DNA from: Propionibacteriaceae bacterium
GTDB lineage: Bacteria; Actinomycetota; Actinomycetes; Propionibacteriales; Propionibacteriaceae
Direction: 5' to 3'
Length of the DNA: 64,000 nt
Assembly: GCA_031271975.1 (NCBI GenBank)
Contig: JAISUR010000020.1
Location: 1 to 64,000, forward strand
The notes under the pieces are model-generated. The model did no database searches. It was not told where the DNA came from and saw only the letters and a program-made list of their open reading frames with translations. The position numbers and the translations under genes are program-made. This document shows, piece by piece, positions 1 to 64,000 of this stretch (the stretch's first letter is position 1; the number at the start of each line of letters is the position of its first letter).

Positions 1-1275
1 GTGATCGTCTTCGGCGAACCAGAAATCTCCGTGCCGCCCAGCTTCGCATGAATGGCAAAGTCACCAGCCTTCGTCGACTTCACCGTCACAACGATCTTGC
101 CGTCCGCACCCGACGCGGCAGTCTGCCCCGTAGCCGTCAAACCAGCCGCGTCCAGACCCTCCCAGGTCAGCGTCACGCCGGAAACCGGATTGTCGCTGGA
201 ATCCAGCACTGTCGCCGTCAGCGTGTGCGTCTCAGTATTGTCGGCCACCCTCGTGCCCGTGGTCGCCTCCAAGGTCGAATGCGTGGCGGAAGCCGAACCG
301 GACGAGAAAGCGGCCTTGGGCGTACCCGTGACGGTCTGCCCGGCCACCTGCACGGTCAACGTGTACTCGCCCACATCGCCCGACTTGACCTTCGCCGTCG
401 CCTGGCCATCCGTGCCCGTCGCCGCCTGCGTATCGAAAACGGTCGCCGTCCCAGATCCGGCAGTCAATGTCGCCGGCCAGGTCGCGGCGACGTTCGGGAT
501 CACGTTCTTGTACTGGTCGCGCGCTGTCAGCGTGCCCGTCCAGAAGTCCGAGTTGTTCGCCAACACCACATCGCCGGTCTTCGTCAGCAGCAACTCCGTG
601 AAGCCCTCGCCGACCACCAGCGGGCCAGGCACGAATGTGATCGTCTTTGGCGAACCAGAAATGTCCGTGCCGCCCAGCTTCGCATGAATGGCAAAGTCAC
701 CAGTCTTCGTCGACTTCACCGTCACGACGATCTTGCCGTCCGCACCCGACGCGGCGCTCTGCCCAGTCGCCGTCAGCCCGGCGGCGTCCAAGCCTTCCCA
801 GGTCAAGGTCACGCCGGAAACCGGATGGTCGTCGGAATCCAACACTGTCGCCGTCAGCGTGTGCGTCTCAGTATTGTCGGCCACCCTCGTGCCCGTGGTG
901 GCTTCCAGCGTCGAATGCGTGGCGGAGGCCGAACCGGATGTGAACACGGCCTTGGGCGTGCCCGTCACCGTCTGCCCGGCCACTTGCGCGGTCAGCGTGT
1001 ACTCGCCAACATCGCCCGACTTGACCTTCGCCGTCGCCTGACCATTCGAACCAGTCGTGGACTGCGTGTCATACACCGTCGCTGTCGTCGTGCCCGCGCC
1101 GGATAGTGTCGTCGGCCAAGTCACCGCCACATTCGGAATGACGTTGTGGTGCTCGTCGCGCACCGTCAGCGTGCCTGTCCAGAAGTCCGAGTTGTTCGCC
1201 AACACCTGGTCTCCGGTCTTCGTAAGCAGCAGCTCGGTATAGCCCTCGCCGAAGTACGGCGGCCCAGGCACGAAG
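1..1275. repeat. 636-bp tandem coding repeats (212 aa) in the surface protein
   Basis: The stretch beginning at 1 recurs at 637 with only a few substitutions over hundreds of bases; for example, ISGSPKTIT and DISGSPKTIT are encoded at equivalent places. A third, more divergent copy continues towards 1275 and beyond. The spacing is an exact multiple of three, so whole domain pairs are duplicated: each unit encodes two Ig-like modules (one starting near LLLTKTGD, one near SASATHSTLE). Such near-identical repeats usually expand and contract by recombination. Confidence 0.85.
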
Positions 1276-4200
1276 TCCAGGCTGACGGGGCTGCCAACCA
1301 CGGCGGTGCCGCCGATCTTGGCCGCCACGTCGTAGCTGCCAGCCTTCTCAGTGGTGAACGACACCGTCAGCGTGCCATCCGCGCCAGTCGTTGTCGGAGA
1401 CTTGGCAGCGGTCAGGTCGGCGGAGAACTCCCAGGTGGCGTCCGCCCCAGCAATCGGGTTGTCGAGCTCGTCCTTCAGCGTCAGCCGCACCTGGTGGGCT
1501 TCGCTTCCGTCAGCCGTCTTGTCGCCGGTCGTCAGCTTTTCGATCTTTGAGTGCGCGGCAGAAGCCGGGCCCGCGTTGAACGTGATCTGCTTCGGCGAGC
1601 CGGACACCGCGGCCGTGGTGCCGCCGAACTGCGCGATGGCGGCGTGGACGTAATACGTGCCGGCCACATCGGCGGTGATGGTCACCTCGCACTGGCCCGT
1701 CGTGATGTCCGTAGTGCATGAACTGTTGGAGAGCGTGACACCGGTGGTGACCACATTCGCTCCAGCGGCGTCGGTCGTGATCTTGTAGCTGACTTCCTGC
1801 GAACCGATCAGCGTGCCCTCGGCTGTCTTCGTCGTCGTGACAGCGGTGAACTCGCCGTCGATTACGGACTGGGCGGTCGTCGGCGTGACCGTCAGCGTGG
1901 ACGAATTGGGATCGGCGAACTTCACCACATCGAACGTGCACAGCAGATCGCCGCCGCTTGGGATCGCGTCGGCTGGAATCGTCAGCTTGCCGTCGCTGGC
2001 GTCAAACGTCGCCGTTGCGAACGCGGAACCGTCGAGCGAATCCACGCACGTGGCGCGGACCGGGTTCCAACCCGTCGGGGCGGTGGCCGTGATCACCGTC
2101 GCGGCGCTGCGGCTGCTGATCGCGTGCAGCTTGGCCGATGTGACCGCAACGCCCTCGGCGGTGGTCGTCAGCGAATCAGTAGCGCTGGAAGGCGCCGTGG
2201 TCGCGGCGTTCGTCAGAGCAAAGCTGACGGTCGACGTGCCACCGACAGTGCGCAAGGCGAGGCGGACCTGCGCCTGGGCGACGGCCACCTGATAGTCCTC
2301 GACTTCACCGAAGCTGACCCACGGATTTGCGCTTGAATAGGCGCCGGCCGCGTTATCGGGAGCGGAAATGTTCCCGGTGGAGGCGATGGCGCGGAAGATG
2401 CCCGTGGCCAGCGCCCCGCTGGGAGCGGTGGACGCGGTGTTCAGCGTGCCCGTCGCCTTGCCGGACGATATCGAGGGTTGCCAGATCGGAGCCCCGGACA
2501 GGGCGGTCGCGCCCGAGCCCGTGCCAATGCCGGAATACCAGCCCTTGACCACGGCCTGCGCGGCCTGGTCGCCGCCCAAAACGGCTTCCAGCGGATAGCT
2601 GCGCCCGACGGAGAAGGCCTGGCCTTGCAGCGGGACAGTGGCGCCATTCACCAGCTGCACGAAAACGCCGTCGTCGGTGGCGTGGGCGCTGGCATCTGCG
2701 GAGGTCGTGCCGTCGGTATAGCGGCCCAGTTCCGCACCGAGCCGCAAGCCGGTGTAGCTGCCGTTCGTGAAGACCGCGCCGTTTTGCGCCTGGGTGGACT
2801 GGGCCGGAGCATCGCCGTAAGAGCCCGCCAGCGAGAACGCGAAGTTGGCGTCGGCCACGTCATTCGACGTCGTCATCAGGACCTCTGACACGAACGCGAA
2901 AGTCGCCGGATCCGCCGTGGAACCCACCGCGCCAACTGCCGGATCGGAATAGGGCGCGAGCAGGTTGCCGGAGCATGCTCCGTCGGAAGTCTTGTGCTCG
3001 CCCAGGCAGTAGGCCGTCACCTTGTTGGGATCGCTTGCGGTGGCCGCGGCCCAAGTCTGGACGGCGTTGCGCGAGTCGATCTGCGGCTGGACGATGCGCA
3101 CGTAGTAGGTGGCGTTGTTGGTATCGCCGATGAGCAGCGAGTAATCGCCCTCGGAGTCGGTCTGGACCACGCCCACGATGGTGTTCGTGTCGTCGTAGAT
3201 GGCGACTGTCTGGCCGGCCAACCCCGGATCACCGGTGACGTCGCCGTCGCCGTTGACGTCGTTGTAGACCGTGCCCTCGATGACGGCGGCGGTTTGCGAA
3301 GACGCGAAGTCGAAGCCGTCGTAGCCGGCGGTGTTGGTCGAAGTGTTGAAGAACGGGGTCGCGGTGGCGTTGACCGTGCCGGTGCCGGCCAGCGGATCGA
3401 CCTTCAGCACGGCCCGGCGAGCGGGAACTGTGCCCATGGCGTGGTAGCCGCCGGCGTAGAGCTTGCCGTTGTAGAACGCGGAGCCCACCATGCCCGCCGC
3501 CCCGGAGCCGAAAGTGATCGAGCCCGCGCGGGAGATGTGGCTGACTACGTTGTAATACCAGACGTTCGCGGCGTTGCGCGTGGCAGTGGTGGGGCCGGAA
3601 ATCGGCTGCCCCGAATCGTCGCGGGCAGGCAGGATGCGCAGCAAGACGGAGTGGTCTGCCTCGGAGGTGTCGGCCAACATGTAAATGTTGCCGTTGGCGT
3701 CCAGGGCCATGTCGGATGTGGCGTAGGCCTCGATGCCAGTCGCCGTGGAACTCGGGTTGGCCAACTGGGCCCAGTTGGAGTGCAGGCTGCGGCGTTCGGC
3801 TTGTGTGGCGGGCTGGATATAGCCGGAGTAGGTCGCGTCGCCGGTGTTGGGATCCCAGATGGTGAAAGAGAATCCGTTGGAAGTGTTGGCTGCGTCGGAG
3901 ACACGGTTCTGCGAGTCGATGTCCGTAGCCGTCAAGCCAGAGAAGTAGATCTTCCCGGTCTGCTGGTCCACCTCGCCGCCAGTCACTTGACCGGATGCCC
4001 GGTTGTTATAGACAGCGGGGGCACACGCCGTCTTGGCCACCGTTTCGCCATTGATGAGCCGCGTCACCTTGGTCTGTCCGGCCGAGCATCCGTTGGCGTT
4101 GCCCGCCCAATCCCAGAAGTAGCCGGCCAGCGTGCCGTCGGGCATCGGGCCCACGCCGAGGGACGAGTACATGTCCGCCCCATCGGTCCAGTCGCCCGCG

Positions 4201-4511
4201 CTGGCGGTGTACTTGCGATACAGGAAGGGCGCGCGGTCGACGACGTCGCCGTTCTCGTCGATCGTGAAGCGGTCCACAGTCAGGGCACCCTTGCCACCGT
4301 TGCCGGTGCGGGCGTTCTCGAAATAGGCCGTCACCTGGTAGACGGAATCACGGTCCCACTGCGGATGCGCGGCGTCATCGAAGACCCACGTCTTCGTGGC
4401 TTCGTCTGGTTGCCAAACGACGTCGGCGCGCGCCGAAACGTTGGCAAACGACAGGCCGCACGCCACCAAGGCAAAAGCGGCAACATAGGACAGCGGTTTG
4501 CGCATAAGCAT
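1..4511 (-). CDS. Large secreted Ig-like repeat surface protein (3' end outside window)
   Basis: The frame is open from an ATG at 4511 to the left edge, giving about 1503 residues without the C-terminus. A signal peptide follows (MLMRKPLSYVAAFALV..., cut near SARA). Residues ~30-400 look like a propeller or reporting-type ectodomain. Residues ~405-470 resemble an SdrD B-type or carboxypeptidase-regulatory-like fold (VYNDVNGDGDVTGDPGL). The GEVEDYQV motif, typical of many bacterial surface proteins, lies near residue 734. From ~970 on there are Thr/Ser-rich bacterial Ig-like (Big_1/invasin type) domains, including a 212-residue tandem repeat. A GGGGG-containing ribosome-binding site precedes the start; a second in-frame ATG is at 4505. 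The role is probably adhesion or an exported cell-surface scaffold. Any LPXTG sorting signal would lie outside the window. Family placement is secure, ligand unknown. Confidence 0.88.
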   Translation of the reverse strand, partial: MLMRKPLSYVAAFALVACGLSFANVSARADVVWQPDEATKTWVFDDAAHPQWDRDSVYQVTAYFENARTGNGGKGALTVDRFTIDENGDVVDRAPFLYRKYTASAGDWTDGADMYSSLGVGPMPDGTLAGYFWDWAGNANGCSAGQTKVTRLINGETVAKTACAPAVYNNRASGQVTGGEVDQQTGKIYFSGLTATDIDSQNRVSDAANTSNGFSFTIWDPNTGDATYSGYIQPATQAERRSLHSNWAQLANPSSTATGIEAYATSDMALDANGNIYMLADTSEADHSVLLRILPARDDSGQPISGPTTATRNAANVWYYNVVSHISRAGSITFGSGAAGMVGSAFYNGKLYAGGYHAMGTVPARRAVLKVDPLAGTGTVNATATPFFNTSTNTAGYDGFDFASSQTAAVIEGTVYNDVNGDGDVTGDPGLAGQTVAIYDDTNTIVGVVQTDSEGDYSLLIGDTNNATYYVRIVQPQIDSRNAVQTWAAATASDPNKVTAYCLGEHKTSDGACSGNLLAPYSDPAVGAVGSTADPATFAFVSEVLMTTSNDVADANFAFSLAGSYGDAPAQSTQAQNGAVFTNGSYTGLRLGAELGRYTDGTTSADASAHATDDGVFVQLVNGATVPLQGQAFSVGRSYPLEAVLGGDQAAQAVVKGWYSGIGTGSGATALSGAPIWQPSISSGKATGTLNTASTAPSGALATGIFRAIASTGNISAPDNAAGAYSSANPWVSFGEVEDYQVAVAQAQVRLALRTVGGTSTVSFALTNAATTAPSSATDSLTTTAEGVAVTSAKLHAISSRSAATVITATAPTGWNPVRATCVDSLDGSAFATATFDASDGKLTIPADAIPSGGDLLCTFDVVKFADPNSSTLTVTPTTAQSVIDGEFTAVTTTKTAEGTLIGSQEVSYKITTDAAGANVVTTGVTLSNSSCTTDITTGQCEVTITADVAGTYYVHAAIAQFGGTTAAVSGSPKQITFNAGPASAAHSKIEKLTTGDKTADGSEAHQVRLTLKDELDNPIAGADATWEFSADLTAAKSPTTTGADGTLTVSFTTEKAGSYDVAAKIGGTAVVGSPVSLDFVPGPPYFGEGYTELLLTKTGDQVLANNSDFWTGTLTVRDEHHNVIPNVAVTWPTTLSGAGTTTATVYDTQSTTGSNGQATAKVKSGDVGEYTLTAQVAGQTVTGTPKAVFTSGSASATHSTLEATTGTRVADNTETHTLTATVLDSDDHPVSGVTLTWEGLDAAGLTATGQSAASGADGKIVVTVKSTKTGDFAIHAKLGGTDISGSPKTITFVPGPLVVGEGFTELLLTKTGDVVLANNSDFWTGTLTARDQYKNVIPNVAATWPATLTAGSGTATVFDTQAATGTDGQATAKVKSGDVGEYTLTVQVAGQTVTGTPKAAFSSGSASATHSTLEATTGTRVADNTETHTLTATVLDSSDNPVSGVTLTWEGLDAAGLTATGQTAASGADGKIVVTVKSTKAGDFAIHAKLGGTEISGSPKTI

Positions 4512-4780
4512 TCCCGACCCCCGTCAACCCGCGTGGAGCGAGGTCTCCACAACAACTGACTACGTAATATAGGCGCAGTTACCCCCAAGGTGCGGGTTGG
4601 GAAAAGCAGACTACGTGCCCGGCATGGAAAGCCTCGTATTCAAACGTACCCGACTGCGTACAAGTGGGTACTGTCTCTCTGCACATGTTAGAGGCCAAAA
4701 TCACCCCAAGTAACCGAACTCCGTGAGACAAAACCTACGGAAGCGTAGCTAAACGCCTCAAGAAGAGTCACAATAGACCC
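4512..4780. other. Divergent intergenic region between surface protein and fadD
   Basis: There is no gene here. A possible -10 element for the surface protein (TATATT on the minus strand) lies at 4566-4571. For the ligase gene, CACAAT at 4769-4774 sits six bases before its ATG, matching the spacing of leaderless promoters elsewhere in the window. A small inverted repeat, CTACG-GAAG-CGTAG, is near 4734-4748. Nothing else is recognisable. Confidence 0.4.
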
Positions 4781-6466
4781 ATGAGCAATGCCCCATGGAC
4801 GCGGCACTACCAGCCGGGCGTCCCGGACGAAATCGAATTACCCACCGAATCCCTGGTCTCCCTCGTGGAAACGTCGGTCCGCGAGGCTGCGGACTGCGTC
4901 GCCACGGAGTTCTTCGGCCAGACCATGACGTACGCCCAACTGGGCGACCAGATCAACCGCGCAGCCGAAGGCTTGCGCAAGCTCGGTGTGAAAGCCGGCG
5001 ACCGGGTGGCGCTGGTGCTGCCCAACTGCCCACAGCACATAATCGCGTTCTACGCGGTGCTGCGCGTGGGCGGCATCGTCGTCGAGCACAATCCGCTTTA
5101 CACCCCCCGGGAACTGCGCCACATGTTCGAGGACCACGCCGCGCGCGTCGTCATCGCCTGGGACGTGGCGGTCGCCAAGCTGCGCAGCCAACCCGACGAC
5201 ATCAAGTTGGACGCCATCGTCTCCGTCAACCTGATCAAGGCTTTCCCGGCCGTCAAGCGTTTCGCTCTGTCGTTGCCCATTCCGAGCCTGCGCAAGACCC
5301 GCAAGAAGCTGACCCAGCCCGCCCCCGGAACGACCAGTTGGGAAGACTTCCTGAAGAACAAGCCCATCGACCCGGAGTATCCCAAGCCGGCCGTCACCGA
5401 CCTGGCCGTCATCCAGTACACGTCCGGCACCACCAGCCAGCCCAAGGGCGCAATGCTCAGCCACTCCAACCTTTTCTCCAACGCGCGGCAGGGCATGGCC
5501 TGGATGCATGGGGCCGAATACCGCAAAGAGACGTTCTACGCGATCCTGCCGATGTTCCACGCCTTCGGCATGACGCTGTTCCTCACCTACGGCATCCTGC
5601 AGCAGGCCCGAATCGTGCTGTTCCCGCAGTTCGACGTGGACATGGTGCTGGACGCGGCCAAGAAGAGTCCGCCAACCGTCTACCACGCCGTGCCGACGAT
5701 CTTCGAATCCACCGCCCGCCGGGCCAAAGAGCGCGGAATCTCGCTGAAGTCCGCCCGTTTCTGCATTTCCGGCGCGATGAACCTGCCGGATTCCACAGTC
5801 GAACTTTGGGAAGCCCAATCCGGCGGCCTGCTCGTGGAGGGCTACGGCATGACGGAGGCCTCGCCGGTCTGCCTGGGCAACCCGTTCTTCTCGTCGCGCA
5901 AGACGGGCACGATCGGCGTCCCGTTCCCGAGCACGCTTATGAAAGTGGTCGACCTGGAAGATCCCACGAAGGAAGTCGGCGTCGGCGTGCGCGGCGAACT
6001 GCTCATCAAGGGCCCGCAGGTGTTCTCCGGCTACTGGAACAATCCGGTCGAGACAGAGCGCACCTTGCTGCCGGGCGGCTGGCTGCGCACCGGTGACGTG
6101 GTGACCGTTGACGAAGACGGCTTCACCACCATCGTCGACCGGGTAAAGGAGCTCATCATCACGGGCGGCTTCAACGTCTCCCCGTCCGAGGTGGAGACCG
6201 TGTTGCGCGGCCATCCGGATGTGACGGACGCGGCCGTGGTAGGCCTGCCGTCGCCATCGGGCGGCGAAGTCGTGACCGCGGCGGTGGTCGTCCGAGCCGA
6301 CGCCGAGTTCAATGAGGACAAGCTGCGCGCGTTCTGCAAGGAGCGCCTCACCGGCTACAAAGTGCCGCGCTCGTTCGTCCAGGTGGATTCCTTGCCGCAG
6401 TCGATGCTGGGCAAGGTGCTGCGCAAGCAGGTCAAGGATCAGATTCTGGCGAAGGCCAACGCCTAG
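4781..6466 (+). CDS. fadD: Long-chain acyl-CoA synthetase (AMP-forming ligase)
   Basis: A 561-residue adenylate-forming enzyme that activates fatty acids with ATP and CoA for degradation or lipid synthesis. The P-loop-like motif YTSGTTSQPKGAM is at residues 213-225, GYGMTEASPV near 354, GWLRTGD in the hinge region, and the C-terminal catalytic lysine motif GKVLRKQV near 545. Length and motif order match the FadD family. The start is ATG; an AGAAGAG stretch and a weak -10 (CACAAT) both lie just upstream. The gene stands alone and converges on the SpoIIM-family gene, the two stops overlapping within CTAG. Chain-length preference cannot be read from sequence. Confidence 0.9.
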   Translation: MSNAPWTRHYQPGVPDEIELPTESLVSLVETSVREAADCVATEFFGQTMTYAQLGDQINRAAEGLRKLGVKAGDRVALVLPNCPQHIIAFYAVLRVGGIVVEHNPLYTPRELRHMFEDHAARVVIAWDVAVAKLRSQPDDIKLDAIVSVNLIKAFPAVKRFALSLPIPSLRKTRKKLTQPAPGTTSWEDFLKNKPIDPEYPKPAVTDLAVIQYTSGTTSQPKGAMLSHSNLFSNARQGMAWMHGAEYRKETFYAILPMFHAFGMTLFLTYGILQQARIVLFPQFDVDMVLDAAKKSPPTVYHAVPTIFESTARRAKERGISLKSARFCISGAMNLPDSTVELWEAQSGGLLVEGYGMTEASPVCLGNPFFSSRKTGTIGVPFPSTLMKVVDLEDPTKEVGVGVRGELLIKGPQVFSGYWNNPVETERTLLPGGWLRTGDVVTVDEDGFTTIVDRVKELIITGGFNVSPSEVETVLRGHPDVTDAAVVGLPSPSGGEVVTAAVVVRADAEFNEDKLRAFCKERLTGYKVPRSFVQVDSLPQSMLGKVLRKQVKDQILAKANA

Positions 6467-7458
6467 GCGCTCCCCTTCACTTCCGCCGCGGCTTCGTCTT
6501 CCGAAACTGTGGTTACCACGCCCATCTCGGTTGCGCGGCGGCCGACCCAGAACGTCGTCCACCACAACAACGCGCACGCCGCCGCCCCAATGCCGATCTT
6601 GAGGCCTGGATGAAGCGACGACGGGGTGACGAACCCTTCCAGGATGCCGCTCAAACCGAGGAACAGCGTCAGCGCGACCACGACGATGATCGTCGAGCGG
6701 CCCTCGTCTGCCAGCGACTTGGCGCGCGTGCGCCCGCCTGGCACGAGCCATGCCCACAGCAGCCGGACCCCGGCCGCGCCAGCCACGAACACGCAGCTCA
6801 ACTCCAACAGGCCGTGCGGCAGGATCAAGGTCCAAAACACGTAGTCAGCGCCATGATTGTGCATCAGCGCCGCCACCACGCCCAGGGACAGGGAGTTCGA
6901 AAAGAGCACTTGCAGCGGCAGGATTCCGGTGATGCCCGCCGCCACGCAGATCGCGGCGATGCGCGCGTTGTTGGTCCATACTTTCGCGCTGAAGCTGGCG
7001 TGCGGATATTCGGAGTAATACTGCGCGAAGGCCTCGTTGACGTACTCCTCTTGCCCCCGCTCGGAAAGCACGAGGCCGATAGCCTCGGGATTGGCGACGC
7101 ACCAAAAGCCAGCGGCCAAGGCCACGATCATGCAGAATGCCGTCGCCGCCACCGACCACCAGCGGATGCGGTACAGCGCGGCCGGAATCGTCCGCGTGAA
7201 GAACTCGCCAATGGCCGCCCAGGTGAGATTATGCGGGGTGCCGATCCGGCCGCGTGCTTTCACGAGCAGGATCGAGAGTTGGGAGACCAGGCCCGGATCG
7301 GGAGCGGTGGAGCGGAGTTGGGAAAGCTGGGTGGAGCCCTGGCGATAGAGCTGCACGAGCTCGTCGGCCTCGGCCCCCGTCAGGCGAGACGCCGAGGTGA
7401 GTTCTTCCAGCCGCCGCCACGCCTTGGCATGAGCCCCGGTGAAAACGTCCACATCCAC
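6463..7458 (-). CDS. SpoIIM-family (DUF95) integral membrane protein
   Basis: A 331-residue membrane protein of the stage II sporulation protein M family, common in non-sporulating actinobacteria and usually found beside RDD proteins. A soluble N-terminal helix region (residues 1-100) is followed by hydrophobic segments near 110-130, 170-195, 205-235, 255-275 and 285-305, with family-like stretches LPLQVLFSNSLSLGVVAALM and LPHGLLELSCVFVAGAAG. The start is GTG at 7458 with no Shine-Dalgarno; TAGGCT lies six bases upstream, so a leaderless transcript is likely. It is divergent from the RDD gene, only 17 bases away. The molecular function is not established. Confidence 0.85.
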   Translation of the reverse strand: MDVDVFTGAHAKAWRRLEELTSASRLTGAEADELVQLYRQGSTQLSQLRSTAPDPGLVSQLSILLVKARGRIGTPHNLTWAAIGEFFTRTIPAALYRIRWWSVAATAFCMIVALAAGFWCVANPEAIGLVLSERGQEEYVNEAFAQYYSEYPHASFSAKVWTNNARIAAICVAAGITGILPLQVLFSNSLSLGVVAALMHNHGADYVFWTLILPHGLLELSCVFVAGAAGVRLLWAWLVPGGRTRAKSLADEGRSTIIVVVALTLFLGLSGILEGFVTPSSLHPGLKIGIGAAACALLWWTTFWVGRRATEMGVVTTVSEDEAAAEVKGSA

Positions 7459-7475
7459 ACCGGTAGCCTATAACC
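7459..7475. promoter_or_regulatory. Symmetric bidirectional promoter for spoIIM-like and RDD genes
   Basis: The heptamer TAGCCTA (7464-7470) reads as -10 TAGCCT on the plus strand and TAGGCT on the minus strand. Exactly six bases separate it from ATG (7476) on one side and GTG (7458) on the other, so one element can fire two leaderless transcripts in opposite directions. Neither gene has a ribosome-binding site. Confidence 0.55.
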
Positions 7476-8297
7476 ATGGACCCAGACGAGATCCTGACTG
7501 GCGAAGGGGTGGCGCTTTCGGTGCAGGCGGCGTCGGTGCTTGCCCGCGCAGGGGCTTGGCTGCTGGACGCGATCGTGATGCTCGCGGCCTTGTTTGGGTT
7601 GTCCATGCTCATGACTGTCGGCGGCGGAAACCTCGACAATGCGATGGCCACGGCCTACATGATGCTCGTTTCCTTCATGTGCTTCATCGGCATCCCGACA
7701 CTGCTGGAGACGCTCACGCACGGCCGGTCGGTGGGCAAGCTGGCCTTCGGGATCCAGGTGATCCGCGACGACGGCGGCCCGGTGCGTCTGCGCCACGCAG
7801 CTATCCGCTCGCTGATCGGCTTCTTCGAGTTGTGGGCCTCGCTGGGCGGCATCGCGTTCATCGTCTCCATGCTCAACGACCGCGGCAAACGCGTCGGCGA
7901 CTTCCTCGCCGGGACGTATGCGGCCAACGTCCGCGGCGCGAAAACAGCGCCGCTGGCGATATCGCTCCCACCAAGCCTGGCCGACTGGGTGAAAGTGACC
8001 GACATCCGCCCGCTGCCCGACGCCCTCGCCATGCGCGCGCGCCAATTCCTGCAACGCGCCAATACCTTCCCCGTCCAAGCCCGCAACAAGCTCGGCTTGC
8101 GCGTCGCCGCCCAACTCGAACAGTACGTCGCCCCATCTCCCCCGCCGTGGACACACCCGGAGGCCTTCATAACCGCCGTGCTGTACGAACGGCGCCGCCG
8201 CGAGCAGGAATCCACCGCAAGCCGCATCCAGCGAGTGAACCAGCAACTGGCCGGCATCGAGACCCTGCCCTATTCCGTGGCCGACCCCGTGTTGTAA
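7476..8297 (+). CDS. RDD-family membrane protein
   Basis: A 273-residue protein with the RDD domain in its first half: AGAWLLDAIVMLAALFG (first membrane segment, containing the family Arg/Asp positions), a second segment near residues 55-80, SVGKLAFGIQVIRDDGG, and DRGKRVGDFLAGTYAANVR. The C-terminal ~110 residues are cytoplasmic, charged and without a recognised domain. Function is unknown; some RDD proteins have been proposed as ion exchangers. It starts with ATG without a Shine-Dalgarno, six bases after a -10-like TAGCCT. It forms a divergent pair with the SpoIIM-family gene, an arrangement seen widely in actinobacteria. Confidence 0.88.
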   Translation: MDPDEILTGEGVALSVQAASVLARAGAWLLDAIVMLAALFGLSMLMTVGGGNLDNAMATAYMMLVSFMCFIGIPTLLETLTHGRSVGKLAFGIQVIRDDGGPVRLRHAAIRSLIGFFELWASLGGIAFIVSMLNDRGKRVGDFLAGTYAANVRGAKTAPLAISLPPSLADWVKVTDIRPLPDALAMRARQFLQRANTFPVQARNKLGLRVAAQLEQYVAPSPPPWTHPEAFITAVLYERRRREQESTASRIQRVNQQLAGIETLPYSVADPVL

Positions 8298-8317
8298 GAC
8301 CACGCCTGACCCACTCT

Positions 8318-8587
8318 GAAGGAGCAAACTGGTCCGAGATCGCCCAGAAATCGAAGACCGCGAACCGCGATTGGGATTCCGCCGCAGCCCTCCTGGACAG
8401 CTACGGCCTGCGAGTTGAGCCCGTAACGAAAGCCGACGCCGAGTGGGCTGCGGCCAGGTGGCGCAAAGGCAAAGGCTTGTCTTTGGCAGACCGACTCTGC
8501 CTGGCGTTGGGCGACCGGCTCAACGCCGAGGTGTGGACGACCGATGCGCTGTGGAGCGGCCTGCCTGGAGTGCGCGTGGTCAGGTAG
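8318..8587 (+). pseudogene. 5'-truncated PIN-domain (VapC-like) toxin remnant
   Basis: The frame encodes EGANWSEIAQKSK, then WAAARWRKGKGLSLADRLCL and VWTTDALWSGLPGVRVVR, ending in TAG. This is the C-terminal two-thirds of a PIN ribonuclease: the conserved Glu of NWSEIAQK, the Asp of LSLADRLCLAL and the Asp of TTDALW are present. The N-terminal strand with the first catalytic Asp is missing and no start codon with a ribosome-binding site precedes it. No antitoxin gene is adjacent. The tail overlaps the 3' end of the convergent adenylate-forming enzyme. Most likely a decayed toxin gene. Confidence 0.75.
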
Positions 8588-10028
8588 GCATCACTGTCAC
8601 TTGTTTTGGCACGGCTGCTGGGCCGAGACGCTGGCGCACCAGCGAGCGCAGTGCCTCCGCATCGAGGTCCGCGCCCTCAACGGACGCGTGCAACCGTTTC
8701 CCGAAGTCGGCGTCGGGTTCCTCCCAGACCATCGCCCGCCGCACGCCGGGAGCGCTTGCCAAGACCGCCTGCACTTGGGCGGGATCGGTGAACTCGCCAC
8801 CGGAGCGGGTGAGGTTGTCCGCGCGTCCCAGCACGTGTAGCAGGCCGTCCCTGAGATAGGCCCGGTCGCGAGTCGTCAGCCAGCGCTTGCCGGGGTCGGT
8901 GACGGACATGGTGGCGGATTCGATTCGCACCAATCCCTCCACCCCTTCAGGCACTGGGCGTCCACCGGCGTCCACCACGACGACGCGCGCGGTCGCGATC
9001 GGCCGTCCCACCGAGTCGGGATGGGCCAGCAGTTCGCCGCCGCCCAGCGAGCACACCGTCCCCGTCTCAGTGGTTCCGTAGTAGTTGACCAGCACCGGGC
9101 CGAAGTGGGCGCCGAACGCGGCGATGGTCTCAGCGTCCAGGGCGTCCGAACCGGAAACCACGCTGGCCAGCGGGGGCAACTCGTCCAGGCATTCGGCAAG
9201 ACGGCGCAATTGCGGCGGCGACGCGAACAGGGTGCGGGTGCCCGTTTGCCGCAGCCGGGCGGCGAGTTTGGCTGGATCCGCGCCTTGGCAAAGCACCAGC
9301 GGCGAGCCGTTGACCAGGCACAGCATCGCGGCGGCGAGCCCGTAGCCGTGGGAGATCGGCACGGCGACAGCCACCGGAGAACCCACTTCGATGCGCGAGA
9401 TCCCAGCCAGCGCCAACGCCGCGAGCGCCTCCCGGTAACGCCGCCGGATCGGAATGCCCTTGGGAGTGCCGGTCGTGCCGGAAGAGAGCATCGTAAAACG
9501 CGAGCGCTTGGCCAAGCTGCGAATCTGCGGAGCGGGCCTGGGGGAATCCAGGCGGGAAACGTCCAGCAATCCCCCCAAATAGCCGCTCTCGTTGATCGTC
9601 GCGGAGTATTCCGGATCGTAGAGCAGCACATCTAAGCGTTCCCGAGCCGCGACAGCCCCGAGCCGCTCGCTGCCAATCGCGGTCCAGATCGGCACCACCA
9701 CGGCGCCGGTCAGCGAGGCCGCCCCGATGGCACCCAAGAAGTAGCGGTCGTTACCGCAGAGCACGCCGATCCGGGAGCCAGGCTGAGCACCGAAGTCCTG
9801 CTCCAAGATGGACGCGCCAGTGCGGGCCAGCTCGCCAACTCGGGCCAAGGTGCAACTGCCACCGTCGTCAAACAGGCGAACCTGTGGCCAAACCCGCGCC
9901 GCCGCGAGCACGCCGGCGCCCAAGGATTTGCCCTCGCGGACCGCGGTCGCGAGCACGCGGGCAAGCCGCGCCGGGCGGGCGATGCCGAAGGCGCGCAACC
10001 CGTCCCGCAGTTCCGCTGCCGCACTCAT
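8580..10028 (-). CDS. Adenylate-forming acyl-CoA/acyl-acid ligase
   Basis: A 482-residue member of the AMP-binding superfamily. Motifs: MLSSGTTGTPKGIPI (phosphate-binding loop), YYGTTETGTV (adenine-binding), LTTRDRAYLRDG (where RTGD normally stands) and a C-terminal end in VPKQVTV. The family usually has a PxxxxGK lysine near the end; here AAVPKQ supplies a lysine in a shortened tail, so the C-terminal subdomain is compact. The ATG at 10028 overlaps the stop of the upstream SDR gene in ATGA, implying translational coupling and joint action on one acyl substrate. It could be a fatty-acid, aryl-acid or O-succinylbenzoate-type ligase; the substrate is unresolved. Confidence 0.8.
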   Translation of the reverse strand: MSAAAELRDGLRAFGIARPARLARVLATAVREGKSLGAGVLAAARVWPQVRLFDDGGSCTLARVGELARTGASILEQDFGAQPGSRIGVLCGNDRYFLGAIGAASLTGAVVVPIWTAIGSERLGAVAARERLDVLLYDPEYSATINESGYLGGLLDVSRLDSPRPAPQIRSLAKRSRFTMLSSGTTGTPKGIPIRRRYREALAALALAGISRIEVGSPVAVAVPISHGYGLAAAMLCLVNGSPLVLCQGADPAKLAARLRQTGTRTLFASPPQLRRLAECLDELPPLASVVSGSDALDAETIAAFGAHFGPVLVNYYGTTETGTVCSLGGGELLAHPDSVGRPIATARVVVVDAGGRPVPEGVEGLVRIESATMSVTDPGKRWLTTRDRAYLRDGLLHVLGRADNLTRSGGEFTDPAQVQAVLASAPGVRRAMVWEEPDADFGKRLHASVEGADLDAEALRSLVRQRLGPAAVPKQVTVMPT

Positions 10029-10858
10029 AGCCGGATTCCGAGCCGGGAAGCTTGGGCGAACACCCAGTCGAAGGGGGCCGGGAACGCCCGCGAGAGCACG
10101 GCCAGCCGAGACCACCACGGGCTCACCAGGCGCGGGCGGTGGATCATGGCCCGGCAGATCACGTCAGCGGCCTGCGTCACAGTCAGCTCGGGTACGGGGT
10201 ACTGGCCCGCCGTTGGGGCGCTCATAGCTGTGGCGACGCGGGGAAGCTTCACAACGGTGGTGGCCACTCCCTTTTCGCGCAGTTCTGGCGCGACGGTGGA
10301 AAGCCAGGAGTCGAAGGCCGACTTGGACGCGGCGTAGGCGGACCAGTTCGGCACCAACATGTCCACGCTGGTGGTGGAGACGCTGATGAGTTGGCCCGCG
10401 CCGGCGTCGGTCATCACTTCCAGCAGCGGCAGCAGGAACGCGATGGGGCCAAGATAATTGGTGCCCGCAGTCCGGGCGATGTCATGGAAACGGCCGAAGG
10501 TTTCCGTCACCGAACGGTGTATGGATTGCCCGGCGTTGGAAACCACGATGTCCGGCCTGCCCCAAGTGGTGGCGATGTGCCGCCCCGCGTCCTCGGCCGC
10601 ATCTGTTTCCCGAAGGTTGACGGCGAGATACTCCACCTGGCCCGCGGCCTCATCCTGGAGCGACTGCAACCCCTGCTCGCCCCGGGCAAGCCCCACCACG
10701 CGCCCGCCGGACGCCGCCACACGCAAAGCGACTTCGCGCCCAATCCCGCGCGAGGCTCCGGTGACCACAACAAGCCTTCCCGCGACGACGGCCCGCAGTC
10801 GCTCCGGCGCCGCACCCGAGGTGCGCACCCCAAGCAACAGCGGAGCGAGCGAATCCAT
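10025..10858 (-). CDS. Short-chain dehydrogenase/reductase
   Basis: A 277-residue classical SDR oxidoreductase with the Rossmann motif VVTGASRGIGREVALRVA, SNAGQS (NNAG equivalent), the catalytic serine in ISVSTTSVD and the YAASK active site. The C-terminal hydrophobic region (LVSPWWSRLAVLSRAFPAPF) suggests membrane association, as in several lipid-processing reductases. I chose ATG 10858: TAGAGT lies six bases upstream, a leaderless arrangement; a GTG at 10864 is the alternative. It is first in a two-gene operon with the adenylate-forming ligase (ATGA overlap), so it probably reduces or oxidises a related acyl or ketoacyl compound. The substrate is unknown. Confidence 0.85.
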   Translation of the reverse strand: MDSLAPLLLGVRTSGAAPERLRAVVAGRLVVVTGASRGIGREVALRVAASGGRVVGLARGEQGLQSLQDEAAGQVEYLAVNLRETDAAEDAGRHIATTWGRPDIVVSNAGQSIHRSVTETFGRFHDIARTAGTNYLGPIAFLLPLLEVMTDAGAGQLISVSTTSVDMLVPNWSAYAASKSAFDSWLSTVAPELREKGVATTVVKLPRVATAMSAPTAGQYPVPELTVTQAADVICRAMIHRPRLVSPWWSRLAVLSRAFPAPFDWVFAQASRLGIRL

Positions 10859-10945
10859 GGGCACACTCTAGAACACTTCACAAGACGCAGCCGAAGTCAC
10901 TTTGGTTACTGTGGGTGACGCCTGATTTCCTGTTGAGCCTGATCG

Positions 10946-11410
10946 CTAGGGATTGATGAGCTGAATCAGATGGCCCCATTCCGGCGGCAAACATCTGACG
11001 AGCTTCGCGTCAAAGGTCGCCAATCGCGCGCCCACATGCGCGGCGAGATTGAGGAGGTGGAAATCGGTGACCTGGGCCTTTCCCATCACGACCCTTCCCA
11101 GCACCTCGACGGGTAGCGCAGGGTCTGCAAGAGATGTGCCGTCGACGACAAATTCATGTGGAACCCGAGTTGCGTTTTTCATCGCTTGAAGCTGGCCAAC
11201 AGCAGTGGCATAGCTGACAGAGCATCCGACGACTTGTGGATTCATGAGCAGCCGGAGGAAGGCAGCTTCGGTGAATCCAGTGGTCAACCAGACATCGGTC
11301 GCATCCAGGCTACCCAACCACCGATGTGCCGCCTCATGATGGATGTGGTTCGGCAAGGAGAGCGCGACAAGGACATTTGCGTCCAAGAGGAAGCGATGGG
11401 AGTCAGTCAT
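10946..11410 (-). CDS. vapC: VapC-family PIN ribonuclease toxin
   Basis: A 154-residue PIN-domain protein. The acidic residues expected of a magnesium-dependent RNase are visible: the first Asp in FLLDANVLVALS, a Glu in TTGFTEAAFLRLL, the Asp in VTDFHLLNLAA and the Asp in LATFDAKLVR. The ATG at 11410 overlaps the end of the preceding antitoxin gene by 8 bases, the usual co-translated toxin-antitoxin layout. Unlike the two PIN fragments at 8318 and 46466, this copy looks complete. VapC toxins cleave tRNA or rRNA; the target here is unknown. Confidence 0.87.
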   Translation of the reverse strand: MTDSHRFLLDANVLVALSLPNHIHHEAAHRWLGSLDATDVWLTTGFTEAAFLRLLMNPQVVGCSVSYATAVGQLQAMKNATRVPHEFVVDGTSLADPALPVEVLGRVVMGKAQVTDFHLLNLAAHVGARLATFDAKLVRCLPPEWGHLIQLINP

Positions 11411-11642
11411 CGAGATGCAGCTTCACCAACTCGTCAGTTATGACATGGTTTCGCACGCCCAAGTCCAGAACTGGAAAGCCGTCCGGACGTTGCGCGGGCG
11501 GAACCCGCTCCAATCCCCGCAGGGCCAGCTCCGAGACCGCGCGGCCCAGCGATATCCGCTCGCCGCGCCGCAGGCTGTCCTCCACCACACCGCGGGCCGC
11601 GATCAGCACTTGATCATCCAAATCGAGAGTTGTTCTGGCCAT
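11403..11642 (-). CDS. vapB: VapB-type antitoxin
   Basis: A 79-residue protein beginning MARTTLDLDDQVLIAARGVV, a ribbon-helix-helix DNA-binding start typical of VapB-type antitoxins, followed by a C-terminal arm (VLDLGVRNHVITDELVKLHL) expected to fill the toxin active site. It precedes and overlaps vapC by 8 bases. There is no ribosome-binding site; TATGAT lies six bases before the ATG, so translation is probably leaderless. An inverted repeat upstream is a likely autoregulatory operator. Confidence 0.82.
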   Translation of the reverse strand: MARTTLDLDDQVLIAARGVVEDSLRRGERISLGRAVSELALRGLERVPPAQRPDGFPVLDLGVRNHVITDELVKLHLDD

Positions 11643-11681
11643 GCCAGCATCATATCATCAGCGCATCACTGCATCAGTGTT
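11643..11681 (-). promoter_or_regulatory. vapBC promoter and candidate operator
   Basis: On the minus strand TATGAT (11649-11654) lies six bases before the vapB ATG. A perfect inverted repeat CACTG-CAT-CAGTG at 11667-11679 sits over the expected -35 region, a good position for VapB-VapC autorepression. Inferred from position and symmetry only. Confidence 0.5.
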
Positions 11682-11712
11682 CCTGCTGCGGCGGTGGCAC
11701 CCGAGAAAGTGT

Positions 11713-11786
11713 TGGAGCGGGCGACGGGAATCGAACCCGCCTCTGCAGCTTGGGAAGCTGCCGTTCTACCGATGAACTACGCCCGC
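11713..11786 (-). tRNA. tRNA-Gly(CCC)
   Basis: The minus strand folds as a 74-nt tRNA. The acceptor stem is GCGGGCG with CGCCCGC, followed by discriminator T and an encoded CCA. The D-arm contains TTCATCGGTAGAAC; the anticodon stem GCAGC/GCTGC closes the loop TTCCCAA with anticodon CCC; the T-arm contains GGTTCGATTCC. It reads glycine codon GGG. It lies alone between vapB and clpB. Confidence 0.93.
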
Positions 11787-11870
11787 AAGAAGCACAACGA
11801 GTGTAGCGCAATCTGGCAGGCCGGTCTCCGCCCTCACCGCGGCAGGTGTGAAGGGTCGTGGATGAGCTGG

Positions 11871-11957
11871 GACCGGACTGCGTCCGAGATCCCGGAACTC
11901 CACCCCACAAAGTTCTTCGATACTTTGCGGGGACCCCGGGAACAAGTCCGGGATGAC
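11871..11957. repeat. Dispersed palindromic repeat, copy 1
   Basis: Contains the modules shared by the dispersed family: GCGTCCGAGATCCCGG, the hairpin CCCCACAAAGT...ACTTTGCGGGG with loop TCTTCGAT, then CCGGGAACAAGTCCGGGATGA. It fills the gap between the clpB stop (11962) and the tRNA. The same hairpin recurs near 22322, 42981 and 46668. Confidence 0.8.
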
Positions 11958-11961
11958 TAGG

Positions 11962-14538
11962 CTAGGTTGCCGCAACCAAGCCGGAGAGTTCCTCGTTCAC
12001 GTCGAACTTGACTGTGTCGCCGTCTGTTACCTCTCCGGAGAGCACACGCTTGGCCAGGCCGTCCTCTATGGCCGTCTGGACCAGGCGCTTCAGCGGGCGG
12101 GCGCCGTAGACCGGATCGAAGCCGGCCATGGCCAGCCAGTTCTTGCCGCCTTCGCTGACCTCGACGCTGATGCGGCGGTCGGCCAGGCGCTGATTCAGGC
12201 GGGCGAGCTGGATGTCGACGATCTTGCACAGGTCTTCCGTGGTGAGCGGGTCGAACATGACGATTTCGTCGAGGCGGTTCAAGAACTCCGGCTTGAATGA
12301 CTGCCGCACCACGCCCATCACGGCGTCGTTCTTCAGTTTGGCGTCCAAGCCCTGGTCGGCGAGGAACTGCGAGCCCAAGTTGGACGTCATGATCAAGATG
12401 ACGTTGCGGAAGTCGACCGTGCGGCCTTGTCCGTCCGTCAAGCGGCCGTCGTCAAGCACCTGCAACAAGATGTTGAACACCTCCGGATGGGCTTTCTCCA
12501 CCTCGTCCAAAAGGATCACCGAATACGGGCGGCGGCGCACGGCCTCGGTGAGCTGGCCGCCCTCCTCGTAGCCGACGTAACCGGGAGGAGCCCCAACCAG
12601 GCGCGACACGGCGTGCTTCTCGCCGTACTCGCTCATGTCGATGCGCACCATCGCCCGCTCGTCGTCGAAGAGAAACTCCGCCAGCGCTTTGGCCAACTCC
12701 GTCTTGCCGACGCCGGTCGGCCCGAGGAATAGGAACGAGCCGGTGGGACGGTGCGGATCGGAAATGCCCGCACGGGAGCGGCGCACCGCGTCGGCGACGG
12801 CAGTCACAGCCTTGCGCTGGCCGATCAGGCGCTTGCCTAACTGGTCCTCCATCGTGAGCAGCTTCTCCGATTCTCCCTGCAGCAAACGGCCCACGGGTAT
12901 GCCCGTCCACGCACCGACGACCTCGGCGATGTCCGTCGCGGAAACCTCTTCGGAAACCATCCGAGGAGCGTTCTCCTGCTCGTGGGCGGCGTCCAATTCC
13001 GCCTCCAACTCGGGAATCTGCCCGTAGAGCAGTTTGGAAGCGTTCGTCAGATCACCCTCGCGCTGGTAACGCTCGGCCTCGATCCGCAGCTTGTCGATCT
13101 GCTCGGTCAACTCGCCAGCGCGGTTCAGTGCGGACTTCTCCGCCTCCCAGCGCGACTCCAAGCCCCGCAGTGTTTCCTGCTTGTCCGCCAACTCGGCTTG
13201 CAGGCGGTCCAGCCGCTCCTTCGAAGCCGGATCGGCCTCCTTCTCCAGCGCGAATGCCTGCATCGTCATCTTGTCGATGTCGCGGCGCAACTGGTCGATC
13301 TCCTCCGGAGACGAATCGATCTCCATGCGCAGCCGCGAAGCCGCCTCGTCGATCAAGTCGATGGCCTTGTCCGGAAGCTGGCGCGAAGTGATGTAGCGGT
13401 TGGACAGCGTGGCCGCCGCCACCAGCGCGCCGTCCGTTATGCGCACCTTGTGGTGGGCCTCGTAGCGCTGCCGCAGCCCGCGCAGGATCGCGATGGTGTC
13501 CTCCACCGACGGCTCGCCCACGAAGACTTGCTGGAAGCGGCGCTCCAAAGCCGGATCCTTCTCGATCCGCTCGCGGTATTCGTCGAGAGTCGTCGCCCCG
13601 ATCATGCGCAACTCGCCGCGCGCCAGCATGGGTTTGAGCATGTTGCCGGCGTCCATGGACGAGTCGCCGGTGGCCCCAGCGCCGACGACAGTGTGCAGTT
13701 CGTCGATGAACGTGATGACTTGGCCCTCGGCGTCGCGGATCTCATTCAGGACGGCCTTGAGCCGCTCCTCGAACTCGCCGCGGTACTTGGCGCCTGCCAC
13801 CATTGAGGCCAGATCCAGCGAGACGACCTTGCGCCCCTTCAGCGAATCCGGGACGTCGCCGGCGACCACGCGCTGCGCCAGGCCCTCAACGACAGCAGTC
13901 TTGCCGACGCCGGGCTCGCCGATAAGGACGGGGTTGTTCTTGGTACGCCGGGCGAGCACCTGGATGACGCGGCGAATCTCGGCGTCGCGGCCGATCACCG
14001 GATCGAGCTTGCCCTCGCGAGCGCGCGCGGTGAGGTCGATGGAGTACTTGTCGAGCGCGGACTCGCCGCCTTCCGACTCCGCCGACGTGATGCGCTTGTC
14101 GCCGCGGGCCGCGTTGAACGTCTCTTCGAGTGCTTTCGCGGTGACGCCCAAGTCGGCGAGGATGCGCTGCGCGTCCCCTTGTATGGAAGCCAGCCCGATC
14201 AGCAAATGCTCCGTAGCCGTGTATTCGTCTCCCATGGCCTGGGCGCGCGTCTCGGCGTCTGCCAGCACCCGTGCGAACGGCCCGGACAGGCTGGGTTGCG
14301 CCACCGAATTGCCAGATGTGCTGGGCAGCTTCTTGATCGCGCCTTGCGCCGCCGCCTTCACCACCTCGGGATCTGTCCCCACCGCGCTCAGCAGCGCACC
14401 GACCGTGTTGTCAGGGTCGAGCAGCAGGGCGCTGAGCAGGTGGACCGGCTCGGCGTTCGGGTTGCCGTTGGTGAGGGCAAGACGCAGCGCCGTGGTGACG
14501 GCGTCGCGCGACTTCGCAGTCAGCTTCTCAGTGTCCAT
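11962..14538 (-). CDS. clpB: ATP-dependent disaggregase ClpB
   Basis: An 858-residue Hsp100 chaperone that threads aggregated proteins through a hexameric pore and cooperates with DnaK. In order: Clp N-domain repeats (1-145), first AAA module with Walker [18 protein letters not shown] and Walker [10 protein letters not shown], the coiled-coil middle domain that marks ClpB rather than ClpA/C, and second AAA module with [19 protein letters not shown] and pore loop [14 protein letters not shown] took ATG 14538 because GGAG precedes it and because [14 protein letters not shown] is the usual start; the frame extends upstream but through the operator. A HAIR operator immediately upstream puts it under HspR control, with the dnaK operon. 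Confidence 0.96.
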
Positions 14539-14557
14539 GTTCTCCTTGTTCTCCAAA

Positions 14558-14578
14558 GTTGAGTCCCTTAGACTCAAC
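14558..14578 (-). promoter_or_regulatory. HAIR operator (HspR site) of clpB
   Basis: GTTGAGT-CCCTTAG-ACTCAAC is a perfect 7-bp inverted repeat with a 7-base spacer, matching the actinobacterial HAIR consensus (CTTGAGT-N7-ACTCAAG). A minus-strand -10, TATTAT, lies at 14580-14585, so the operator covers the likely start of transcription. The repressor HspR is encoded at 22360-22782. Confidence 0.93.
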
Positions 14579-14779
14579 TATAATAGCGCGGGCTTCTATT
14601 CCGCGCGTAGCGAAATTGCCCCCAGATCCGGGGAATTCACTGACGCCGGGGTTACACTGAAAAGGTATCGGCGTCGGGCCGTGAGGGGAAGTGGCCCGCA
14701 GCCGGTGGGTCATGATGCCTTCCAGGCAGCCAAGCGCAAGCTAGCTACACGGTCGGCACAAGACGGGGGAGACCGAGAC

Positions 14780-14938
14780 ATGTTAGATCAGGAACAGTTG
14801 GACAACTTGTTCGTCGACTCTGCGCTGGCAGAGAAGTTGGCGGACGCCCGCGCGCACATTCAGGAATCGCTGACTTCCCTGCGCGAGCTCGAAGAATCAC
14901 TCCAAGCGGACCTGGCCCAGCTCGTTAGCGAGTACTGA
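14780..14938 (+). CDS. Small acidic helical protein, unknown function
   Basis: A 52-residue ORF starting [20 protein letters not shown] and ending DLAQLVSEY. It has a ribosome-binding site (GGGGGAG, 9 bases before ATG). The sequence is Leu/Glu/Ala-rich with heptad-like spacing, so it is probably one helical hairpin or a short coiled coil. A possible promoter -10, TACACT at 14653-14658, would give a leader of about 115 bases. It lies divergent from clpB and convergent with the GT87 gene. I do not recognise the family. Confidence 0.6.
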
Positions 14939-14953
14939 GCCGACACGCGAGAA

Positions 14954-16153
14954 TCACCGCCCGGCTGCAACGGGCGTCATTTCGGCGCGCATCGACCGCG
15001 CGGCGAAAAACGCTCCCAGCAGCAGCGCGATCCCCAAGCCCACTCCCGCATTGCAGACTAATTGCTGCCACCACTCATAGCTCAGTTCGACGTCGTTGTC
15101 GCGCGGCAACGCCTTGAACGGCGCCAGCGCCACCCAGGCCGTGTAGGCCAACCCCAGCCAGCGATACCAGGCAGGCAGCGCCTTTGCCTGCCAGAACACG
15201 ATTCCGAGCGGCACGATCCAGACGTAATGGTGCGACCATGACACTGGGGAACCGAGTAGGCTCGTCAACCCCGCCAAGACCAACGCCACGGCCGCCTGAC
15301 CCGACTTGTGCATGGAGATGGCCGCGATCACCCCCAGCAAAATGACGACCACGGACAGCAACAGGCCTGGCGAACTGGGCGTGCCCGACAGCCGCGCCCA
15401 CACGCCCATCACCGACTGGTTCGTGGCGTAGTTGAAAGAGCCGTTGACGCCCGTCTCACCGTGGGCCAAGGCGTTCCAGTAGTACAGCGAGGGGCCGTAC
15501 AGGACGAAGCCGAGCGCCGTCGCCGCGCAGAATGAAGCGAACGCGGTCAGGCCCTGCTTGCGTTCCCCGGCGAAGAACTTGTAGACCGCGATGACCGCGG
15601 GGGTCAACTTGACCGCTGTGGCCAGCCCGGTGAGCCAGCCTTCTGGAAGGATGCGGCCGTTGCGGCGGCGGAGGACCGGTCGGGATGACGAACGGGAGGG
15701 CAGGGAGTCCAGGCAGACGGCGGCGACCAGCAGGATGCCCAACTGGCCGAAGCCGATGGTTTCGCGCACTGGTTCCACGAACAGGATGCAGGCGGCCACC
15801 GCGAGGCTCAACCACCAGCCGTGGATGCCCAGGCGGCGCAGCACCGCGCCCAGTGCTACGACGCACAGCGCCAGCCAAGCGACAGCTCCGACTTCCAGCG
15901 GCACCAAGCCGAACGGGATGCTGAGCAGCGCGGCGAAAGGCGGATAGATCCAGGGCAGGCCATCAGCCACATGGAAGAAATCCTCGCCTGCCAGCACCAT
16001 TTGGCCGGTGCGCTGATAGACCTCCAAGTCGAGTATGCCGGGATGCCACGGCCACAATTCCGAACCCGGGATCAGCGTCCCCGCGATGTACATGGCGGCG
16101 AGCAACGGCAGCAAGAACATGCCGAGCCGCTTCACCCATTTCCCAATCCCCAT
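14954..16153 (-). CDS. GT87-family polyprenyl-phosphate-dependent glycosyltransferase
   Basis: A 399-residue multi-spanning GT-C protein of the DUF2029/GT87 family (PimE and related mannosyltransferases), which transfer sugars, often mannose, from polyprenyl phosphate to outer-envelope lipids or glycans. The first membrane helix is LGMFLLPLLAAMYIAGTLIP. The loop after it carries DLEVYQRTGQ, the place of the GT-C catalytic Asp. WIYPPFAALLSIP is typical of the family, and about ten hydrophobic segments follow. ATG 16153 was chosen because TACACT lies seven bases upstream (leaderless); the longer frame is an artefact. Acceptor unknown. Confidence 0.8.
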   Translation of the reverse strand: MGIGKWVKRLGMFLLPLLAAMYIAGTLIPGSELWPWHPGILDLEVYQRTGQMVLAGEDFFHVADGLPWIYPPFAALLSIPFGLVPLEVGAVAWLALCVVALGAVLRRLGIHGWWLSLAVAACILFVEPVRETIGFGQLGILLVAAVCLDSLPSRSSSRPVLRRRNGRILPEGWLTGLATAVKLTPAVIAVYKFFAGERKQGLTAFASFCAATALGFVLYGPSLYYWNALAHGETGVNGSFNYATNQSVMGVWARLSGTPSSPGLLLSVVVILLGVIAAISMHKSGQAAVALVLAGLTSLLGSPVSWSHHYVWIVPLGIVFWQAKALPAWYRWLGLAYTAWVALAPFKALPRDNDVELSYEWWQQLVCNAGVGLGIALLLGAFFAARSMRAEMTPVAAGR

Positions 16154-16173
16154 CGGGGCCAGTGTAGTGCGGG

Positions 16174-17823
16174 TCAGGCAGGCGCGAGGCAGCCCACATG
16201 CACTATGCCGGAATCGATGTCGCGCAGCTTTATGGTGAGGACCGGGCCGCCTTTGTCGGGAGTGACCGACACTTTGCCCTGGTGGCCCGAGGTGCCCGTG
16301 TAAGTGGCCTTGCCACCTTTGCCTTCCAGGCCGTCGTAGAACTTCAGCATCGCTTTGATGTTCCAATCGGTGGTGACGTTCGCGTCGCAGGGCACATAGA
16401 TCTGCGGCTGGCCGGTGTGCCGGTGTGTCGCCTCAAAGGTGATCGTGGTGTCCTTGTCGAATTCGTAGCCGGTGAAATCGATCGTCGCGATCTGGGCGTT
16501 GTCGTCGAAGACCACCTTCTTGGGCAGCTTCGTATCGTTGGTGAATGTCAAGCGCGGGAGAGCGCCAAACACGGAGATTGTCGTGCCATCCCAGGAGTAA
16601 TCACCGCTGTTCGAACTGACGACGGTTTCGTCGGCCACGTCTGCGGGCTCGTCCGTGTCCGCGTCAATCGGCTCATCGACATCGGGTTCCACCGCATCAG
16701 TGCCCGAGTCCACCACGTCTGGTTCGTCCGCATCGCCAGCGGGTGGATCTGCCACCACAGTCGATGGCCCCGCCTGCGGCGCCGTGACAGCGCGCGAAAT
16801 GAAGTAGCCACCGCCACCCAACACAACCAAGGCGGCCAGGGCGGCGACAGCGATGGTCGCCGGGCTGCGGCGCGGACGCGGCTCAGTCAGCGCCCGCTGC
16901 GGCTGGCCATACCGCACCGGCGCGGCGGGATTCTCGGCGGGCGCCTCGAAGGTGACCGGGCCGGGCGCGGGCACTTGGGCCGGGCCGGCAAGGGACTGCC
17001 GCGCCTGGCGCAAGGCCGCCAAAGCCTCGCCCGCCGTCGGATAGCGGACGCGCAGATCGCGGGCGGTCAACGTTGCGACCAGCGCGTCCAACTGTATGGG
17101 AGCGCCGGGCAACACCGACGCGAGCCGCGGCACGTCTTGGGTGGTTTGCCGCAGCGCTATCTGCATTGAGTTTTCCCCCGCGAAAGGTTGGTGGCCGGTC
17201 AGCAGTTCATAGAGCACGACGCCCGTGGCGTAAACGTCCACCGAAGGCGAGACCTGGCCGTGCAACAGCAACTCGGGAGCCATGTAGCCGACTGTGCCCA
17301 CCACGTCGCCGGTCTTGGTGACACGCGCGTCGGTCATGGCCCGGGCAATGCCGAAGTCAGCCACCTTGACTTGGCCGGATTCCGTGACGAGGACATTCTC
17401 GGGCTTGATGTCGCGGTGCACGATGCCGAGTTGGTGGGCGGCATGCAGCGCGTCCAGGATCTGGTCCGCCATCTGCAGCGCGGCGTCCGGGGTGAACCGG
17501 CCCTGGGCGGAGAGCACTTCGCGCAACGCCTTTCCGCGCACAAACTCCATGGCGATGTAGATCGCCTCGCCATCAACGCCGGCGTCGAAGACCTGCACCA
17601 CGTTCGGGTGCGCCAGCCGGGCGACCGAGCGCGCTTCGGTTTGGAAGCGCTGCACGAAGGAAGCGTCCGCCGCCAGATGGCCATGCAGGATCTTGACGGC
17701 CACTTCGCGGTCCAGCCGCGTGGCCCGGCCCCGGTAGACAGTGGCCATTCCCCCGGCTGCCACGCGTTCCAGGATTTCGTAACGGTCCTCCAAGACCCGC
17801 CCGACGAATGTGTCTGCTGCCAT
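16174..17823 (-). CDS. Receptor-like Ser/Thr protein kinase, copy A
   Basis: A 549-residue PknB-type kinase: glycine loop VAAGGMATVYRG (22-32), lysine in VAVKIL (K44), catalytic HRDIKPEN (136-143), DFG (156-158), then a Pro-rich juxtamembrane segment, one helix (~321-345) and an extracellular part. After an acidic Asp/Glu/Pro/Thr linker comes a ~150-residue beta-rich domain (YSWDGTTISVFG..., TTITFEA, ...VTVTPDKGGPVLTIKLRDI) without PASTA repeats. The same domain ends kinase B, next door. AGGAG six bases before ATG sets the start. The pair is probably one operon sensing an envelope signal. Confidence 0.9.
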   Translation of the reverse strand: MAADTFVGRVLEDRYEILERVAAGGMATVYRGRATRLDREVAVKILHGHLAADASFVQRFQTEARSVARLAHPNVVQVFDAGVDGEAIYIAMEFVRGKALREVLSAQGRFTPDAALQMADQILDALHAAHQLGIVHRDIKPENVLVTESGQVKVADFGIARAMTDARVTKTGDVVGTVGYMAPELLLHGQVSPSVDVYATGVVLYELLTGHQPFAGENSMQIALRQTTQDVPRLASVLPGAPIQLDALVATLTARDLRVRYPTAGEALAALRQARQSLAGPAQVPAPGPVTFEAPAENPAAPVRYGQPQRALTEPRPRRSPATIAVAALAALVVLGGGGYFISRAVTAPQAGPSTVVADPPAGDADEPDVVDSGTDAVEPDVDEPIDADTDEPADVADETVVSSNSGDYSWDGTTISVFGALPRLTFTNDTKLPKKVVFDDNAQIATIDFTGYEFDKDTTITFEATHRHTGQPQIYVPCDANVTTDWNIKAMLKFYDGLEGKGGKATYTGTSGHQGKVSVTPDKGGPVLTIKLRDIDSGIVHVGCLAPA

Positions 17824-17831
17824 CGGCACTC

Positions 17832-19673
17832 CTAACGCTTGTTGTCGACGGTGGTGGAATTCTGCGGATCTTTCAAGACCAGCTTCAGCCGCGGCCCGTC
17901 GTTGACCGTGATCTTGCGCGAACCCTTCGCCTCGGCGTTCGTCCAGGCTTTGCCGCCGTCAAGGCCGTGCAGCAAGTTCAGCGAATTGCGGGCGTTCGTC
18001 CATTGGATCGTGACGTTGAGATCCGCCGGGATGATGATCAACGTGCTGCCCCGGGCGCCCTCGACAGTGATCGTGGTGTCCGCGTCGAAGGGATAGTCGA
18101 AGAAATCCAGGCGGATGTTGCCCGCCGACGCGTTGACCAGGGTCGGGAGCTTCTTCCCGGCCGTCCAAGCCGCCTCGGCGTTGCCGCTGAGCCGCAGTTC
18201 GGTGCCGTCCCAGATGATCGTCGGGTTGCAGTGTTCGCAACGCGGATCGGAGACGTCCTCTGGGTCGCCCGCCGGATCAAGTGCCGGTTCTGTGGTGGTG
18301 GGCTCCGGTGTGGTCAGCTCCGGCGTCGGCGTTGCCAGTGCCGTTTGGCTAGGGGTTTCTGCTGGAGCAGACGCCGACTGTTCGGGAACGCCCGTTGCTT
18401 CGGGGCTCTGCGGCCACCGCGTGACGACGAGGTAGCCCAAGCCAGCGACCAGCAGTGTCGCGAGGACGGCGATCAACGCCGGAAGCACTGGCTTCTTGGG
18501 CCTGGCGGGAACGGGGATCGGGTCCTGCAATGACTGTGGGAGCGTAGCACCGACCGGGACCACCTGCGTGGCGGGCGGCGATTCGGGCTCGGGCACCTTG
18601 GCGACGAGGCGGGTCGGCGGCAGGTAAGTGCCGACGGGTTTCTCCAAAGGGACGCCCTGGGCTTGCGTGGGCATCACCCGGGTGTCTCGGACGATGACCT
18701 CCGTCTGGGCGGGGACCGTCGCCGTGCCAGTGTCGGCTGCGGCTGAGCCGGCGGCCCGCAGGCGGGTGGAGCGGTACGTCATCACGCGCGTGCCCAATGC
18801 CTGCGTCGCCCGGCGGTCGGCGTTGGCAGGGGCGAGGGCGGCGATCAGTTGCCGCAATGGCGGGAGTGCCGCGGCGGCGTCCGGGATGCGCCGGGCCGGA
18901 TCGACAGCGGTGAACTTGGCCAGCAGTCCATCGACACCATCGGGCAAGGCCACAATGCCGGAAGGCGGCGGCAACGCGTCGGCCAACTGTTTGGCCACCA
19001 CTTCGGCAGGCAGCAATCCAGAAAACGGCTGGACGCCGGTGAGCAGTTCATATGCGGTGATGCCAAGCGCCCAGATGTCCACGGCCGGGGTCACCGTGCC
19101 GTGGCGCAGCAACTCGGGAGCCATGTACTGCACGGTGCCCATCGTCGTACCCTGGCGCGTGAGCCCCGCTTCGCCCAGCGCGCGGGCGATGCCGAAATCG
19201 GCCAGCTTCACCCGTCCATCGGGGGCGACCAAGATGTTCGCCGGCTTGATGTCGCGGTGGACCATGCCCAGCTTGTGCGCTTGCGCCAGGCCGTCGGTGG
19301 CTTGATCCAGCAAGCCGAGCGCTTCGGCGGGCTCCAGCGGTTTGCGTGACGCCAACAGGTCTTTCATCGACTCGCCGTCCACAAATTCCATCGCTATGTA
19401 GAGCCGGCCATCGAAAGTGCCCTGGTCGAAAATCTGGACGACCGAAGGGTGGTTGAGCCGCGCCAGCGCGCGCGCCTCACGCTGGAAACGCTCTACGAAA
19501 GCCGGGTCGGCGGCGAGATGTTCGTGGATGACCTTGACGGCGACCGGCCGCCCCAATCGGACGGCTTCGGCCCGGTACACGGCTGCCATACCGCCGGAGT
19601 CGATCCGGCTGACGATGCGATAGCGCTCGTCCAACGTACGTCCGACCAGGGGATCGGGGGCAACAGCTTGCAC
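17832..19673 (-). CDS. Receptor-like Ser/Thr protein kinase, copy B
   Basis: A 613-residue kinase from GTG 19673 (TTG 19715 is possible and adds 14 residues; neither has a strong ribosome-binding site). Motifs: IDSGGMAAVYRAE, AVKVIHEHL, MVHRDIKPANILV, KLADFGIARAL and YMAPELLRHG. A long Pro/Thr-rich linker precedes the membrane helix (VLPALIAVLATLLVAGLGYL), followed by an acidic Thr/Pro stretch and an extracellular domain homologous to that of kinase A (WDGTELRLSG, DADTTITVEG, LKLVLKDP). It also lacks PASTA repeats. It sits four bases downstream of the ABC permease stop and nine bases upstream of kinase A. Confidence 0.87.
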   Translation of the reverse strand: MQAVAPDPLVGRTLDERYRIVSRIDSGGMAAVYRAEAVRLGRPVAVKVIHEHLAADPAFVERFQREARALARLNHPSVVQIFDQGTFDGRLYIAMEFVDGESMKDLLASRKPLEPAEALGLLDQATDGLAQAHKLGMVHRDIKPANILVAPDGRVKLADFGIARALGEAGLTRQGTTMGTVQYMAPELLRHGTVTPAVDIWALGITAYELLTGVQPFSGLLPAEVVAKQLADALPPPSGIVALPDGVDGLLAKFTAVDPARRIPDAAAALPPLRQLIAALAPANADRRATQALGTRVMTYRSTRLRAAGSAAADTGTATVPAQTEVIVRDTRVMPTQAQGVPLEKPVGTYLPPTRLVAKVPEPESPPATQVVPVGATLPQSLQDPIPVPARPKKPVLPALIAVLATLLVAGLGYLVVTRWPQSPEATGVPEQSASAPAETPSQTALATPTPELTTPEPTTTEPALDPAGDPEDVSDPRCEHCNPTIIWDGTELRLSGNAEAAWTAGKKLPTLVNASAGNIRLDFFDYPFDADTTITVEGARGSTLIIIPADLNVTIQWTNARNSLNLLHGLDGGKAWTNAEAKGSRKITVNDGPRLKLVLKDPQNSTTVDNKR

Positions 19674-19677
19674 GCGG

Positions 19678-20526
19678 CTATTGTCCCTGACGGCGGAGGA
19701 AAGGCCAACCCCCAAGAACTACGCCCATGGGCGGACGGCCCATCCGGACAACCCATCGGTCATCCCGGCCTCGTTCCGGGTCCCCGCAAAGGATCGAAGA
19801 AGTTCGGGGTGAGTAGTCGGTCAAAGTGAAACGCTCCAGGGCTGTCGATGGCAATGCCGCCGACCACTGATCAAGCCCCGGCATGAGTTGGAGCAAGAAT
19901 GGGGCCAGGAACAACAGGAAAACGCCAAGTCCCAACGCAACGCCGGGCCGACGAACCAGATACGCAATTCCGACCACCATGAGAGCCAACATGGCACATC
20001 CGATACCCAGCCGCGCGACTGCTTGGATTTCCGCTGCCGGCGCAAGAGGAACCGCAATGCCATGGGCGTCTAGCGCCACCCTCGCGACAATCACGCCCAA
20101 TGCGCCTCCAACAACCGCTCCACATGTTGAAATCAAAGTCAGCACGGCCGCCTCGGCAGCAACATGCTTCCAACGGGCAGGTATCAACACCATCTTGTGC
20201 ATGTTCATTCCCGTGGTTTGGTCTGCGGCGACAGCCAACACAATGAGGCATGGCACCAGCAAGTACCCAGCGTAGACTCCCCCGATCAGGCCAAACCCGA
20301 CAACAGGGTCGCCAAGCATGGTCAAGATGTCATCTTGTGAAGCCTCGACAACTCCCAATGCGCCAAGAATGTGCTCGACTTGAAAGTGAACTATCGGCGC
20401 CGACAGCAGCGGATAGGAAACGACAACGAAGATAGCGGTGCTCCACAAGTACCTGAGACCAAACACCTTCTCCACTTCCGCCCGGGCAAGGATCGCCTGC
20501 CACCTGGGCCGACGTCCACCGGTCAT
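19678..20526 (-). CDS. ABC-2-type exporter permease with repeat-derived tail
   Basis: A 282-residue membrane protein with about six hydrophobic segments (for example LWSTAIFVVVSYPLL, LLVPCLIVLAVAA, LGVFLLFLAPFLLQLM), coupled to the ATPase gene by ATGA. This is the usual layout of simple two-component ABC exporters. After TALERFTLTDYSP the reading frame runs through a dispersed palindromic repeat (SSILCGDPERGRDD), so the last ~35 residues are repeat-encoded and probably replace the original C-terminus. The gene is visibly less GC-rich than its neighbours. The substrate is unknown. Confidence 0.75.
   Translation of the reverse strand: MTGGRRPRWQAILARAEVEKVFGLRYLWSTAIFVVVSYPLLSAPIVHFQVEHILGALGVVEASQDDILTMLGDPVVGFGLIGGVYAGYLLVPCLIVLAVAADQTTGMNMHKMVLIPARWKHVAAEAAVLTLISTCGAVVGGALGVIVARVALDAHGIAVPLAPAAEIQAVARLGIGCAMLALMVVGIAYLVRRPGVALGLGVFLLFLAPFLLQLMPGLDQWSAALPSTALERFTLTDYSPRTSSILCGDPERGRDDRWVVRMGRPPMGVVLGGWPFLRRQGQ
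19757..19811. repeat. Dispersed palindromic repeat, copy 2 (inside a coding 3' end)
   Basis: Carries GTCATCCCGGCCTCGTTCCG followed by GGTCCCCGCAAAGGATCGAA, the same two modules as the other copies but more diverged. It lies inside the 3' end of the ABC permease frame and is translated there. Confidence 0.7.
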
Positions 20527-21260
20527 GAGAGATGTCCCTTGGACGGCCTGACCGAGGCGCGCAGAGCATCAAGAACACCCTCGCCTGGCGGGGTGCCGAA
20601 GCCCGCAACATCATCGACACCTCCAGCAAGCCGGATTTCATCGGAAACTCGTCCATGCTCAATGATCAAGATACAGTCACAGGTTGTCGCCAGCAGAGCG
20701 GCATCGTGTGATGCGATGAGCACAGCGCCCCCACCTGATGCAACGTGGCGTGCCAAGTCGGTCACCTGGCTGGGACCTCCCGCGTCGAGCGAATTGGTGG
20801 GCTCATCCATCACCAAGAAGTCGCATTCCCCCAGCCACCCGCAAGCCAGGGCCAACCGCTGGCGCATCCCCATCGAGAAGGAAGCTGCGTTCGAGCGGCT
20901 CCGATCAGCAAGGCCGACGCGGTCCAGAGCATATTCGGCGGCGCCATGAGTCAAGCCAGCCAGTCGCGCGAGGATGCCCATGTGCCGGGCAGCGCTCATG
21001 CCTAGGGGCCCGATGGCGTCTGCGGTAATGAGCCTGGCCTGAAAACCATGGCGCACTGCTGCAGCGAAATCGACACCGTGGTACAGAACACTTCCAGCGG
21101 TAGGGCGGTCAATGCCGAGAAGCAGGCGCAGCAATGACGACTTCCCAGAACCGTTAGGCCCAAACAGCCCAACCGTCTCCCCGCCATGAATGCTGAACGA
21201 AACACCGTCGACAGAGCAAACAGCACCGTGCGTTTTTCTCAGATTGACCGCTTCAATCAC
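20523..21260 (-). CDS. ABC exporter ATP-binding protein
   Basis: A 245-residue ABC ATPase: Walker A GLFGPNGSGKSSLLRLLLG, signature region AASFSMGMRQRLALACGWLG (a slightly unusual signature in place of LSGGQ), Walker B CDFLVMDEPTNSLD, and the H-loop in VLIASHDAALL. The stop overlaps the permease start in ATGA and the start overlaps the upstream unknown gene in ATGA, so the three are co-translated. The signature FSMGMRQR is typical of ATPases paired with ABC-2 permeases involved in antibiotic or peptide export and immunity. Substrate unknown. Confidence 0.88.
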   Translation of the reverse strand: MIEAVNLRKTHGAVCSVDGVSFSIHGGETVGLFGPNGSGKSSLLRLLLGIDRPTAGSVLYHGVDFAAAVRHGFQARLITADAIGPLGMSAARHMGILARLAGLTHGAAEYALDRVGLADRSRSNAASFSMGMRQRLALACGWLGECDFLVMDEPTNSLDAGGPSQVTDLARHVASGGGAVLIASHDAALLATTCDCILIIEHGRVSDEIRLAGGVDDVAGFGTPPGEGVLDALRASVRPSKGHLS

Positions 21261-21688
21261 GGTGCTCTCGACACCTCCGGCGCCGTCAACCCGCCGCGCC
21301 AGTCAGCCAAACGCCACTTAACCAGAAGACCATCGCTGGGGATCTCCATGCGAGTCTGCCCAGATGTGGTGAGGCCGGTCCAAATCTGGAGGCCTCCGTC
21401 CTCGGAGCGAGCGATCGCTTCTTCACACCGACCGTCCACTATGGCGGCAACGATATCCAGCAGATACTCTCTGTCGAAAGACGCATCAGGGATCGGGAAG
21501 TACGACGATGACCCCGTGAAGATGTAGACACAGCCATCCTCGAAGAACTCCAGCACGATCGGAGAAGCAGGGATCTGGGTGGCCAACAAAGTCATGACGC
21601 GGGCGTCCGCGTCGTAGGCAATGCGCCCGTCGTCACCGATGATCTGCTCGATCAGATCTTTGATGGCCAGGATTTCGGAGTCGTCCAA
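21257..21688 (-). CDS. Hypothetical acidic protein upstream of the ABC exporter
   Basis: A 143-residue soluble protein, MDDSEILAIKDLIEQIIGDD at the start and VKWRLADWRGGL near the end, without signal peptide or membrane helix. It is acidic with alternating predicted strands and helices. I do not recognise the family. It is translationally coupled to the ABC ATPase (ATGA at 21257-21260), so it may be an accessory or regulatory subunit of the exporter; this is inference from position only. Confidence 0.6.
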   Translation of the reverse strand: MDDSEILAIKDLIEQIIGDDGRIAYDADARVMTLLATQIPASPIVLEFFEDGCVYIFTGSSSYFPIPDASFDREYLLDIVAAIVDGRCEEAIARSEDGGLQIWTGLTTSGQTRMEIPSDGLLVKWRLADWRGGLTAPEVSRAP

Positions 21689-21708
21689 CTGTCAACCTCA
21701 AGCTGTCT

Positions 21709-22139
21709 CTAGCATGTCACCTTAACCGCCTTGGTTGAAGCGGTGTGTTTAATCGGGGTTCGCGCCTTGCCGGCCATCGCAAACTCGATCTTCGCAGTGG
21801 CACGGTAGGTGCCGGTGACGCACTTAGCCGTGCTGTTGATCGTTAGCGTGAATTTGCCCTTCTTAAGTGCTTTGGTGTTGCTCTTGTTGGCACCCGGAAC
21901 TGGAAACCACTGTCCGCCCTGTTGCCGCTCGATCTTGATTGTGTATGTCACCGTGGCAGGTGCCGTGCAGCTACCTGTTGCGTCTACATTTAGCGTGCCC
22001 GGCCTGTGGTGAGAGGCACGAGGATAATTCATGTGGCGACGCAAGCATCAGCTCTTGCAGAACACCCCGCGAGGCCCGGCGGCAACAACGACACCGCGGT
22101 GACAATGGCCAGCCCACACAGCCGCAGGGGGATTCTCAT
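21709..22139 (-). pseudogene. Frameshifted small secreted protein
   Basis: A clear signal peptide starts at ATG 22139 (MRIPLRLCGLAIVTAVSLLP..., ending GCSARADA) but the frame stops at TGA 22029. The downstream frame (from TTG 22044, to 21709) encodes a mature domain, ATGSCTAPATVTYTIKIERQ onwards, Thr/Lys-rich with two cysteines, ending KAVKVTC. No signal peptide precedes the second frame, so the two parts look like one secreted ~130-residue protein broken by a one- or two-base indel near 22029-22060. A sequencing or assembly error is equally possible. It stands upstream of the unknown/ABC operon and has a purine-rich site (GAAAGAG) before the ATG. Confidence 0.6.
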
Positions 22140-22300
22140 AATGATTCTCTTTCTTCGAACGCGTCCGGAAACACGTAGTTTGGGCAGCATGTCGCAGCCA
22201 TTACACGTGTGTCAACAAGTAGAGCGAACATGTGGGTGCTGGCTCATCTCCGTGGCGCTGGCCGTGTTCGCGTAGCGGCACCGCGGCGTTTGCTACTCAC

Positions 22301-22354
22301 CCGTCCCGGCCTCGTTCCGGGGTCCCCGCAAAGTATCGAAGAACTTTGTGGGGG
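22301..22354. repeat. Dispersed palindromic repeat, copy 3
   Basis: CGTCCCGGCCTCGTTCCGG followed by the hairpin CCCCGCAAAGT...ACTTTGTGGGG, the reverse orientation of copy 1. It abuts the stop codon of hspR (22360-22362), so it may act as a 3' end structure for the dnaK operon transcript. The flanking 22140-22300 shows nothing recognisable. Confidence 0.75.
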
Positions 22355-22359
22355 TTCTG

Positions 22360-22782
22360 TTACCCGCCCAAAATGGCGGCACGGATGTGGGCGCGGGCCG
22401 TGCGGCCCAGGTGGACGTCGCCATATTGGCTGGCGGTGAAGACGCGGGAATCCTGCACGCCCACTTGGATGGCGTTGACCAGCTCGCTCAGTTGGGCGAC
22501 TTGGGCCCGCAGGGTGTCCAGCTCGTTTTCCAGGGCCAGGATGCGTTTGATGCCTTCCAGATTGATGCCTTCGTCCTGGCTGAGGCGTTGGATGTGGCGC
22601 AGCTTGGCGATATCGCGCAGCGAATAACGGCGGCCGCGGCCGCGGGCGCGGCGGGGCACCACCAATCCGAGGCGGTCGTAGCCGCGCAGGGTCTGCGGAT
22701 GCATGCCGGCTAGCTGTGCGGCCACCGACACCACGAACAGCGGCAGATCCGGATCGACCCGGGCTGGCAGGTTTTCGCTCAC
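22360..22782 (-). CDS. hspR: Heat-shock repressor HspR (MerR family)
   Basis: A 140-residue MerR-type regulator. Its winged-helix part runs from [20 protein letters not shown] through [20 protein letters not shown] to the helix [20 protein letters not shown], and a coiled coil ([20 protein letters not shown]) serves dimerisation. HspR, with DnaK as corepressor, binds HAIR sites; both HAIR sites in this window (dnaK and clpB) are therefore its expected targets. It is the last gene of dnaK-grpE-dnaJ-hspR and its start overlaps dnaJ by four bases. Confidence 0.95.
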
Positions 22783-23894
22783 TTCGACTCTCCTAACAGC
22801 GCCGCCCGCGGATCCTCGCCAGCACTCGCGTAGGCGTATTGGACCAGCGCGGCCCGGGCCTCTTCACTCAGCGCTTTGGGCACCTGGACGGCTACGGAGA
22901 CCAGCAGGTCGGCGTCTCCTGAGCCGCGGCCGCGCACCCGCAGGGTTTGGCCGTTCTGCGTGCCTTCGGGGATACGCAGCCGCACCGAGCCGCCGTCCAA
23001 TGTCGGCACCTGGATGTCGGCGCCCAATGCGGCCTCCGCAAACGTCACCGGCACAGTCAGCGTGACATCCTTGCCCTTGCGCCCGAAGATCCTGTGCGGG
23101 CGCACGTGGACTGTGACGTAAAGATCCCCGGCGGCCCCGGAGTTGGCCCCCGCGCCGCCCTTGCCCTTGATGCGGATACGCTGCCCGTCCTCGACACCGG
23201 CCGGGATACGGATCTGCATCTGGCGACGCGCCGCCGAATGGCCCGAACCGCCGCACGCCGGGCAGGGATCAGTGACGATGACACCCCGGCCGCGGCATTC
23301 CGTGCAAGGCTCCGAGAAGGCGAACAGGCCGCCGTTGCCGGACGTGCGCATGCCCGACCCTTGGCAGGCTTGGCAGACCTTGGGTTGGGTTCCCGGTTTC
23401 GCGCCCGTACCGCGGCAAGTCTCGCAAGCCGCGTCGGAGCGGGTTTGCAAGGAGACTGTCACCCCGCGAACGGCGTCGGCGAAATCTATGGTGGCTTCGC
23501 CTTCTATGTCACTGCCGCGTCTGGGCCCGCGCCCGGTCGTGGGCTGCCTGCCGCCGCCGAAAAGGCCGCCCAGCAAATCGCCCAGGCCCGCGCCGCCCAA
23601 AATGTCTTCCATGGAAGGGCCGCCGCCCGCGCCACCTGGAAAACGGAAACCACCGCTGCCGAACAATGCCCGGGCGTCGTCGTACTCCTTGCGCTTCTTC
23701 GGATCGGACAGCACGTCGTGCGCCTCCGACACCTCTTTGAAGCGCTTCTCCGCGTCGGTGTTGCCCGGATTCTGATCCGGGTGGTACTGGCGTGCGAGCT
23801 TGCGGAAGGCCTTCTTGATCTCGTCGTCGGATGCCGACTTGGACACGCCGAGGATCTGGTAATAATCCTTTTCGAGCCAGTCCTTAGTGCTCAT
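22779..23894 (-). CDS. dnaJ1: Chaperone DnaJ (Hsp40), copy 1
   Basis: A 371-residue class I J-protein. The J-domain (1-75) contains HPD in [11 protein letters not shown]; a Gly/Phe-rich stretch follows ([12 protein letters not shown]); then four CxxCxGxG zinc motifs ([32 protein letters not shown]) and the C-terminal substrate-binding domain. It stimulates DnaK ATPase and delivers clients. The start ATG 23894 has GGAGGGT upstream (AAAGGAAGGAGGGTCC). This is the HspR-regulated copy; a second dnaJ at 60616 is in the HrcA operon. Confidence 0.96.
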
Positions 23895-23947
23895 GGACCC
23901 TCCTTCCTTTCAGGGCCGGACTTCGTCCGAGACAGGGTTGGCCGCTG

Positions 23948-24576
23948 TCATTCTGGGTTGGCCACTCCTACTCGGGCGGGCCGCAGGATGCGTTCGCCCA
24001 GCTTGACGCCTTTCTGCATGACGGCCGCGACCGTCGGCTCGGCGATCTCGCCTTCGTAGGGCATCTGCAGCAGGGCTTCGTGGACCTTGGGGTCGAACGG
24101 TTCGCCCGGCTCGCCGAAGAACTCCAGCCCGTGTTTGGCCGCGAGTTGCTCCAACTGCTCCGCGACGCCCTTGAAGCCGCCCACGAGTTCTTCGTGTTCG
24201 CGGGCGGCCGCAATGGAATCCAGCACCGGCAGCAACTGGGTCAGCACGGCTTCCACGCCGGCCTGCCGCGACAGGGCCCGGTCACGGTCAACGCGCTTCT
24301 TGTAGTTGGCGTATTCGGCTTGCAGGCGCTGCAGGTCGGCAGTGCGTTCGTCGACCAAAGCCTGCAAGTCCTGGCCGCCGGGCTCGTCGACAGCGGTGGC
24401 CGTGTCTTTCTCGACCAAGTCGGCCAGGGCCTCCAGCTCTTCCAGCAACTCCGGGCTCAACTCGGTGTCGGCTGGGCCCGCCGCCTCAGTAGGCTCAGCG
24501 GGCTTCGGCTTGGCGCGCTTGGATCGCGGCTTCGGCTCGGGAGCCGGCTCGGAAGCGGGCGCGGCTTGTTCCTCGC

Positions 24577-24580
<4 letters not shown>
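23948..24580 (-). CDS. grpE: Nucleotide exchange factor GrpE
   Basis: A 210-residue cochaperone that releases ADP from DnaK. The first ~70 residues are low-complexity and charged (Pro/Glu/Lys-rich). The paired long helices follow ([20 protein letters not shown]), then the C-terminal beta domain ending in [18 protein letters not shown] and ILRPARVGV, the family signature region. The start overlaps the dnaK stop (24577-24580), so it is co-translated with dnaK. Confidence 0.95.
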
Positions 24581-26424
<1,844 letters not shown>

Positions 26425-26456
26425 GTTGCTATACCTCCGGGTAGTGATTGAACGAA

Positions 26457-26488
26457 GTTGAGTCTAGCACGCTCAACTCTGCTTTCAA
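26457..26488 (-). promoter_or_regulatory. dnaK promoter with HAIR operator
   Basis: HAIR: GTTGAGT-CTAGCAC-GCTCAAC at 26457-26477, with one mismatch between arms. On the minus strand TTGAAA (-35, 26483-26488) and TAGACT (-10, 26461-26466) are 16 bases apart, and the operator covers the spacer and -10. Transcription would start near 26454, giving a ~30-base leader with a GGAGG ribosome-binding site. Confidence 0.88.
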
Positions 26489-26557
26489 GTCGGTTCGCGG
26501 TTCGCTCCCCGGCCAGCACAGGGTCATGGCCTATTATCGAGGCGAGAGGACAGCCCC

Positions 26558-27640
26558 ATGCTCGACGATGCCCCTTCGTCGGCAAACCTGCTCGAATCCG
26601 GCGATGCCGCCCTCATTGAACCGCCGGAAGAGCCGCAGGCCGCCGCGCAAAGCGAGAGCCAGGCCGCCAAGAAGAAGCGGCGTTGGTGGATTCCGCTCTG
26701 CCTGAGCCTGTCGTTGCTGCTCGTCGCCGCGGGCTGCGTCACTGGGTGGGGCTGGTACACCCTGAATTCCGCCCTCGACAAGATCACACGCGACCCGGCA
26801 CTGGTCGTGGACCGGGCTGGATACACTCCGGCGCCCGAAACCGCACAAGGCCCGCTGAACATCGTCATCATGGGGTCGGACGCGCGCAGCGAAGACGAAG
26901 ACGGGCGCAGCGACGTGCTGTTGATCGCGCACTTCAACGCCGCCCGAGACAAGCTCTATCTGATCTCCCTTCCGCGCGACCTCTACGTCGACATCCCCAA
27001 CTTCGGGATGAACAAGATCAACGCCGCCTACGCCTTGGGCGGGTCGCCGCTGGTGATCGCCACCTTGCAAGAACTGCTGGGAATCGGCACCGACCACACG
27101 GTCGTCATCGATTTCGAAGGCTTTATCGCGGCCACCGAGGCGATCGGCGGGGTGACGTTCAACAACCGAATCGAATCCGCGTCGAAGGGCTACACCTTCC
27201 CCAAGGGGAAGATCACGCTGGAAGGCAAGGCCCTGTTGGCCTACGTGCAACAGCGAAAGGGACTGCCCGACGGCGACCTGGACCGCACCGAACGCCACCG
27301 GACGGTGTTGCGCGCGATCTTCCTCAAGATCGCCACGCCGCAGACTCTGACGAATCCGGAAGCCATGATGTCGTTGGCCAACAATGTGGGCGGATATCTG
27401 ACGGTCGACTCCCGCCTGACCAACGGCGAGATCATACGGCTCGCGTCCACCCTTCACATTGACGCGGGAGAGGACATCGTCTCGCTGCAAGCCCCCGTCG
27501 CGGCGTTCGAACGCAACGAGGCGGGAGCCGTGGACATCGTCCACGAAGAGCGCATGGCGGAACTGGCCACGGCCGTTCAAGACGACACCCTCGATGAGTA
27601 CGTGAACCGGTACGGCACGGGTACAGGACTCACACAATAG
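26558..27640 (+). CDS. LytR-CpsA-Psr (LCP) family envelope polymer ligase
   Basis: A 360-residue type II membrane protein: cytoplasmic Lys/Pro/Glu-rich leader, helix 43-66, then the LCP domain. Visible motifs are NIVIMGSDARSEDEDGRSD (family Asp/Arg residues), LISLPRDLYVDIP, MNKINAAYALGG and GDLDRTERH. LCP enzymes transfer undecaprenyl-linked glycopolymers to peptidoglycan. A -10 TATTAT (26532-26537) and GAGAGGA ribosome-binding site precede it. It opens the glycopolymer locus, so the polymer made by the following genes is probably wall-attached. Confidence 0.9.
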   Translation: MLDDAPSSANLLESGDAALIEPPEEPQAAAQSESQAAKKKRRWWIPLCLSLSLLLVAAGCVTGWGWYTLNSALDKITRDPALVVDRAGYTPAPETAQGPLNIVIMGSDARSEDEDGRSDVLLIAHFNAARDKLYLISLPRDLYVDIPNFGMNKINAAYALGGSPLVIATLQELLGIGTDHTVVIDFEGFIAATEAIGGVTFNNRIESASKGYTFPKGKITLEGKALLAYVQQRKGLPDGDLDRTERHRTVLRAIFLKIATPQTLTNPEAMMSLANNVGGYLTVDSRLTNGEIIRLASTLHIDAGEDIVSLQAPVAAFERNEAGAVDIVHEERMAELATAVQDDTLDEYVNRYGTGTGLTQ

Positions 27641-27758
27641 AGATCGGCGACCACCCAGTTTGAGTGCTATCGACCACTAAAATGGTCCATCCTTTGACAC
27701 GCGCCTATCCCAATTTGACAGGAACTTGTGCTTACAATCGCCCCAAGGAGATTCTGCA

Positions 27759-28424
27759 ATGCCCCAACAGGTCGCCGTAGTGCTGCCCCCACAGCGTCCC
27801 CCCGGCGAGGCGCTGCGGATTTTGCCGTCCCAATTCCTGGCCTTGAAACGGGTCTGCGACGTGGTGTTGTCGGCGGCGGCGCTGATCGTGCTGGCGCCAC
27901 TGCTGCTGGGGGTCGCGGTCGCCATCAAGGCCACCTCGCCCGGGCCCGTCTTCTACCGGCAAGAACGTATGGGGAAAGACGGCCGGCACTTTTGGATGTG
28001 GAAATTCCGGACGATGCGGGTAGGGGCAGACGCCGAGCTGGACAGCCTGCAGGCGGGAAACTCCCGCGCGGGAATCGGATTCAAGCTGCGCGGCGACCCG
28101 CGTGTAACCCCCGTGGGCCGTTTCTTGCGCAAGACGGCGATCGACGAACTGCCGCAACTGGTCAACATACTGGCCGGAGACATGGCGATCGTCGGGCCGC
28201 GGCCGCTGCCGATCTACGAAGCGGTGCGGTGCACGCCCGAGCAAGACGCGCGTTTGGCAGTCCGGCCCGGATTGACGTGCTTCTGGCAGGTGGTCAAAGA
28301 CGTCGATTTCGACGAGCGGATGCGGATGGACGTCAGCTATGTCCACCGGATGGGAATCCGGGTCGACGCCCTGCTGATTTGGCGGACGATCCTGTTCCTG
28401 GCGCACGGGAAGGGCGATACGTGA
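27759..28424 (+). CDS. Polyprenyl-phosphate sugar-1-phosphate transferase (initiating enzyme)
   Basis: A 221-residue bacterial sugar transferase (PF02397 type), which loads the first sugar phosphate on undecaprenyl phosphate. A single hydrophobic segment (VVLSAAALIVLAPLLLGVAV) is followed by the family core: SPGPVFYRQERMGKDG, WKFRTMRVGADA, RKTAIDELPQLVNILAGDM, VGPRPLP and VRPGLTCFWQV. There is no N-terminal multi-helix part, so it is the short form. ATG 27759 has AAGGAG nine bases upstream; an upstream GTG in frame lacks one. Sugar specificity is not readable. It is the first biosynthetic gene of a co-directional series. Confidence 0.9.
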   Translation: MPQQVAVVLPPQRPPGEALRILPSQFLALKRVCDVVLSAAALIVLAPLLLGVAVAIKATSPGPVFYRQERMGKDGRHFWMWKFRTMRVGADAELDSLQAGNSRAGIGFKLRGDPRVTPVGRFLRKTAIDELPQLVNILAGDMAIVGPRPLPIYEAVRCTPEQDARLAVRPGLTCFWQVVKDVDFDERMRMDVSYVHRMGIRVDALLIWRTILFLAHGKGDT

Positions 28425-28433
28425 GGGCCTGAC

Positions 28434-29363
28434 ATGAAGCGCATACTGGTGACTGGAGGAGCGGGATTCATCGGCTCGCATTTGTGCCAACGGCTGCTGG
28501 ACATTGGACACGACGTGCTTTGCGTCGACAACTTCTTCGCGGGCAGCCGTGACAATGTGGCCCACCTGCTGAACCATCCCCACTTCGAGATCATGCGGCA
28601 CGACGTGACCGAGCCGTTGCGCGTCGAGGTGGAGCAGATCTACAACCTGGCCTGCCCGGCCAGCCCGGTCTTCTACCAATCCGACCCGATCAAGACGACC
28701 AAGACGAACGTGCTCGGAGCCCTACATATGCTCGGCTTGGCGCGAAACTTGGGCGCGACCGTCCTGCAGGCCAGCACATCGGAAATCTACGGCGACCCCG
28801 AGGTGCATCCGCAGCCGGAGAGTTACCGGGGCCTGGTCTCGACCACGGGCTTGCGCGCCTGCTACGACGAGGGAAAACGCTGCGCGGAGACGCTCTTCTT
28901 CGACTACTGGCGGCAGCATTCGGTGGCGATCAAGGTGGTGCGGATCTTCAACACGTACGGGCCCCGGATGCGCTCCGACGACGGGCGCGTGGTGCCGTCG
29001 TTCATCACACAGGCGCTGCGCGGCGAAGACGTCACGGTGTTTGGAGACGGGTCGCAGACGCGCAGCTTCTGCTATGTCGATGACCTCGTCGCAGGCTTGA
29101 TCGCGATGATGGAATCGCCAGAGGCGTTTATCGGTCCAGTGAACATGGGCAACCCGCACGAAGTCACTGTGCGGGAACTGGCCGAGACCGTGATCCGCCT
29201 GGCCGGGAGCCATTCCCACATCGTGCACCAGCCGCTGCCCGACGACGATCCCAGGCAACGCTGCCCGGACATCACATTGGCGCGGGATCAACTGGATTGG
29301 CAGCCGACCGTCGGCTTGGAAGAGGGACTGACGCGGACCATCTCCTACTTCTCAGGCCGCTGA
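28434..29363 (+). CDS. UDP-glucuronate decarboxylase-like NAD-dependent sugar dehydratase
   Basis: A 309-residue extended [15 protein letters not shown] (7-18) binds NAD. The segment [20 protein letters not shown] and [18 protein letters not shown] followed by CYDEGKR (catalytic YxxxK) match UDP-xylose synthases (UXS) more closely than dTDP-glucose dehydratases. It would convert UDP-glucuronate to UDP-xylose, or an equivalent 4-keto sugar, for the surface polymer. It follows the initiating transferase by nine bases. Differences from typical UXS are small (SPVFYQ for [20 protein letters not shown]). Confidence 0.83.
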
Positions 29364-29364
29364 C

Positions 29365-30495
29365 ATGAACTGGCAGCCGGCTATCCGAATCGCGGGGTCG
29401 CGGCTGCTGCGCGCGGGATTGCGCGTGACGCACCTCGCCGCCTTGTCCGACAAGGTGTTTTTCGACGCTGGAGGGACCTATTCGTGCAGCCCGAAGGCCA
29501 TCTTCCAAGGCCTTGGCGAGGCCAACAGCGTGTGGTCCCTGCACCGGTGGGAGGATTGCCCGCCGGGAGCGCGGGCGGTGAAGTGGGGCTCGCCAGCGCA
29601 CTATTTGGAATTGCTGACCGCCCGCGTGATCGTGGTCAACGCCGCGCTGCGCCCGTTTCTGCCGATCCGGGCGGGGCAGACCGTGATCAACACCTGGCAC
29701 GGCGGCGGGGCGTACAAGCTCACCGGCGGGGGTCGGCGCCTGGACGCGGACATCGTCTACGCCCGGCGCGAATCGGGGCGGACGGCGCTCACCTGGTTCC
29801 TCACCTCCAGCCGGGCCTTTTCCGAAGCCGCCATGTCCGACATGCTCGTGCCGCCCGCCAAACTCCTGGCCACCGGGTTGCCCCGCAACGACGTGTTCTT
29901 CACCGACACCGCGGCCATCGCCGCGGCCACCAGGCGCAAGCTCGGCCTGGGCGACGAGGCGATCGTCCTCTACGCGCCGACTTGGCGCGACGCGAACTCT
30001 CATCCGACACTGTCGGTCCCACAACTGGTCGAAGCCCTGGAAACCCGCTTCGGCAAGCCGTTCCGCTGCCTGTACCGCGGACATCCACGAGCTTTCACGC
30101 CGCGCCCGGCCGGAGCCGCGCTGGACGTGACCGGCTATCCGGACATGCAGGAACTGCTGTGCGCCGCCGACGTCCTGGTGACGGATTACTCCTCATCCAT
30201 CTGGGACTTCTCGTTGACCGGCAAACCCTGCTTCCTGTACGCCCCCGACCTGGCGGACTACACGCTGAGCCCCGGCTTCATCCGCCCCATTGACGACTGG
30301 CGTTTCCCGCTGGCCACCAGCAACGCCGAACTGGTGGCCGCGATCCAAGCATTCGACGCCGCGGGCTTTGCCACCGCGATGGACGCGCACCACGCCGACC
30401 TGGGCAGCTATGAAACCGGCGAGGCGACCCGGGCAGTCTGCGACATCATTGCCCGCGCCTTGCACCCAGACGTCGCGCCGGTGGCAGTCTCATGA
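29365..30495 (+). CDS. CDP-glycerol/ribitol polyol-phosphate transferase (TagB/TagF type)
   Basis: A 376-residue protein with the C-terminal glyphos_transf core: NTWHGGGAYKLTGG (first conserved block with catalytic His), TGLPRNDVFF, VLYAPTWRD, FRCLYRGHP and VLVTDYSSSIWDFSLTGKP. These enzymes move glycerol- or ribitol-phosphate from the CDP carrier onto a growing chain. It begins one base after the UXS-like stop and overlaps the cytidylyltransferase gene by four bases. With that neighbour it indicates a polyol-phosphate component in the polymer. Confidence 0.88.
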   Translation: MNWQPAIRIAGSRLLRAGLRVTHLAALSDKVFFDAGGTYSCSPKAIFQGLGEANSVWSLHRWEDCPPGARAVKWGSPAHYLELLTARVIVVNAALRPFLPIRAGQTVINTWHGGGAYKLTGGGRRLDADIVYARRESGRTALTWFLTSSRAFSEAAMSDMLVPPAKLLATGLPRNDVFFTDTAAIAAATRRKLGLGDEAIVLYAPTWRDANSHPTLSVPQLVEALETRFGKPFRCLYRGHPRAFTPRPAGAALDVTGYPDMQELLCAADVLVTDYSSSIWDFSLTGKPCFLYAPDLADYTLSPGFIRPIDDWRFPLATSNAELVAAIQAFDAAGFATAMDAHHADLGSYETGEATRAVCDIIARALHPDVAPVAVS

Positions 30496-31187
30496 CCACG
30501 CTCGCCATCGTCTTCGCGGCCGGGCTGGGGACCCGGGCCAACACCGACCCCCCGAAACAGTTCGCCACCGTACGGTCCAAACCGGTGCTGGCCCACACGT
30601 TGCAGCGCCTGGACTCCCATCCTCAGATCGACGCGATTTACCTGGTCGCTCCCGCGGCGCATCTGGCCCAGGCGGCGGCGTTGGCCACTCCCAAGGTGCG
30701 CCAAGTGGTGCCCGGCGGCGATTCGGCGCACGCATCCATCATTTGCGGGCTGGAAGCGGCCCGGCCGGATGCGAGCGACGACGACATCGTGCTGTTCCAC
30801 GACGGAGTCCGGCCCGTGATCGACGCCGCGACGATCACCCGCTGTGTGGCCTCGGTACGCGATTTCGGCTCGGCCATCACATCCATACCCGCCTATGAGA
30901 CGGTCGCCGAATCCAGCGACGGCGAATGGGTCGATTCGGTCACTGTCCGCAGCCAGACGTACATCCTGCAAGCGCCGCAGGCGTTTCGTTTCGGCCACGC
31001 CTATGCGCTGAACCAGCGCGCGGTCGCCGACCAGATCGTCGGCCAAGTGGTGGACCAAGCCGAACTGAACCGCCGCTACGGGTACCGGGTACACCTGGTT
31101 CCAGGGCTGCGCGGCAACACGAAGCTCACCACCGCCTACGACCTGGAAGTGTTCGCCGCCTTGGCCGAAGCGGGGGTCTATGAGTGA
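30492..31187 (+). CDS. IspD/TarI-type cytidylyltransferase (CDP-polyol synthesis)
   Basis: A 231-residue GT-A-fold nucleotidyltransferase: CTP-binding FAAGLGTRANTDPPKQF, GGDSAHASIICGLE, FHDGVRPVID and a C-terminal QAPQAFRFG plus NTKLTTAYDLEV. Both IspD (MEP pathway) and TarI (D-ribitol-5-phosphate cytidylyltransferase) share these. The tandem TagF-like and reductase neighbours favour TarI. ATGA overlaps join it to the upstream gene, and its stop overlaps the next gene by eight bases. Confidence 0.85.
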   Translation: MTTLAIVFAAGLGTRANTDPPKQFATVRSKPVLAHTLQRLDSHPQIDAIYLVAPAAHLAQAAALATPKVRQVVPGGDSAHASIICGLEAARPDASDDDIVLFHDGVRPVIDAATITRCVASVRDFGSAITSIPAYETVAESSDGEWVDSVTVRSQTYILQAPQAFRFGHAYALNQRAVADQIVGQVVDQAELNRRYGYRVHLVPGLRGNTKLTTAYDLEVFAALAEAGVYE

Positions 31188-32124
31188 GACCTATCTGATC
31201 ACCGGAGTCTCCGGCCTGATCGGCTCCCGCCTGGCCAGCCTGTTGACGGCTGGTTCCGGGATCTCGGAAGAAGTCCGGCCCAGCCCTGCAAGGGTGGTCG
31301 GCGTGACCCGCGATCCGGAACGGGCAAGGTGCGTCGTTGGGAACGAAGTGACACTGGTGGGCGACCTGGCCGAGTGGAACGAGCCAGTGGACTACCTCAT
31401 TCACGCCGCCGCCCCCACGGCCAGCCGGTTCTTCGTTGAGCATCCCGTCGCGACGATGCAGGCCATCGTCGCCGGCACGCGGCAAGCGTTGGAATGGGCC
31501 CGGGAGCATCCGGTCAAAGCACTGGCGTGCCTGTCCAGCCTGGAGGTCTACGGGGTTCCGACCCAGCCGGGCAAGCTCGCCGAAGCGGACTTGGGCTACC
31601 TCGACCCCCGCGACGTGCGCAGCAGCTATCCGCAGGCCAAACGGCTCGCCGAGACGATGTGCGCCGCCTATGCGCGCGAATTCAAAGTGCCCGCCCGTAT
31701 CGTGCGTTTGTCCTGTGTGGTGGGGCCGCCGGTCGACGAGGCAGACGTGCGCTTCACCGCGCAAGTAGTGCGGGCCATGCGTAGCGGCGCGGCGGTCGCG
31801 TTGGCCACACCGGGCAGATCGGCGCGCTCCCACATCGGGTTGGATGACGCCGTTGCCGCCATCGTGGCCGTGTTGCGATGTGGCGCCGACGGCGAGGCCT
31901 ACAACGCGGCCAACGAAGCGGCATTCTGCTCGATCCGGGAGTTCGCGGAAACGGCGGCTGCGCTGGTCGGGGCCCAGGTGGCTGAGCCAGGCCCCGGTTC
32001 AGGCAGCGGCGAATACCTGTCTGAGCGGGCCGTCGAATTGGATACCGGAAAGCTACGGGCATTGGGGTGGGCGCCGACGCAGTCGTTGGAGCAAATGCTG
32101 CGGAGCGCCGCTAGCTTGGTCTGA
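31180..32124 (+). CDS. NAD(P)-dependent epimerase/reductase partner of the cytidylyltransferase
   Basis: A 314-residue extended SDR: TGVSGLIGSRLASLL, LIHAAAPTASRFF, LSSLEVYGVP and catalytic SSYPQAKR (YxxxK). It overlaps the cytidylyltransferase by eight bases, an arrangement recalling fused or paired CDP-ribitol-forming systems such as Bcs1, in which an SDR reduces ribulose-5-phosphate. However, the motifs are those of a sugar epimerase/dehydratase. Either it makes the polyol phosphate or it modifies another sugar. No TarJ-type medium-chain dehydrogenase is present in the locus. Confidence 0.75.
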   Translation: MSETYLITGVSGLIGSRLASLLTAGSGISEEVRPSPARVVGVTRDPERARCVVGNEVTLVGDLAEWNEPVDYLIHAAAPTASRFFVEHPVATMQAIVAGTRQALEWAREHPVKALACLSSLEVYGVPTQPGKLAEADLGYLDPRDVRSSYPQAKRLAETMCAAYAREFKVPARIVRLSCVVGPPVDEADVRFTAQVVRAMRSGAAVALATPGRSARSHIGLDDAVAAIVAVLRCGADGEAYNAANEAAFCSIREFAETAAALVGAQVAEPGPGSGSGEYLSERAVELDTGKLRALGWAPTQSLEQMLRSAASLV

Positions 32125-32159
32125 GAGTGGCTGGTGGCTAGACGGAGAGCTGCGCGTTC

Positions 32160-33128
32160 TCAATCGGCGAATTGCCGCAAGAACTCCGCTATGGCCGCGG
32201 AAGGAAGCCGGATGCTGGTCGGGAACTGCGAATTGACCAGGGTTTCCAGGGCCGCCACGTCGCCGCGGCGCACGCAGGGCACGCCGTGGGTGGCCTGCAG
32301 GCCGAGGGCCCGTCCGTCTATGTCCAGGGCGATGGAGCGCACCGCGTGTTGCAGGGCATATGCGGCCCCGTGCAAGCGCGTGCCTATGTAGTCGACGCCG
32401 CCTTCGCTGAGCACTTGCGACAGGGCTGGCAGCGAGTAAATCCGCTGTCCGCCCGGGCCGGCCAAGCTCGTCCAGTAGGCGTCGTCCCCGACGGTGCCTT
32501 GGCACCAGAAGATGACCTCCGCGTAGTTGCGTTTGGCAAGGTCGGCCAAGGCGCGGTCGGCCGCCACATCGCGCTGTTTGCGGTGGGACGACAGCGAGAC
32601 CACCACGCGGTCTGCTTTGCCCTGCGGGATGGCGGCGCACACTCGGTCGCTGACTCCCCAAAGCGACGGGCATCCAGTGACGAGCGCGCGAAACCCCAGG
32701 GATTCCAGCAACTCCCGAGTGCGTTCGTCCCGCACGGAATGGGCCACGCCGCTGGTCAGCGCGCTGCGATACAGCCAGGCGGTGTACGGATCGGGGCGCC
32801 CGCCGACCCGGCCCGCGCCCACCAAGATGCTGCCGCGATACAGCCGCAGGTTGGGCGGGCCGAGCTGCCACCACGGCGCCCAGGTGAGCGCGTGCGGTAC
32901 CAGGCACGCCGTCCCGCCGATGAATTTGAGGTCGGCGGCGTCGGCAAAGCGCCGCTTCGAGCCGTAGACCGATTGCCGCCAGGTGAGATTTTGCAGATGA
33001 GTGGCGAAACGCAGCACGCAGGACTGCTCCAATACGGGGGCCAGCCCGCGCTCCACACCTTGCATCACGATCAAGTCGCCCAAGTTTCCCGAGCCGACAG
33101 CGGTGTCGAACAGGACCACTTGTCTCAC
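32160..33128 (-). CDS. Polysaccharide pyruvyl transferase family protein
   Basis: A 322-residue protein of the pyruvyl transferase family (PF04230; CsaB, WcaK, GumL relatives), which adds pyruvate ketals from PEP to surface glycans. The start VRQVVLFDTAVGSGNLGDL carries the nucleotide-like GNLGD motif; YIGTRLHGAAYALQ is the family C-terminal block. I chose GTG 33128 because TAGAGT lies seven bases upstream (leaderless) and the family begins here; ATG 33158 is an alternative. It is the only minus-strand gene in the locus and is divergent from the GT2 array. Confidence 0.82.
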   Translation of the reverse strand: MRQVVLFDTAVGSGNLGDLIVMQGVERGLAPVLEQSCVLRFATHLQNLTWRQSVYGSKRRFADAADLKFIGGTACLVPHALTWAPWWQLGPPNLRLYRGSILVGAGRVGGRPDPYTAWLYRSALTSGVAHSVRDERTRELLESLGFRALVTGCPSLWGVSDRVCAAIPQGKADRVVVSLSSHRKQRDVAADRALADLAKRNYAEVIFWCQGTVGDDAYWTSLAGPGGQRIYSLPALSQVLSEGGVDYIGTRLHGAAYALQHAVRSIALDIDGRALGLQATHGVPCVRRGDVAALETLVNSQFPTSIRLPSAAIAEFLRQFAD

Positions 33129-33198
33129 GCCGAAAACTCTACCCGTATCAGCTACCATGAGGTATCGCCCCGGATGCCTCACGGGACTGGAGGATGAG

Positions 33199-34125
33199 TT
33201 GCCCAAGCTGCCTGCCTATCCGGTTTTCTCGCTGATCATTCCCGTGCACGACTCGGCGGACTTCGCAGGCAGGCTTTTCGACTCCATCCCGGTCCGCGAC
33301 GACCTTGAGGTGATCGTGATCGACGACCGGAGCACACTCGAGCAGGCCAAGGACACCCGTGCGGCATTGGAGGCACGCGGTTTCCCTCACCGCCAATGGC
33401 TGCCCAACCAGCAGCGGCCCGGCCCGGGCGGGGCGCGCAACACCGGCTTGGACCACGCGCGGGGCCGTTGGATCGTCTTCGCGGACAGCGACGACTACTT
33501 CACGGCCGCTTTCCCGGCCGCCCTGGACACCTACGCGGATGCCCCCTGCGACATGGTCCTGTTCCGGCCGGGCACCGCGCCCAACCCGGCAGGCAGGTCT
33601 CGCACCGCAGACCAGGAGAGGATCTTCGATGCGGGCGATGTCAACGTGGTCGGCTTCAACACCAACACGGTCTGGGGCCGATTCGCGCGCCGAGACTTGA
33701 TTGAGCGGGGCTGCCTGCGCTTCCACGAGACGATGGTCAGCGAGGACGTTGCGTTCGCCGTGAGCTGTTTCGCGAACGCGCGAACACCGGTGCTGGACGC
33801 CGCGGTCATCTATCTGAAGACGATCCGGGAAGGGTCGTTGATGGAACACCCCTACACGATGGCGGAGCAGTTGACACAGGCGTCAGCCATGGTCGAAAAG
33901 GCAGCCATCCAACGCCGGGCGGCGCCGCGCGACATCCTGCCGACAGTGGTTCCACCGGGACGTTGGCTGCTTGCCCGCGCTTGGCGCACCCACGGCTGGC
34001 GCGGCCTGTCCCGAATGGCCCCGCGCGTGATCGGCCGCGGCCTGTACCTCAGCCGCGAAAAGAACCTGACCCGGGTGCGGCTGGCTCTGGGCATCCGGCG
34101 CGTCTGGGAACGGGGCCGCGCGTGA
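33199..34125 (+). CDS. GT2 glycosyltransferase, first of four tandem paralogues
   Basis: A 308-residue GT-A enzyme: FSLIIPVHDSADFAGRLFDS, VIVIDDRSTLEQA, GPGGARNTGLDHARG and metal-binding VFADSDDYF (DxD). Then comes an acceptor part with SEDVAFAVSCFA and a C-terminal basic helical tail. TTG 33199 is the probable start: GGAGG lies six bases upstream and residue order matches the paralogues; an in-frame ATG at 33157 has no such site. A plus-strand -10, TACCAT (33153-33158), would give a short leader. Its GTGA junction couples it to the next GT2. Confidence 0.84.
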   Translation: MPKLPAYPVFSLIIPVHDSADFAGRLFDSIPVRDDLEVIVIDDRSTLEQAKDTRAALEARGFPHRQWLPNQQRPGPGGARNTGLDHARGRWIVFADSDDYFTAAFPAALDTYADAPCDMVLFRPGTAPNPAGRSRTADQERIFDAGDVNVVGFNTNTVWGRFARRDLIERGCLRFHETMVSEDVAFAVSCFANARTPVLDAAVIYLKTIREGSLMEHPYTMAEQLTQASAMVEKAAIQRRAAPRDILPTVVPPGRWLLARAWRTHGWRGLSRMAPRVIGRGLYLSREKNLTRVRLALGIRRVWERGRA

Positions 34126-35072
34126 TCAACTACTCCATCATCATCGGCGCCTATAACGAGGCGGATTGGATCGGCCCGCTGCTGGATTCGATTCCGCGCC
34201 GCGACGACGTCGAGGTGCTGTTGGTCGACGACCATTCCGACCCGGAACAGACGGCGGCCATGCGGCGGCGGCTAGCGGAACGGCGCTTCCCATACGCCAG
34301 CTACTTGGCCAATACCGGGAAGCAAGGCCTGGGCACCACCCGCAACGTCGGCATTGCGGCGGCGCAAGGCAAATGGCTGGTTTTCGCCGACGCGGACGAC
34401 AGTTTCACCCCCGCCTTCGCGGCGGCTCTGGACAGGTACGCCGAGTCGTCGGCCGACCAGGTGCTGTTTCTGCCCCAGACGGCTCCGAACCCATGGGGGG
34501 CGTCGCGAACCTTGGCTTCGGAACGCCTCTTCGAGGCTGGTGACGCCGCCGTGGCCGGCTACCGGATCGCTTCGGCCGCTTCCCGCTTCGTCAAACGCGA
34601 ACTGGTGGAACGTCGCGGCATCCGCTTTTCGGAGGTCCCCATCGGAGAGGACACCATGTTCTCCGTGCAGGTGATGGTCAATGCCACCGACGTCCGGCTG
34701 GACCACACCCCCATCTACACGATTGCGATCCGGGAGGGGTCGCTTTATCACCGGCGCCGCACGATGCCGCAGTTGCTGGCAACCGTCGACCTGCAACTCG
34801 CCAAGGCTCGCTATCTGCGCGAACACGTGTTCGACCGGGCTCTGTTGCGAAAAGCGCTGCCCAGCAAAGGCCGGCACCTGCGGATGGGGCTGGTGTGGCA
34901 CGGTCCCGGGGGGCTGTTCCGGGTGTGGCTGCGCTATCTGGGCCACGGCCTCCCGCTATCCAAGCAGAACCCCGGCGAGACCCTGCGGAACATCGTCGAA
35001 ACGCTGCGCCTGGCTGTAGTTGAGCGTGACGGCTACCTCCCGCTCCAAGTACCGCGGAAGACCGCCCCATGA
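34122..35072 (+). CDS. GT2 glycosyltransferase, second paralogue
   Basis: A 316-residue homologue of its neighbours: NYSIIIGAYNEADWIGPLLD, VLLVDDHSDPEQT, GLGTTRNVGIAAAQG, VFADADDSF and VPIGEDTMF. The GTG start at 34122 overlaps the stop of the first copy. GTTRNVG replaces the GARNTG of the other three copies and the DxD reads DADD, so this copy may differ in donor or linkage. The C-terminal region is longer and basic. A four-base ATGA overlap leads into the third copy. Confidence 0.85.
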   Translation: MINYSIIIGAYNEADWIGPLLDSIPRRDDVEVLLVDDHSDPEQTAAMRRRLAERRFPYASYLANTGKQGLGTTRNVGIAAAQGKWLVFADADDSFTPAFAAALDRYAESSADQVLFLPQTAPNPWGASRTLASERLFEAGDAAVAGYRIASAASRFVKRELVERRGIRFSEVPIGEDTMFSVQVMVNATDVRLDHTPIYTIAIREGSLYHRRRTMPQLLATVDLQLAKARYLREHVFDRALLRKALPSKGRHLRMGLVWHGPGGLFRVWLRYLGHGLPLSKQNPGETLRNIVETLRLAVVERDGYLPLQVPRKTAP

Positions 35073-35998
35073 CTACCACGACGCCCGCCTACTCCATCAT
35101 CGTTCCCGTCCACAACTCGTCCGCGCACATCGCGCCCCTGCTGGATTCCATCCCGCGCCGCGACGACGTGGAGGTCATCTTGGTCGATGACCGCAGCACC
35201 CCCGAAGAGGCAGCCGAAACCTGGGCACTGGCTCAGAGTCGGGCGTTTCCCCACCTGGTGACTTTGACCAACGTGCGCACACCGGGGCCCGGCGGGGCTC
35301 GCAATACGGCGTTGGAGGCGGCCCGGGGCCGCTGGATCGTGTTCGCGGATTCCGATGATGCCTTCACGGACCAGTTCGGCCCGGCCCTGGACCGCTACGC
35401 GGCAGCTGACACCGACCTCGTCGTGTTCCGCCCCAAGACCACCCCCGGGGGAGTCCGCACCACTGCGATGGAGGTGCTCTTCGATGCCGGGGACTTGGAC
35501 ATCTACACCGCGCGGCACCAAGAACTGTGGGCGCGGTTCGTCCGGCGCGAGTTGATCGCGCTCCATGGCCTGCGGTTGAACGAGGACTGCTTGGTCATGG
35601 ACGACGTGCTGTTCTCGTTGGATGCGGTGAAGTGGGCACGCTCCGCCGTCCAGGACGCGAACGCCATCTACCAGGTGTCCGAGCGAGTCGGTTCGCTCAC
35701 TGCCCGACTGCTCAGCGTGGAAGAGTTACTTCAGATCGCGCGGGTCCGGGTCGCCCAGGCCGCGTTTCTGCGCGATTGGCTGCCCGCGGACAGACTGCCC
35801 GAAGCCCTGCCCACCTGCGGCCAGTTGCTGTTGAAGTCGCTCGTGTGGCACGGCCCGAAAGCCGTGGCGGCGATCGCCAAAGAACTGCGCGGACATCAGG
35901 TGCCGTTGACACGCCACGCGAATCCGCTCACTTGGCTGGGCAAGGCGGCGAAGGTCGTCCGAACGGCTCCGGCGGTACGCCGCGGGGGGAGTCGGTGA
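35069..35998 (+). CDS. GT2 glycosyltransferase, third paralogue
   Basis: A 309-residue enzyme: YSIIVPVHNSSAHIAPLLDS, VILVDDRSTPEEA, GPGGARNTALEAARG, VFADSDDAF and LNEDCLVMDDVLF. Same architecture and length as the flanking copies, with the LLLKSLVWHGPKAV tail block. Coupled to both neighbours by overlapping start and stop codons (ATGA upstream, TGATG downstream). Confidence 0.85.
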   Translation: MTTTTPAYSIIVPVHNSSAHIAPLLDSIPRRDDVEVILVDDRSTPEEAAETWALAQSRAFPHLVTLTNVRTPGPGGARNTALEAARGRWIVFADSDDAFTDQFGPALDRYAAADTDLVVFRPKTTPGGVRTTAMEVLFDAGDLDIYTARHQELWARFVRRELIALHGLRLNEDCLVMDDVLFSLDAVKWARSAVQDANAIYQVSERVGSLTARLLSVEELLQIARVRVAQAAFLRDWLPADRLPEALPTCGQLLLKSLVWHGPKAVAAIAKELRGHQVPLTRHANPLTWLGKAAKVVRTAPAVRRGGSR

Positions 35999-36933
35999 TG
36001 GAACAGTTGGCATATTCGCTGATCATCCCGGTGCACAACTCGGCCGGCTATGTGAACACGTTGTTCGAGTCAATTCCGCACCGCGCCGACCTTGAAGTGA
36101 TCGTGGTGGACGACCGCAGTGAGCCAGAACAAGCTGCCCGGACCCGCGAATTGCTCGACGCGCAGGCTTTCCCACACTCCCGTTTCTTGCAGAATCTGCG
36201 CGGGCCCGGAGCCGGGGGAGCCCGCAATACCGGCATGGATCACGCCCGCGGCAGGTGGCTGGTGTTCGCCGACAGTGACGACAGCTTCACCGCCGAGTTC
36301 GACGCCGCCTTGACCCGCTGGGCCGACACGGCCTGCGACATTGTCCTGTTCCGGCCGTATGCCGCCGCCGACCAAGCCAGCCAAGACGCGATTACTTACT
36401 TGCTTCCGGTATTCGACTCGGGGGACGCCTTCGCCTACGGTTTGCTTTCCCACCATGTCTTGTGGCGGTTTGTGAGGCGCGACTTAGTGGAGTTGGGCGC
36501 CATCCGGTGTACGGAAAGCAGCGTTGGAAACGACACCTGGTTCGCCTTGAGCGCAGTTTCCGCCGCAACTACTTTGCGTCAGGACCCGACGCCGATCTAC
36601 CGGCACCAGATCCGCAAAGGCTCGCTGACTCAACACGCGCATTCCTTCGGCGAGTTGGCGGCAAGGGCCGACATCCAAGTGGCGGCGGCAAAGCTGATTC
36701 GCCATGCCGCACCGAAAGAGCTCTGGCGGGTGGCCCTTCCCACAAAGGACTGGCTTCTCGTGCGGGCGTTGGCGTGGTGCGGGCCACTGGGCTATCTGCG
36801 GCTGGCGGCGCGGCTGGCCGGCCACGGCCTCCCCTATTCGCGTGCCGCCCGGAACCCGATCCTGCTGGCTTGGAACACGCTGCGCCGAGCCGCGATCGTG
36901 GCCAGACGCACCGGGTGGAGCGGCCATGGCTGA
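35998..36933 (+). CDS. GT2 glycosyltransferase, fourth paralogue
   Basis: A 311-residue enzyme: MEQLAYSLIIPVHNSAGYVN, VIVVDDRSEPEQA, GPGAGGARNTGMDHARG, VFADSDDSF and VGNDTWFALSA. It starts at ATG 35998 within TGATG. Very similar to the first copy over the nucleotide-binding part, so the array probably arose by repeated gene duplication. The Wzy-like gene starts inside its 3' end (8-base overlap). Confidence 0.85.
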   Translation: MEQLAYSLIIPVHNSAGYVNTLFESIPHRADLEVIVVDDRSEPEQAARTRELLDAQAFPHSRFLQNLRGPGAGGARNTGMDHARGRWLVFADSDDSFTAEFDAALTRWADTACDIVLFRPYAAADQASQDAITYLLPVFDSGDAFAYGLLSHHVLWRFVRRDLVELGAIRCTESSVGNDTWFALSAVSAATTLRQDPTPIYRHQIRKGSLTQHAHSFGELAARADIQVAAAKLIRHAAPKELWRVALPTKDWLLVRALAWCGPLGYLRLAARLAGHGLPYSRAARNPILLAWNTLRRAAIVARRTGWSGHG

Positions 36934-38155
36934 ATCGACGCTCGTCCAAGCCCAGCCCACTCTCGCGCGATGGACTCCAGAAACGCTGCTGGTGGCAGCC
37001 TTCTGGCTGTACTTGACGCTGCCATCCATGGTCGGCTGCCTGGCGTATGGATCCCGGGTGGATCCGAGCTTGTCCGGAAGCCACCTGCCGGTAAGCGGGC
37101 CTTTGGTGGCCATCTTCGAGTGGCTGACATTGGGACTGCTGTTGGCCGCCTGCCTGCTGGCCATCTTGCGCCCCGCGGGGACGCGGCAGCGGGTCAACCC
37201 CGGAGCGTGGGTTGCCGTAGGCACTCCGGTCTTCGCGGTGGTTGTGGCCACAATCCAAGGGCGCGGCGCGCCACTGTCGCAAGCCGTGATCCTGGTGCTG
37301 GCCGTTGCTTGCGTCTTCTTGAATCCGACCCGCCAACTCCTGCGGGCGGTCGGAGTTTCAGTGGTCACCACGGCAGCGGTCTCGCTCCTGATGGGATTCC
37401 AAGGGTCCGGGATGGTGTCTGGTTGGAACTCGGAAACCAAACCCATCCTGTTCGGAAACGTGTTGGCGGGGCCATTCCCTTTCGGCAACAGCTTGGGCAT
37501 GGCTTTGGCCCTCGGCGTTCCGTTGGTGCTGGTGTTGCGGCGGCGCTGGCTGCGCTGGACCGGCCTGGCCGCCGTCGCGCTGGCGATCACATGGTCTGCT
37601 TCCCGCACCGCGATGATTGCCGCCGCGGCGGGGCTGCTGGCTTACGCCCTGGCCCGGCGAGTCCCCATGTCCTGGAAGACGATGACCTTCTGGTGCGGCG
37701 CGGTCTTCGCCGCCGCGGCCACGGTCCCTTTCCTGGGCTGGTCGCCGGAGACGTTCTCCAACCGGGGCAGCATCTGGCGCAGATCGGTGCAAGCTCTGCA
37801 GGACTTTTGGTTTCTCGGGATGCCCGCCGGGGCATCGCCTGTGCCGGGCGAAGTCGGGCACGGGCAATGGTCCTTGGTGCCGCACAGCACTTTTCTGGCG
37901 GCGGTGGCCGACGGCGGCATCGTGCAGGCACTCCTGGTCGTGGTGTTGTTCCTTTGCAGCGTCGCGGCTTTCACGCGCACCGACTATCCCGCGGTTGGCT
38001 TCGCAGTGGGAATGGCGATGGCCGTCAACTCGACGACTGAGAACATCCTTCCCTTCCCGCCGGCGATGAAGACCGGCACCGTGGTCTTGCTGCTGCTGAT
38101 CATGGCGGCCAGTTGGCATCCGCATCCGCACCGGCAGCCAGAGGATGCCACCTGA
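36926..38155 (+). CDS. O-antigen ligase/polymerase-like membrane protein (Wzy_C type)
   Basis: A 409-residue polytopic protein with ten or more hydrophobic segments. A large extracytoplasmic loop between residues ~250 and 330 includes WSPETFSNRGSIWRRSVQAL and VGHGQWSLVPHSTFLAAVAD, resembling the Wzy_C/WaaL catalytic loop (essential His/Arg residues). The family joins or ligates lipid-linked oligosaccharide repeat units. GGTGGAG precedes ATG 36926. It is followed by the flippase gene with a TGATG overlap, as expected for a Wzx/Wzy-type export route. Confidence 0.78.
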   Translation: MAESTLVQAQPTLARWTPETLLVAAFWLYLTLPSMVGCLAYGSRVDPSLSGSHLPVSGPLVAIFEWLTLGLLLAACLLAILRPAGTRQRVNPGAWVAVGTPVFAVVVATIQGRGAPLSQAVILVLAVACVFLNPTRQLLRAVGVSVVTTAAVSLLMGFQGSGMVSGWNSETKPILFGNVLAGPFPFGNSLGMALALGVPLVLVLRRRWLRWTGLAAVALAITWSASRTAMIAAAAGLLAYALARRVPMSWKTMTFWCGAVFAAAATVPFLGWSPETFSNRGSIWRRSVQALQDFWFLGMPAGASPVPGEVGHGQWSLVPHSTFLAAVADGGIVQALLVVVLFLCSVAAFTRTDYPAVGFAVGMAMAVNSTTENILPFPPAMKTGTVVLLLLIMAASWHPHPHRQPEDAT

Positions 38156-39603
38156 TGCGCGAGTTGTTCTTGCGGGGGTTCTTGCATACGGCCGTGGGCA
38201 AGTACTCACGGTTCGCAATCACCTTGCTCGTCGCCGCCATTTTGTCCCGCCTGCTGACGCCAATGGACTACGGCACGGTTGCGCTGGTCAGTGTGATCGC
38301 CGCGTTCGCCGACGTGTTGGTGGATGCCGGGCTGGGACCGGCGGTCATCCAGAACAAGACCCTCGACGCGGACGACAACACGGCCATCTTCTGGTTCTCC
38401 GCCGCGCTTTCCGCGGTTGTCGCCCTGGTGTTCGGGGCGTGCGGCTGGCTGCTGGAGCTCTTCTATGGTGGAGCCGTCTATCGCGAGGTCACCTGGCTGC
38501 TCGCCGGGTCCGTATTCACGTATGGGCTGTCGATCGTGCCACGGGCGCTGCTGACGAAGGAGAAGAACTTCCGGGACGTCAACCTCATCTTGGTGGCGGG
38601 CTCGTTTGCGGGCGGTGCCGTCGGCGTGACCACTGCGCTGCTTGGAGTGGGCGTCTTCGCGCTTCCGCTGCAGTCGATCACCAGCGGCTTGGTCTCGCTG
38701 GGGCTCTATTTCGCCCGCTCGCCGCTGCGGGTGCGACGGCTTTGGTCGCTGGGCGCCGTGCGGAAGGTGTGGGGCTTCGCAAGCTGGCAATGGGCTTTCT
38801 CGCTGGTGAACTACTTCACGCGGAATCTGGATTCGCTGCTTGTTGGCAAGCTCTTGGGGCCCACCGCGTTGGGGCACTACAACAAGTCCTACAACCTGAT
38901 GATGCAGCCAAATCAACTGCTGATGGGGGTGATCCTCCCGGTCATGCACCCAATCCTGTCCGACTACCAGAACGACGTCGCAACGGTGCGCCGCGCCTTT
39001 CTGCGGATCGTCCGCGTGCTGGGGTTGGTCGGCCTGCCGCTGTCTGTGTTCTGCGCGCTCAGCTCTCGGGAGATCATTTTCAGCCTCTACGGCGACCAAT
39101 GGGGAGACGCCGTTTTCCCCTTCTCCGTGCTGGCTTGGTCGATCTGGGCGCAGATGACGCTGTCCCCGGCCGGGGCGGTCTACATGGCGCGCGGCCGGAC
39201 CAGGGCGTTCTTCCTGGTCGGCTTGGGGTCGGGAGCGTTCATCATCGCGATGTTGTGCGTCGGCTTGGCCTGGGGCGGAATCGACCAGGTGGCGATTGCG
39301 CTGACAATCGCTTTTACCGCGCAGTGGCCGGTGCTGTACGCCGTCATGGCCCACCTCGTGCTCGAATCCACCTTGCGCGAAATAGTGCGGCAGTTGTGCC
39401 GGCCGGCGCTCGTGGCACTGATATCCGCCATGCCGCTGCTGGCCCTGAACTGGTTGCTGCCCGACTGGAACGTCTTCGCCTGCCTGGGGATCAAATTGGC
39501 CACCTGGGGATTGTTCTACCTGGCTGGCGCGGTTTTGCTGCGGGAGCATCGGGTGATCCTCGATCTGCTGCGCAAACCTGGCCCGGATAGGATTGCGCCA
39601 TGA
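38155..39603 (+). CDS. Wzx-type lipid-linked oligosaccharide flippase (MOP family)
   Basis: A 482-residue protein with about 12-14 membrane segments of the polysaccharide-biosynthesis MOP exporter family (teichuronic acid exporter-like). LTPMDYGTVALVSVIAAFAD and VLVDAGLGPAVIQ near the N-terminus and ALGHYNKSYNLMMQP in the middle are family-like. It would flip undecaprenyl-linked repeat units across the membrane before polymerisation. Overlaps its upstream neighbour by one base (TGATG) and the methyltransferase by four. Confidence 0.87.
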   Translation: MRELFLRGFLHTAVGKYSRFAITLLVAAILSRLLTPMDYGTVALVSVIAAFADVLVDAGLGPAVIQNKTLDADDNTAIFWFSAALSAVVALVFGACGWLLELFYGGAVYREVTWLLAGSVFTYGLSIVPRALLTKEKNFRDVNLILVAGSFAGGAVGVTTALLGVGVFALPLQSITSGLVSLGLYFARSPLRVRRLWSLGAVRKVWGFASWQWAFSLVNYFTRNLDSLLVGKLLGPTALGHYNKSYNLMMQPNQLLMGVILPVMHPILSDYQNDVATVRRAFLRIVRVLGLVGLPLSVFCALSSREIIFSLYGDQWGDAVFPFSVLAWSIWAQMTLSPAGAVYMARGRTRAFFLVGLGSGAFIIAMLCVGLAWGGIDQVAIALTIAFTAQWPVLYAVMAHLVLESTLREIVRQLCRPALVALISAMPLLALNWLLPDWNVFACLGIKLATWGLFYLAGAVLLREHRVILDLLRKPGPDRIAP

Positions 39604-40445
39604 CTGCCCCACACCGCGTCAAGCAGGCGTTGCCGGGGTTGGCAAGAGCCCTAGCCAAAGCCCGGAAGACCAGCCGCGCGGCGAAAGTGAAACTCTGGGT
39701 GGCCAGCGACCCGCTGGTGCGCAAGTTCCGCGCCGCAGCTCAGGGCCGCCAGGATCTGGTGCACTGCCCGGTTTGCGACTCCACCTTCCGCCGTTTTGCC
39801 CCCGCTGGCGATCCCGTCCGCGGCCAGGCGCAATGCTGGAATTGCGGCGCGCGGGAACGCCACCGGCTGCTGTGGCGCTACCTGCAGGACCGCACCGACC
39901 TGTTCGACTCGTGCCCCAAACGCGTGCTGCACCTCGCTCCCGAACAGGCTCTGGCCCGGCGTCTCGGCGACAAGGTGGCCCTCGATTACGTTACCGGCGA
40001 CTTGTGCCCCGAGAATCCGTCCTACGCCGGCCTGAACGCCTTGCGCGTCGACGTCACCAAGATGCCTTTCGACGATGGCTCGTTCGACGTGATCCTGTGC
40101 AACCACCTGCTGGAGCATGTGCCCGACGACGCGACCGCGATGCGCGAGCTGTTCCGGGTGTTGCGGCCGGGCGGTTGGGCGATCCTGCAAGTGCCGATCG
40201 ACTACGCCAATCCGGCGACGATCGAAGACCCGTCGGTCACTGACCCCGCCCAACGTGACCTGGTCTTCGGACAGCGCGACCATGTGCGTTGGTACGGTCG
40301 CGACTACCCGGATCGGCTGCGGGCGGCCGGATTCGACGTCACCGAGGATGACTATGCCCGCAACTTGCCGCCCGAGTTGCTGCGCCTGGAGCGGCTGCCG
40401 CGCTCTGAGTTGATCTACTTCTGTGCCAAGCCGAGGCAGCAGTGA
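39600..40445 (+). CDS. Class I SAM methyltransferase with N-terminal zinc ribbon
   Basis: A 281-residue protein. Residues ~57-80 hold paired cysteines (VHCPVCDSTF and CWNCGARERH), a zinc-ribbon-like module. The following Rossmann part has VLHLAPEQALARRL (motif I region, with APE in place of a GxGxG), DVTKMPFDDGSFDVILCNHL and LRPGGWAILQVP. In capsule loci such enzymes usually O-methylate sugars or polyol phosphates. The lack of a classical glycine-rich motif I is typical of this subfamily but makes activity less certain. Substrate unknown. Confidence 0.8.
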   Translation: MTAPHRVKQALPGLARALAKARKTSRAAKVKLWVASDPLVRKFRAAAQGRQDLVHCPVCDSTFRRFAPAGDPVRGQAQCWNCGARERHRLLWRYLQDRTDLFDSCPKRVLHLAPEQALARRLGDKVALDYVTGDLCPENPSYAGLNALRVDVTKMPFDDGSFDVILCNHLLEHVPDDATAMRELFRVLRPGGWAILQVPIDYANPATIEDPSVTDPAQRDLVFGQRDHVRWYGRDYPDRLRAAGFDVTEDDYARNLPPELLRLERLPRSELIYFCAKPRQQ

Positions 40446-41290
40446 ACCGCTTGCGACGTTGGACGTCGCGGGCGCGCAACGCGTGGCGCTACGCGCGGTT
40501 GGCTGTTTGGAACCGCATTTCGTGGCGCTCGGTGCTGGGCGACGGCCCGGTGGTGTCGCTCACGACCTATGGCCCGCGGCGGCGCACGGCCTATCGCGCA
40601 ATCGAATCCATCGGCCTGGGCATGCTGCGCCCGAGCCGCTTGGTGCTGGTGCTGACCGAGGCGGACGCGTCCGAAATTCCACCGAGCTTGCGCCGGCTGG
40701 AGCGGCGCGGCTTGGAGATCCTGCGGGTGCCGGAAGACTTGGGCCCGCACAAGAAGTACTACCCGCTCGTCACCGCCGATCCGCCGCCACCTGCCGTGGT
40801 CACCGCCGACGACGACATCTATTACGAACGCAGTTGGCTGGCCCTGCTGGCCCGCGCCGCCCAGGACAACCCGGACATCGTGCACTGCCACCGAGCGTGG
40901 TTCATCGGTCTCGACGAAGACGGCATGACTGCGTACATCACTTGGCAACCGGCTCCTGGCGGTGTGGCCAGCCATCGGCTCCTCATCACCGGCGGGGCTG
41001 GCGCCCTATATACCCAGGCGGCGATAACGGCATTGCGGGAAGCGGGCGACGGCTTCAAACTGGTGGCGCCGCGCACCGACGACATCTGGATCAGCCACAC
41101 GCTCTTCCGGGCCGGCATCCGGGCCGCGCGGCTGCGTACGCCTTTCCGCCACGTGCCGCTGCAGGCCAGCCGCTTGGATCCGGCCGCGCTTGCGCGCGAG
41201 AACCGCCTCGGGGGCGGCAACGACCGCACGTTGGCGGCTCTGTACACGCCCGCCGACATCGCGGCCTTGCGGACCGAGCCTGACATATAG
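40442..41290 (+). CDS. Putative GT-A-like glycosyltransferase
   Basis: A 282-residue protein: VVSLTTYGPRRRTAYRAIES at the N-terminus, LGPHKKYYPLV in the middle, then VVTADDDIYYERSW with a DDD metal-binding motif, and ITGGAGALYTQ. The overall pattern fits a small GT-A glycosyltransferase family common in surface-polysaccharide loci, distinct from the four GT2 copies. It overlaps the methyltransferase gene by four bases and is the last gene before a short promoter-containing gap. Donor and acceptor unknown. Confidence 0.7.
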   Translation: MNRLRRWTSRARNAWRYARLAVWNRISWRSVLGDGPVVSLTTYGPRRRTAYRAIESIGLGMLRPSRLVLVLTEADASEIPPSLRRLERRGLEILRVPEDLGPHKKYYPLVTADPPPPAVVTADDDIYYERSWLALLARAAQDNPDIVHCHRAWFIGLDEDGMTAYITWQPAPGGVASHRLLITGGAGALYTQAAITALREAGDGFKLVAPRTDDIWISHTLFRAGIRAARLRTPFRHVPLQASRLDPAALARENRLGGGNDRTLAALYTPADIAALRTEPDI

Positions 41291-41350
41291 CCTGGCGACC
41301 GGGATGACGTGGTTGGGGGGTGCTGCGTCCAATTCGGTGCCGCGTACCGT

Positions 41351-41356
41351 TAGAGT
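41351..41356 (+). promoter_or_regulatory. Putative -10 element of the BY-kinase gene
   Basis: TAGAGT 30 bases before the GTG start at 41386; transcription would begin near 41363, leaving room for the GGCGGAG ribosome-binding site. This suggests the chain-length kinase has its own promoter apart from the biosynthetic operon. Confidence 0.4.
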
Positions 41357-41385
41357 AGCTGTAACGGCAAACAGGCGGAGTAGCT

Positions 41386-42750
41386 GTGGAAATCATCGAT
41401 TACCTTCGGGCGGTGCGGCGTTTCTGGCTGAGTTGCCTCATCACAGTGGCGGCCGCCGTCGGGGTCGGAGTCCTGCTGCTGGCCGTGCTTCCCAAGAGTT
41501 TCACCGCCGAGACCCGCGTCTTCTTGACCGTGGTGGTCGGCAATTCGGGCTCTGACTTGGCTTCGGGCACGAACTACGCGCAAAACCAAGTGGACTCGTT
41601 CGCCGAGGTGGCGGTCTCGCCGTTGGTGTTGGATCCGGCGATTTCCAAGCTTGGTCTGCAGACCACCGCCGACGAGTTGGCCTCGCACATCGGCGTGCAG
41701 GTGCGAGACGGGACCTCTGTGATGGTGCTGTCCGCGACTGACGCCAAGGCGGAGTTGGCAGCCGACATCGCCAACGCGGTGAGCGATGCACTCGTCGCCG
41801 CCGTCGACCAACTCTCACCCGTGTCCTCGGACGATGAGAAGCTGGTTTGGGCCACTGTCATCACTCGCGCCACGGTGCCACAATCCACCTCGTTTCCACC
41901 CACGCGCAACACGTTGCTGCTCGCCGCTCTGGCAGGCGTGTTGTTGGCCCTGATCCAGGCGGTCATCCGCCATCGGCGCAACAGGCACATAGTCGCCGAC
42001 GAAGATGTGGCGAAAGTCACCGACGTGCCGGTCGTCGCACACATCGGCGAGGACGAGGAACTGTCCCGTCCGGGCGCTGACAAGCTGGCGCTCGCCGCGC
42101 ACACCGGAGAGGACTACCGCCGCCTGCGCACCAACGTTTCCTTCCTCGGCTCCCACGACGGGGCGGGCAAGGCCTTCGTGGTCACTTCGGCTGTGCCGTC
42201 GGAGGGCAAGACCACCGTCTCGCTGAACTTGGCACGGGTGCTCGCCCAAGCCGGCGAGCGGGTGCTCTTGGTGGACGCCGATCTGCGGAATCCGACCATC
42301 GGGTCGCTGCTGGATCTGCACGGCTCGGTGGGTCTGACTGACGTCTTGGTGGGCCGCGCCCAATCCGGCTCGGCCTTGGTGGATACCGGCATTGCGGGGC
42401 TACATGCTGTCTTGGCCGGAGAGATCCCCCCAAACCCCTCAGAGTTGCTCGCCTCGCCGCGGATGCGCGAGTTCTTGGCGGAAGCCACCTCGCGTTTTTC
42501 GTACGTCATCATCGACTCCCCGCCGCTGCTGCCGGTCACCGATGCCGCCGTCATAGCCCACGAAGCGGACGGAGCACTCATGGTGACAAGCACCCAAGGC
42601 ACCACCATGCCGCAACTGGCCGAGGCCCTGGAAGCCCTGCGAATAGCCAACGGCGCAGCCCTCGGCATCGTGTTGAACAAGCTGCGCCGCGACCCCAAGC
42701 GCTACGGCCGCTACGGCTACGGCTATTACCACGGCCACGCGAAGACGTAG
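41386..42750 (+). CDS. Chain-length determinant / tyrosine autokinase (Wzz-Wzc type)
   Basis: A 454-residue fusion. The Wzz part has a membrane helix (FWLSCLITVAAAVGVGVLLL, ~13-33), an extracytoplasmic region and a second helix (~180-197). The cytoplasmic BY-kinase has Walker A in SAVPSEGKTTVSLNLA (~266-281), Walker A' VLLVDADLRNPTIG and Walker B-like VIIDSPPLLP. The end is a tyrosine cluster (YGRYGYGYYHGHAKT), the usual autophosphorylated tail. These proteins control polymer length and export through phosphorylation cycles. GTG start with GGCGGAG. It closes the locus; no separate phosphatase gene is seen. Confidence 0.9.
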   Translation: MEIIDYLRAVRRFWLSCLITVAAAVGVGVLLLAVLPKSFTAETRVFLTVVVGNSGSDLASGTNYAQNQVDSFAEVAVSPLVLDPAISKLGLQTTADELASHIGVQVRDGTSVMVLSATDAKAELAADIANAVSDALVAAVDQLSPVSSDDEKLVWATVITRATVPQSTSFPPTRNTLLLAALAGVLLALIQAVIRHRRNRHIVADEDVAKVTDVPVVAHIGEDEELSRPGADKLALAAHTGEDYRRLRTNVSFLGSHDGAGKAFVVTSAVPSEGKTTVSLNLARVLAQAGERVLLVDADLRNPTIGSLLDLHGSVGLTDVLVGRAQSGSALVDTGIAGLHAVLAGEIPPNPSELLASPRMREFLAEATSRFSYVIIDSPPLLPVTDAAVIAHEADGALMVTSTQGTTMPQLAEALEALRIANGAALGIVLNKLRRDPKRYGRYGYGYYHGHAKT

Positions 42751-42756
42751 CCTTCC

Positions 42757-43078
42757 CCCCGTCATGCCGGACTCGTTCCGGCACTCCCATCCCGTCATGC
42801 CGGACTCGTTCCGGCATCTTGGGACGTAGTCCCATGCGCGCCGCAGGCGTGCCCCTGGCAGGGCACACGCACTCCCCCGTCATGCCGGACTCGTTCCGGC
42901 ATCCTGGGACGCCAGTCCCATGCACGCCGCAGGCGTGCCCTTGGCAGGGCACACGGACTACGTCCGAGATCCCGGAACACCACCCCACAAAGTTCTTCGA
43001 TACTTTGCGGGGACCCCGGAACAAGTCCGGGATGACAAGGTGGGGGTGTCGGGATGACGCGGTGGGGGTCGGGGATGA
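42757..43078. repeat. Dispersed palindromic repeat cluster, copy 4
   Basis: This ~320-base gene-free stretch is built from the shared modules: three units of GTCATGCCGGACTCGTTCCG, two of GTCCCATGC/GCGCCGCAGGCGTGCCC, GGACTACGTCCGAGATCCCG, the hairpin CCCCACAAAGT...ACTTTGCGGGG, then AAGTCCGGGATGACAAGG. It directly follows the BY-kinase stop, so it could form 3' end structures for that transcript. Module order varies relative to the other copies. Confidence 0.88.
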
Positions 43079-43123
43079 CAAGGTCAAAGGGCACTGCGGG
43101 CGCGCAGCGCTCTCAAATTGAAG

Positions 43124-43151
43124 TCGGGGCGCCCCAAGCGGACGCCCCGAC
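43124..43151. terminator. Hairpin, possible terminator
   Basis: GTCGGGGCG (43124-43132) pairs perfectly with CGCCCCGAC (43143-43151) over a 10-base loop. On the minus strand it lies 20 bases after the stop of the Ig-like fragment and is followed by a weakly AT-rich stretch (TTCAATTTGAG), so it could end that transcript. The missing U-run keeps confidence low. Confidence 0.42.
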
Positions 43152-43171
43152 CCTACAACACCCCAAAACGC

Positions 43172-43384
43172 CTACGCGGTGGCCACCGCCGGGGTCTTCT
43201 CACTAGTCAACGACACCGAGTTATAACCCGCCTTCGACGCGGTCACCTTCACAGAGATCTCCTTACCCGCATCAGCAGCAACCAACATGTACGTCGCACT
43301 CGTGGCCTTCGAAATCGCCTTACCCGACCTGTACCACTGGAACACGAACTTATCCGGAACCGGAGTCCGCCATGGTTGCCGCAT
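43172..43384 (-). pseudogene. C-terminal Ig-like fragment of a secreted protein
   Basis: About 60 residues read FVFQWYRSGKAISKATSATY, then VAADAGKEISVKVTASKAGY and end in TPAVATA, TAG. This matches the C-terminal beta-sandwich repeats (QWYR...I.GAT..TY....AG..I.V.VTA...GY) that end many actinobacterial cell-wall and secreted hydrolases. Nothing upstream encodes the rest: the frame breaks near 43384 and no signal peptide or start with ribosome-binding site is present. A remnant of a larger exported protein gene. Confidence 0.7.
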
Positions 43385-43658
43385 GCGCGGAGTTCGGCCG
43401 CTACCCGCTGGACCTCGACCGCATCGACGCCGAACTCGCTCGGTCGGCCTAGGGATGTGTTGCAGCCACCTGGTCGGCCAGTTGCACCATTGAGTTCCGA
43501 CTGGAGTCGGCGAACCTCACCTTGCCCACAGTGCCCGGAGCCTGAGTGTTGACATCCTTCCGAAATCTCCCCGCGCTCTCGATGCCGAAGACCTTGCTGT
43601 CCTGGCCATCGATGACCACTTTGGCCCCTTGAATGAAACCGCGGTTTCGACCGGATCC
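43385..43658. other. Gene debris between Ig-like fragment and lipoprotein gene
   Basis: No complete gene is visible. The plus strand encodes a short tail, ATG at 43371 to TAG at 43452, containing FGRYPLDLDRIDAELARSA, which looks like the C-terminus of a lost gene. On the minus strand the lipoprotein frame stays open beyond its TGA for about 65 codons (VVIDGQDSKVFGIE... MVQLADQVAATHP), ending at a TAG near 43452. Both are best read as remnants. Confidence 0.4.
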
Positions 43659-45002
43659 TCACAACTCGTCCAGGATCGCCAGCACTCCGTCGGACATGGT
43701 CGCGTGGTTCATCTGGTAAGCGTAGAACAGGTCGCCGACCGTCAGAACGCAGCCAAGGTCTGCGAGGTGGCCGTCGGTGATGCAGCCGTCTTCCACGTCG
43801 GCGGTCTTTCTCACACCGGAGGCCAGGGTTTTCCCGCTGCGGGCGTCGATGGCGGAAAAGTGGGCGTAGTTAATCGCGCTGTAGCGGCATTCACTGAGGC
43901 TGATGCACCATTTCGCCCGTTTCTTCTTGTCGAGTTCGTACTCGGCTTGAATCAGCGTCTGCACCTCGGCGAGGCTGGACGGGATCTGGTCCAGCGGGAG
44001 GCTGAGCAGCGCCGCTGGGTGGACGCGTTCCAACGTGCCTTTCTCGCCTTTGACATGCTCGCCCCGGGTCACCACAAGGATCTTCCCCGCAGGCGCGGTG
44101 GCGACTTCGGCTTTCGCCTTCTTGGTGAACTCCAGCGGCTGCAGCACGTCGTAGAACTCTTTATAGAAATCCCGCTGCGTGGAACCGTCGGCCACATCCG
44201 CATAGTGGCTCTTCACCAGGACAGCCTGGCGCAGCGCCTCGGCGATGGTCTTCGGAGTTTCGAAAACCTCGACGTCAAACTCGTAGGAATGCTCCCCGAT
44301 GCTGGCGGTAATGGTGGCAGACCCGGGCCCGTTGCCATAGACCTGGTCTCCCCAGCCCGGGGCGTCCGCACTGGTGCCGGCACTGGCGACGCCGGAGTCG
44401 GAAGACTGCCAGGTGATCTTTTCCCGGGGGCCGAATTCGGTGACTTCTGCGCCGGTGGAGTCAAAGGCGCGCACAGTGACGGAGACTCGCCCGCCCGCGA
44501 CCAGCGGGATCGTCGCGACGTTCGCGATGGGCTGCGCCAAGGGGTCCGAGCCTTGGAAATGCTCGGCGATCCCCTTCTGGTCGAGCGTCAGCGTCGCCTT
44601 GGCGGTCTGGGTGACCGTGAGGCGCGCTATCCGAGATGCCCAGGCGGACACCTTGACTGTGAAGAACTCTTCGTAGACGTGGCTGCCGGACTCGGCACTG
44701 GCCCTGATCCGGACCACGCCCGGACCGTCGCCGCGCACGTCGTGGTGTCCCTCGTCCGAAGTCCCGCCCAGGAACGACACCACGGAGTCATCCCCATCCA
44801 CGACTTCCCAATCGATGTCGAATTTCGGGGTAGCGGTGCCAAGGATGATGGTCAGTTCCAACGTGGCCGTCTCTCCGACCCAGATTTCGACCTGGGGGTG
44901 TTCGACGGAACGGACCGGCTCGGGCTCGGGGGAACCGCAAGCGCTGGCCGCCAGCAGCAGGAAGGCGGCAGCCGCGGCGAGGATGGTACGGATGGTTCTC
45001 AT
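43659..45002 (-). CDS. Secreted lipoprotein with Ig-like domains, unknown function
   Basis: A 447-residue protein. The signal peptide has a lipobox-like end (LLLAASAC, modified Cys ~22), so it is probably a membrane-anchored lipoprotein. Residues ~35-125 (VEIWVGETATLELTI, VRIRASAESGSHVYEEFFTV) and ~130-245 (VSVTVRAFDSTGAEVTEFGP, GSATITASIGEHSYEFDVEV) look like two Ig-like (Big_2-like) modules. The C-terminal ~200 residues are mixed alpha/beta with four cysteines (WCISLSEC, DGCITDGHLADLGC), unrecognised. ATGA overlap couples it to the upstream MFS transporter gene. The same frame continues ~65 codons past the TGA. Confidence 0.75.
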   Translation of the reverse strand: MRTIRTILAAAAAFLLLAASACGSPEPEPVRSVEHPQVEIWVGETATLELTIILGTATPKFDIDWEVVDGDDSVVSFLGGTSDEGHHDVRGDGPGVVRIRASAESGSHVYEEFFTVKVSAWASRIARLTVTQTAKATLTLDQKGIAEHFQGSDPLAQPIANVATIPLVAGGRVSVTVRAFDSTGAEVTEFGPREKITWQSSDSGVASAGTSADAPGWGDQVYGNGPGSATITASIGEHSYEFDVEVFETPKTIAEALRQAVLVKSHYADVADGSTQRDFYKEFYDVLQPLEFTKKAKAEVATAPAGKILVVTRGEHVKGEKGTLERVHPAALLSLPLDQIPSSLAEVQTLIQAEYELDKKKRAKWCISLSECRYSAINYAHFSAIDARSGKTLASGVRKTADVEDGCITDGHLADLGCVLTVGDLFYAYQMNHATMSDGVLAILDEL

Positions 45003-46393
45003 TTGGGCTCCGGAATCGATGTCGCGCCGCTACGCCGCAGCGAGGTGAACACCCCGAGGATGCAAATGCCGGCGAAGACGGCGAAGCAGAAGCGCAGGGT
45101 GGCGGTGATCAGCTCGGGGGACGCGTCGGCGATGGCGGTGCGGCCGAAGAACTGGGTGACGGTGATGGTGATGATCGCCATGGAGACCACCATCCCGAGG
45201 TTGCGCATCATGGACAAGAACGCGTTGGCGATGCCGTATTCGGACGGTCTGGCCATCGACATGACGGCGGTGGTGTTGGGCGAGGCGAACAGCCCGAAAC
45301 CGGCTCCGATGAGGGCGAGGTTGGCGATGATCAACACCAAAGGAGTCTGTGCGGAGATGGTTGCGAACACGATCAGGCCGACGGCGCACAGGCCCATGCC
45401 GGCGCTGGCCATGATGAACGGCGAGTGCCGGTCGGCGGCGCGTCCCGCCCACGGCGACAGCAGGGCTTGCACGGCAGGTGAGGTGATCAGGACGAAGCCG
45501 GCCAAGTCCGCAGTCAAACCCTGCACCTGCTGCAAGTGGATTGCCAGCAGGTAGGAGACGGCGAACGTCGCGGCGTAGGAGAGCAACGCCGACAGGTTGG
45601 ACAGCGCGAAGTTCGGCCCGCCCGCCCAAAGCGCGGGCGAGATCAGCGGCTGCGCGGCGCGGCGCTCCACCCACACGAAGACACCCAGCAACGCCACCCC
45701 GGCCGCCGTGAAAGCAATACCGGGCGGGCTCGGCAGCGTCGTCAACCCGTAGGTCAACGCCAGCGCGGCGCCGACAACCAATGCGATGCCCGGCACGTCC
45801 AGCTCGGCGAGCAGGTTTGCGGGCCGCCGCTGCTCCGACTGCGGCAACCGCCAAACGGCGAAAGCGCCATTGACCAAGCCGAGCACGGCGATCAGGTGGA
45901 ACACGGAGCGCCAACCCAAGTGGTGGGTGATGAGCCCGCCGATGACCGGCCCGACCGACAACCCGACATAGACCGCCGCCACGGTGAGCCCGATCGCCCT
46001 GCCGCGCTGTTTGGGATCGACCGCGGACACCAAGATCGCCTGCCCGGTGGCGAACAGACAGCTCGCCCCAACACCTTGCACCACACGCGTGGCTATCAAC
46101 CCGCCCAAGGTGGGCACCCATGCGGACACCTCTGCGACCACCGCCAGGACCGCAAGCCCAGTGATGAACATCGCCCGCCGGTTCGTCAGGTCGGCCAGCC
46201 TTCCCAACGGCAGCAGCAGTGCCACCGTGCACATGTTGTAAGTGGTTACCAACCAGCCCAAGTCGGCGGCCGCAGCCGCAAAGTCGGCCCCGATGGTGGG
46301 GATGGAGACATTCAGGGCGCTGCCGGTGAACGCGTTCAAGAACTGCGAGCAGACGATGACCGCTATGGTGATGCCGGCCCGCGAAGTGCTCAC
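44999..46393 (-). CDS. MFS drug/multidrug exporter (DHA2-like, 14 TM)
   Basis: A 464-residue major facilitator protein with about 14 hydrophobic segments. Helix 1 is followed by LNVSIPTIGADFAAAAADLG and WLVTTYNMCTVALLLPLGRL (motif D1-like); LADLTNRRAMFITGLAV is motif A, and GPVIGGLITHHLGWRSVF is the antiporter motif C of exporters. DHA2-type proteins extrude drugs or antiseptics with protons. GTG start without ribosome-binding site; TATCCT lies six bases upstream (leaderless). Co-translated with the lipoprotein. Confidence 0.88.
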   Translation of the reverse strand: MSTSRAGITIAVIVCSQFLNAFTGSALNVSIPTIGADFAAAAADLGWLVTTYNMCTVALLLPLGRLADLTNRRAMFITGLAVLAVVAEVSAWVPTLGGLIATRVVQGVGASCLFATGQAILVSAVDPKQRGRAIGLTVAAVYVGLSVGPVIGGLITHHLGWRSVFHLIAVLGLVNGAFAVWRLPQSEQRRPANLLAELDVPGIALVVGAALALTYGLTTLPSPPGIAFTAAGVALLGVFVWVERRAAQPLISPALWAGGPNFALSNLSALLSYAATFAVSYLLAIHLQQVQGLTADLAGFVLITSPAVQALLSPWAGRAADRHSPFIMASAGMGLCAVGLIVFATISAQTPLVLIIANLALIGAGFGLFASPNTTAVMSMARPSEYGIANAFLSMMRNLGMVVSMAIITITVTQFFGRTAIADASPELITATLRFCFAVFAGICILGVFTSLRRSGATSIPEPK

Positions 46394-46465
46394 TGACCCA
46401 GGATATGCCTGTCGGCCGACCCAGGTGTGCCGGCAGGACAGTCTGCTGACTGGGCCGGGCCGGAA

Positions 46466-46665
46466 TCACACCGCTTCGACCTTCACGCTGAGCGCGTAGG
46501 CGGCCAAGGCCTCCAAGTCCTGGGCGTCGGAGGTCAAGACGGTTCCGTCTGGCTCGGCCAGGGCGACGACGAGGGCATCGACCGCAGAGCCGCGCCGGGC
46601 CAGCAACAGCGCCGCCGTCGCCCGGTCGCGGACCGCAAGCCTGGTCAGCCCCCCGGAGTCGAGGA
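46466..46665 (-). pseudogene. Internally deleted PIN-domain toxin
   Basis: The frame starts VLDSGGLTRLAVRDRATAAL (N-terminal PIN strand with first catalytic Asp) and jumps directly to LARRGSAVDALVVALAEPDG and VLTSDAQDLEALAAYALSVK. Intact relatives have about 60-70 further residues between, carrying the conserved Glu. The N-terminal side runs straight into a dispersed palindromic repeat, and no start codon remains outside that repeat. A dead VapC-type gene. Confidence 0.75.
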
Positions 46666-46982
46666 CCGGGGTCCCCGCAAAGTATCGAAGAACTTTGTGG
46701 GGTGGTGTTCCGGGATCTCGGACGTAGTCCGTGTGGCCCGGTAGGGGCACCCTTTCAGGGTGCGTGGGACTTCGTCCGAGGGTGTTGAATCGTCATCCCG
46801 GACTTGTTCCGGGATCTCGGACGTAGTCCGTGTGCCCTGGCAGGGGCACGCCTGCGGCGCGCATGGGACTTCGGCCCAAGATGCCGGAACGAGTCCGGCA
46901 TGACGGGGAGGGGGTGCCGGAACGAGTCCGGCATGACGGGTGGGGTTGGAATACCGGAACAAGTCCGGCATGACGGGTGCGG
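46666..46982. repeat. Dispersed palindromic repeat cluster, copy 5
   Basis: Reverse-oriented relative to copy 4: CCCCGCAAAGT...ACTTTGTGGGG, then GTTCCGGGATCTCGGACGTA twice with GGCAGGGGCACGCCTGCGGC, then three units of CGGAACGAGTCCGGCATGAC or CGGAACAAGTCCGGCATGAC. It begins exactly at the broken end of the PIN fragment. Between 46983 and 47138 only a possible -10 (TAGGCT near 47073) and the E2 gene leader remain. Confidence 0.88.
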
Positions 46983-47138
46983 TTGGTCCCCGGCAGGCAG
47001 CATCCGCACAAGTTCCACTTGGACTGACAGATTCGAGGAGGCGGGCCGGGCCCTTGGAAGGCGCCGAAGGGCTAGGCTAGCGTTTGAGCCTGGGGCGTGG
47101 TCGCCGCGCCCTGGCGTACGCCGATAAAGGAGAGAGTC

Positions 47139-49298
47139 ATGGCTACACCCGTTCTGTTGCCCGCGCTAGGCGAATCCGTCACCGAAGGAACGATTTCCCG
47201 CTGGCTCAAGAACGTCGGGGACACCGTCGCCATGGACGAACCCTTGGTCGAGATTTCCACTGACAAGGTGGACACCGAAATACCCTCGCCCGTGGCCGGC
47301 GTGGTGCTGGAGATCCGCTACTCCGAAGACGCCACCGTGGAAGTGGGCGCAGTGCTCGCGCTCATCGGAGAAACAGCCGTGCCCGCGCCGCCGCCGGTGT
47401 TCACGCCCGATTTCGCCGTTCACAGCGAAGACCCGGTATCGGTTTCCGACGAAATCCCAGCCCCCGTTCCGCCCCCAGCGCCGCAGCCCCAGCCCCAGCC
47501 GGATCCCGCCCCGCAGCCGGAACCCGATCCGGAGCCGGCACCGGCGCCGGAACTGGATTGGAAGCCGATTCCCATCGCGCAGGCCTGGTCTGCCGCTTGG
47601 ACATCGGCGATCGCGCAGGCGTCCGCACCGGCGCCCGCACCGGAACCGGAGCCCGAGGCCTACACGCCGCCCCAGCCCGCCCAGCCTGTCTCGGCCGCCG
47701 ATCCGGAAGCCGAACCGGTCCTCTCGGCAGATCCCGAGCCGGACGCATCACCGGCCCCGGAACCGGAAACCGCACCAGCCCCTGCACCTGCGCCGGCCAG
47801 CGCGCCGCCAGAGCCCGTCGCAGAGCCAACTCCCGCCCCGGAACCCGTCGCGGCTCCTGCCGCCGCACCCGCCGAAGGTGTCGAGGTGCTGTTGCCCGCC
47901 CTTGGCGAGTCTGTGACCGAAGGCACGATCTCGCGTTGGCTCAAGAATGTGGGCGACGCGGTCGCCATGGACGAACCGCTGGTCGAAATTTCCACCGACA
48001 AGGTGGACACCGAGTTGCCTTCGCCCGCCGCGGGCACGCTGCTCGAAATCCGGGTGCCGGAGGACGCCACCGCGACCGTCGGGTCCGTCCTGGCCATCAT
48101 CGGGGCCGCCGCACCGACGATAACCGAGCCGGAACCTGCCACCGCCCCAGAGGTTGCCGCCGCGGAGCCCAGCGCGGCGCCCGAACCTGTCACCGAGGCC
48201 GAGCCGGCCGCGGCCCCCGAGCCGGCACCGGCGCCCAGCCCAGAACCCAGCGCGGCATACCACGCGCCCACGCCCGTGCCCGAACCCGCGGTCCCAGCGC
48301 CCGCGCCGGAACCTGCCGAGCCGCTCCCGACACCAGTGCCGGAACCCATTCCCGCGGCGCCGCAACCCAGCCTTCCTACGCCCGAAGCGCCGATCTGGCC
48401 AGCCTCTGTCAGCGCGCCTGAGCCTGCCGAACCAGAACCGCGCCCGGCCCGGCGGGCAGCCAGCCCAGATGACACGTATGTGACCCCGGTGGTCCGCAAG
48501 ATCGCCGCCGCCGGCGGCATCGACCTGGCCGAAGTCCAGGGCAGCGGCGTCGGCGGGCGCATTCGCAAGCAGGACGTCGTCGCGGCCATCGCGGCCAAGG
48601 GCGGAACACCCGCGGAGGCCGTGGAAGAACCTCCCGAGCCCAGCCCTGACGCCGCCAAACGCGGCACGACCGAACAGCTCTCCAGCCTGCGCGCGGCCAT
48701 CGCCAAACGCACCGTCGAATCGCTGCGCGCCACCGCGCAGTTGACGGCTGTCGCCGAAGTGGATCTGACCCGCGTCGTCCGCAACCAGGAAGGCTATCTC
48801 GTGCCGGTGTTGCAGGCCGTGGCGGACGCGCTGCGCGCAAACCCGCTGCTCAACGCCACCTTCGACCTCGCGGCGGGAACGGTCGCCTACCCGGCCGTTG
48901 AGAACATCGCCATCGCAGTCCCGACCGGCAAGGGCGTGCTCAACCCGGTGGTCAAGAATGCGGCAGAGCTTTCCGCGGCAGACATCGCCAAGGCGGTCTC
49001 CGACCTCACCAGCCGTGCGCAGTCGGCCAACATCCTGCCCGACGACCTCGCCGGCGCCACGTTCTCCGTCGTCGACTTTGGCGCTTTCGGCTCGCTGCTG
49101 GACACGCCCGTCGTCGTCCCGCCGCAGGTGGCCGCGCTCGGAATCGGGGCGGTCACCAAACGCATCGTCGTCCAAGGTGAGGAAACGCTGTCCATCCGCG
49201 ACTTGGCCTACCTGTCGCTCAGCTATGACCACCGGCTGGTGGATTCCTCCGACGCGGCGCGCTTCTTGGCACACGTCAAGGCCCGGCTGGAGTCGTGA
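47139..49298 (+). CDS. Two-lipoyl-domain 2-oxoacid dehydrogenase E2 (atypical)
   Basis: A 719-residue dihydrolipoamide acyltransferase. Lipoyl domain 1 spans residues ~1-78 (K43 in STDKVDTE); an Ala/Pro/Glu linker follows; lipoyl domain 2 is ~248-325 (K288) and nearly identical; another Pro-rich linker leads to the E3-binding domain (~445-482, VTPVVRKIAAAGGIDLAEVQ). The catalytic domain (~510-719) is odd: after VDLTRVV about 15-20 residues normally present are missing, and the motif DHRLVDG reads DHRLVDS (H698, D702, S703). GGAG precedes ATG 47139. lipB and lipA follow with four-base overlaps. Confidence 0.88.
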   Translation: MATPVLLPALGESVTEGTISRWLKNVGDTVAMDEPLVEISTDKVDTEIPSPVAGVVLEIRYSEDATVEVGAVLALIGETAVPAPPPVFTPDFAVHSEDPVSVSDEIPAPVPPPAPQPQPQPDPAPQPEPDPEPAPAPELDWKPIPIAQAWSAAWTSAIAQASAPAPAPEPEPEAYTPPQPAQPVSAADPEAEPVLSADPEPDASPAPEPETAPAPAPAPASAPPEPVAEPTPAPEPVAAPAAAPAEGVEVLLPALGESVTEGTISRWLKNVGDAVAMDEPLVEISTDKVDTELPSPAAGTLLEIRVPEDATATVGSVLAIIGAAAPTITEPEPATAPEVAAAEPSAAPEPVTEAEPAAAPEPAPAPSPEPSAAYHAPTPVPEPAVPAPAPEPAEPLPTPVPEPIPAAPQPSLPTPEAPIWPASVSAPEPAEPEPRPARRAASPDDTYVTPVVRKIAAAGGIDLAEVQGSGVGGRIRKQDVVAAIAAKGGTPAEAVEEPPEPSPDAAKRGTTEQLSSLRAAIAKRTVESLRATAQLTAVAEVDLTRVVRNQEGYLVPVLQAVADALRANPLLNATFDLAAGTVAYPAVENIAIAVPTGKGVLNPVVKNAAELSAADIAKAVSDLTSRAQSANILPDDLAGATFSVVDFGAFGSLLDTPVVVPPQVAALGIGAVTKRIVVQGEETLSIRDLAYLSLSYDHRLVDSSDAARFLAHVKARLES

Positions 49299-49960
49299 CA
49301 GGGCCACGCGGAGCAGACCCCCGGCCGATCGAGTTCCGATACTTGGGGCTCGGAGAACACCTGGCCGACTACCGGGCCACACTAGCCGAGCAGCGGCGCG
49401 TGCACGCGCTCGTGGCCTCCGGGGAACTCCCGGCGCAGGTGCTGTTCGTGGAGCATGCTCCGGTGTACACGGCCGGGCGGCGCACCCTGCCGCAAGAACG
49501 GCCCGCGGACGGATCCGAGGTGATCGAGGTGGACCGGGGCGGCAAGATCACCTATCACGGCCCCGGGCAGTTGGTCGGCTATCCGATCGCGTTCGTCCCT
49601 TGGAAAGTCGGCGTCGTGGACTATGTGCGGATGCTGGAGGAAGCCCTGATCGGTCTCCTCGCCGACTACGGACTGCAAGGGATCCGGGTTCCGGGCCGCA
49701 CCGGCGTCTGGCTGGACAAACCGCAGCGCAAGATCGCCGCGATCGGCATCCGGGTATCCCACCAAACCACCCTGCACGGCTTCGCACTGAACGTGTCCGA
49801 CGATCTGGCGGCGTTCCAAAAGATCATCCCCTGCGGCATCGACGACGCCGGCGTGACCAGCCTGGGCCGGGAGTTGGGCGAGACGCCGCCGCTGCTCGCA
49901 GTGGCCCAGCGCCTCGAACCGCACCTGCGCGCCGCCCTGAAGGGTAGGATCGCAGGATGA
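49295..49960 (+). CDS. lipB: Octanoyl-ACP:protein octanoyltransferase LipB
   Basis: A 221-residue enzyme that moves octanoyl from acyl carrier protein to lipoyl-domain lysines. Motifs: [19 protein letters not shown] (substrate-binding), [19 protein letters not shown] (catalytic Lys) and [17 protein letters not shown] (catalytic Cys). GTG start at 49295 overlaps the E2 stop; the end overlaps lipA by four bases. Together with lipA it serves the preceding lipoyl-bearing E2. Confidence 0.94.
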
Positions 49961-50898
49961 CCCAGGCCAAACGCATGCTCCGGATTGAGGCCCGCAATTC
50001 CCTGACGCCCATCGAGCGCAAGCCGCCCTGGATCAAGAACACCGCCACACTGTCGCCCGACTACCGCGACCTGCGGCAATTGGTGGCGGCCGGTTCGCTG
50101 CACACCGTCTGCCAAGAGGCCGGCTGTCCCAACATCTTCGAATGCTGGGCGGACCGCGAGGCCACCTTCCTCATCGGCGGCGACGTTTGCACGCGCCGCT
50201 GCGATTTCTGCCAGATCGAATCCGCCAAACCCAAGGACTACGACACCTCCGAGCCGGCCCGCGTCGCCGACTCGGTGCGGCAGATGGGCCTGCGCTACGC
50301 GACGGTGACGGGCGTGTGCCGCGACGACTTGCCCGATGAAGGTGCGTGGCTCTACGCCGAGACGATCCGCCAGATCCACGCCGCCAATCCGGGTGTCGGC
50401 GTGGAAATGCTCGCCCCCGACTTTTCCGGCAAGGCAGACTTGCTCGCCCAAGTCTTCGACACCCGGCCGGAAGTGTTCGCCCACAACGTCGAGACGGTGC
50501 CGCGCGTCTTCAAGGCGATCCGGCCGGGCTTTGACTACGGCCGCTCACTGGAAGTGTTGGCGGCTTCGCGGGCAGCCGGGCTGGTCACCAAGTCCAATCT
50601 GATCTTGGGGTTGGGCGAAACCAATGGCGAGGTGCTCACCGCGCTGCGGGAATTGCACGACGCCGGCGCCGAATTGATCACCATCACGCAGTACCTGCGG
50701 CCGACGCCGCGACACCACCCGATCGACCGCTGGGTGAGGCCGGAAGAGTTCGACGAATTCGCGCGGGCCGCAACTGAGATAGGCTATGCGGGCGTGCTGT
50801 CAGGGCCGTTGGTCCGCTCCTCTTACCGGGCGGGGCGGCTCTACCGGGAGGCGATAGCCGCACGAGCGAATGTAGACGGAGCAGCAGATGGCAAGTGA
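49957..50898 (+). CDS. lipA: Lipoyl synthase LipA
   Basis: A 313-residue radical SAM enzyme that inserts sulfur at C6 and C8 of octanoyl-lipoyl domains. The auxiliary cluster cysteines are in [14 protein letters not shown]; the radical SAM cluster is [12 protein letters not shown] (CxxxCxxC). [13 protein letters not shown] and VRSSYRAG are typical of the C-terminus, with the conserved Ser ligand. ATGA overlap with lipB, and its end overlaps the DUF4191 gene by 11 bases. Confidence 0.95.
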
Positions 50899-51649
50899 AA
50901 GGGCGAAGGAACTCGCCGCGAAGCAGAAGGCGGAGATGAAAGCCGCCAAGCTGGCAAAGAAGACTTCACAAGATCCCAAGGACTGGGGCTGGTTCAAGCA
51001 GATCACCCAAACGGTGAAGATGACGGTCAGTTCCGACCCCGAGTCGAAGTGGTGGCTGATCGGGGCCGGCCTGCTGGGGCTCATCGTCGTTTCCGCCATC
51101 GGCTTCTTCCTGGAGCCGTGGTGGATGTACCTGATCATGGGCGTGATGGCCGGCGTCATCGCCGCGATGTACACGCTGGTGTGGCGCGCAAAGAAGGCCA
51201 CCTACAAGCGTTTCGAGGGCCAGGCCGGCGCAGCCGAGGTCGCTCTGGGCATGTTGAACAAGAAGAAGTGGAGCTACACGTCTCCGGTGACGGCCACCAG
51301 GCAGATGGACGTGCTGCACCGCGCCGTCGGCCAGGCGGGGATCGTGCTCATCGGCGAAGGCGCCCCATCGCGGGTGAAGACGCTGTTGGCCGCAGAGGCG
51401 AAGAAGCACGAGCAGATCGTCTACGGCGTGCCCGTCACCACCATCGTCATGGGCGACGGCGAGGGCCAGGTGCCGCTCAACAAGCTGACCAGCTACATCA
51501 ACGCCTTGCCGAAGAAGATCCGCAAGCTTCAGATCACGGAAACGAACCAGCGGCTGCGCGCCTTGGACGCCGCCCGTCCCAAGATTCCGATGCCCAAAGG
51601 CCCGCTGGTGGCGCCGAAGGGCGCCAATAAGGCCCTGCGCGGCCGGTAA
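50888..51649 (+). CDS. DUF4191 membrane protein
   Basis: A 253-residue actinobacterial protein of unknown function. A Lys/Ala-rich N-terminus ([20 protein letters not shown]), two membrane helices ([40 protein letters not shown]) and a cytoplasmic C-terminus with [11 protein letters not shown] and [17 protein letters not shown]. Members of this family commonly lie beside lipA, as here; the gene overlaps the lipA 3' end. The role is not established. Confidence 0.85.
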
Positions 51650-51661
51650 GCGCCGCCTGGC

Positions 51662-53425
<1,764 letters not shown>

Positions 53426-53453
53426 GAGCGCTTCGCGCTCGCGTCCTGCCATC

Positions 53454-53652
53454 CCAGACCCCCACCACGTCATCCCCCAACCCCGTCATCCCGAACCTCC
53501 CCACCACGTCATCCCGGACTTGTTCCGGGATCTCGGACGCAGTCCGTGTGCCCGTAAGGGCACCCCCGCAGAGTGCATGGGACTTTGTCCCAAGATGCCG
53601 GAACGAGTCCGGCATGACAGGGAGTGGATACCGGAACGAGTCCGGGATGACG
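53454..53652. repeat. Dispersed palindromic repeat cluster, copy 6
   Basis: Contains several GTCATCCC starts, GTCATCCCGGACTTGTTCCG, GGATCTCGGACGCAGTCCGT, GGGACTTTGTCCCAAGATGC, and CGGAACGAGTCCGGCATGAC plus CGGAACGAGTCCGGGATGAC. The CAAAG-type hairpin is absent here. It separates the convergent ABC-F and proline iminopeptidase genes, where it may provide transcription-stop structures for both. Confidence 0.85.
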
Positions 53653-53662
53653 GCGTGCGCTG

Positions 53663-54625
53663 TCAGTCGGCGAAGCGGTCGGTGGCGGCGACCAACTCCT
53701 TCGCGATGGCCGGCTCGGCGATTGAGTGGCCCGCTAGGACGAGCTTGTAGTCCGCTTCGGGCCAAGCACGGTGCAGGTCGTCGGCGGTCACGACCGGGCA
53801 GCATAGGTCGTACTTGCCTTGCACGATCACACCGGGGATGCCGGCGAGGCGGTCGGCCAGGTCGATCAACTGGTTGTCGGCGAACCAGCCGCCGTGGACG
53901 AAGAAGTGGTTTTCGATGCGGGCGAACGCCAGCGCATAGGCCGGATCGGACCAGGCGTCGATGTCGGCCTGGGTGTTCTCCAGCTTCGACGTGGCCGCCT
54001 CCCAGCGTGTCCACGCCAGGCCGGCGGGCAGGTGCACGGCTGGATCCGGGTCGAAAAGCAGGTCGTGGTAGGCGCTGATGCGGTCTCCGGCGAATCCCGC
54101 GCCGAGGGGTTCCTCGAACGCCCGCCACCAAACCGGGCTCATCATCCCGGCGGGGCCGTTGTAGAACCAGTCCAGTTCCTTGCGCCGCAGGGTGAAGATG
54201 CCGCGCAGCACCAGCTCGCTGACGCGCCGCGGATGGGCCTCGGCGTATGCCAAAGCCAGCGCGCTTCCCCACGATCCTCCGAAAACGAGCCACGAGTCGA
54301 TGCCGCGGTCGGCGCGCACAGTTTCGATGTCGGCGACCAGCTTCCAGGTCGTGTTGACCGAAAAGTCGGCCGCGGGCGTGGCCGCGTGGGGCGTGGAGCG
54401 GCCGCATTGCCGCTGGTCAAAGAGCACGATGCGGTACTTGTCCGGGTTGAAATAGCGGCGCTGGTCGGCGTTGCAGCCGCCACCTGGGCCACCGTGCAGG
54501 AATACGGCGGGCTTGCCGTCTGGATTGCCGCACTCCTCCCAGTAGAGTTGCTGCCCGTCGCCCACCGAGAGCATGCCGGCGTCGTATGGCTCAATGGGCG
54601 GATACAGGATCTGCTCAGTCGTCAT
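53663..54625 (-). CDS. pip: Proline iminopeptidase
   Basis: A 320-residue alpha/beta-hydrolase that removes N-terminal proline from peptides. Features: FLHGGPGGGCNADQRRYFN (oxyanion region of the family), FDQRQCGRSTPHA, nucleophile elbow VFGGSWGSALALAYAEAHP, Asp in VQGKYDLCCPV and His near LVLAGHSIAEP. The first codon is ATG 54625 (MTTEQILYPPIEPYDAG), the usual family start; the longer frame runs inside the upstream DUF5709 gene. It overlaps that gene by 11 bases. Confidence 0.92.
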   Translation of the reverse strand: MTTEQILYPPIEPYDAGMLSVGDGQQLYWEECGNPDGKPAVFLHGGPGGGCNADQRRYFNPDKYRIVLFDQRQCGRSTPHAATPAADFSVNTTWKLVADIETVRADRGIDSWLVFGGSWGSALALAYAEAHPRRVSELVLRGIFTLRRKELDWFYNGPAGMMSPVWWRAFEEPLGAGFAGDRISAYHDLLFDPDPAVHLPAGLAWTRWEAATSKLENTQADIDAWSDPAYALAFARIENHFFVHGGWFADNQLIDLADRLAGIPGVIVQGKYDLCCPVVTADDLHRAWPEADYKLVLAGHSIAEPAIAKELVAATDRFAD

Positions 54626-55028
54626 CGTCGTCGTAGTCGTCGATGATGTGCATGGCCGCTTCCTCGGCGGAAGCGGCGCCGCCCGCAAAGCCCACGTCTT
54701 GGCCGGCGCCATCTGCACCGCTCTCGGCGCTCACCAGTCGGCCGGCGCGCTTGTTGCCCACCTCCCGGTGCTCGGCGGGATCGGGATTCCACGGCGTGTC
54801 GTCTTTCACGACCTCCGGCTGCTCCTGCGCGACACGCTGCTCCAACGTCTCGCCGCGGCGCATTTCTGCTTTCGTGTTTCCGAATCCTTGCGCGGGCGAC
54901 CAATTCTCCGGGGTGACATACCCCTCGTCCAGAACGTCGTCGACGCCGCGATGCAGCAGCGAAACGTCAGGTTGCAACTGGTCGAGCTGCTCGGATTCGT
55001 CAGGTACTTCCACTGCGTAGTCCGTCAT
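54615..55028 (-). CDS. DUF5709-like acidic protein
   Basis: A 137-residue soluble acidic protein. The block VDDVLDEGYVTPENWSPAQG, FGNTKAEMRRGETLEQRVAQ and EEAAMHIIDD resembles the actinobacterial DUF5709 family. It ends in a run of aspartates (DDYDDDDD). Function is unknown. Operon partner of proline iminopeptidase through an 11-base overlap; the link may be positional only. Confidence 0.7.
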   Translation of the reverse strand: MTDYAVEVPDESEQLDQLQPDVSLLHRGVDDVLDEGYVTPENWSPAQGFGNTKAEMRRGETLEQRVAQEQPEVVKDDTPWNPDPAEHREVGNKRAGRLVSAESGADGAGQDVGFAGGAASAEEAAMHIIDDYDDDDD

Positions 55029-55157
55029 ATCGCTAGCTTGCCATCAGAAAACCGGTTTGCAAGGAAGATGGGCGGTTTTTGTCCCAACAAGAGAGCACCC
55101 GCGACCAGGTTGTGACCAAGGTGCGCGTGTGGGGTGGCGCATCGCGCGCGGGCGGTC

Positions 55158-55163
55158 TATGCT
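55158..55163 (+). promoter_or_regulatory. -10 element of the queuosine transporter gene
   Basis: TATGCT lies eight bases before the GTG at 55172. No ribosome-binding site is present, so transcription probably begins at or next to the start codon. I found no preQ1 riboswitch-like structure in the ~90 bases between here and the divergent gene. Confidence 0.45.
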
Positions 55164-55171
55164 GCCCAAAC

Positions 55172-55864
55172 GTGTCAGCGCCAGAAAACAAACGCGGGGT
55201 CTACGACCTGATTGTCGCCGCCTTCTGCGGCATGTTGCTCATTTCCAACGTCGGAGCCACGAAAGTGCTCGCGTTCGGACCAAACTGGGATGTCGCCGGA
55301 TTCCCGGTGCTGCCGATCCTGGCAGACGGCGGCGCGTTCCTGTTCCCCCTTACCTACGTCTTGGGAGATGTCCTCGCCGAGGTCTACGGCGTCCGCAGGG
55401 CGAACCGGGCCATCTTCGCCGGTTTCACGCTGGCGGTGATCGCCGCGGTGGTGTTCGCCGCCGTGGACGCGGCCCCCGCCTCAGCGGATTGGCCGCTGCA
55501 GGACGCCTGGCATGACGTGCTCGGATTCGTGCCGCGCATCGTGCTGGCATCCCTGATGGGCTATCTGGCCGGGCAGTTGACCAACGCCGTCGTCTTGGTC
55601 CGCATCAAGCAGCGCTGGGGCGAAAAACGGCTCTGGGTGCGCCTGATCACCTCCACGCTCGTCGGTGAGGCGGCCGACACGGTGCTGTTCGGCCTGATCG
55701 CCTTCGGTTTCCTGGGCGCGCTGTTCGGCGGCGACTCGCTCCCCGCGGGGGAACTCACCAACTACATCATCGTGGGCTGGGTCTACAAAGTCTTGGTGGA
55801 GGTCATCTGCCTGCCCATCACCTACCGGGTGATCGCCTTCGTCCGCAAGCGCGAGGGGCTCTAG
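55172..55864 (+). CDS. Queuosine precursor transporter (YhhQ/VUT family)
   Basis: A 230-residue membrane protein with about six helices. Family features: ISNVGATKVLAFG near the start, LADGGAFLFPLTYVLGDVLA with EVYG (hallmark of the family), and ITSTLVGEAADTVLFGLIAF. YhhQ-type carriers import queuosine precursors (preQ0, preQ1 or queuine). GTG 55172 (VSAPENKRGVYDL) is the probable leaderless start; an in-frame start at 55079 would add 31 unlikely residues. tgt, encoding the tRNA transglycosylase that inserts the base, is nearby at 58683, so the two fit a salvage route. Confidence 0.85.
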   Translation: MSAPENKRGVYDLIVAAFCGMLLISNVGATKVLAFGPNWDVAGFPVLPILADGGAFLFPLTYVLGDVLAEVYGVRRANRAIFAGFTLAVIAAVVFAAVDAAPASADWPLQDAWHDVLGFVPRIVLASLMGYLAGQLTNAVVLVRIKQRWGEKRLWVRLITSTLVGEAADTVLFGLIAFGFLGALFGGDSLPAGELTNYIIVGWVYKVLVEVICLPITYRVIAFVRKREGL

Positions 55865-57192
55865 ACGTCTGCGTTTGCCAACTCTTTGACGCCGTAGACC
55901 GGGACGATGGTCTGGTTCCAATTGGAGATGAACGCGGCCTTGAGCGGGTCGACCGCTTTGTCGAGCTTCTGCGCCTCCTTGTAAAGGCTGGACTTCCTGC
56001 CGTTGGCGCACCCGTTGGCCTGCTCGTCTTGGGCCCAGGCTACGTAGGCGTCGTCGGTCGCCAGCGAGGCCAGCAGTGCGGCGCGCAGTTGGGCCAACAA
56101 CTCCTCGCCGCCGTCGATGCGGTCCACCGGTGTGGATTCCAGGGCTTTGAGCAGCTCGGTGCGGTTGTCCGAGACGGCCTGCATGTCCTTGATCGAAGCG
56201 CTCACCTTCTTGCACGCCACCACGTTGTTGATCGCCGGGGAGAGCTTGCCGCGGGCCTTGGCCGACTTGGCGAGGATTTCGGTGAGGTAGCGCACTTGGT
56301 CTTTGGCGGTGTTGTCGGGGGCTTCGACGCCTGTCGGCCCAGTGCCTTGGCCGGCGCCGCCCGAGCCGGAATCGGCGAAGAAGTTCGACTCGACGCTGCG
56401 CTGCACGACCTCGCCGTCTACCACGAACGCCACCAGCGCGGGGGCCGCGTAAGCGCAGGCCCGGCTGGCGCCGCTGGACGCGCAGTACATGCCCGGCGCG
56501 TAGACGACCTGGGAAGTCTCGCCGGCTCCCAACTCCGAATCGGAAAAGGCCAGCCAACTCGGCGAAGCGATGGCGGACCCGCAGACGACCAGCCAGCCGC
56601 CGGGCCATGTGGATTGGGAAAGTTGCTGGGTCCCGGCCGGGCAAGCGGGCAGCCCGGACGGTGTCGCGGCAGGTGATGCCGGGCCCGTGGCCGCGGGCTG
56701 TTGCGACGCTTGCGCTCCGGAGGAAGCGACGTTGGGCTCCGCAGCGCCGCTCCCAAGGAACTGGACGCCGATCACGGCGACGCCCGCGACCAGCGCCGCC
56801 GCGGCCACGCCGATGCCAACCAGCAACGGCCACTTGGGTCGCTGGGGCGGCTGCGCGGGCCCGGGCTGATACACGCCGGAAGGGTAGCCAGCGGGCGGAT
56901 ACGACCCGGTGGCCAGCCCAGGCAACGGGCCGGTGGGCGGTGTCGCGAACTGCTGCGCGACCGGTGCCGTGGGCGGTGTCGCCGGCGGAGGCGGCGGAGG
57001 AACTTCCTCGGCAGCCCGGATGACGGTGGGGTTGTCGGCGGGATCGGGCACGAAGACCGATTCGTCCACGGGCAACCGCTGGGCCCCTATCTGCTGATGC
57101 GCGTCGCGGTAGATCGTGGGCAGGGCGCCACCGCAATTGCCGCAGTAGTTACCACGCTCACCGCTGGCGCCGCATCGAGGGCAGTCGGCCAT
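55861..57192 (-). CDS. Zinc-ribbon single-pass membrane protein, unknown function
   Basis: A 443-residue protein. The start MADCPRCGASGERGNYCGNC is a double CxxC zinc ribbon, followed by ~90 Pro-rich residues (VPPPPPPATPP), one membrane helix (PLLVGIGVAAAALVAGVAVI, ~116-135) and an extracytoplasmic domain of ~300 residues with several cysteines, unrecognised. The topology resembles the receptor kinases at 16-19 kb but without a kinase domain. ATG 57192 has GAGGTGG upstream. The stop overlaps that of the convergent transporter in CTAG. Confidence 0.7.
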   Translation of the reverse strand: MADCPRCGASGERGNYCGNCGGALPTIYRDAHQQIGAQRLPVDESVFVPDPADNPTVIRAAEEVPPPPPPATPPTAPVAQQFATPPTGPLPGLATGSYPPAGYPSGVYQPGPAQPPQRPKWPLLVGIGVAAAALVAGVAVIGVQFLGSGAAEPNVASSGAQASQQPAATGPASPAATPSGLPACPAGTQQLSQSTWPGGWLVVCGSAIASPSWLAFSDSELGAGETSQVVYAPGMYCASSGASRACAYAAPALVAFVVDGEVVQRSVESNFFADSGSGGAGQGTGPTGVEAPDNTAKDQVRYLTEILAKSAKARGKLSPAINNVVACKKVSASIKDMQAVSDNRTELLKALESTPVDRIDGGEELLAQLRAALLASLATDDAYVAWAQDEQANGCANGRKSSLYKEAQKLDKAVDPLKAAFISNWNQTIVPVYGVKELANADV

Positions 57193-57310
57193 GTCCACCT
57201 CACAGAGGCCAAAACTCTTCGACTACCATATCGCGGCCAGCGGCGTGCCCGGGAATTGAAGCGGCGCCGCGGTGCTCCGTGCCGGCGCGGAGGGCTGGCA
57301 CCAAGGTTTC

Positions 57311-58558
57311 CTAGAACCCGAACGCGCAGTGGGGTTGGCGCGGTACCCAGAGGGCCTGCGCCAGGCGCTGCACCGCGCCCGGGGTGTGCTCGGCCAACTG
57401 CCCGGCGTCCAGGTACGCGACCGGTGAGATCCCGCCCAGCAACACCGATCCGAGCAGGCGCACGTCAAGCCGCACGTCCGGCTCGGCATCCGTGCGGGAA
57501 ACGTCGGCGGCGCCACCTTTGATCTGCCAGCGCCACCGGCCCGCGTTCTCCTCGAACAAGCAGTCCGCGACCTCGATCACCAGGTCCGCGTCCGAGGAGT
57601 AGCTGCGGGCGGCCAGGCATCCGGGCAAGTCCAGGATGCGCAGGTGCAGGAAATCGCCGAGCCGCTGTGTGATGCGGGGGTTCTTCAGCAAGGCAAACAG
57701 CGGATCGTCCAACGGGATTGGCCCGGTTGTGATGCTGTCGGTCAGGTCGAGGTTGGTGACCACGGACCACAGCGCTCGCGAGGTGGCCGCGTCGGCGGCG
57801 GCGAGCGGGTAGACGTGGACTTTGCCGGTGGGGACGTCGTCGGGACTCCAACCCTCCTTGCGGCGGAACAGCGCGAACCCCGTCGGCTGGCCGGCACGCC
57901 GGGCGATGGCAACGCGCAGCGGCTCGGCCAGCTCGCGGGTTTCCACCGGGTCGTCGAAGTGCAAGCTCCAAGCGCCGTCCTGCCTGGCAGGCGTCCACCC
58001 GGAGCGTCCCGTCGCCGCACCCACGGCCATGTAGGCCCGTTCCGCGGCCTCCTGCGCGGCGGGGCTGGCGGCGTCCTCCAACGTGACCTCGACCTCGTCG
58101 GCCCCCGGCACGTCGTACAACTCCACACCGCGGCTGAGCGACACCCGGACGACCCGGTCCACCTGCCCATACCCGAACCGGGTGTAGATGGGCACCTCGG
58201 CCGCCGTCAGCAGCGAGGCCAGCTCGCCAGCCGCCCGGGCGTCTTCGAAATGCTTGCCCAACATCGCCCGCAGGATGCCGCGCCGCCGGAACTGCGGATG
58301 GACGGACACCCACGTCAACCCGCTCGTCGGAAGCACCCCGCCGGGCACCGGCAAGTCGAAATGGAAAGACCCGGCGACCCCGGCCAGCCGTCCACTTTCC
58401 GTCTGCGCACCCCACAACTTGAGCGGCCCGGCCAAGTTGGCCCGCACCCGCTCCATCCGGCCGGCTTCGTCGGGCGCGAACCATGCCCAGCGCTCCACGG
58501 CGTCGATCTCGTCGATCCGCTCTGGCCCCAGATCCACCAAAGTCCAGTGTTGACTCAC
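57311..58558 (-). CDS. Eis-like N-acetyltransferase
   Basis: A 415-residue GNAT protein of the Eis/enhanced intracellular survival type: two GNAT-like domains and a C-terminal sterol-carrier-like domain. The acetyl-CoA loop is VSVHPQFRRRGILRAML (~85-101), with TSGLTWVSV before it, and a tyrosine-rich substrate side (YTRFGYGQVDRV). The chain ends in ...PHCAFGF, with the terminal carboxylate that serves as catalytic base in Eis. Mycobacterial Eis acetylates amines such as aminoglycosides and host proteins; here the substrate is unknown. GTG start, TAGGCT six bases upstream (leaderless). Confidence 0.87.
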   Translation of the reverse strand: MSQHWTLVDLGPERIDEIDAVERWAWFAPDEAGRMERVRANLAGPLKLWGAQTESGRLAGVAGSFHFDLPVPGGVLPTSGLTWVSVHPQFRRRGILRAMLGKHFEDARAAGELASLLTAAEVPIYTRFGYGQVDRVVRVSLSRGVELYDVPGADEVEVTLEDAASPAAQEAAERAYMAVGAATGRSGWTPARQDGAWSLHFDDPVETRELAEPLRVAIARRAGQPTGFALFRRKEGWSPDDVPTGKVHVYPLAAADAATSRALWSVVTNLDLTDSITTGPIPLDDPLFALLKNPRITQRLGDFLHLRILDLPGCLAARSYSSDADLVIEVADCLFEENAGRWRWQIKGGAADVSRTDAEPDVRLDVRLLGSVLLGGISPVAYLDAGQLAEHTPGAVQRLAQALWVPRQPHCAFGF

Positions 58559-58612
58559 CGGACCAGCCTAGCCACCCGGCACGGCGTTCGGGCCACGTCA
58601 CCCGGAACTCCA

Positions 58613-58645
58613 ATGGTCATCCCCGGACTCGACCGGGTGCTACGC
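58613..58645. repeat. Degenerate dispersed repeat fragment
   Basis: GGTCATCCCCGGACTCGACC resembles the start of the palindromic modules (GTCATCCCGGACTTGTTCCG) but with substitutions. It lies in the gap between the Eis-like gene and tgt (58559-58682), in which nothing else is recognised. Confidence 0.4.
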
Positions 58646-58682
58646 GCGCGGCGCGGCCCCAGCCATCCAGAAATCCGGACAA

Positions 58683-59894
58683 CTAGGCGTAGTAGCGCCC
58701 CAGGAAAGACTGCCGCAAATCGTCGAAGTTGCCTGCGCTTATCGCGGCGCGGATGTCGTCGACCAGGCGGATGATGAAGCGCTCGTTGTGGATGGTGGCC
58801 AAGGTGTAGGCCAGCAGCTCTTTGGCCCGGAACAGGTGGTGCAGGTAAGCCCTGGTGTAGTGGGCGCAGGTGTAGCAGTCGCACTCGGCGTCGACTGGGC
58901 GGAAATCGGACCGGTTGGCGGCGTTGGTCACGTTGAAATGGCCATCACGGGTATAGAGCCGCGCGTTGCGGGCCTCGCGGGACGGCTTCACGCAGTCGAA
59001 CGTGTCCGCGCCGTAGGCGATAGCGGCGAACAGGTCGTCGGGCTCGGAGATCCCCAGCAGGTGCCGCGGCTTGTCGCCGGGCAGCTCCGAGCAGACCCAG
59101 CCGACGATCTCGCCCAGCTTGCGCTTCTCCAACGCCCCGCCGATGCCAAAACCGTCAAAACACTGCCCGTCCACGTTGGCCGCCGCCAGATCGCGGGCGG
59201 CCTTGCGGCGCAGATCTTCATACTGGGCGCCTTGCACGACGCCGAACAACGCCTGATAGGGCTTGCCGGCCCGCGCTTCGGTGAGCTCGCGGTGCGCCGC
59301 CAGGCACCGCAGCGCCCAGGCATATGTCCGCTCGAGGGACGCTTCCTGGTAGCCGCGGGTGTTCATCAGCGTCGTGCATTCGTCGAAGGCGAAGATGATG
59401 TCAGCGCCCAACTCGTGCTGGATCCGCATCGAAACCTCCGGGGTGAAGCGGTGTTTCGAGCCGTCCAGATGGGAGGTGAACGTGACGCCCGCGTCGTCGA
59501 CCATCGCCAGGCGCTGCTTGCCTTCGGCGATGACGTCGTCCGATTGCAGCCCGGTAGTGTCCATGGCGAGCACCTTCTTGAAACCCGCGCCCAGGCTCAG
59601 CACCTGGAACCCGCCGGAATCCGTGAAGGTGGGGCCGGGCCAGTTCATGAACGCGCCCAAGCCGCCAGCCGCGTCAACGAGCGCGGAGCCGGGCTGCAGG
59701 TACAGGTGGTAGGCGTTGGCGAGGACCGCCTGCACCCCGCAACCGGCCATGGTCTCCGGCAGCACTCCCTTTACGGACGCCTGGGTGCCAACCGCCACGA
59801 ACGCCGGTGTGGCGATGTCGCCGTGCGGGGTGTGGATCACTCCAGCGCGGCCGCCAGAGTCCAAGGCAGCCGTCTGCTCGAACCAGAAAGTCAC
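58683..59894 (-). CDS. tgt: tRNA-guanine transglycosylase (bacterial Tgt)
   Basis: A 403-residue TIM-barrel enzyme that swaps G34 of GUN-anticodon tRNAs for preQ1 or queuine. Visible: SGGFQVLSLG (substrate pocket), IIFAFDECTT, GIGGALEKRK, and the zinc site CDCYTCAHYTRAYLHHLF (CxCxxC plus distal His). The start GTG 59894 ([15 protein letters not shown]) overlaps the rsmE stop in GTGA. Apart from the nearby transporter, no queuosine biosynthesis genes are seen. It is the last gene of hrcA-dnaJ2-rsmE-tgt. Confidence 0.94.
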   Translation of the reverse strand: MTFWFEQTAALDSGGRAGVIHTPHGDIATPAFVAVGTQASVKGVLPETMAGCGVQAVLANAYHLYLQPGSALVDAAGGLGAFMNWPGPTFTDSGGFQVLSLGAGFKKVLAMDTTGLQSDDVIAEGKQRLAMVDDAGVTFTSHLDGSKHRFTPEVSMRIQHELGADIIFAFDECTTLMNTRGYQEASLERTYAWALRCLAAHRELTEARAGKPYQALFGVVQGAQYEDLRRKAARDLAAANVDGQCFDGFGIGGALEKRKLGEIVGWVCSELPGDKPRHLLGISEPDDLFAAIAYGADTFDCVKPSREARNARLYTRDGHFNVTNAANRSDFRPVDAECDCYTCAHYTRAYLHHLFRAKELLAYTLATIHNERFIIRLVDDIRAAISAGNFDDLRQSFLGRYYA

Positions 59895-60619
59895 TTTGCC
59901 AGCGCCTGCAACTGGGCCAACGCGACGACGCCCGCCGTGGAAGTGCGCAACACCGCGTCCGAGATCGTGACGGCTTGGGCCCCGGCCTGCGTGAAAGCCG
60001 CAACCTCGGCGTCTGTGAGGCCCCCTTCCGGGCCGATGACGAAGACGACCGCGCCTGCGGCGGGCAGTTCCACGCTGGACAGCGGGCGTTCGGCCGACTC
60101 GTGCAACACCAGCGCCAGATCGGCCCGTTGGATCAACGCCACCAGTTCCGGCGTCGTGAGCGGGTCGGCCACGACAGGCACCCGGAAGCGGCGGCTCTGC
60201 TTGGCCGCCTCCCGGGCCGTTGCCCGCCAACGCAGCAGGCCCCGCTCGACGCGGTCGGCCGCCCATTTCACGATGGAACGCTCGGCCTGCCACGGGTAGA
60301 TCGTGTCGATGCCGGCTTCGGTGAGCACTTCGACGGCCAATTCAGACCGGTCGCCCTTGGCCAGCGCCTGCACGGCGATGTAGCGGATGGGTGCCGCCGG
60401 CTGCTGCAGCACCTCCGCGACTTCGACTGTCAACTCCCCCTTGGCCACGGCCGTCACCGGCCCGCGCACGGCCAGCCCGGCGCCGTCGGAGATCAACACG
60501 ACCTCTCCGGCGCGGATGCGCCGCACATCGGCGGCATGGTGGCCTTCCGCGTCGCCCAGCGCCACTTGGTCGCCCACTTTCGGCGCGTCGAGGTGTCCTA
60601 GAAATAGCGGTTCCGTCAT
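59891..60619 (-). CDS. rsmE: 16S rRNA (uracil1498-N3)-methyltransferase
   Basis: A 242-residue SPOUT methyltransferase. The N-terminal PUA-like domain carries [19 protein letters not shown]; the knotted C-terminal part has [20 protein letters not shown] and [17 protein letters not shown], the SAM-binding trefoil-knot motifs. It methylates U1498 in 16S rRNA. The start ATG 60619 overlaps the dnaJ2 stop. Co-occurrence of rsmE with dnaJ and hrcA is common. Confidence 0.93.
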
Positions 60620-61773
60620 GTGAATGTGTCCTTCAGCCAACCGAATACCCCACGCCCCTGCTTGGCGACCGTGGCCTCAGGGCTGGATTCGTTGCGCAAT
60701 TCGGCCAACTCCCGCAGCAGGTCGCGCTGTTGCTCGTCGAGTTTCATCGGGGTGGCCACCGCGACGGTGACGCCCAGTTCGCCACGGCCCCGGCCGCGCA
60801 ACTTGGGAACCCCTTTGCCGGGCACCACGATGCGGGCGCCGGACTGCGTGCCGGGTGGAATCGTGATCGTGATCTGGCCTTCCGCCGGATCGATGTCGTC
60901 ACGCTCCCCCTCCAATGTGCGCAGCGTCACCTCCGTGCCCAACGCCGCCGCCGTCATGGGCAGCGTGACGATCATGTCGAGGTCGTCGCCGTTGCGGGTG
61001 AACACCTCATGCCGGGAGACCGTCAATTCGACGTACAGGTCTCCCGCCGGACCGCCGCCCGGGCCGACTTCGCCCTGCGAATCCAGGTGGATGCGGTTGC
61101 CGGTGTTGACGCCCGCGGGGATCTTCACGTTGACCGTCCGCACCGTCCGCACCCGGCCCTCTCCGGAGCATTCGCCGCACGGATTGGGGATCACGGTGCC
61201 AAAGCCCCGGCAACTGGGGCACGGCGACGTCGTGCGGATGTCGCCCAGGAACGAACGCTGCACCTGCGTGATCTCGCCGCGGCCCTGGCATGCCGAGCAG
61301 GCCACCGGATCGCCGCCATCGGCAGCACCCGCGCCGTTGCACGACGGGCAAACCACCGCGGAGTCGACCTTCACCGGTTTGGTGATGCCGAAGGCTGCTT
61401 CCGCCAACGTCAGCCGCAGTCGGACGAGCGTGTCCGAGCCGCGCTGCACACGCGAACGCGGGCCGCGCGCCGTGTGGCCGCCGAACATGGCGTCCACCAG
61501 GTTCGTGAAATCGAAGCCGCCCGGGAAACCGAAACCGCCCGCGCCGGAGAAACCGCCGCCCAGCGGATCGCCGCCGCGGTCGTAGATGTCGCGCTTGGAG
61601 GGATCTTGCAGGACTTCGTACGCCTCGCCGATCTGTTTGAACTTCTCGGCGGCGTCCGGCTCGTCGGCGACATCCGGATGGTACTTCATGGCGAGCTTGC
61701 GGTACGCCTTCTTGATTTGCTCGGCGGTGGCGTCGCGCGGCACTCCCAGCACTTGGTAATAGTCAGTTGCCAC
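60616..61773 (-). CDS. dnaJ2: Chaperone DnaJ, copy 2 (HrcA operon)
   Basis: A 385-residue class I J-protein with HPD in [12 protein letters not shown], a Gly/Phe region ([18 protein letters not shown]) and four CxxCxGxG-type zinc motifs ([32 protein letters not shown]). It is distinct from the dnaK-operon copy. GTG start 61773 ([14 protein letters not shown]), preceded by GGAAGG. It starts one base after the hrcA stop. Confidence 0.95.
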
Positions 61774-61774
61774 G

Positions 61775-62782
61775 TCAGCCTTCCGAAAGGTACCTGCCCA
61801 CATAGCGCGCCACCGCGCGCACCGTGGCCATTGTCGTCGGGTAATCCATGCGCGTGGGGCCCACCACGCCGAGATTGGCCCAGGAATCGCCGTAGGGGCT
61901 CGCCACCAAAGACGTGGACTGCAGCGGCTCGTACGGATTCTCCCGCCCGATACGCACCGTGACGTCACCCGACGAACTCGCCTCGCCCAGCAGACGCAGC
62001 AGCACGACCTGCTCTTCCAAGGCCTCCAACACCGGCTTGACAGTCGTCTCGAACTGGTCGGCGAAGCGGGTCAGATTCGGGACACCGCCCACCACGACGC
62101 GCGTGGAAGGTTCGCCGCCCAGAATCTCCACCAGCACGGCACAGACCACCGTCCCCAGCGAGCGGTCTTCCGGGCGTAACTGCTCCAAGAACCCGCCGAG
62201 GGTTTCCAACGCCTTGGCGGCGCTGAGCCCCACCAACGCGGCGTTGAGCCGGCCGCGCAGTTCGGCGATCGCGGAATCCGGCGCGCCGCCGGTCTCAATG
62301 GACCGCTGTTCCACGTGGCCAGTCGAGTTGACCAGGATCACCAGGGCGCGCTCCGGCGTCAGCGAGATGATTTCCACGGCGCGCACGCTCGCCTGTGCCA
62401 TGGCCGGATACTGCACGATGGCGACTTGTTGCGTGATCTGGGCGAGCAACCGGACAGTGCGCTTGACGACGTCGTCGATGTCGAGCGCGCCGGCCATGAA
62501 CGTCTCAATGGCCCGGCGTTCGGCGGCGGACAGCGGCTTGATCGCGCCGAGGCGGTCGACGAATAGGCGGTACCCCTTGTCGGTGGGGATGCGGCCGGCC
62601 GAGGTGTGCGGCTGGGTGATGTACCCTTCCTCTTCCAGGACGGCCATGTCGTTGCGCACCGTGGCCGGGGACACGTTCAGCCGATAGCGCTCCACGAGGG
62701 CCTTCGAACCCACGGGCTCGCGCATGGAAACATAGTCGGTGACGATAGCCCGCAAAATCGCAAGCTTCCGGTCATCCAGCAC
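61775..62782 (-). CDS. hrcA: Heat-inducible transcription repressor HrcA
   Basis: A 335-residue winged-helix repressor of CIRCE-controlled chaperone genes. The N-terminal DNA-binding part has [20 protein letters not shown] and [20 protein letters not shown]; the GAF-like inserted and dimerisation domains follow. GTG start 62782 with GGGAGGAGG eight bases upstream; the much longer open frame upstream includes the operator and is not coding. A CIRCE element lies 20 bases before the start, so the gene autoregulates the hrcA-dnaJ2-rsmE-tgt operon. GroEL operons elsewhere are its expected other targets. Confidence 0.95.
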
Positions 62783-62801
62783 CCGAATCCTCCTCCCGCC
62801 G

Positions 62802-62828
62802 CTAGCACTCTGACTCGTCGAGTGCCAG
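62802..62828 (-). promoter_or_regulatory. CIRCE operator (HrcA site)
   Basis: CTAGCACTC-N9-GAGTGCCAG, with 9-base arms one mismatch from perfect symmetry, fits the CIRCE consensus TTAGCACTC-N9-GAGTGCTAA. A minus-strand -10 (TACACT, 62827-62832) overlaps it, so the predicted start of transcription is inside the operator. Confidence 0.92.
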
Positions 62829-62887
62829 TGTACTCGTTCGGGAAGTAGTTGAGGTACGATCGACGACGGCTCCAACGGAGGATCTAA

Positions 62888-64000
62888 ATGCCAGGCAAGG
62901 ATGCGGACGAGCTGCTGGAACGATGGCTCGCCGACGATGAAGAACTGCTCGCCCAAGTGCGGGCCAACCCAACCCTTTCGCAGATAGCCGAGAACTTCAC
63001 CGCGGGCGCGGATTTCGACGCCGCGATGATCGAACGGCTCTGGTCGCTGCTATTGCCAGATGACGCGACGTCGGCGCTGCTGATGCGCTTCATGTGGGCG
63101 ATTCCGGTGGCGCGCAAGCGGCTTTTCATCAGGGGGTTGGATGAACACTTGTCCGGCCGCTACCCGCTGTTCTCCGGCATGAGCCAAGGCTGGCCGGCGC
63201 TGGTCGGCGTGGAGCCCTACATCCGCCCGGTGGCGGAGCGCAACCGGGACTTCGAGTTGGTCAACACCGGATACCTGGGTTACCTGGCGTTGGGATTCTC
63301 GCTGCGCGAGGTGGAGTTGTTCGTCTGGGTGGAGACGCTGCGCGACCGCCAGTGCGCCGAGTCGTTCTGCGAGCTGGGCAAGATCCCGCGCGGCAGCACG
63401 GAGCGCGTCGGCGGTTGCCCCGTCCAAATCCACATCCCGACAATGTTCGAACTCATCGGGCAGGGCCGCTTCGCCGACGCGCTGGCGATGCTGGAGGAGT
63501 GCAACCCGCTGCCTGACGTGACGGGCCGGGTCTGCCCGCAGGAGTTGCAGTGCCAGGGCTCGTGCATCCACAAGCATTCGATGTCGATCGGCCAGGTGGA
63601 GTGGTTCCTGCCGCAATGGGCAAAGCTCAAAGGCCAAGTGGCCAGCCCCGCGGTGGACGCCGACCCGTGGCAGCAAGCGGCCAAGCCGCCAGTCGCGATC
63701 GTGGGCTCCGGCCCGTCGGGGCTCATCGCGGCGCACATGCTGGCCAAGGCCGGCTTCCCCGTGACGGTCTTCGAGGCTTTCCACGAGCTGGGCGGAGTGT
63801 TGCGTTACGGCATCCCCGAGTTCCGCCTGCCGAATAACCTGATCGACGATGTGGTTGCCAAGATCAAAGCGTTGGGCGGCCGTTTCGTGACGTCGTTCGT
63901 CGTCGGCAAGACGGCCACGCTGCAGGACTTGCGCGACGCGGGCTTCGCCGAGATCTTCGTGGGCTCGGGCGCCGGCCTGCCGCGCTTCTTGAACGTCCCG
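62888..64000 (+). CDS. GltD-like FAD/Fe-S oxidoreductase (3' end outside window)
   Basis: 371 residues are visible; the frame is open at the right edge. An N-terminal helical segment of ~130 residues is followed by an Fe-S cluster region: [20 protein letters not shown] together with CAESFC and [10 protein letters not shown]. Then comes the FAD Rossmann motif [20 protein letters not shown] and [20 protein letters not shown]. This matches the small subunit of glutamate synthase and NfnB/SudA-type ferredoxin-NADP oxidoreductases. GGAGG precedes ATG 62888; a -10, TACGAT, is at 62855-62860, divergent from hrcA. The partner gene is not visible. Confidence 0.87.

Follow-up and report, generated by a model that had tools for sequence, protein, structure and literature searches.

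Old, diverged paralogues of a GT2 subfamily encoded head to tail in a probable Wzx/Wzy-type surface glycan locus of a Propionibacteriaceae bacterium

The DNA analysed, a stretch of 64,000 nt from a Propionibacteriaceae bacterium (the window), carries at positions 26558-42750 what is probably a Wzx/Wzy-type surface glycan cluster with a wall-anchored product, judging from the domains detected. Outside the four GT2 genes, gene boundaries come from a simple ORF caller. The features are as follows:

26558..27640, + strand: LytR-CpsA-Psr (LCP) protein, likely glycan-to-wall ligase (PF03816, 122.5 bits)
27759..28424, + strand: initiating sugar-phosphate transferase (PGT; PF02397, 205.6 bits on 27726-28421)
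28434..29363, + strand: SDR of the UDP-glucuronate decarboxylase (UDP-xylose synthase) type (381 bits to UDP-glucuronic acid decarboxylase 1 chain 4gll)
29365..30495, + strand: TagF-like polyol-phosphate transferase (PF04464, 167.8 bits)
30492..31187, + strand: IspD/TarI-like cytidylyltransferase (PF01128, 143 bits; best PDB match a ribitol-5-P cytidylyltransferase)
31180..32124, + strand: SDR, probable CDP-hexitol-forming reductase (best PDB match 8v4g/8v4h, 135 bits; next 73)
32160..33206, - strand: polysaccharide pyruvyl transferase, divergent from copy 1 (PF04230, 48.3 bits; alternative starts 33158 or 33119)
33199..34125, + strand: GT2 copy 1, 308 aa, start TTG (GGARNTG, DSDD, ED)
34122..35072, + strand: GT2 copy 2, 316 aa, start GTG within the GTGA junction (GTTRNVG, DADD, ED)
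35069..35998, + strand: GT2 copy 3, 309 aa, start ATG within the ATGA junction (GGARNTA, DSDD, DD)
35998..36933, + strand: GT2 copy 4, 311 aa, start ATG within the TGATG junction (GGARNTG, DSDD, ND)
36926..38155, + strand: Wzy-like polymerase (PF04932, 24.5 bits, under the cut-off of 31.7)
38155..39603, + strand: Wzx-like flippase (PF13440, 243.9 bits on 38158-39600)
39600..40445, + strand: methyltransferase (PF08241, 60.6 bits)
40442..41290, + strand: possible further glycosyltransferase (DDD motif by eye; PF13439/PF00535 matches below cut-off only)
41386..42750, + strand: probable Wzz/BY-kinase-type chain-length regulator (PF13614, 42.7 bits, cut-off 27; PF02706, 21.9 bits, cut-off 25.5)

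The initial annotation had proposed four tandem paralogous GT2 enzymes of ~310 residues; the lengths listed agree with this, and all four proteins exceed the curated PF00535 cut-off of 23.3 bits (65.7, 75.7, 74.0 and 69.3 bits for copies 1-4). The junctions it had described could be read directly from the DNA: GTGA at 34122-34125 (copies 1 and 2), ATGA at 35069-35072 (copies 2 and 3) and TGATG at 35996-36000 (copies 3 and 4). A fourth, absent from that annotation, is the 8-bp overlap of copy 4 with the wzy-like gene (ATG 36926). Overlaps of this kind recur throughout the cluster, in 9 of its 12 same-strand neighbour pairs as delimited by the same ORF caller. The TTG of copy 1 at 33199 is preceded by GGAGGATGAG; an in-frame ATG at 33157, upstream of it, is an alternative start, as is GTG 35995 for copy 4. 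Promoter and terminator scans of 32000-43000 returned nothing richer than shuffled sequence.

As for the remainder of the cluster, the adjacent PF01128 and PF01370 genes (30492/31180) are separate from the genome's ispD, a stronger IspD match lying elsewhere (C16, 176 bits, versus 143 at 30492..31187). PF01128 plus PF01370 is the composition of the CDP-hexitol gene pair, and the codes 8v4g/8v4h occur in a paper on CDP-6-D-glucitol synthase (PMC10918830); the two window genes are probably a pair of this type. The probable chain-length regulator shows 52% identity to a counterpart encoded elsewhere in the genome, in a second polysaccharide locus. Searches of Pfam, NCBIfam, PHROGs and PDB sequences with the 40442-41290 product gave nothing above cut-offs, and its single-sequence model (pLDDT 37) was too poor for a structure search.

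Relatives of the GT2 copies were collected with a scan for two peptide patterns, which enriches for SIPxRxDxE members and may miss near relatives of the window's genome. It gave 43 loci; the 55-row counts that follow omit six of these, scoring <115 bits, and two incomplete members (<250 aa, broken or truncated) from L073 and L074. The blocks SIP-RDD-EV-VDD and FADSDD, earlier said to be shared by the four enzymes, are present, with GGARNTA in copy 3 and SIPHRADLEV in copy 4 as departures. Copy 2 had been singled out as the deviant one for its GTTRNVG and DADD. Both sequences are there, but DADD occurs in 40 of 55 subfamily rows and V after RN in 29 of 55, so that it is the other three copies that depart from the usual states. 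D42, D43, D96 and D98 (the GT2 DD and DxD motifs) are conserved in all 55 rows. The catalytic-position residue D183, whose column aligns with TarS D178, is Asp in 53 of 55, including all five copies of the genome (a fifth is located in the second polysaccharide locus); the DD, DxDD and D183 column are intact in each. No motif loss marking an inactive copy was seen in the alignment of the four GT2 copies.

The AlphaFold2 model of copy 1 (pLDDT 92.3) has a GT-A fold, and its full-length matches among solved GT2 enzymes were TarS (Z 24.4 over 288 residues), TarP (Z 23.1), RmlT (22.1) and GalT1 (21.4). A PDB sequence search found no close member of the SIPxRxDxE subfamily, the best match being TarS (102 bits). 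TarS, TarP and RmlT are WTA glycosyltransferases acting on polyol (ribitol) phosphate, while the substrate of GalT1 is a protein-linked glycan. That the top three matches are of the former kind, in a locus with a CDP-polyol pair and a TagF-like transferase, would fit one or more copies glycosylating polyol phosphate rather than a lipid-linked sugar. We consider this improbable: copy 1 is just 13-21% identical to the TarS, TarP and RmlT rows, likeness of fold is uninformative on acceptors, GalT1 follows closely, and many subfamily members belong to Bacteroidota, for which we know of no teichoic acid.

The distribution of the subfamily bears on a further alternative, namely that the copies came in through independent horizontal transfers from various donors and were gathered into one operon. 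Members found elsewhere were mostly in Bacteroidota, and also in Fibrobacter and Lachnospiraceae. In searches of overlapping genome sets, in which scoring covered the 5 to 11 top candidates of each genome, the subfamily was missing at E<=1e-25 from 196 of 198 genomes of the family, and full-length relatives were seen in one other genome only (G209). The two relatives there have a wzx as neighbour and, close by, a wzy-like gene homologous to the one in the window (32% identity between the two Wzy-like proteins), a shared context that was counted in favour of the explanation preferred below. They are encoded in a region whose G+C is lower, which, like the distribution of the subfamily, would suit separate arrivals. 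However, in both trees a single clade (support 100/99) unites all seven sequences of actinobacterial origin and separates them from all other rows, which makes such a history unlikely; the AU tests leave the order inside that clade unsettled (copies 1-4 as a clade, P = 0.47; copies 1-5, P = 0.39). The phylogeny proposed as a check by the initial annotation thus places the copies within one actinobacterial clade, but with weak support for a clade of the four themselves (88/72 in one tree, neither shown nor rejected in the second). Copies 1, 3 and 4 group at 98/87 and 91/96 in the two trees.

The expectation that the copies would keep the same donor half and differ in the acceptor half was not borne out: the donor/acceptor identity ratio was 1.34 in the genome's own pairs versus 2.02 in 401 between-locus pairs of similar overall identity. 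The halves could also have been shuffled among paralogues, which would leave mosaic copies. The donor half of copy 1 is nearest that of copy 4 (0.66), while its acceptor half is most like those of copies 5 and 2 (0.50 and 0.48), and the smallest of 30 permutation P-values was 0.0045. Since nothing is significant after 30 tests, and the separate half trees agree with each other (copy 1 with copy 4, then copy 3, weakly supported), domain shuffling was not upheld and we regard mosaicism as very unlikely.

In the ten pairs formed by copies 1-4 and the fifth copy, identity is 41-48%; BLASTP E-values run from 1e-66 to 1e-83, which rules out a chance resemblance. Fourfold-degenerate sites differ by 0.54-0.64 between copies (0.63 being expected of unrelated sites), and the longest DNA word in common is 17 nt; these values also exclude gene conversion among the copies. 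Copy 5 is 45% identical to copy 1, as close to it as are copies 2-4. The duplication is therefore old and the copies long diverged, and the earlier proposal of a recent duplication, read as a tandem event in the strain that left near-redundant copies, for which head-to-tail adjacency and the grouping of copies 1, 3 and 4 might speak, can be given almost no weight against the saturated sites, the low identity, the short words and the equally near fifth copy in another locus. An exclusively tandem origin of the four is not established either, copy 5 being just as near to copy 1 and the clade of copies 1-4 weakly supported.

The explanation we favour, and think likely from homology and gene context, is that the four genes encode committed cytoplasmic glycosyltransferases of a single Wzx/Wzy-type locus, old duplicates adding one sugar each. 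The PGT would load the first sugar phosphate onto the lipid carrier, and the four GT2 enzymes, derived from one actinobacterial ancestor via old duplications, would each attach one more sugar, with nucleotide sugars as donors. The CDP-hexitol supplied by the 30492/31180 pair may be the source of a phosphate that the TagF-like enzyme attaches. The unit would be decorated with pyruvyl and methyl groups, flipped by Wzx and polymerised by Wzy, and the LCP protein would join the glycan to the wall. A glycosyltransferase can be bifunctional or silent. The usual rule is nevertheless one Gtr per internal linkage, with four Gtr and one initiating transferase for a pentasaccharide (PMC3628348). One linkage per enzyme would plausibly make the repeat about five sugars long or longer; the initial annotation had proposed at least five. 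Three observations were counted against this explanation: the Wzy match under the Pfam cut-off, the weak tandem clade and the behaviour of the donor and acceptor halves.

A bolder history, which we put forward tentatively and hold to be rather unlikely, is that a single imported ancestral GT2 gene multiplied on the spot to give a four-step array, its daughters taking successive linkages of one hexitol-phosphate-containing unit and a fifth moving to a second glycan locus, in a lineage otherwise without the subfamily. Should the copies be enzymes of successive steps that share one ancestor, they would form a compact natural set for finding which residues govern donor and acceptor choice in GT2 enzymes, knowledge that glycan prediction from genomes generally lacks. 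The locus as it stands is an ordinary surface-polysaccharide cluster of a familiar kind, and the main value of the analysis lies in correcting the readings of recent duplication and of an odd copy 2. A shallow literature search, which is no proof of absence, found no paper on tandem paralogous GT2 arrays.

Compared with known systems, the copies resemble other PF00535 GT2 enzymes (TarS 5tze, TarP 6h1j, RmlT 8bz4, GalT1 5hea and the B. fragilis enzyme 3bcv) in GT-A fold, DD/DxD motifs, catalytic-position Asp and C-terminal helical part. The neighbouring PF01128 and PF01370 genes recall the CDP-6-D-glucitol/CDP-mannitol pathway (HS5.18/HS5.17 of C. jejuni HS:5; Mnp1/Mnp2 of S. pneumoniae 35A), and the best PDB match of the window SDR carries codes from the HS5.17 paper (PMC10918830), albeit at 135 bits only and with no discrimination between glucitol, mannitol and ribitol. 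The Wzx/Wzy-type K loci of A. baumannii (PMC3628348) likewise combine a PGT, several Gtr, Wzx and decorating transferases in one cluster, together with a Wzy and a chain-length kinase, for which the window has candidates. The window differs in that four of its Gtr are paralogues of one subfamily, and in having an LCP gene and an enzyme of TagF type, suggestive of attachment to the wall and of a phosphopolymer. Adjacent copies of the same subfamily also occur in 8 of 37 of the loci found by the scan (L039, L041, L047, L051, L055, L060, L061 and L062, in Bacteroidota and Lachnospiraceae), where they are 47-68% identical within a locus; these tandem loci of other phyla have two or, at most, three adjacent copies, whereas the window has four.

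The window, which contains the GT2 genes of the glycan locus, covers the first 64 kb of a contig 98 kb long (genome, 2.70 Mb). The initial annotation had described four tandem paralogues joined by GTGA, ATGA and TGATG junctions, and this was borne out: four open reading frames follow one another head-to-tail, each exceeding the PF00535 cut-off, and the junctions were found as claimed.

Tandem GT2 genes of the glycan locus
33199-34125, plus strand, copy 1, 308 residues, over the PF00535 cut-off
34122-35072, plus strand, copy 2, 316 residues, over the PF00535 cut-off
35069-35998, plus strand, copy 3, 309 residues, over the PF00535 cut-off
35998-36933, plus strand, copy 4, 311 residues, over the PF00535 cut-off

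Copy 4 and the gene after it share 8 bp, and further ATGA/GTGA overlaps occur at 29365/30492, 38155/39600 and 39600/40442. Overlapping same-strand neighbours amounted to 9 of 12 inside the cluster (27759-42750) against 10 of 26 outside it, as counted from the gene boundaries of our own gene caller; the overlap coupling of the GT2 copies is nothing special within the cluster.

A recent origin of the copies, as previously proposed, did not stand: fourfold-degenerate sites differ between copies at 0.54-0.64, against 0.63 for random sites of the same composition, and the longest DNA word common to any two copies is ≤17 nt. Searching with a four-copy profile revealed a full-length fifth copy on another contig (L082:10148-11074, minus strand), 45% identical to copy 1, to which copies 2-4 are 41-46% identical; pairwise, the five, like the tandem four, are 41-48% identical (E-values 1e-66 to 1e-83). 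Copy 5 belongs to a second glycan locus. Its companions there are an initiating sugar-phosphate transferase (PGT), an enzyme of the GT26 (WecG) type, two GT4-like enzymes, a Wzy-type protein and a BY-kinase that shares 52% identity with that of the window. This locus also contains a short pyruvyl-transferase-like gene (13548-14258) and consecutive NTP_transferase+HAD, SIS and GHMP-kinase genes (L082:4044-7782; G000:C13, minus strand), a row that resembles a nucleotide-heptose pathway.

When the phylogeny of the copies was run against other genomes, the seven actinobacterial sequences (copies 1-5 and two from G209, a genome of another genus of the family) formed one clade in both the 60-row and the 19-row tree (100/99 in each). 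The 60-row tree grouped copies 1-4 at 88/72 and copies 1, 3 and 4 at 98/87; in AU tests on the 19-row tree the copy 1-4 (0.47) and copy 1-5 (0.39) clades were neither supported nor rejected, and copy 3 with copy 5 was weakly rejected (0.04). Given these trees, a single ancestor of all seven sequences is well supported, a strictly tandem birth of copies 1-4 only likely.

A profile built from all five copies matched 2 of the 198 family genomes at E≤1e-25 (the own genome and G209). At E≤1e-30, own genome included, it matched 2 genomes among 391 of the order, 1 among 394 of the class and 2 among 396 of the phylum; these sets overlap, and scoring was limited to a few top candidates in each genome. 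A first relatives search gave matches at 1e-10 in 43 of 60 genomes, where the five own copies reached 321-541 bits and the best sequence from any other genome 81.5. The genome-collection search yielded 43 loci, mainly from Bacteroidota, with some from Fibrobacter, Lachnospiraceae and Treponema. A member above 115 bits was present in 37 (generic GT2 genes scored below 80 bits); copies were adjacent in 8 of these, three at most (locus L051), and three further loci held two non-adjacent copies.

In G209, one relative flanks a wzx-like gene on each side, and the nearby wzy is 32% identical to that of the window. The relatives' DNA has 46-48% G+C, the rest of the contig mostly >60%; the glycan locus (L102:7509-20000 plus L103:1-2000; G209:C73:67509-81000) has about 46-56% in most 2-kb steps and its surroundings 60-70%. 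This locus looks acquired. Short, broken-looking ORFs lie between its wzy and GT2 genes.

Copy 2, singled out earlier by its motifs, does differ from the others, but it is not the odd one. Among 55 aligned subfamily members, DxDD reads DADD in 40, DSDD in 12 and DCDD in 3, and RN is followed by V (29), I (12), L (5), T (4), E (4) or K (1); copy 2 thus carries the common states, and the T of copies 1, 3 and 4 is rare. All five copies retain DD and DxDD as well as the D183 column. By position count this column lines up with D178 of TarS, the residue that serves as the base there; with the preceding residue, D183 reads ED, ED, DD, ND and ND in copies 1 to 5. A conserved donor half with a diverged acceptor half, which could have strengthened the case for one linkage per enzyme, was not seen among the own copies, the opposite being found (donor/acceptor identity ratio 1.34 for 10 own pairs against 2.02 for 401 other pairs; the pairs are not independent). 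The copy 1 model (pLDDT 92.3, 23 aligned sequences) best matched TarS (Z 24.4), TarP (23.1), RmlT (22.1) and GalT1/CgT (21.4); since these scores are close together, the matches show the predicted kind of enzyme, not its acceptor.

From 26558, the locus encodes a LytR-CpsA-Psr (LCP) protein, a PGT, a UDP-glucuronate decarboxylase (UXS)-type SDR, a TagF-like transferase, an IspD/TarI-like cytidylyltransferase, an SDR, a pyruvyl transferase (other strand), the four GT2 enzymes, a Wzy-like polymerase, a Wzx-like flippase, a methyltransferase, an unassigned protein and a Wzz/BY-kinase-type regulator. The pyruvyl transferase (32160-33206, minus) is the sole minus-strand gene of the cluster, and its possible ATG at 33158 overlaps an alternative ATG of copy 1 at 33157 (plus). 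The gene at 40442-41290, which a GTGA overlap ties to the cluster, encodes a protein with a DDD motif and without matches over the cut-off in Pfam, NCBIfam, PHROGs or PDB; it is possibly a further glycosyltransferase. Outside the cluster, a PIN-domain gene (10946-11642, minus) overlaps a small upstream gene, with no Pfam match, in a VapBC toxin-antitoxin-like arrangement.

The best solved relative of the SDR is 8v4g/8v4h (135 bits; next, 73 bits). These codes appear in a paper on the CDP-6-D-glucitol synthase of C. jejuni HS:5 (PMC10918830), which also mentions that CDP-mannitol is made by Mnp1/Mnp2, includes Brevibacterium cell walls among the sources of mannitol phosphate and predicts such gene pairs for >200 organisms. 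The genome has a stronger IspD match elsewhere (176 bits, against 143 for the locus cytidylyltransferase). The best solved relative of the latter is a ribitol-5-P enzyme, so the polyol may be glucitol, mannitol or ribitol.

The observation behind the initial annotation is confirmed and its interpretation is partly right; the locus is ordinary. The PGT would start a lipid-linked unit, which the four GT2 enzymes would lengthen by one linkage each; the unit, probably attached to polyol phosphate, would then be decorated, flipped, polymerised and anchored to the wall. The one-enzyme-per-linkage step follows a general rule in PMC3628348, which gives 3-6 sugars per 2-4 gtr genes and a pentasaccharide as the product of four Gtr enzymes plus the initiating transferase.
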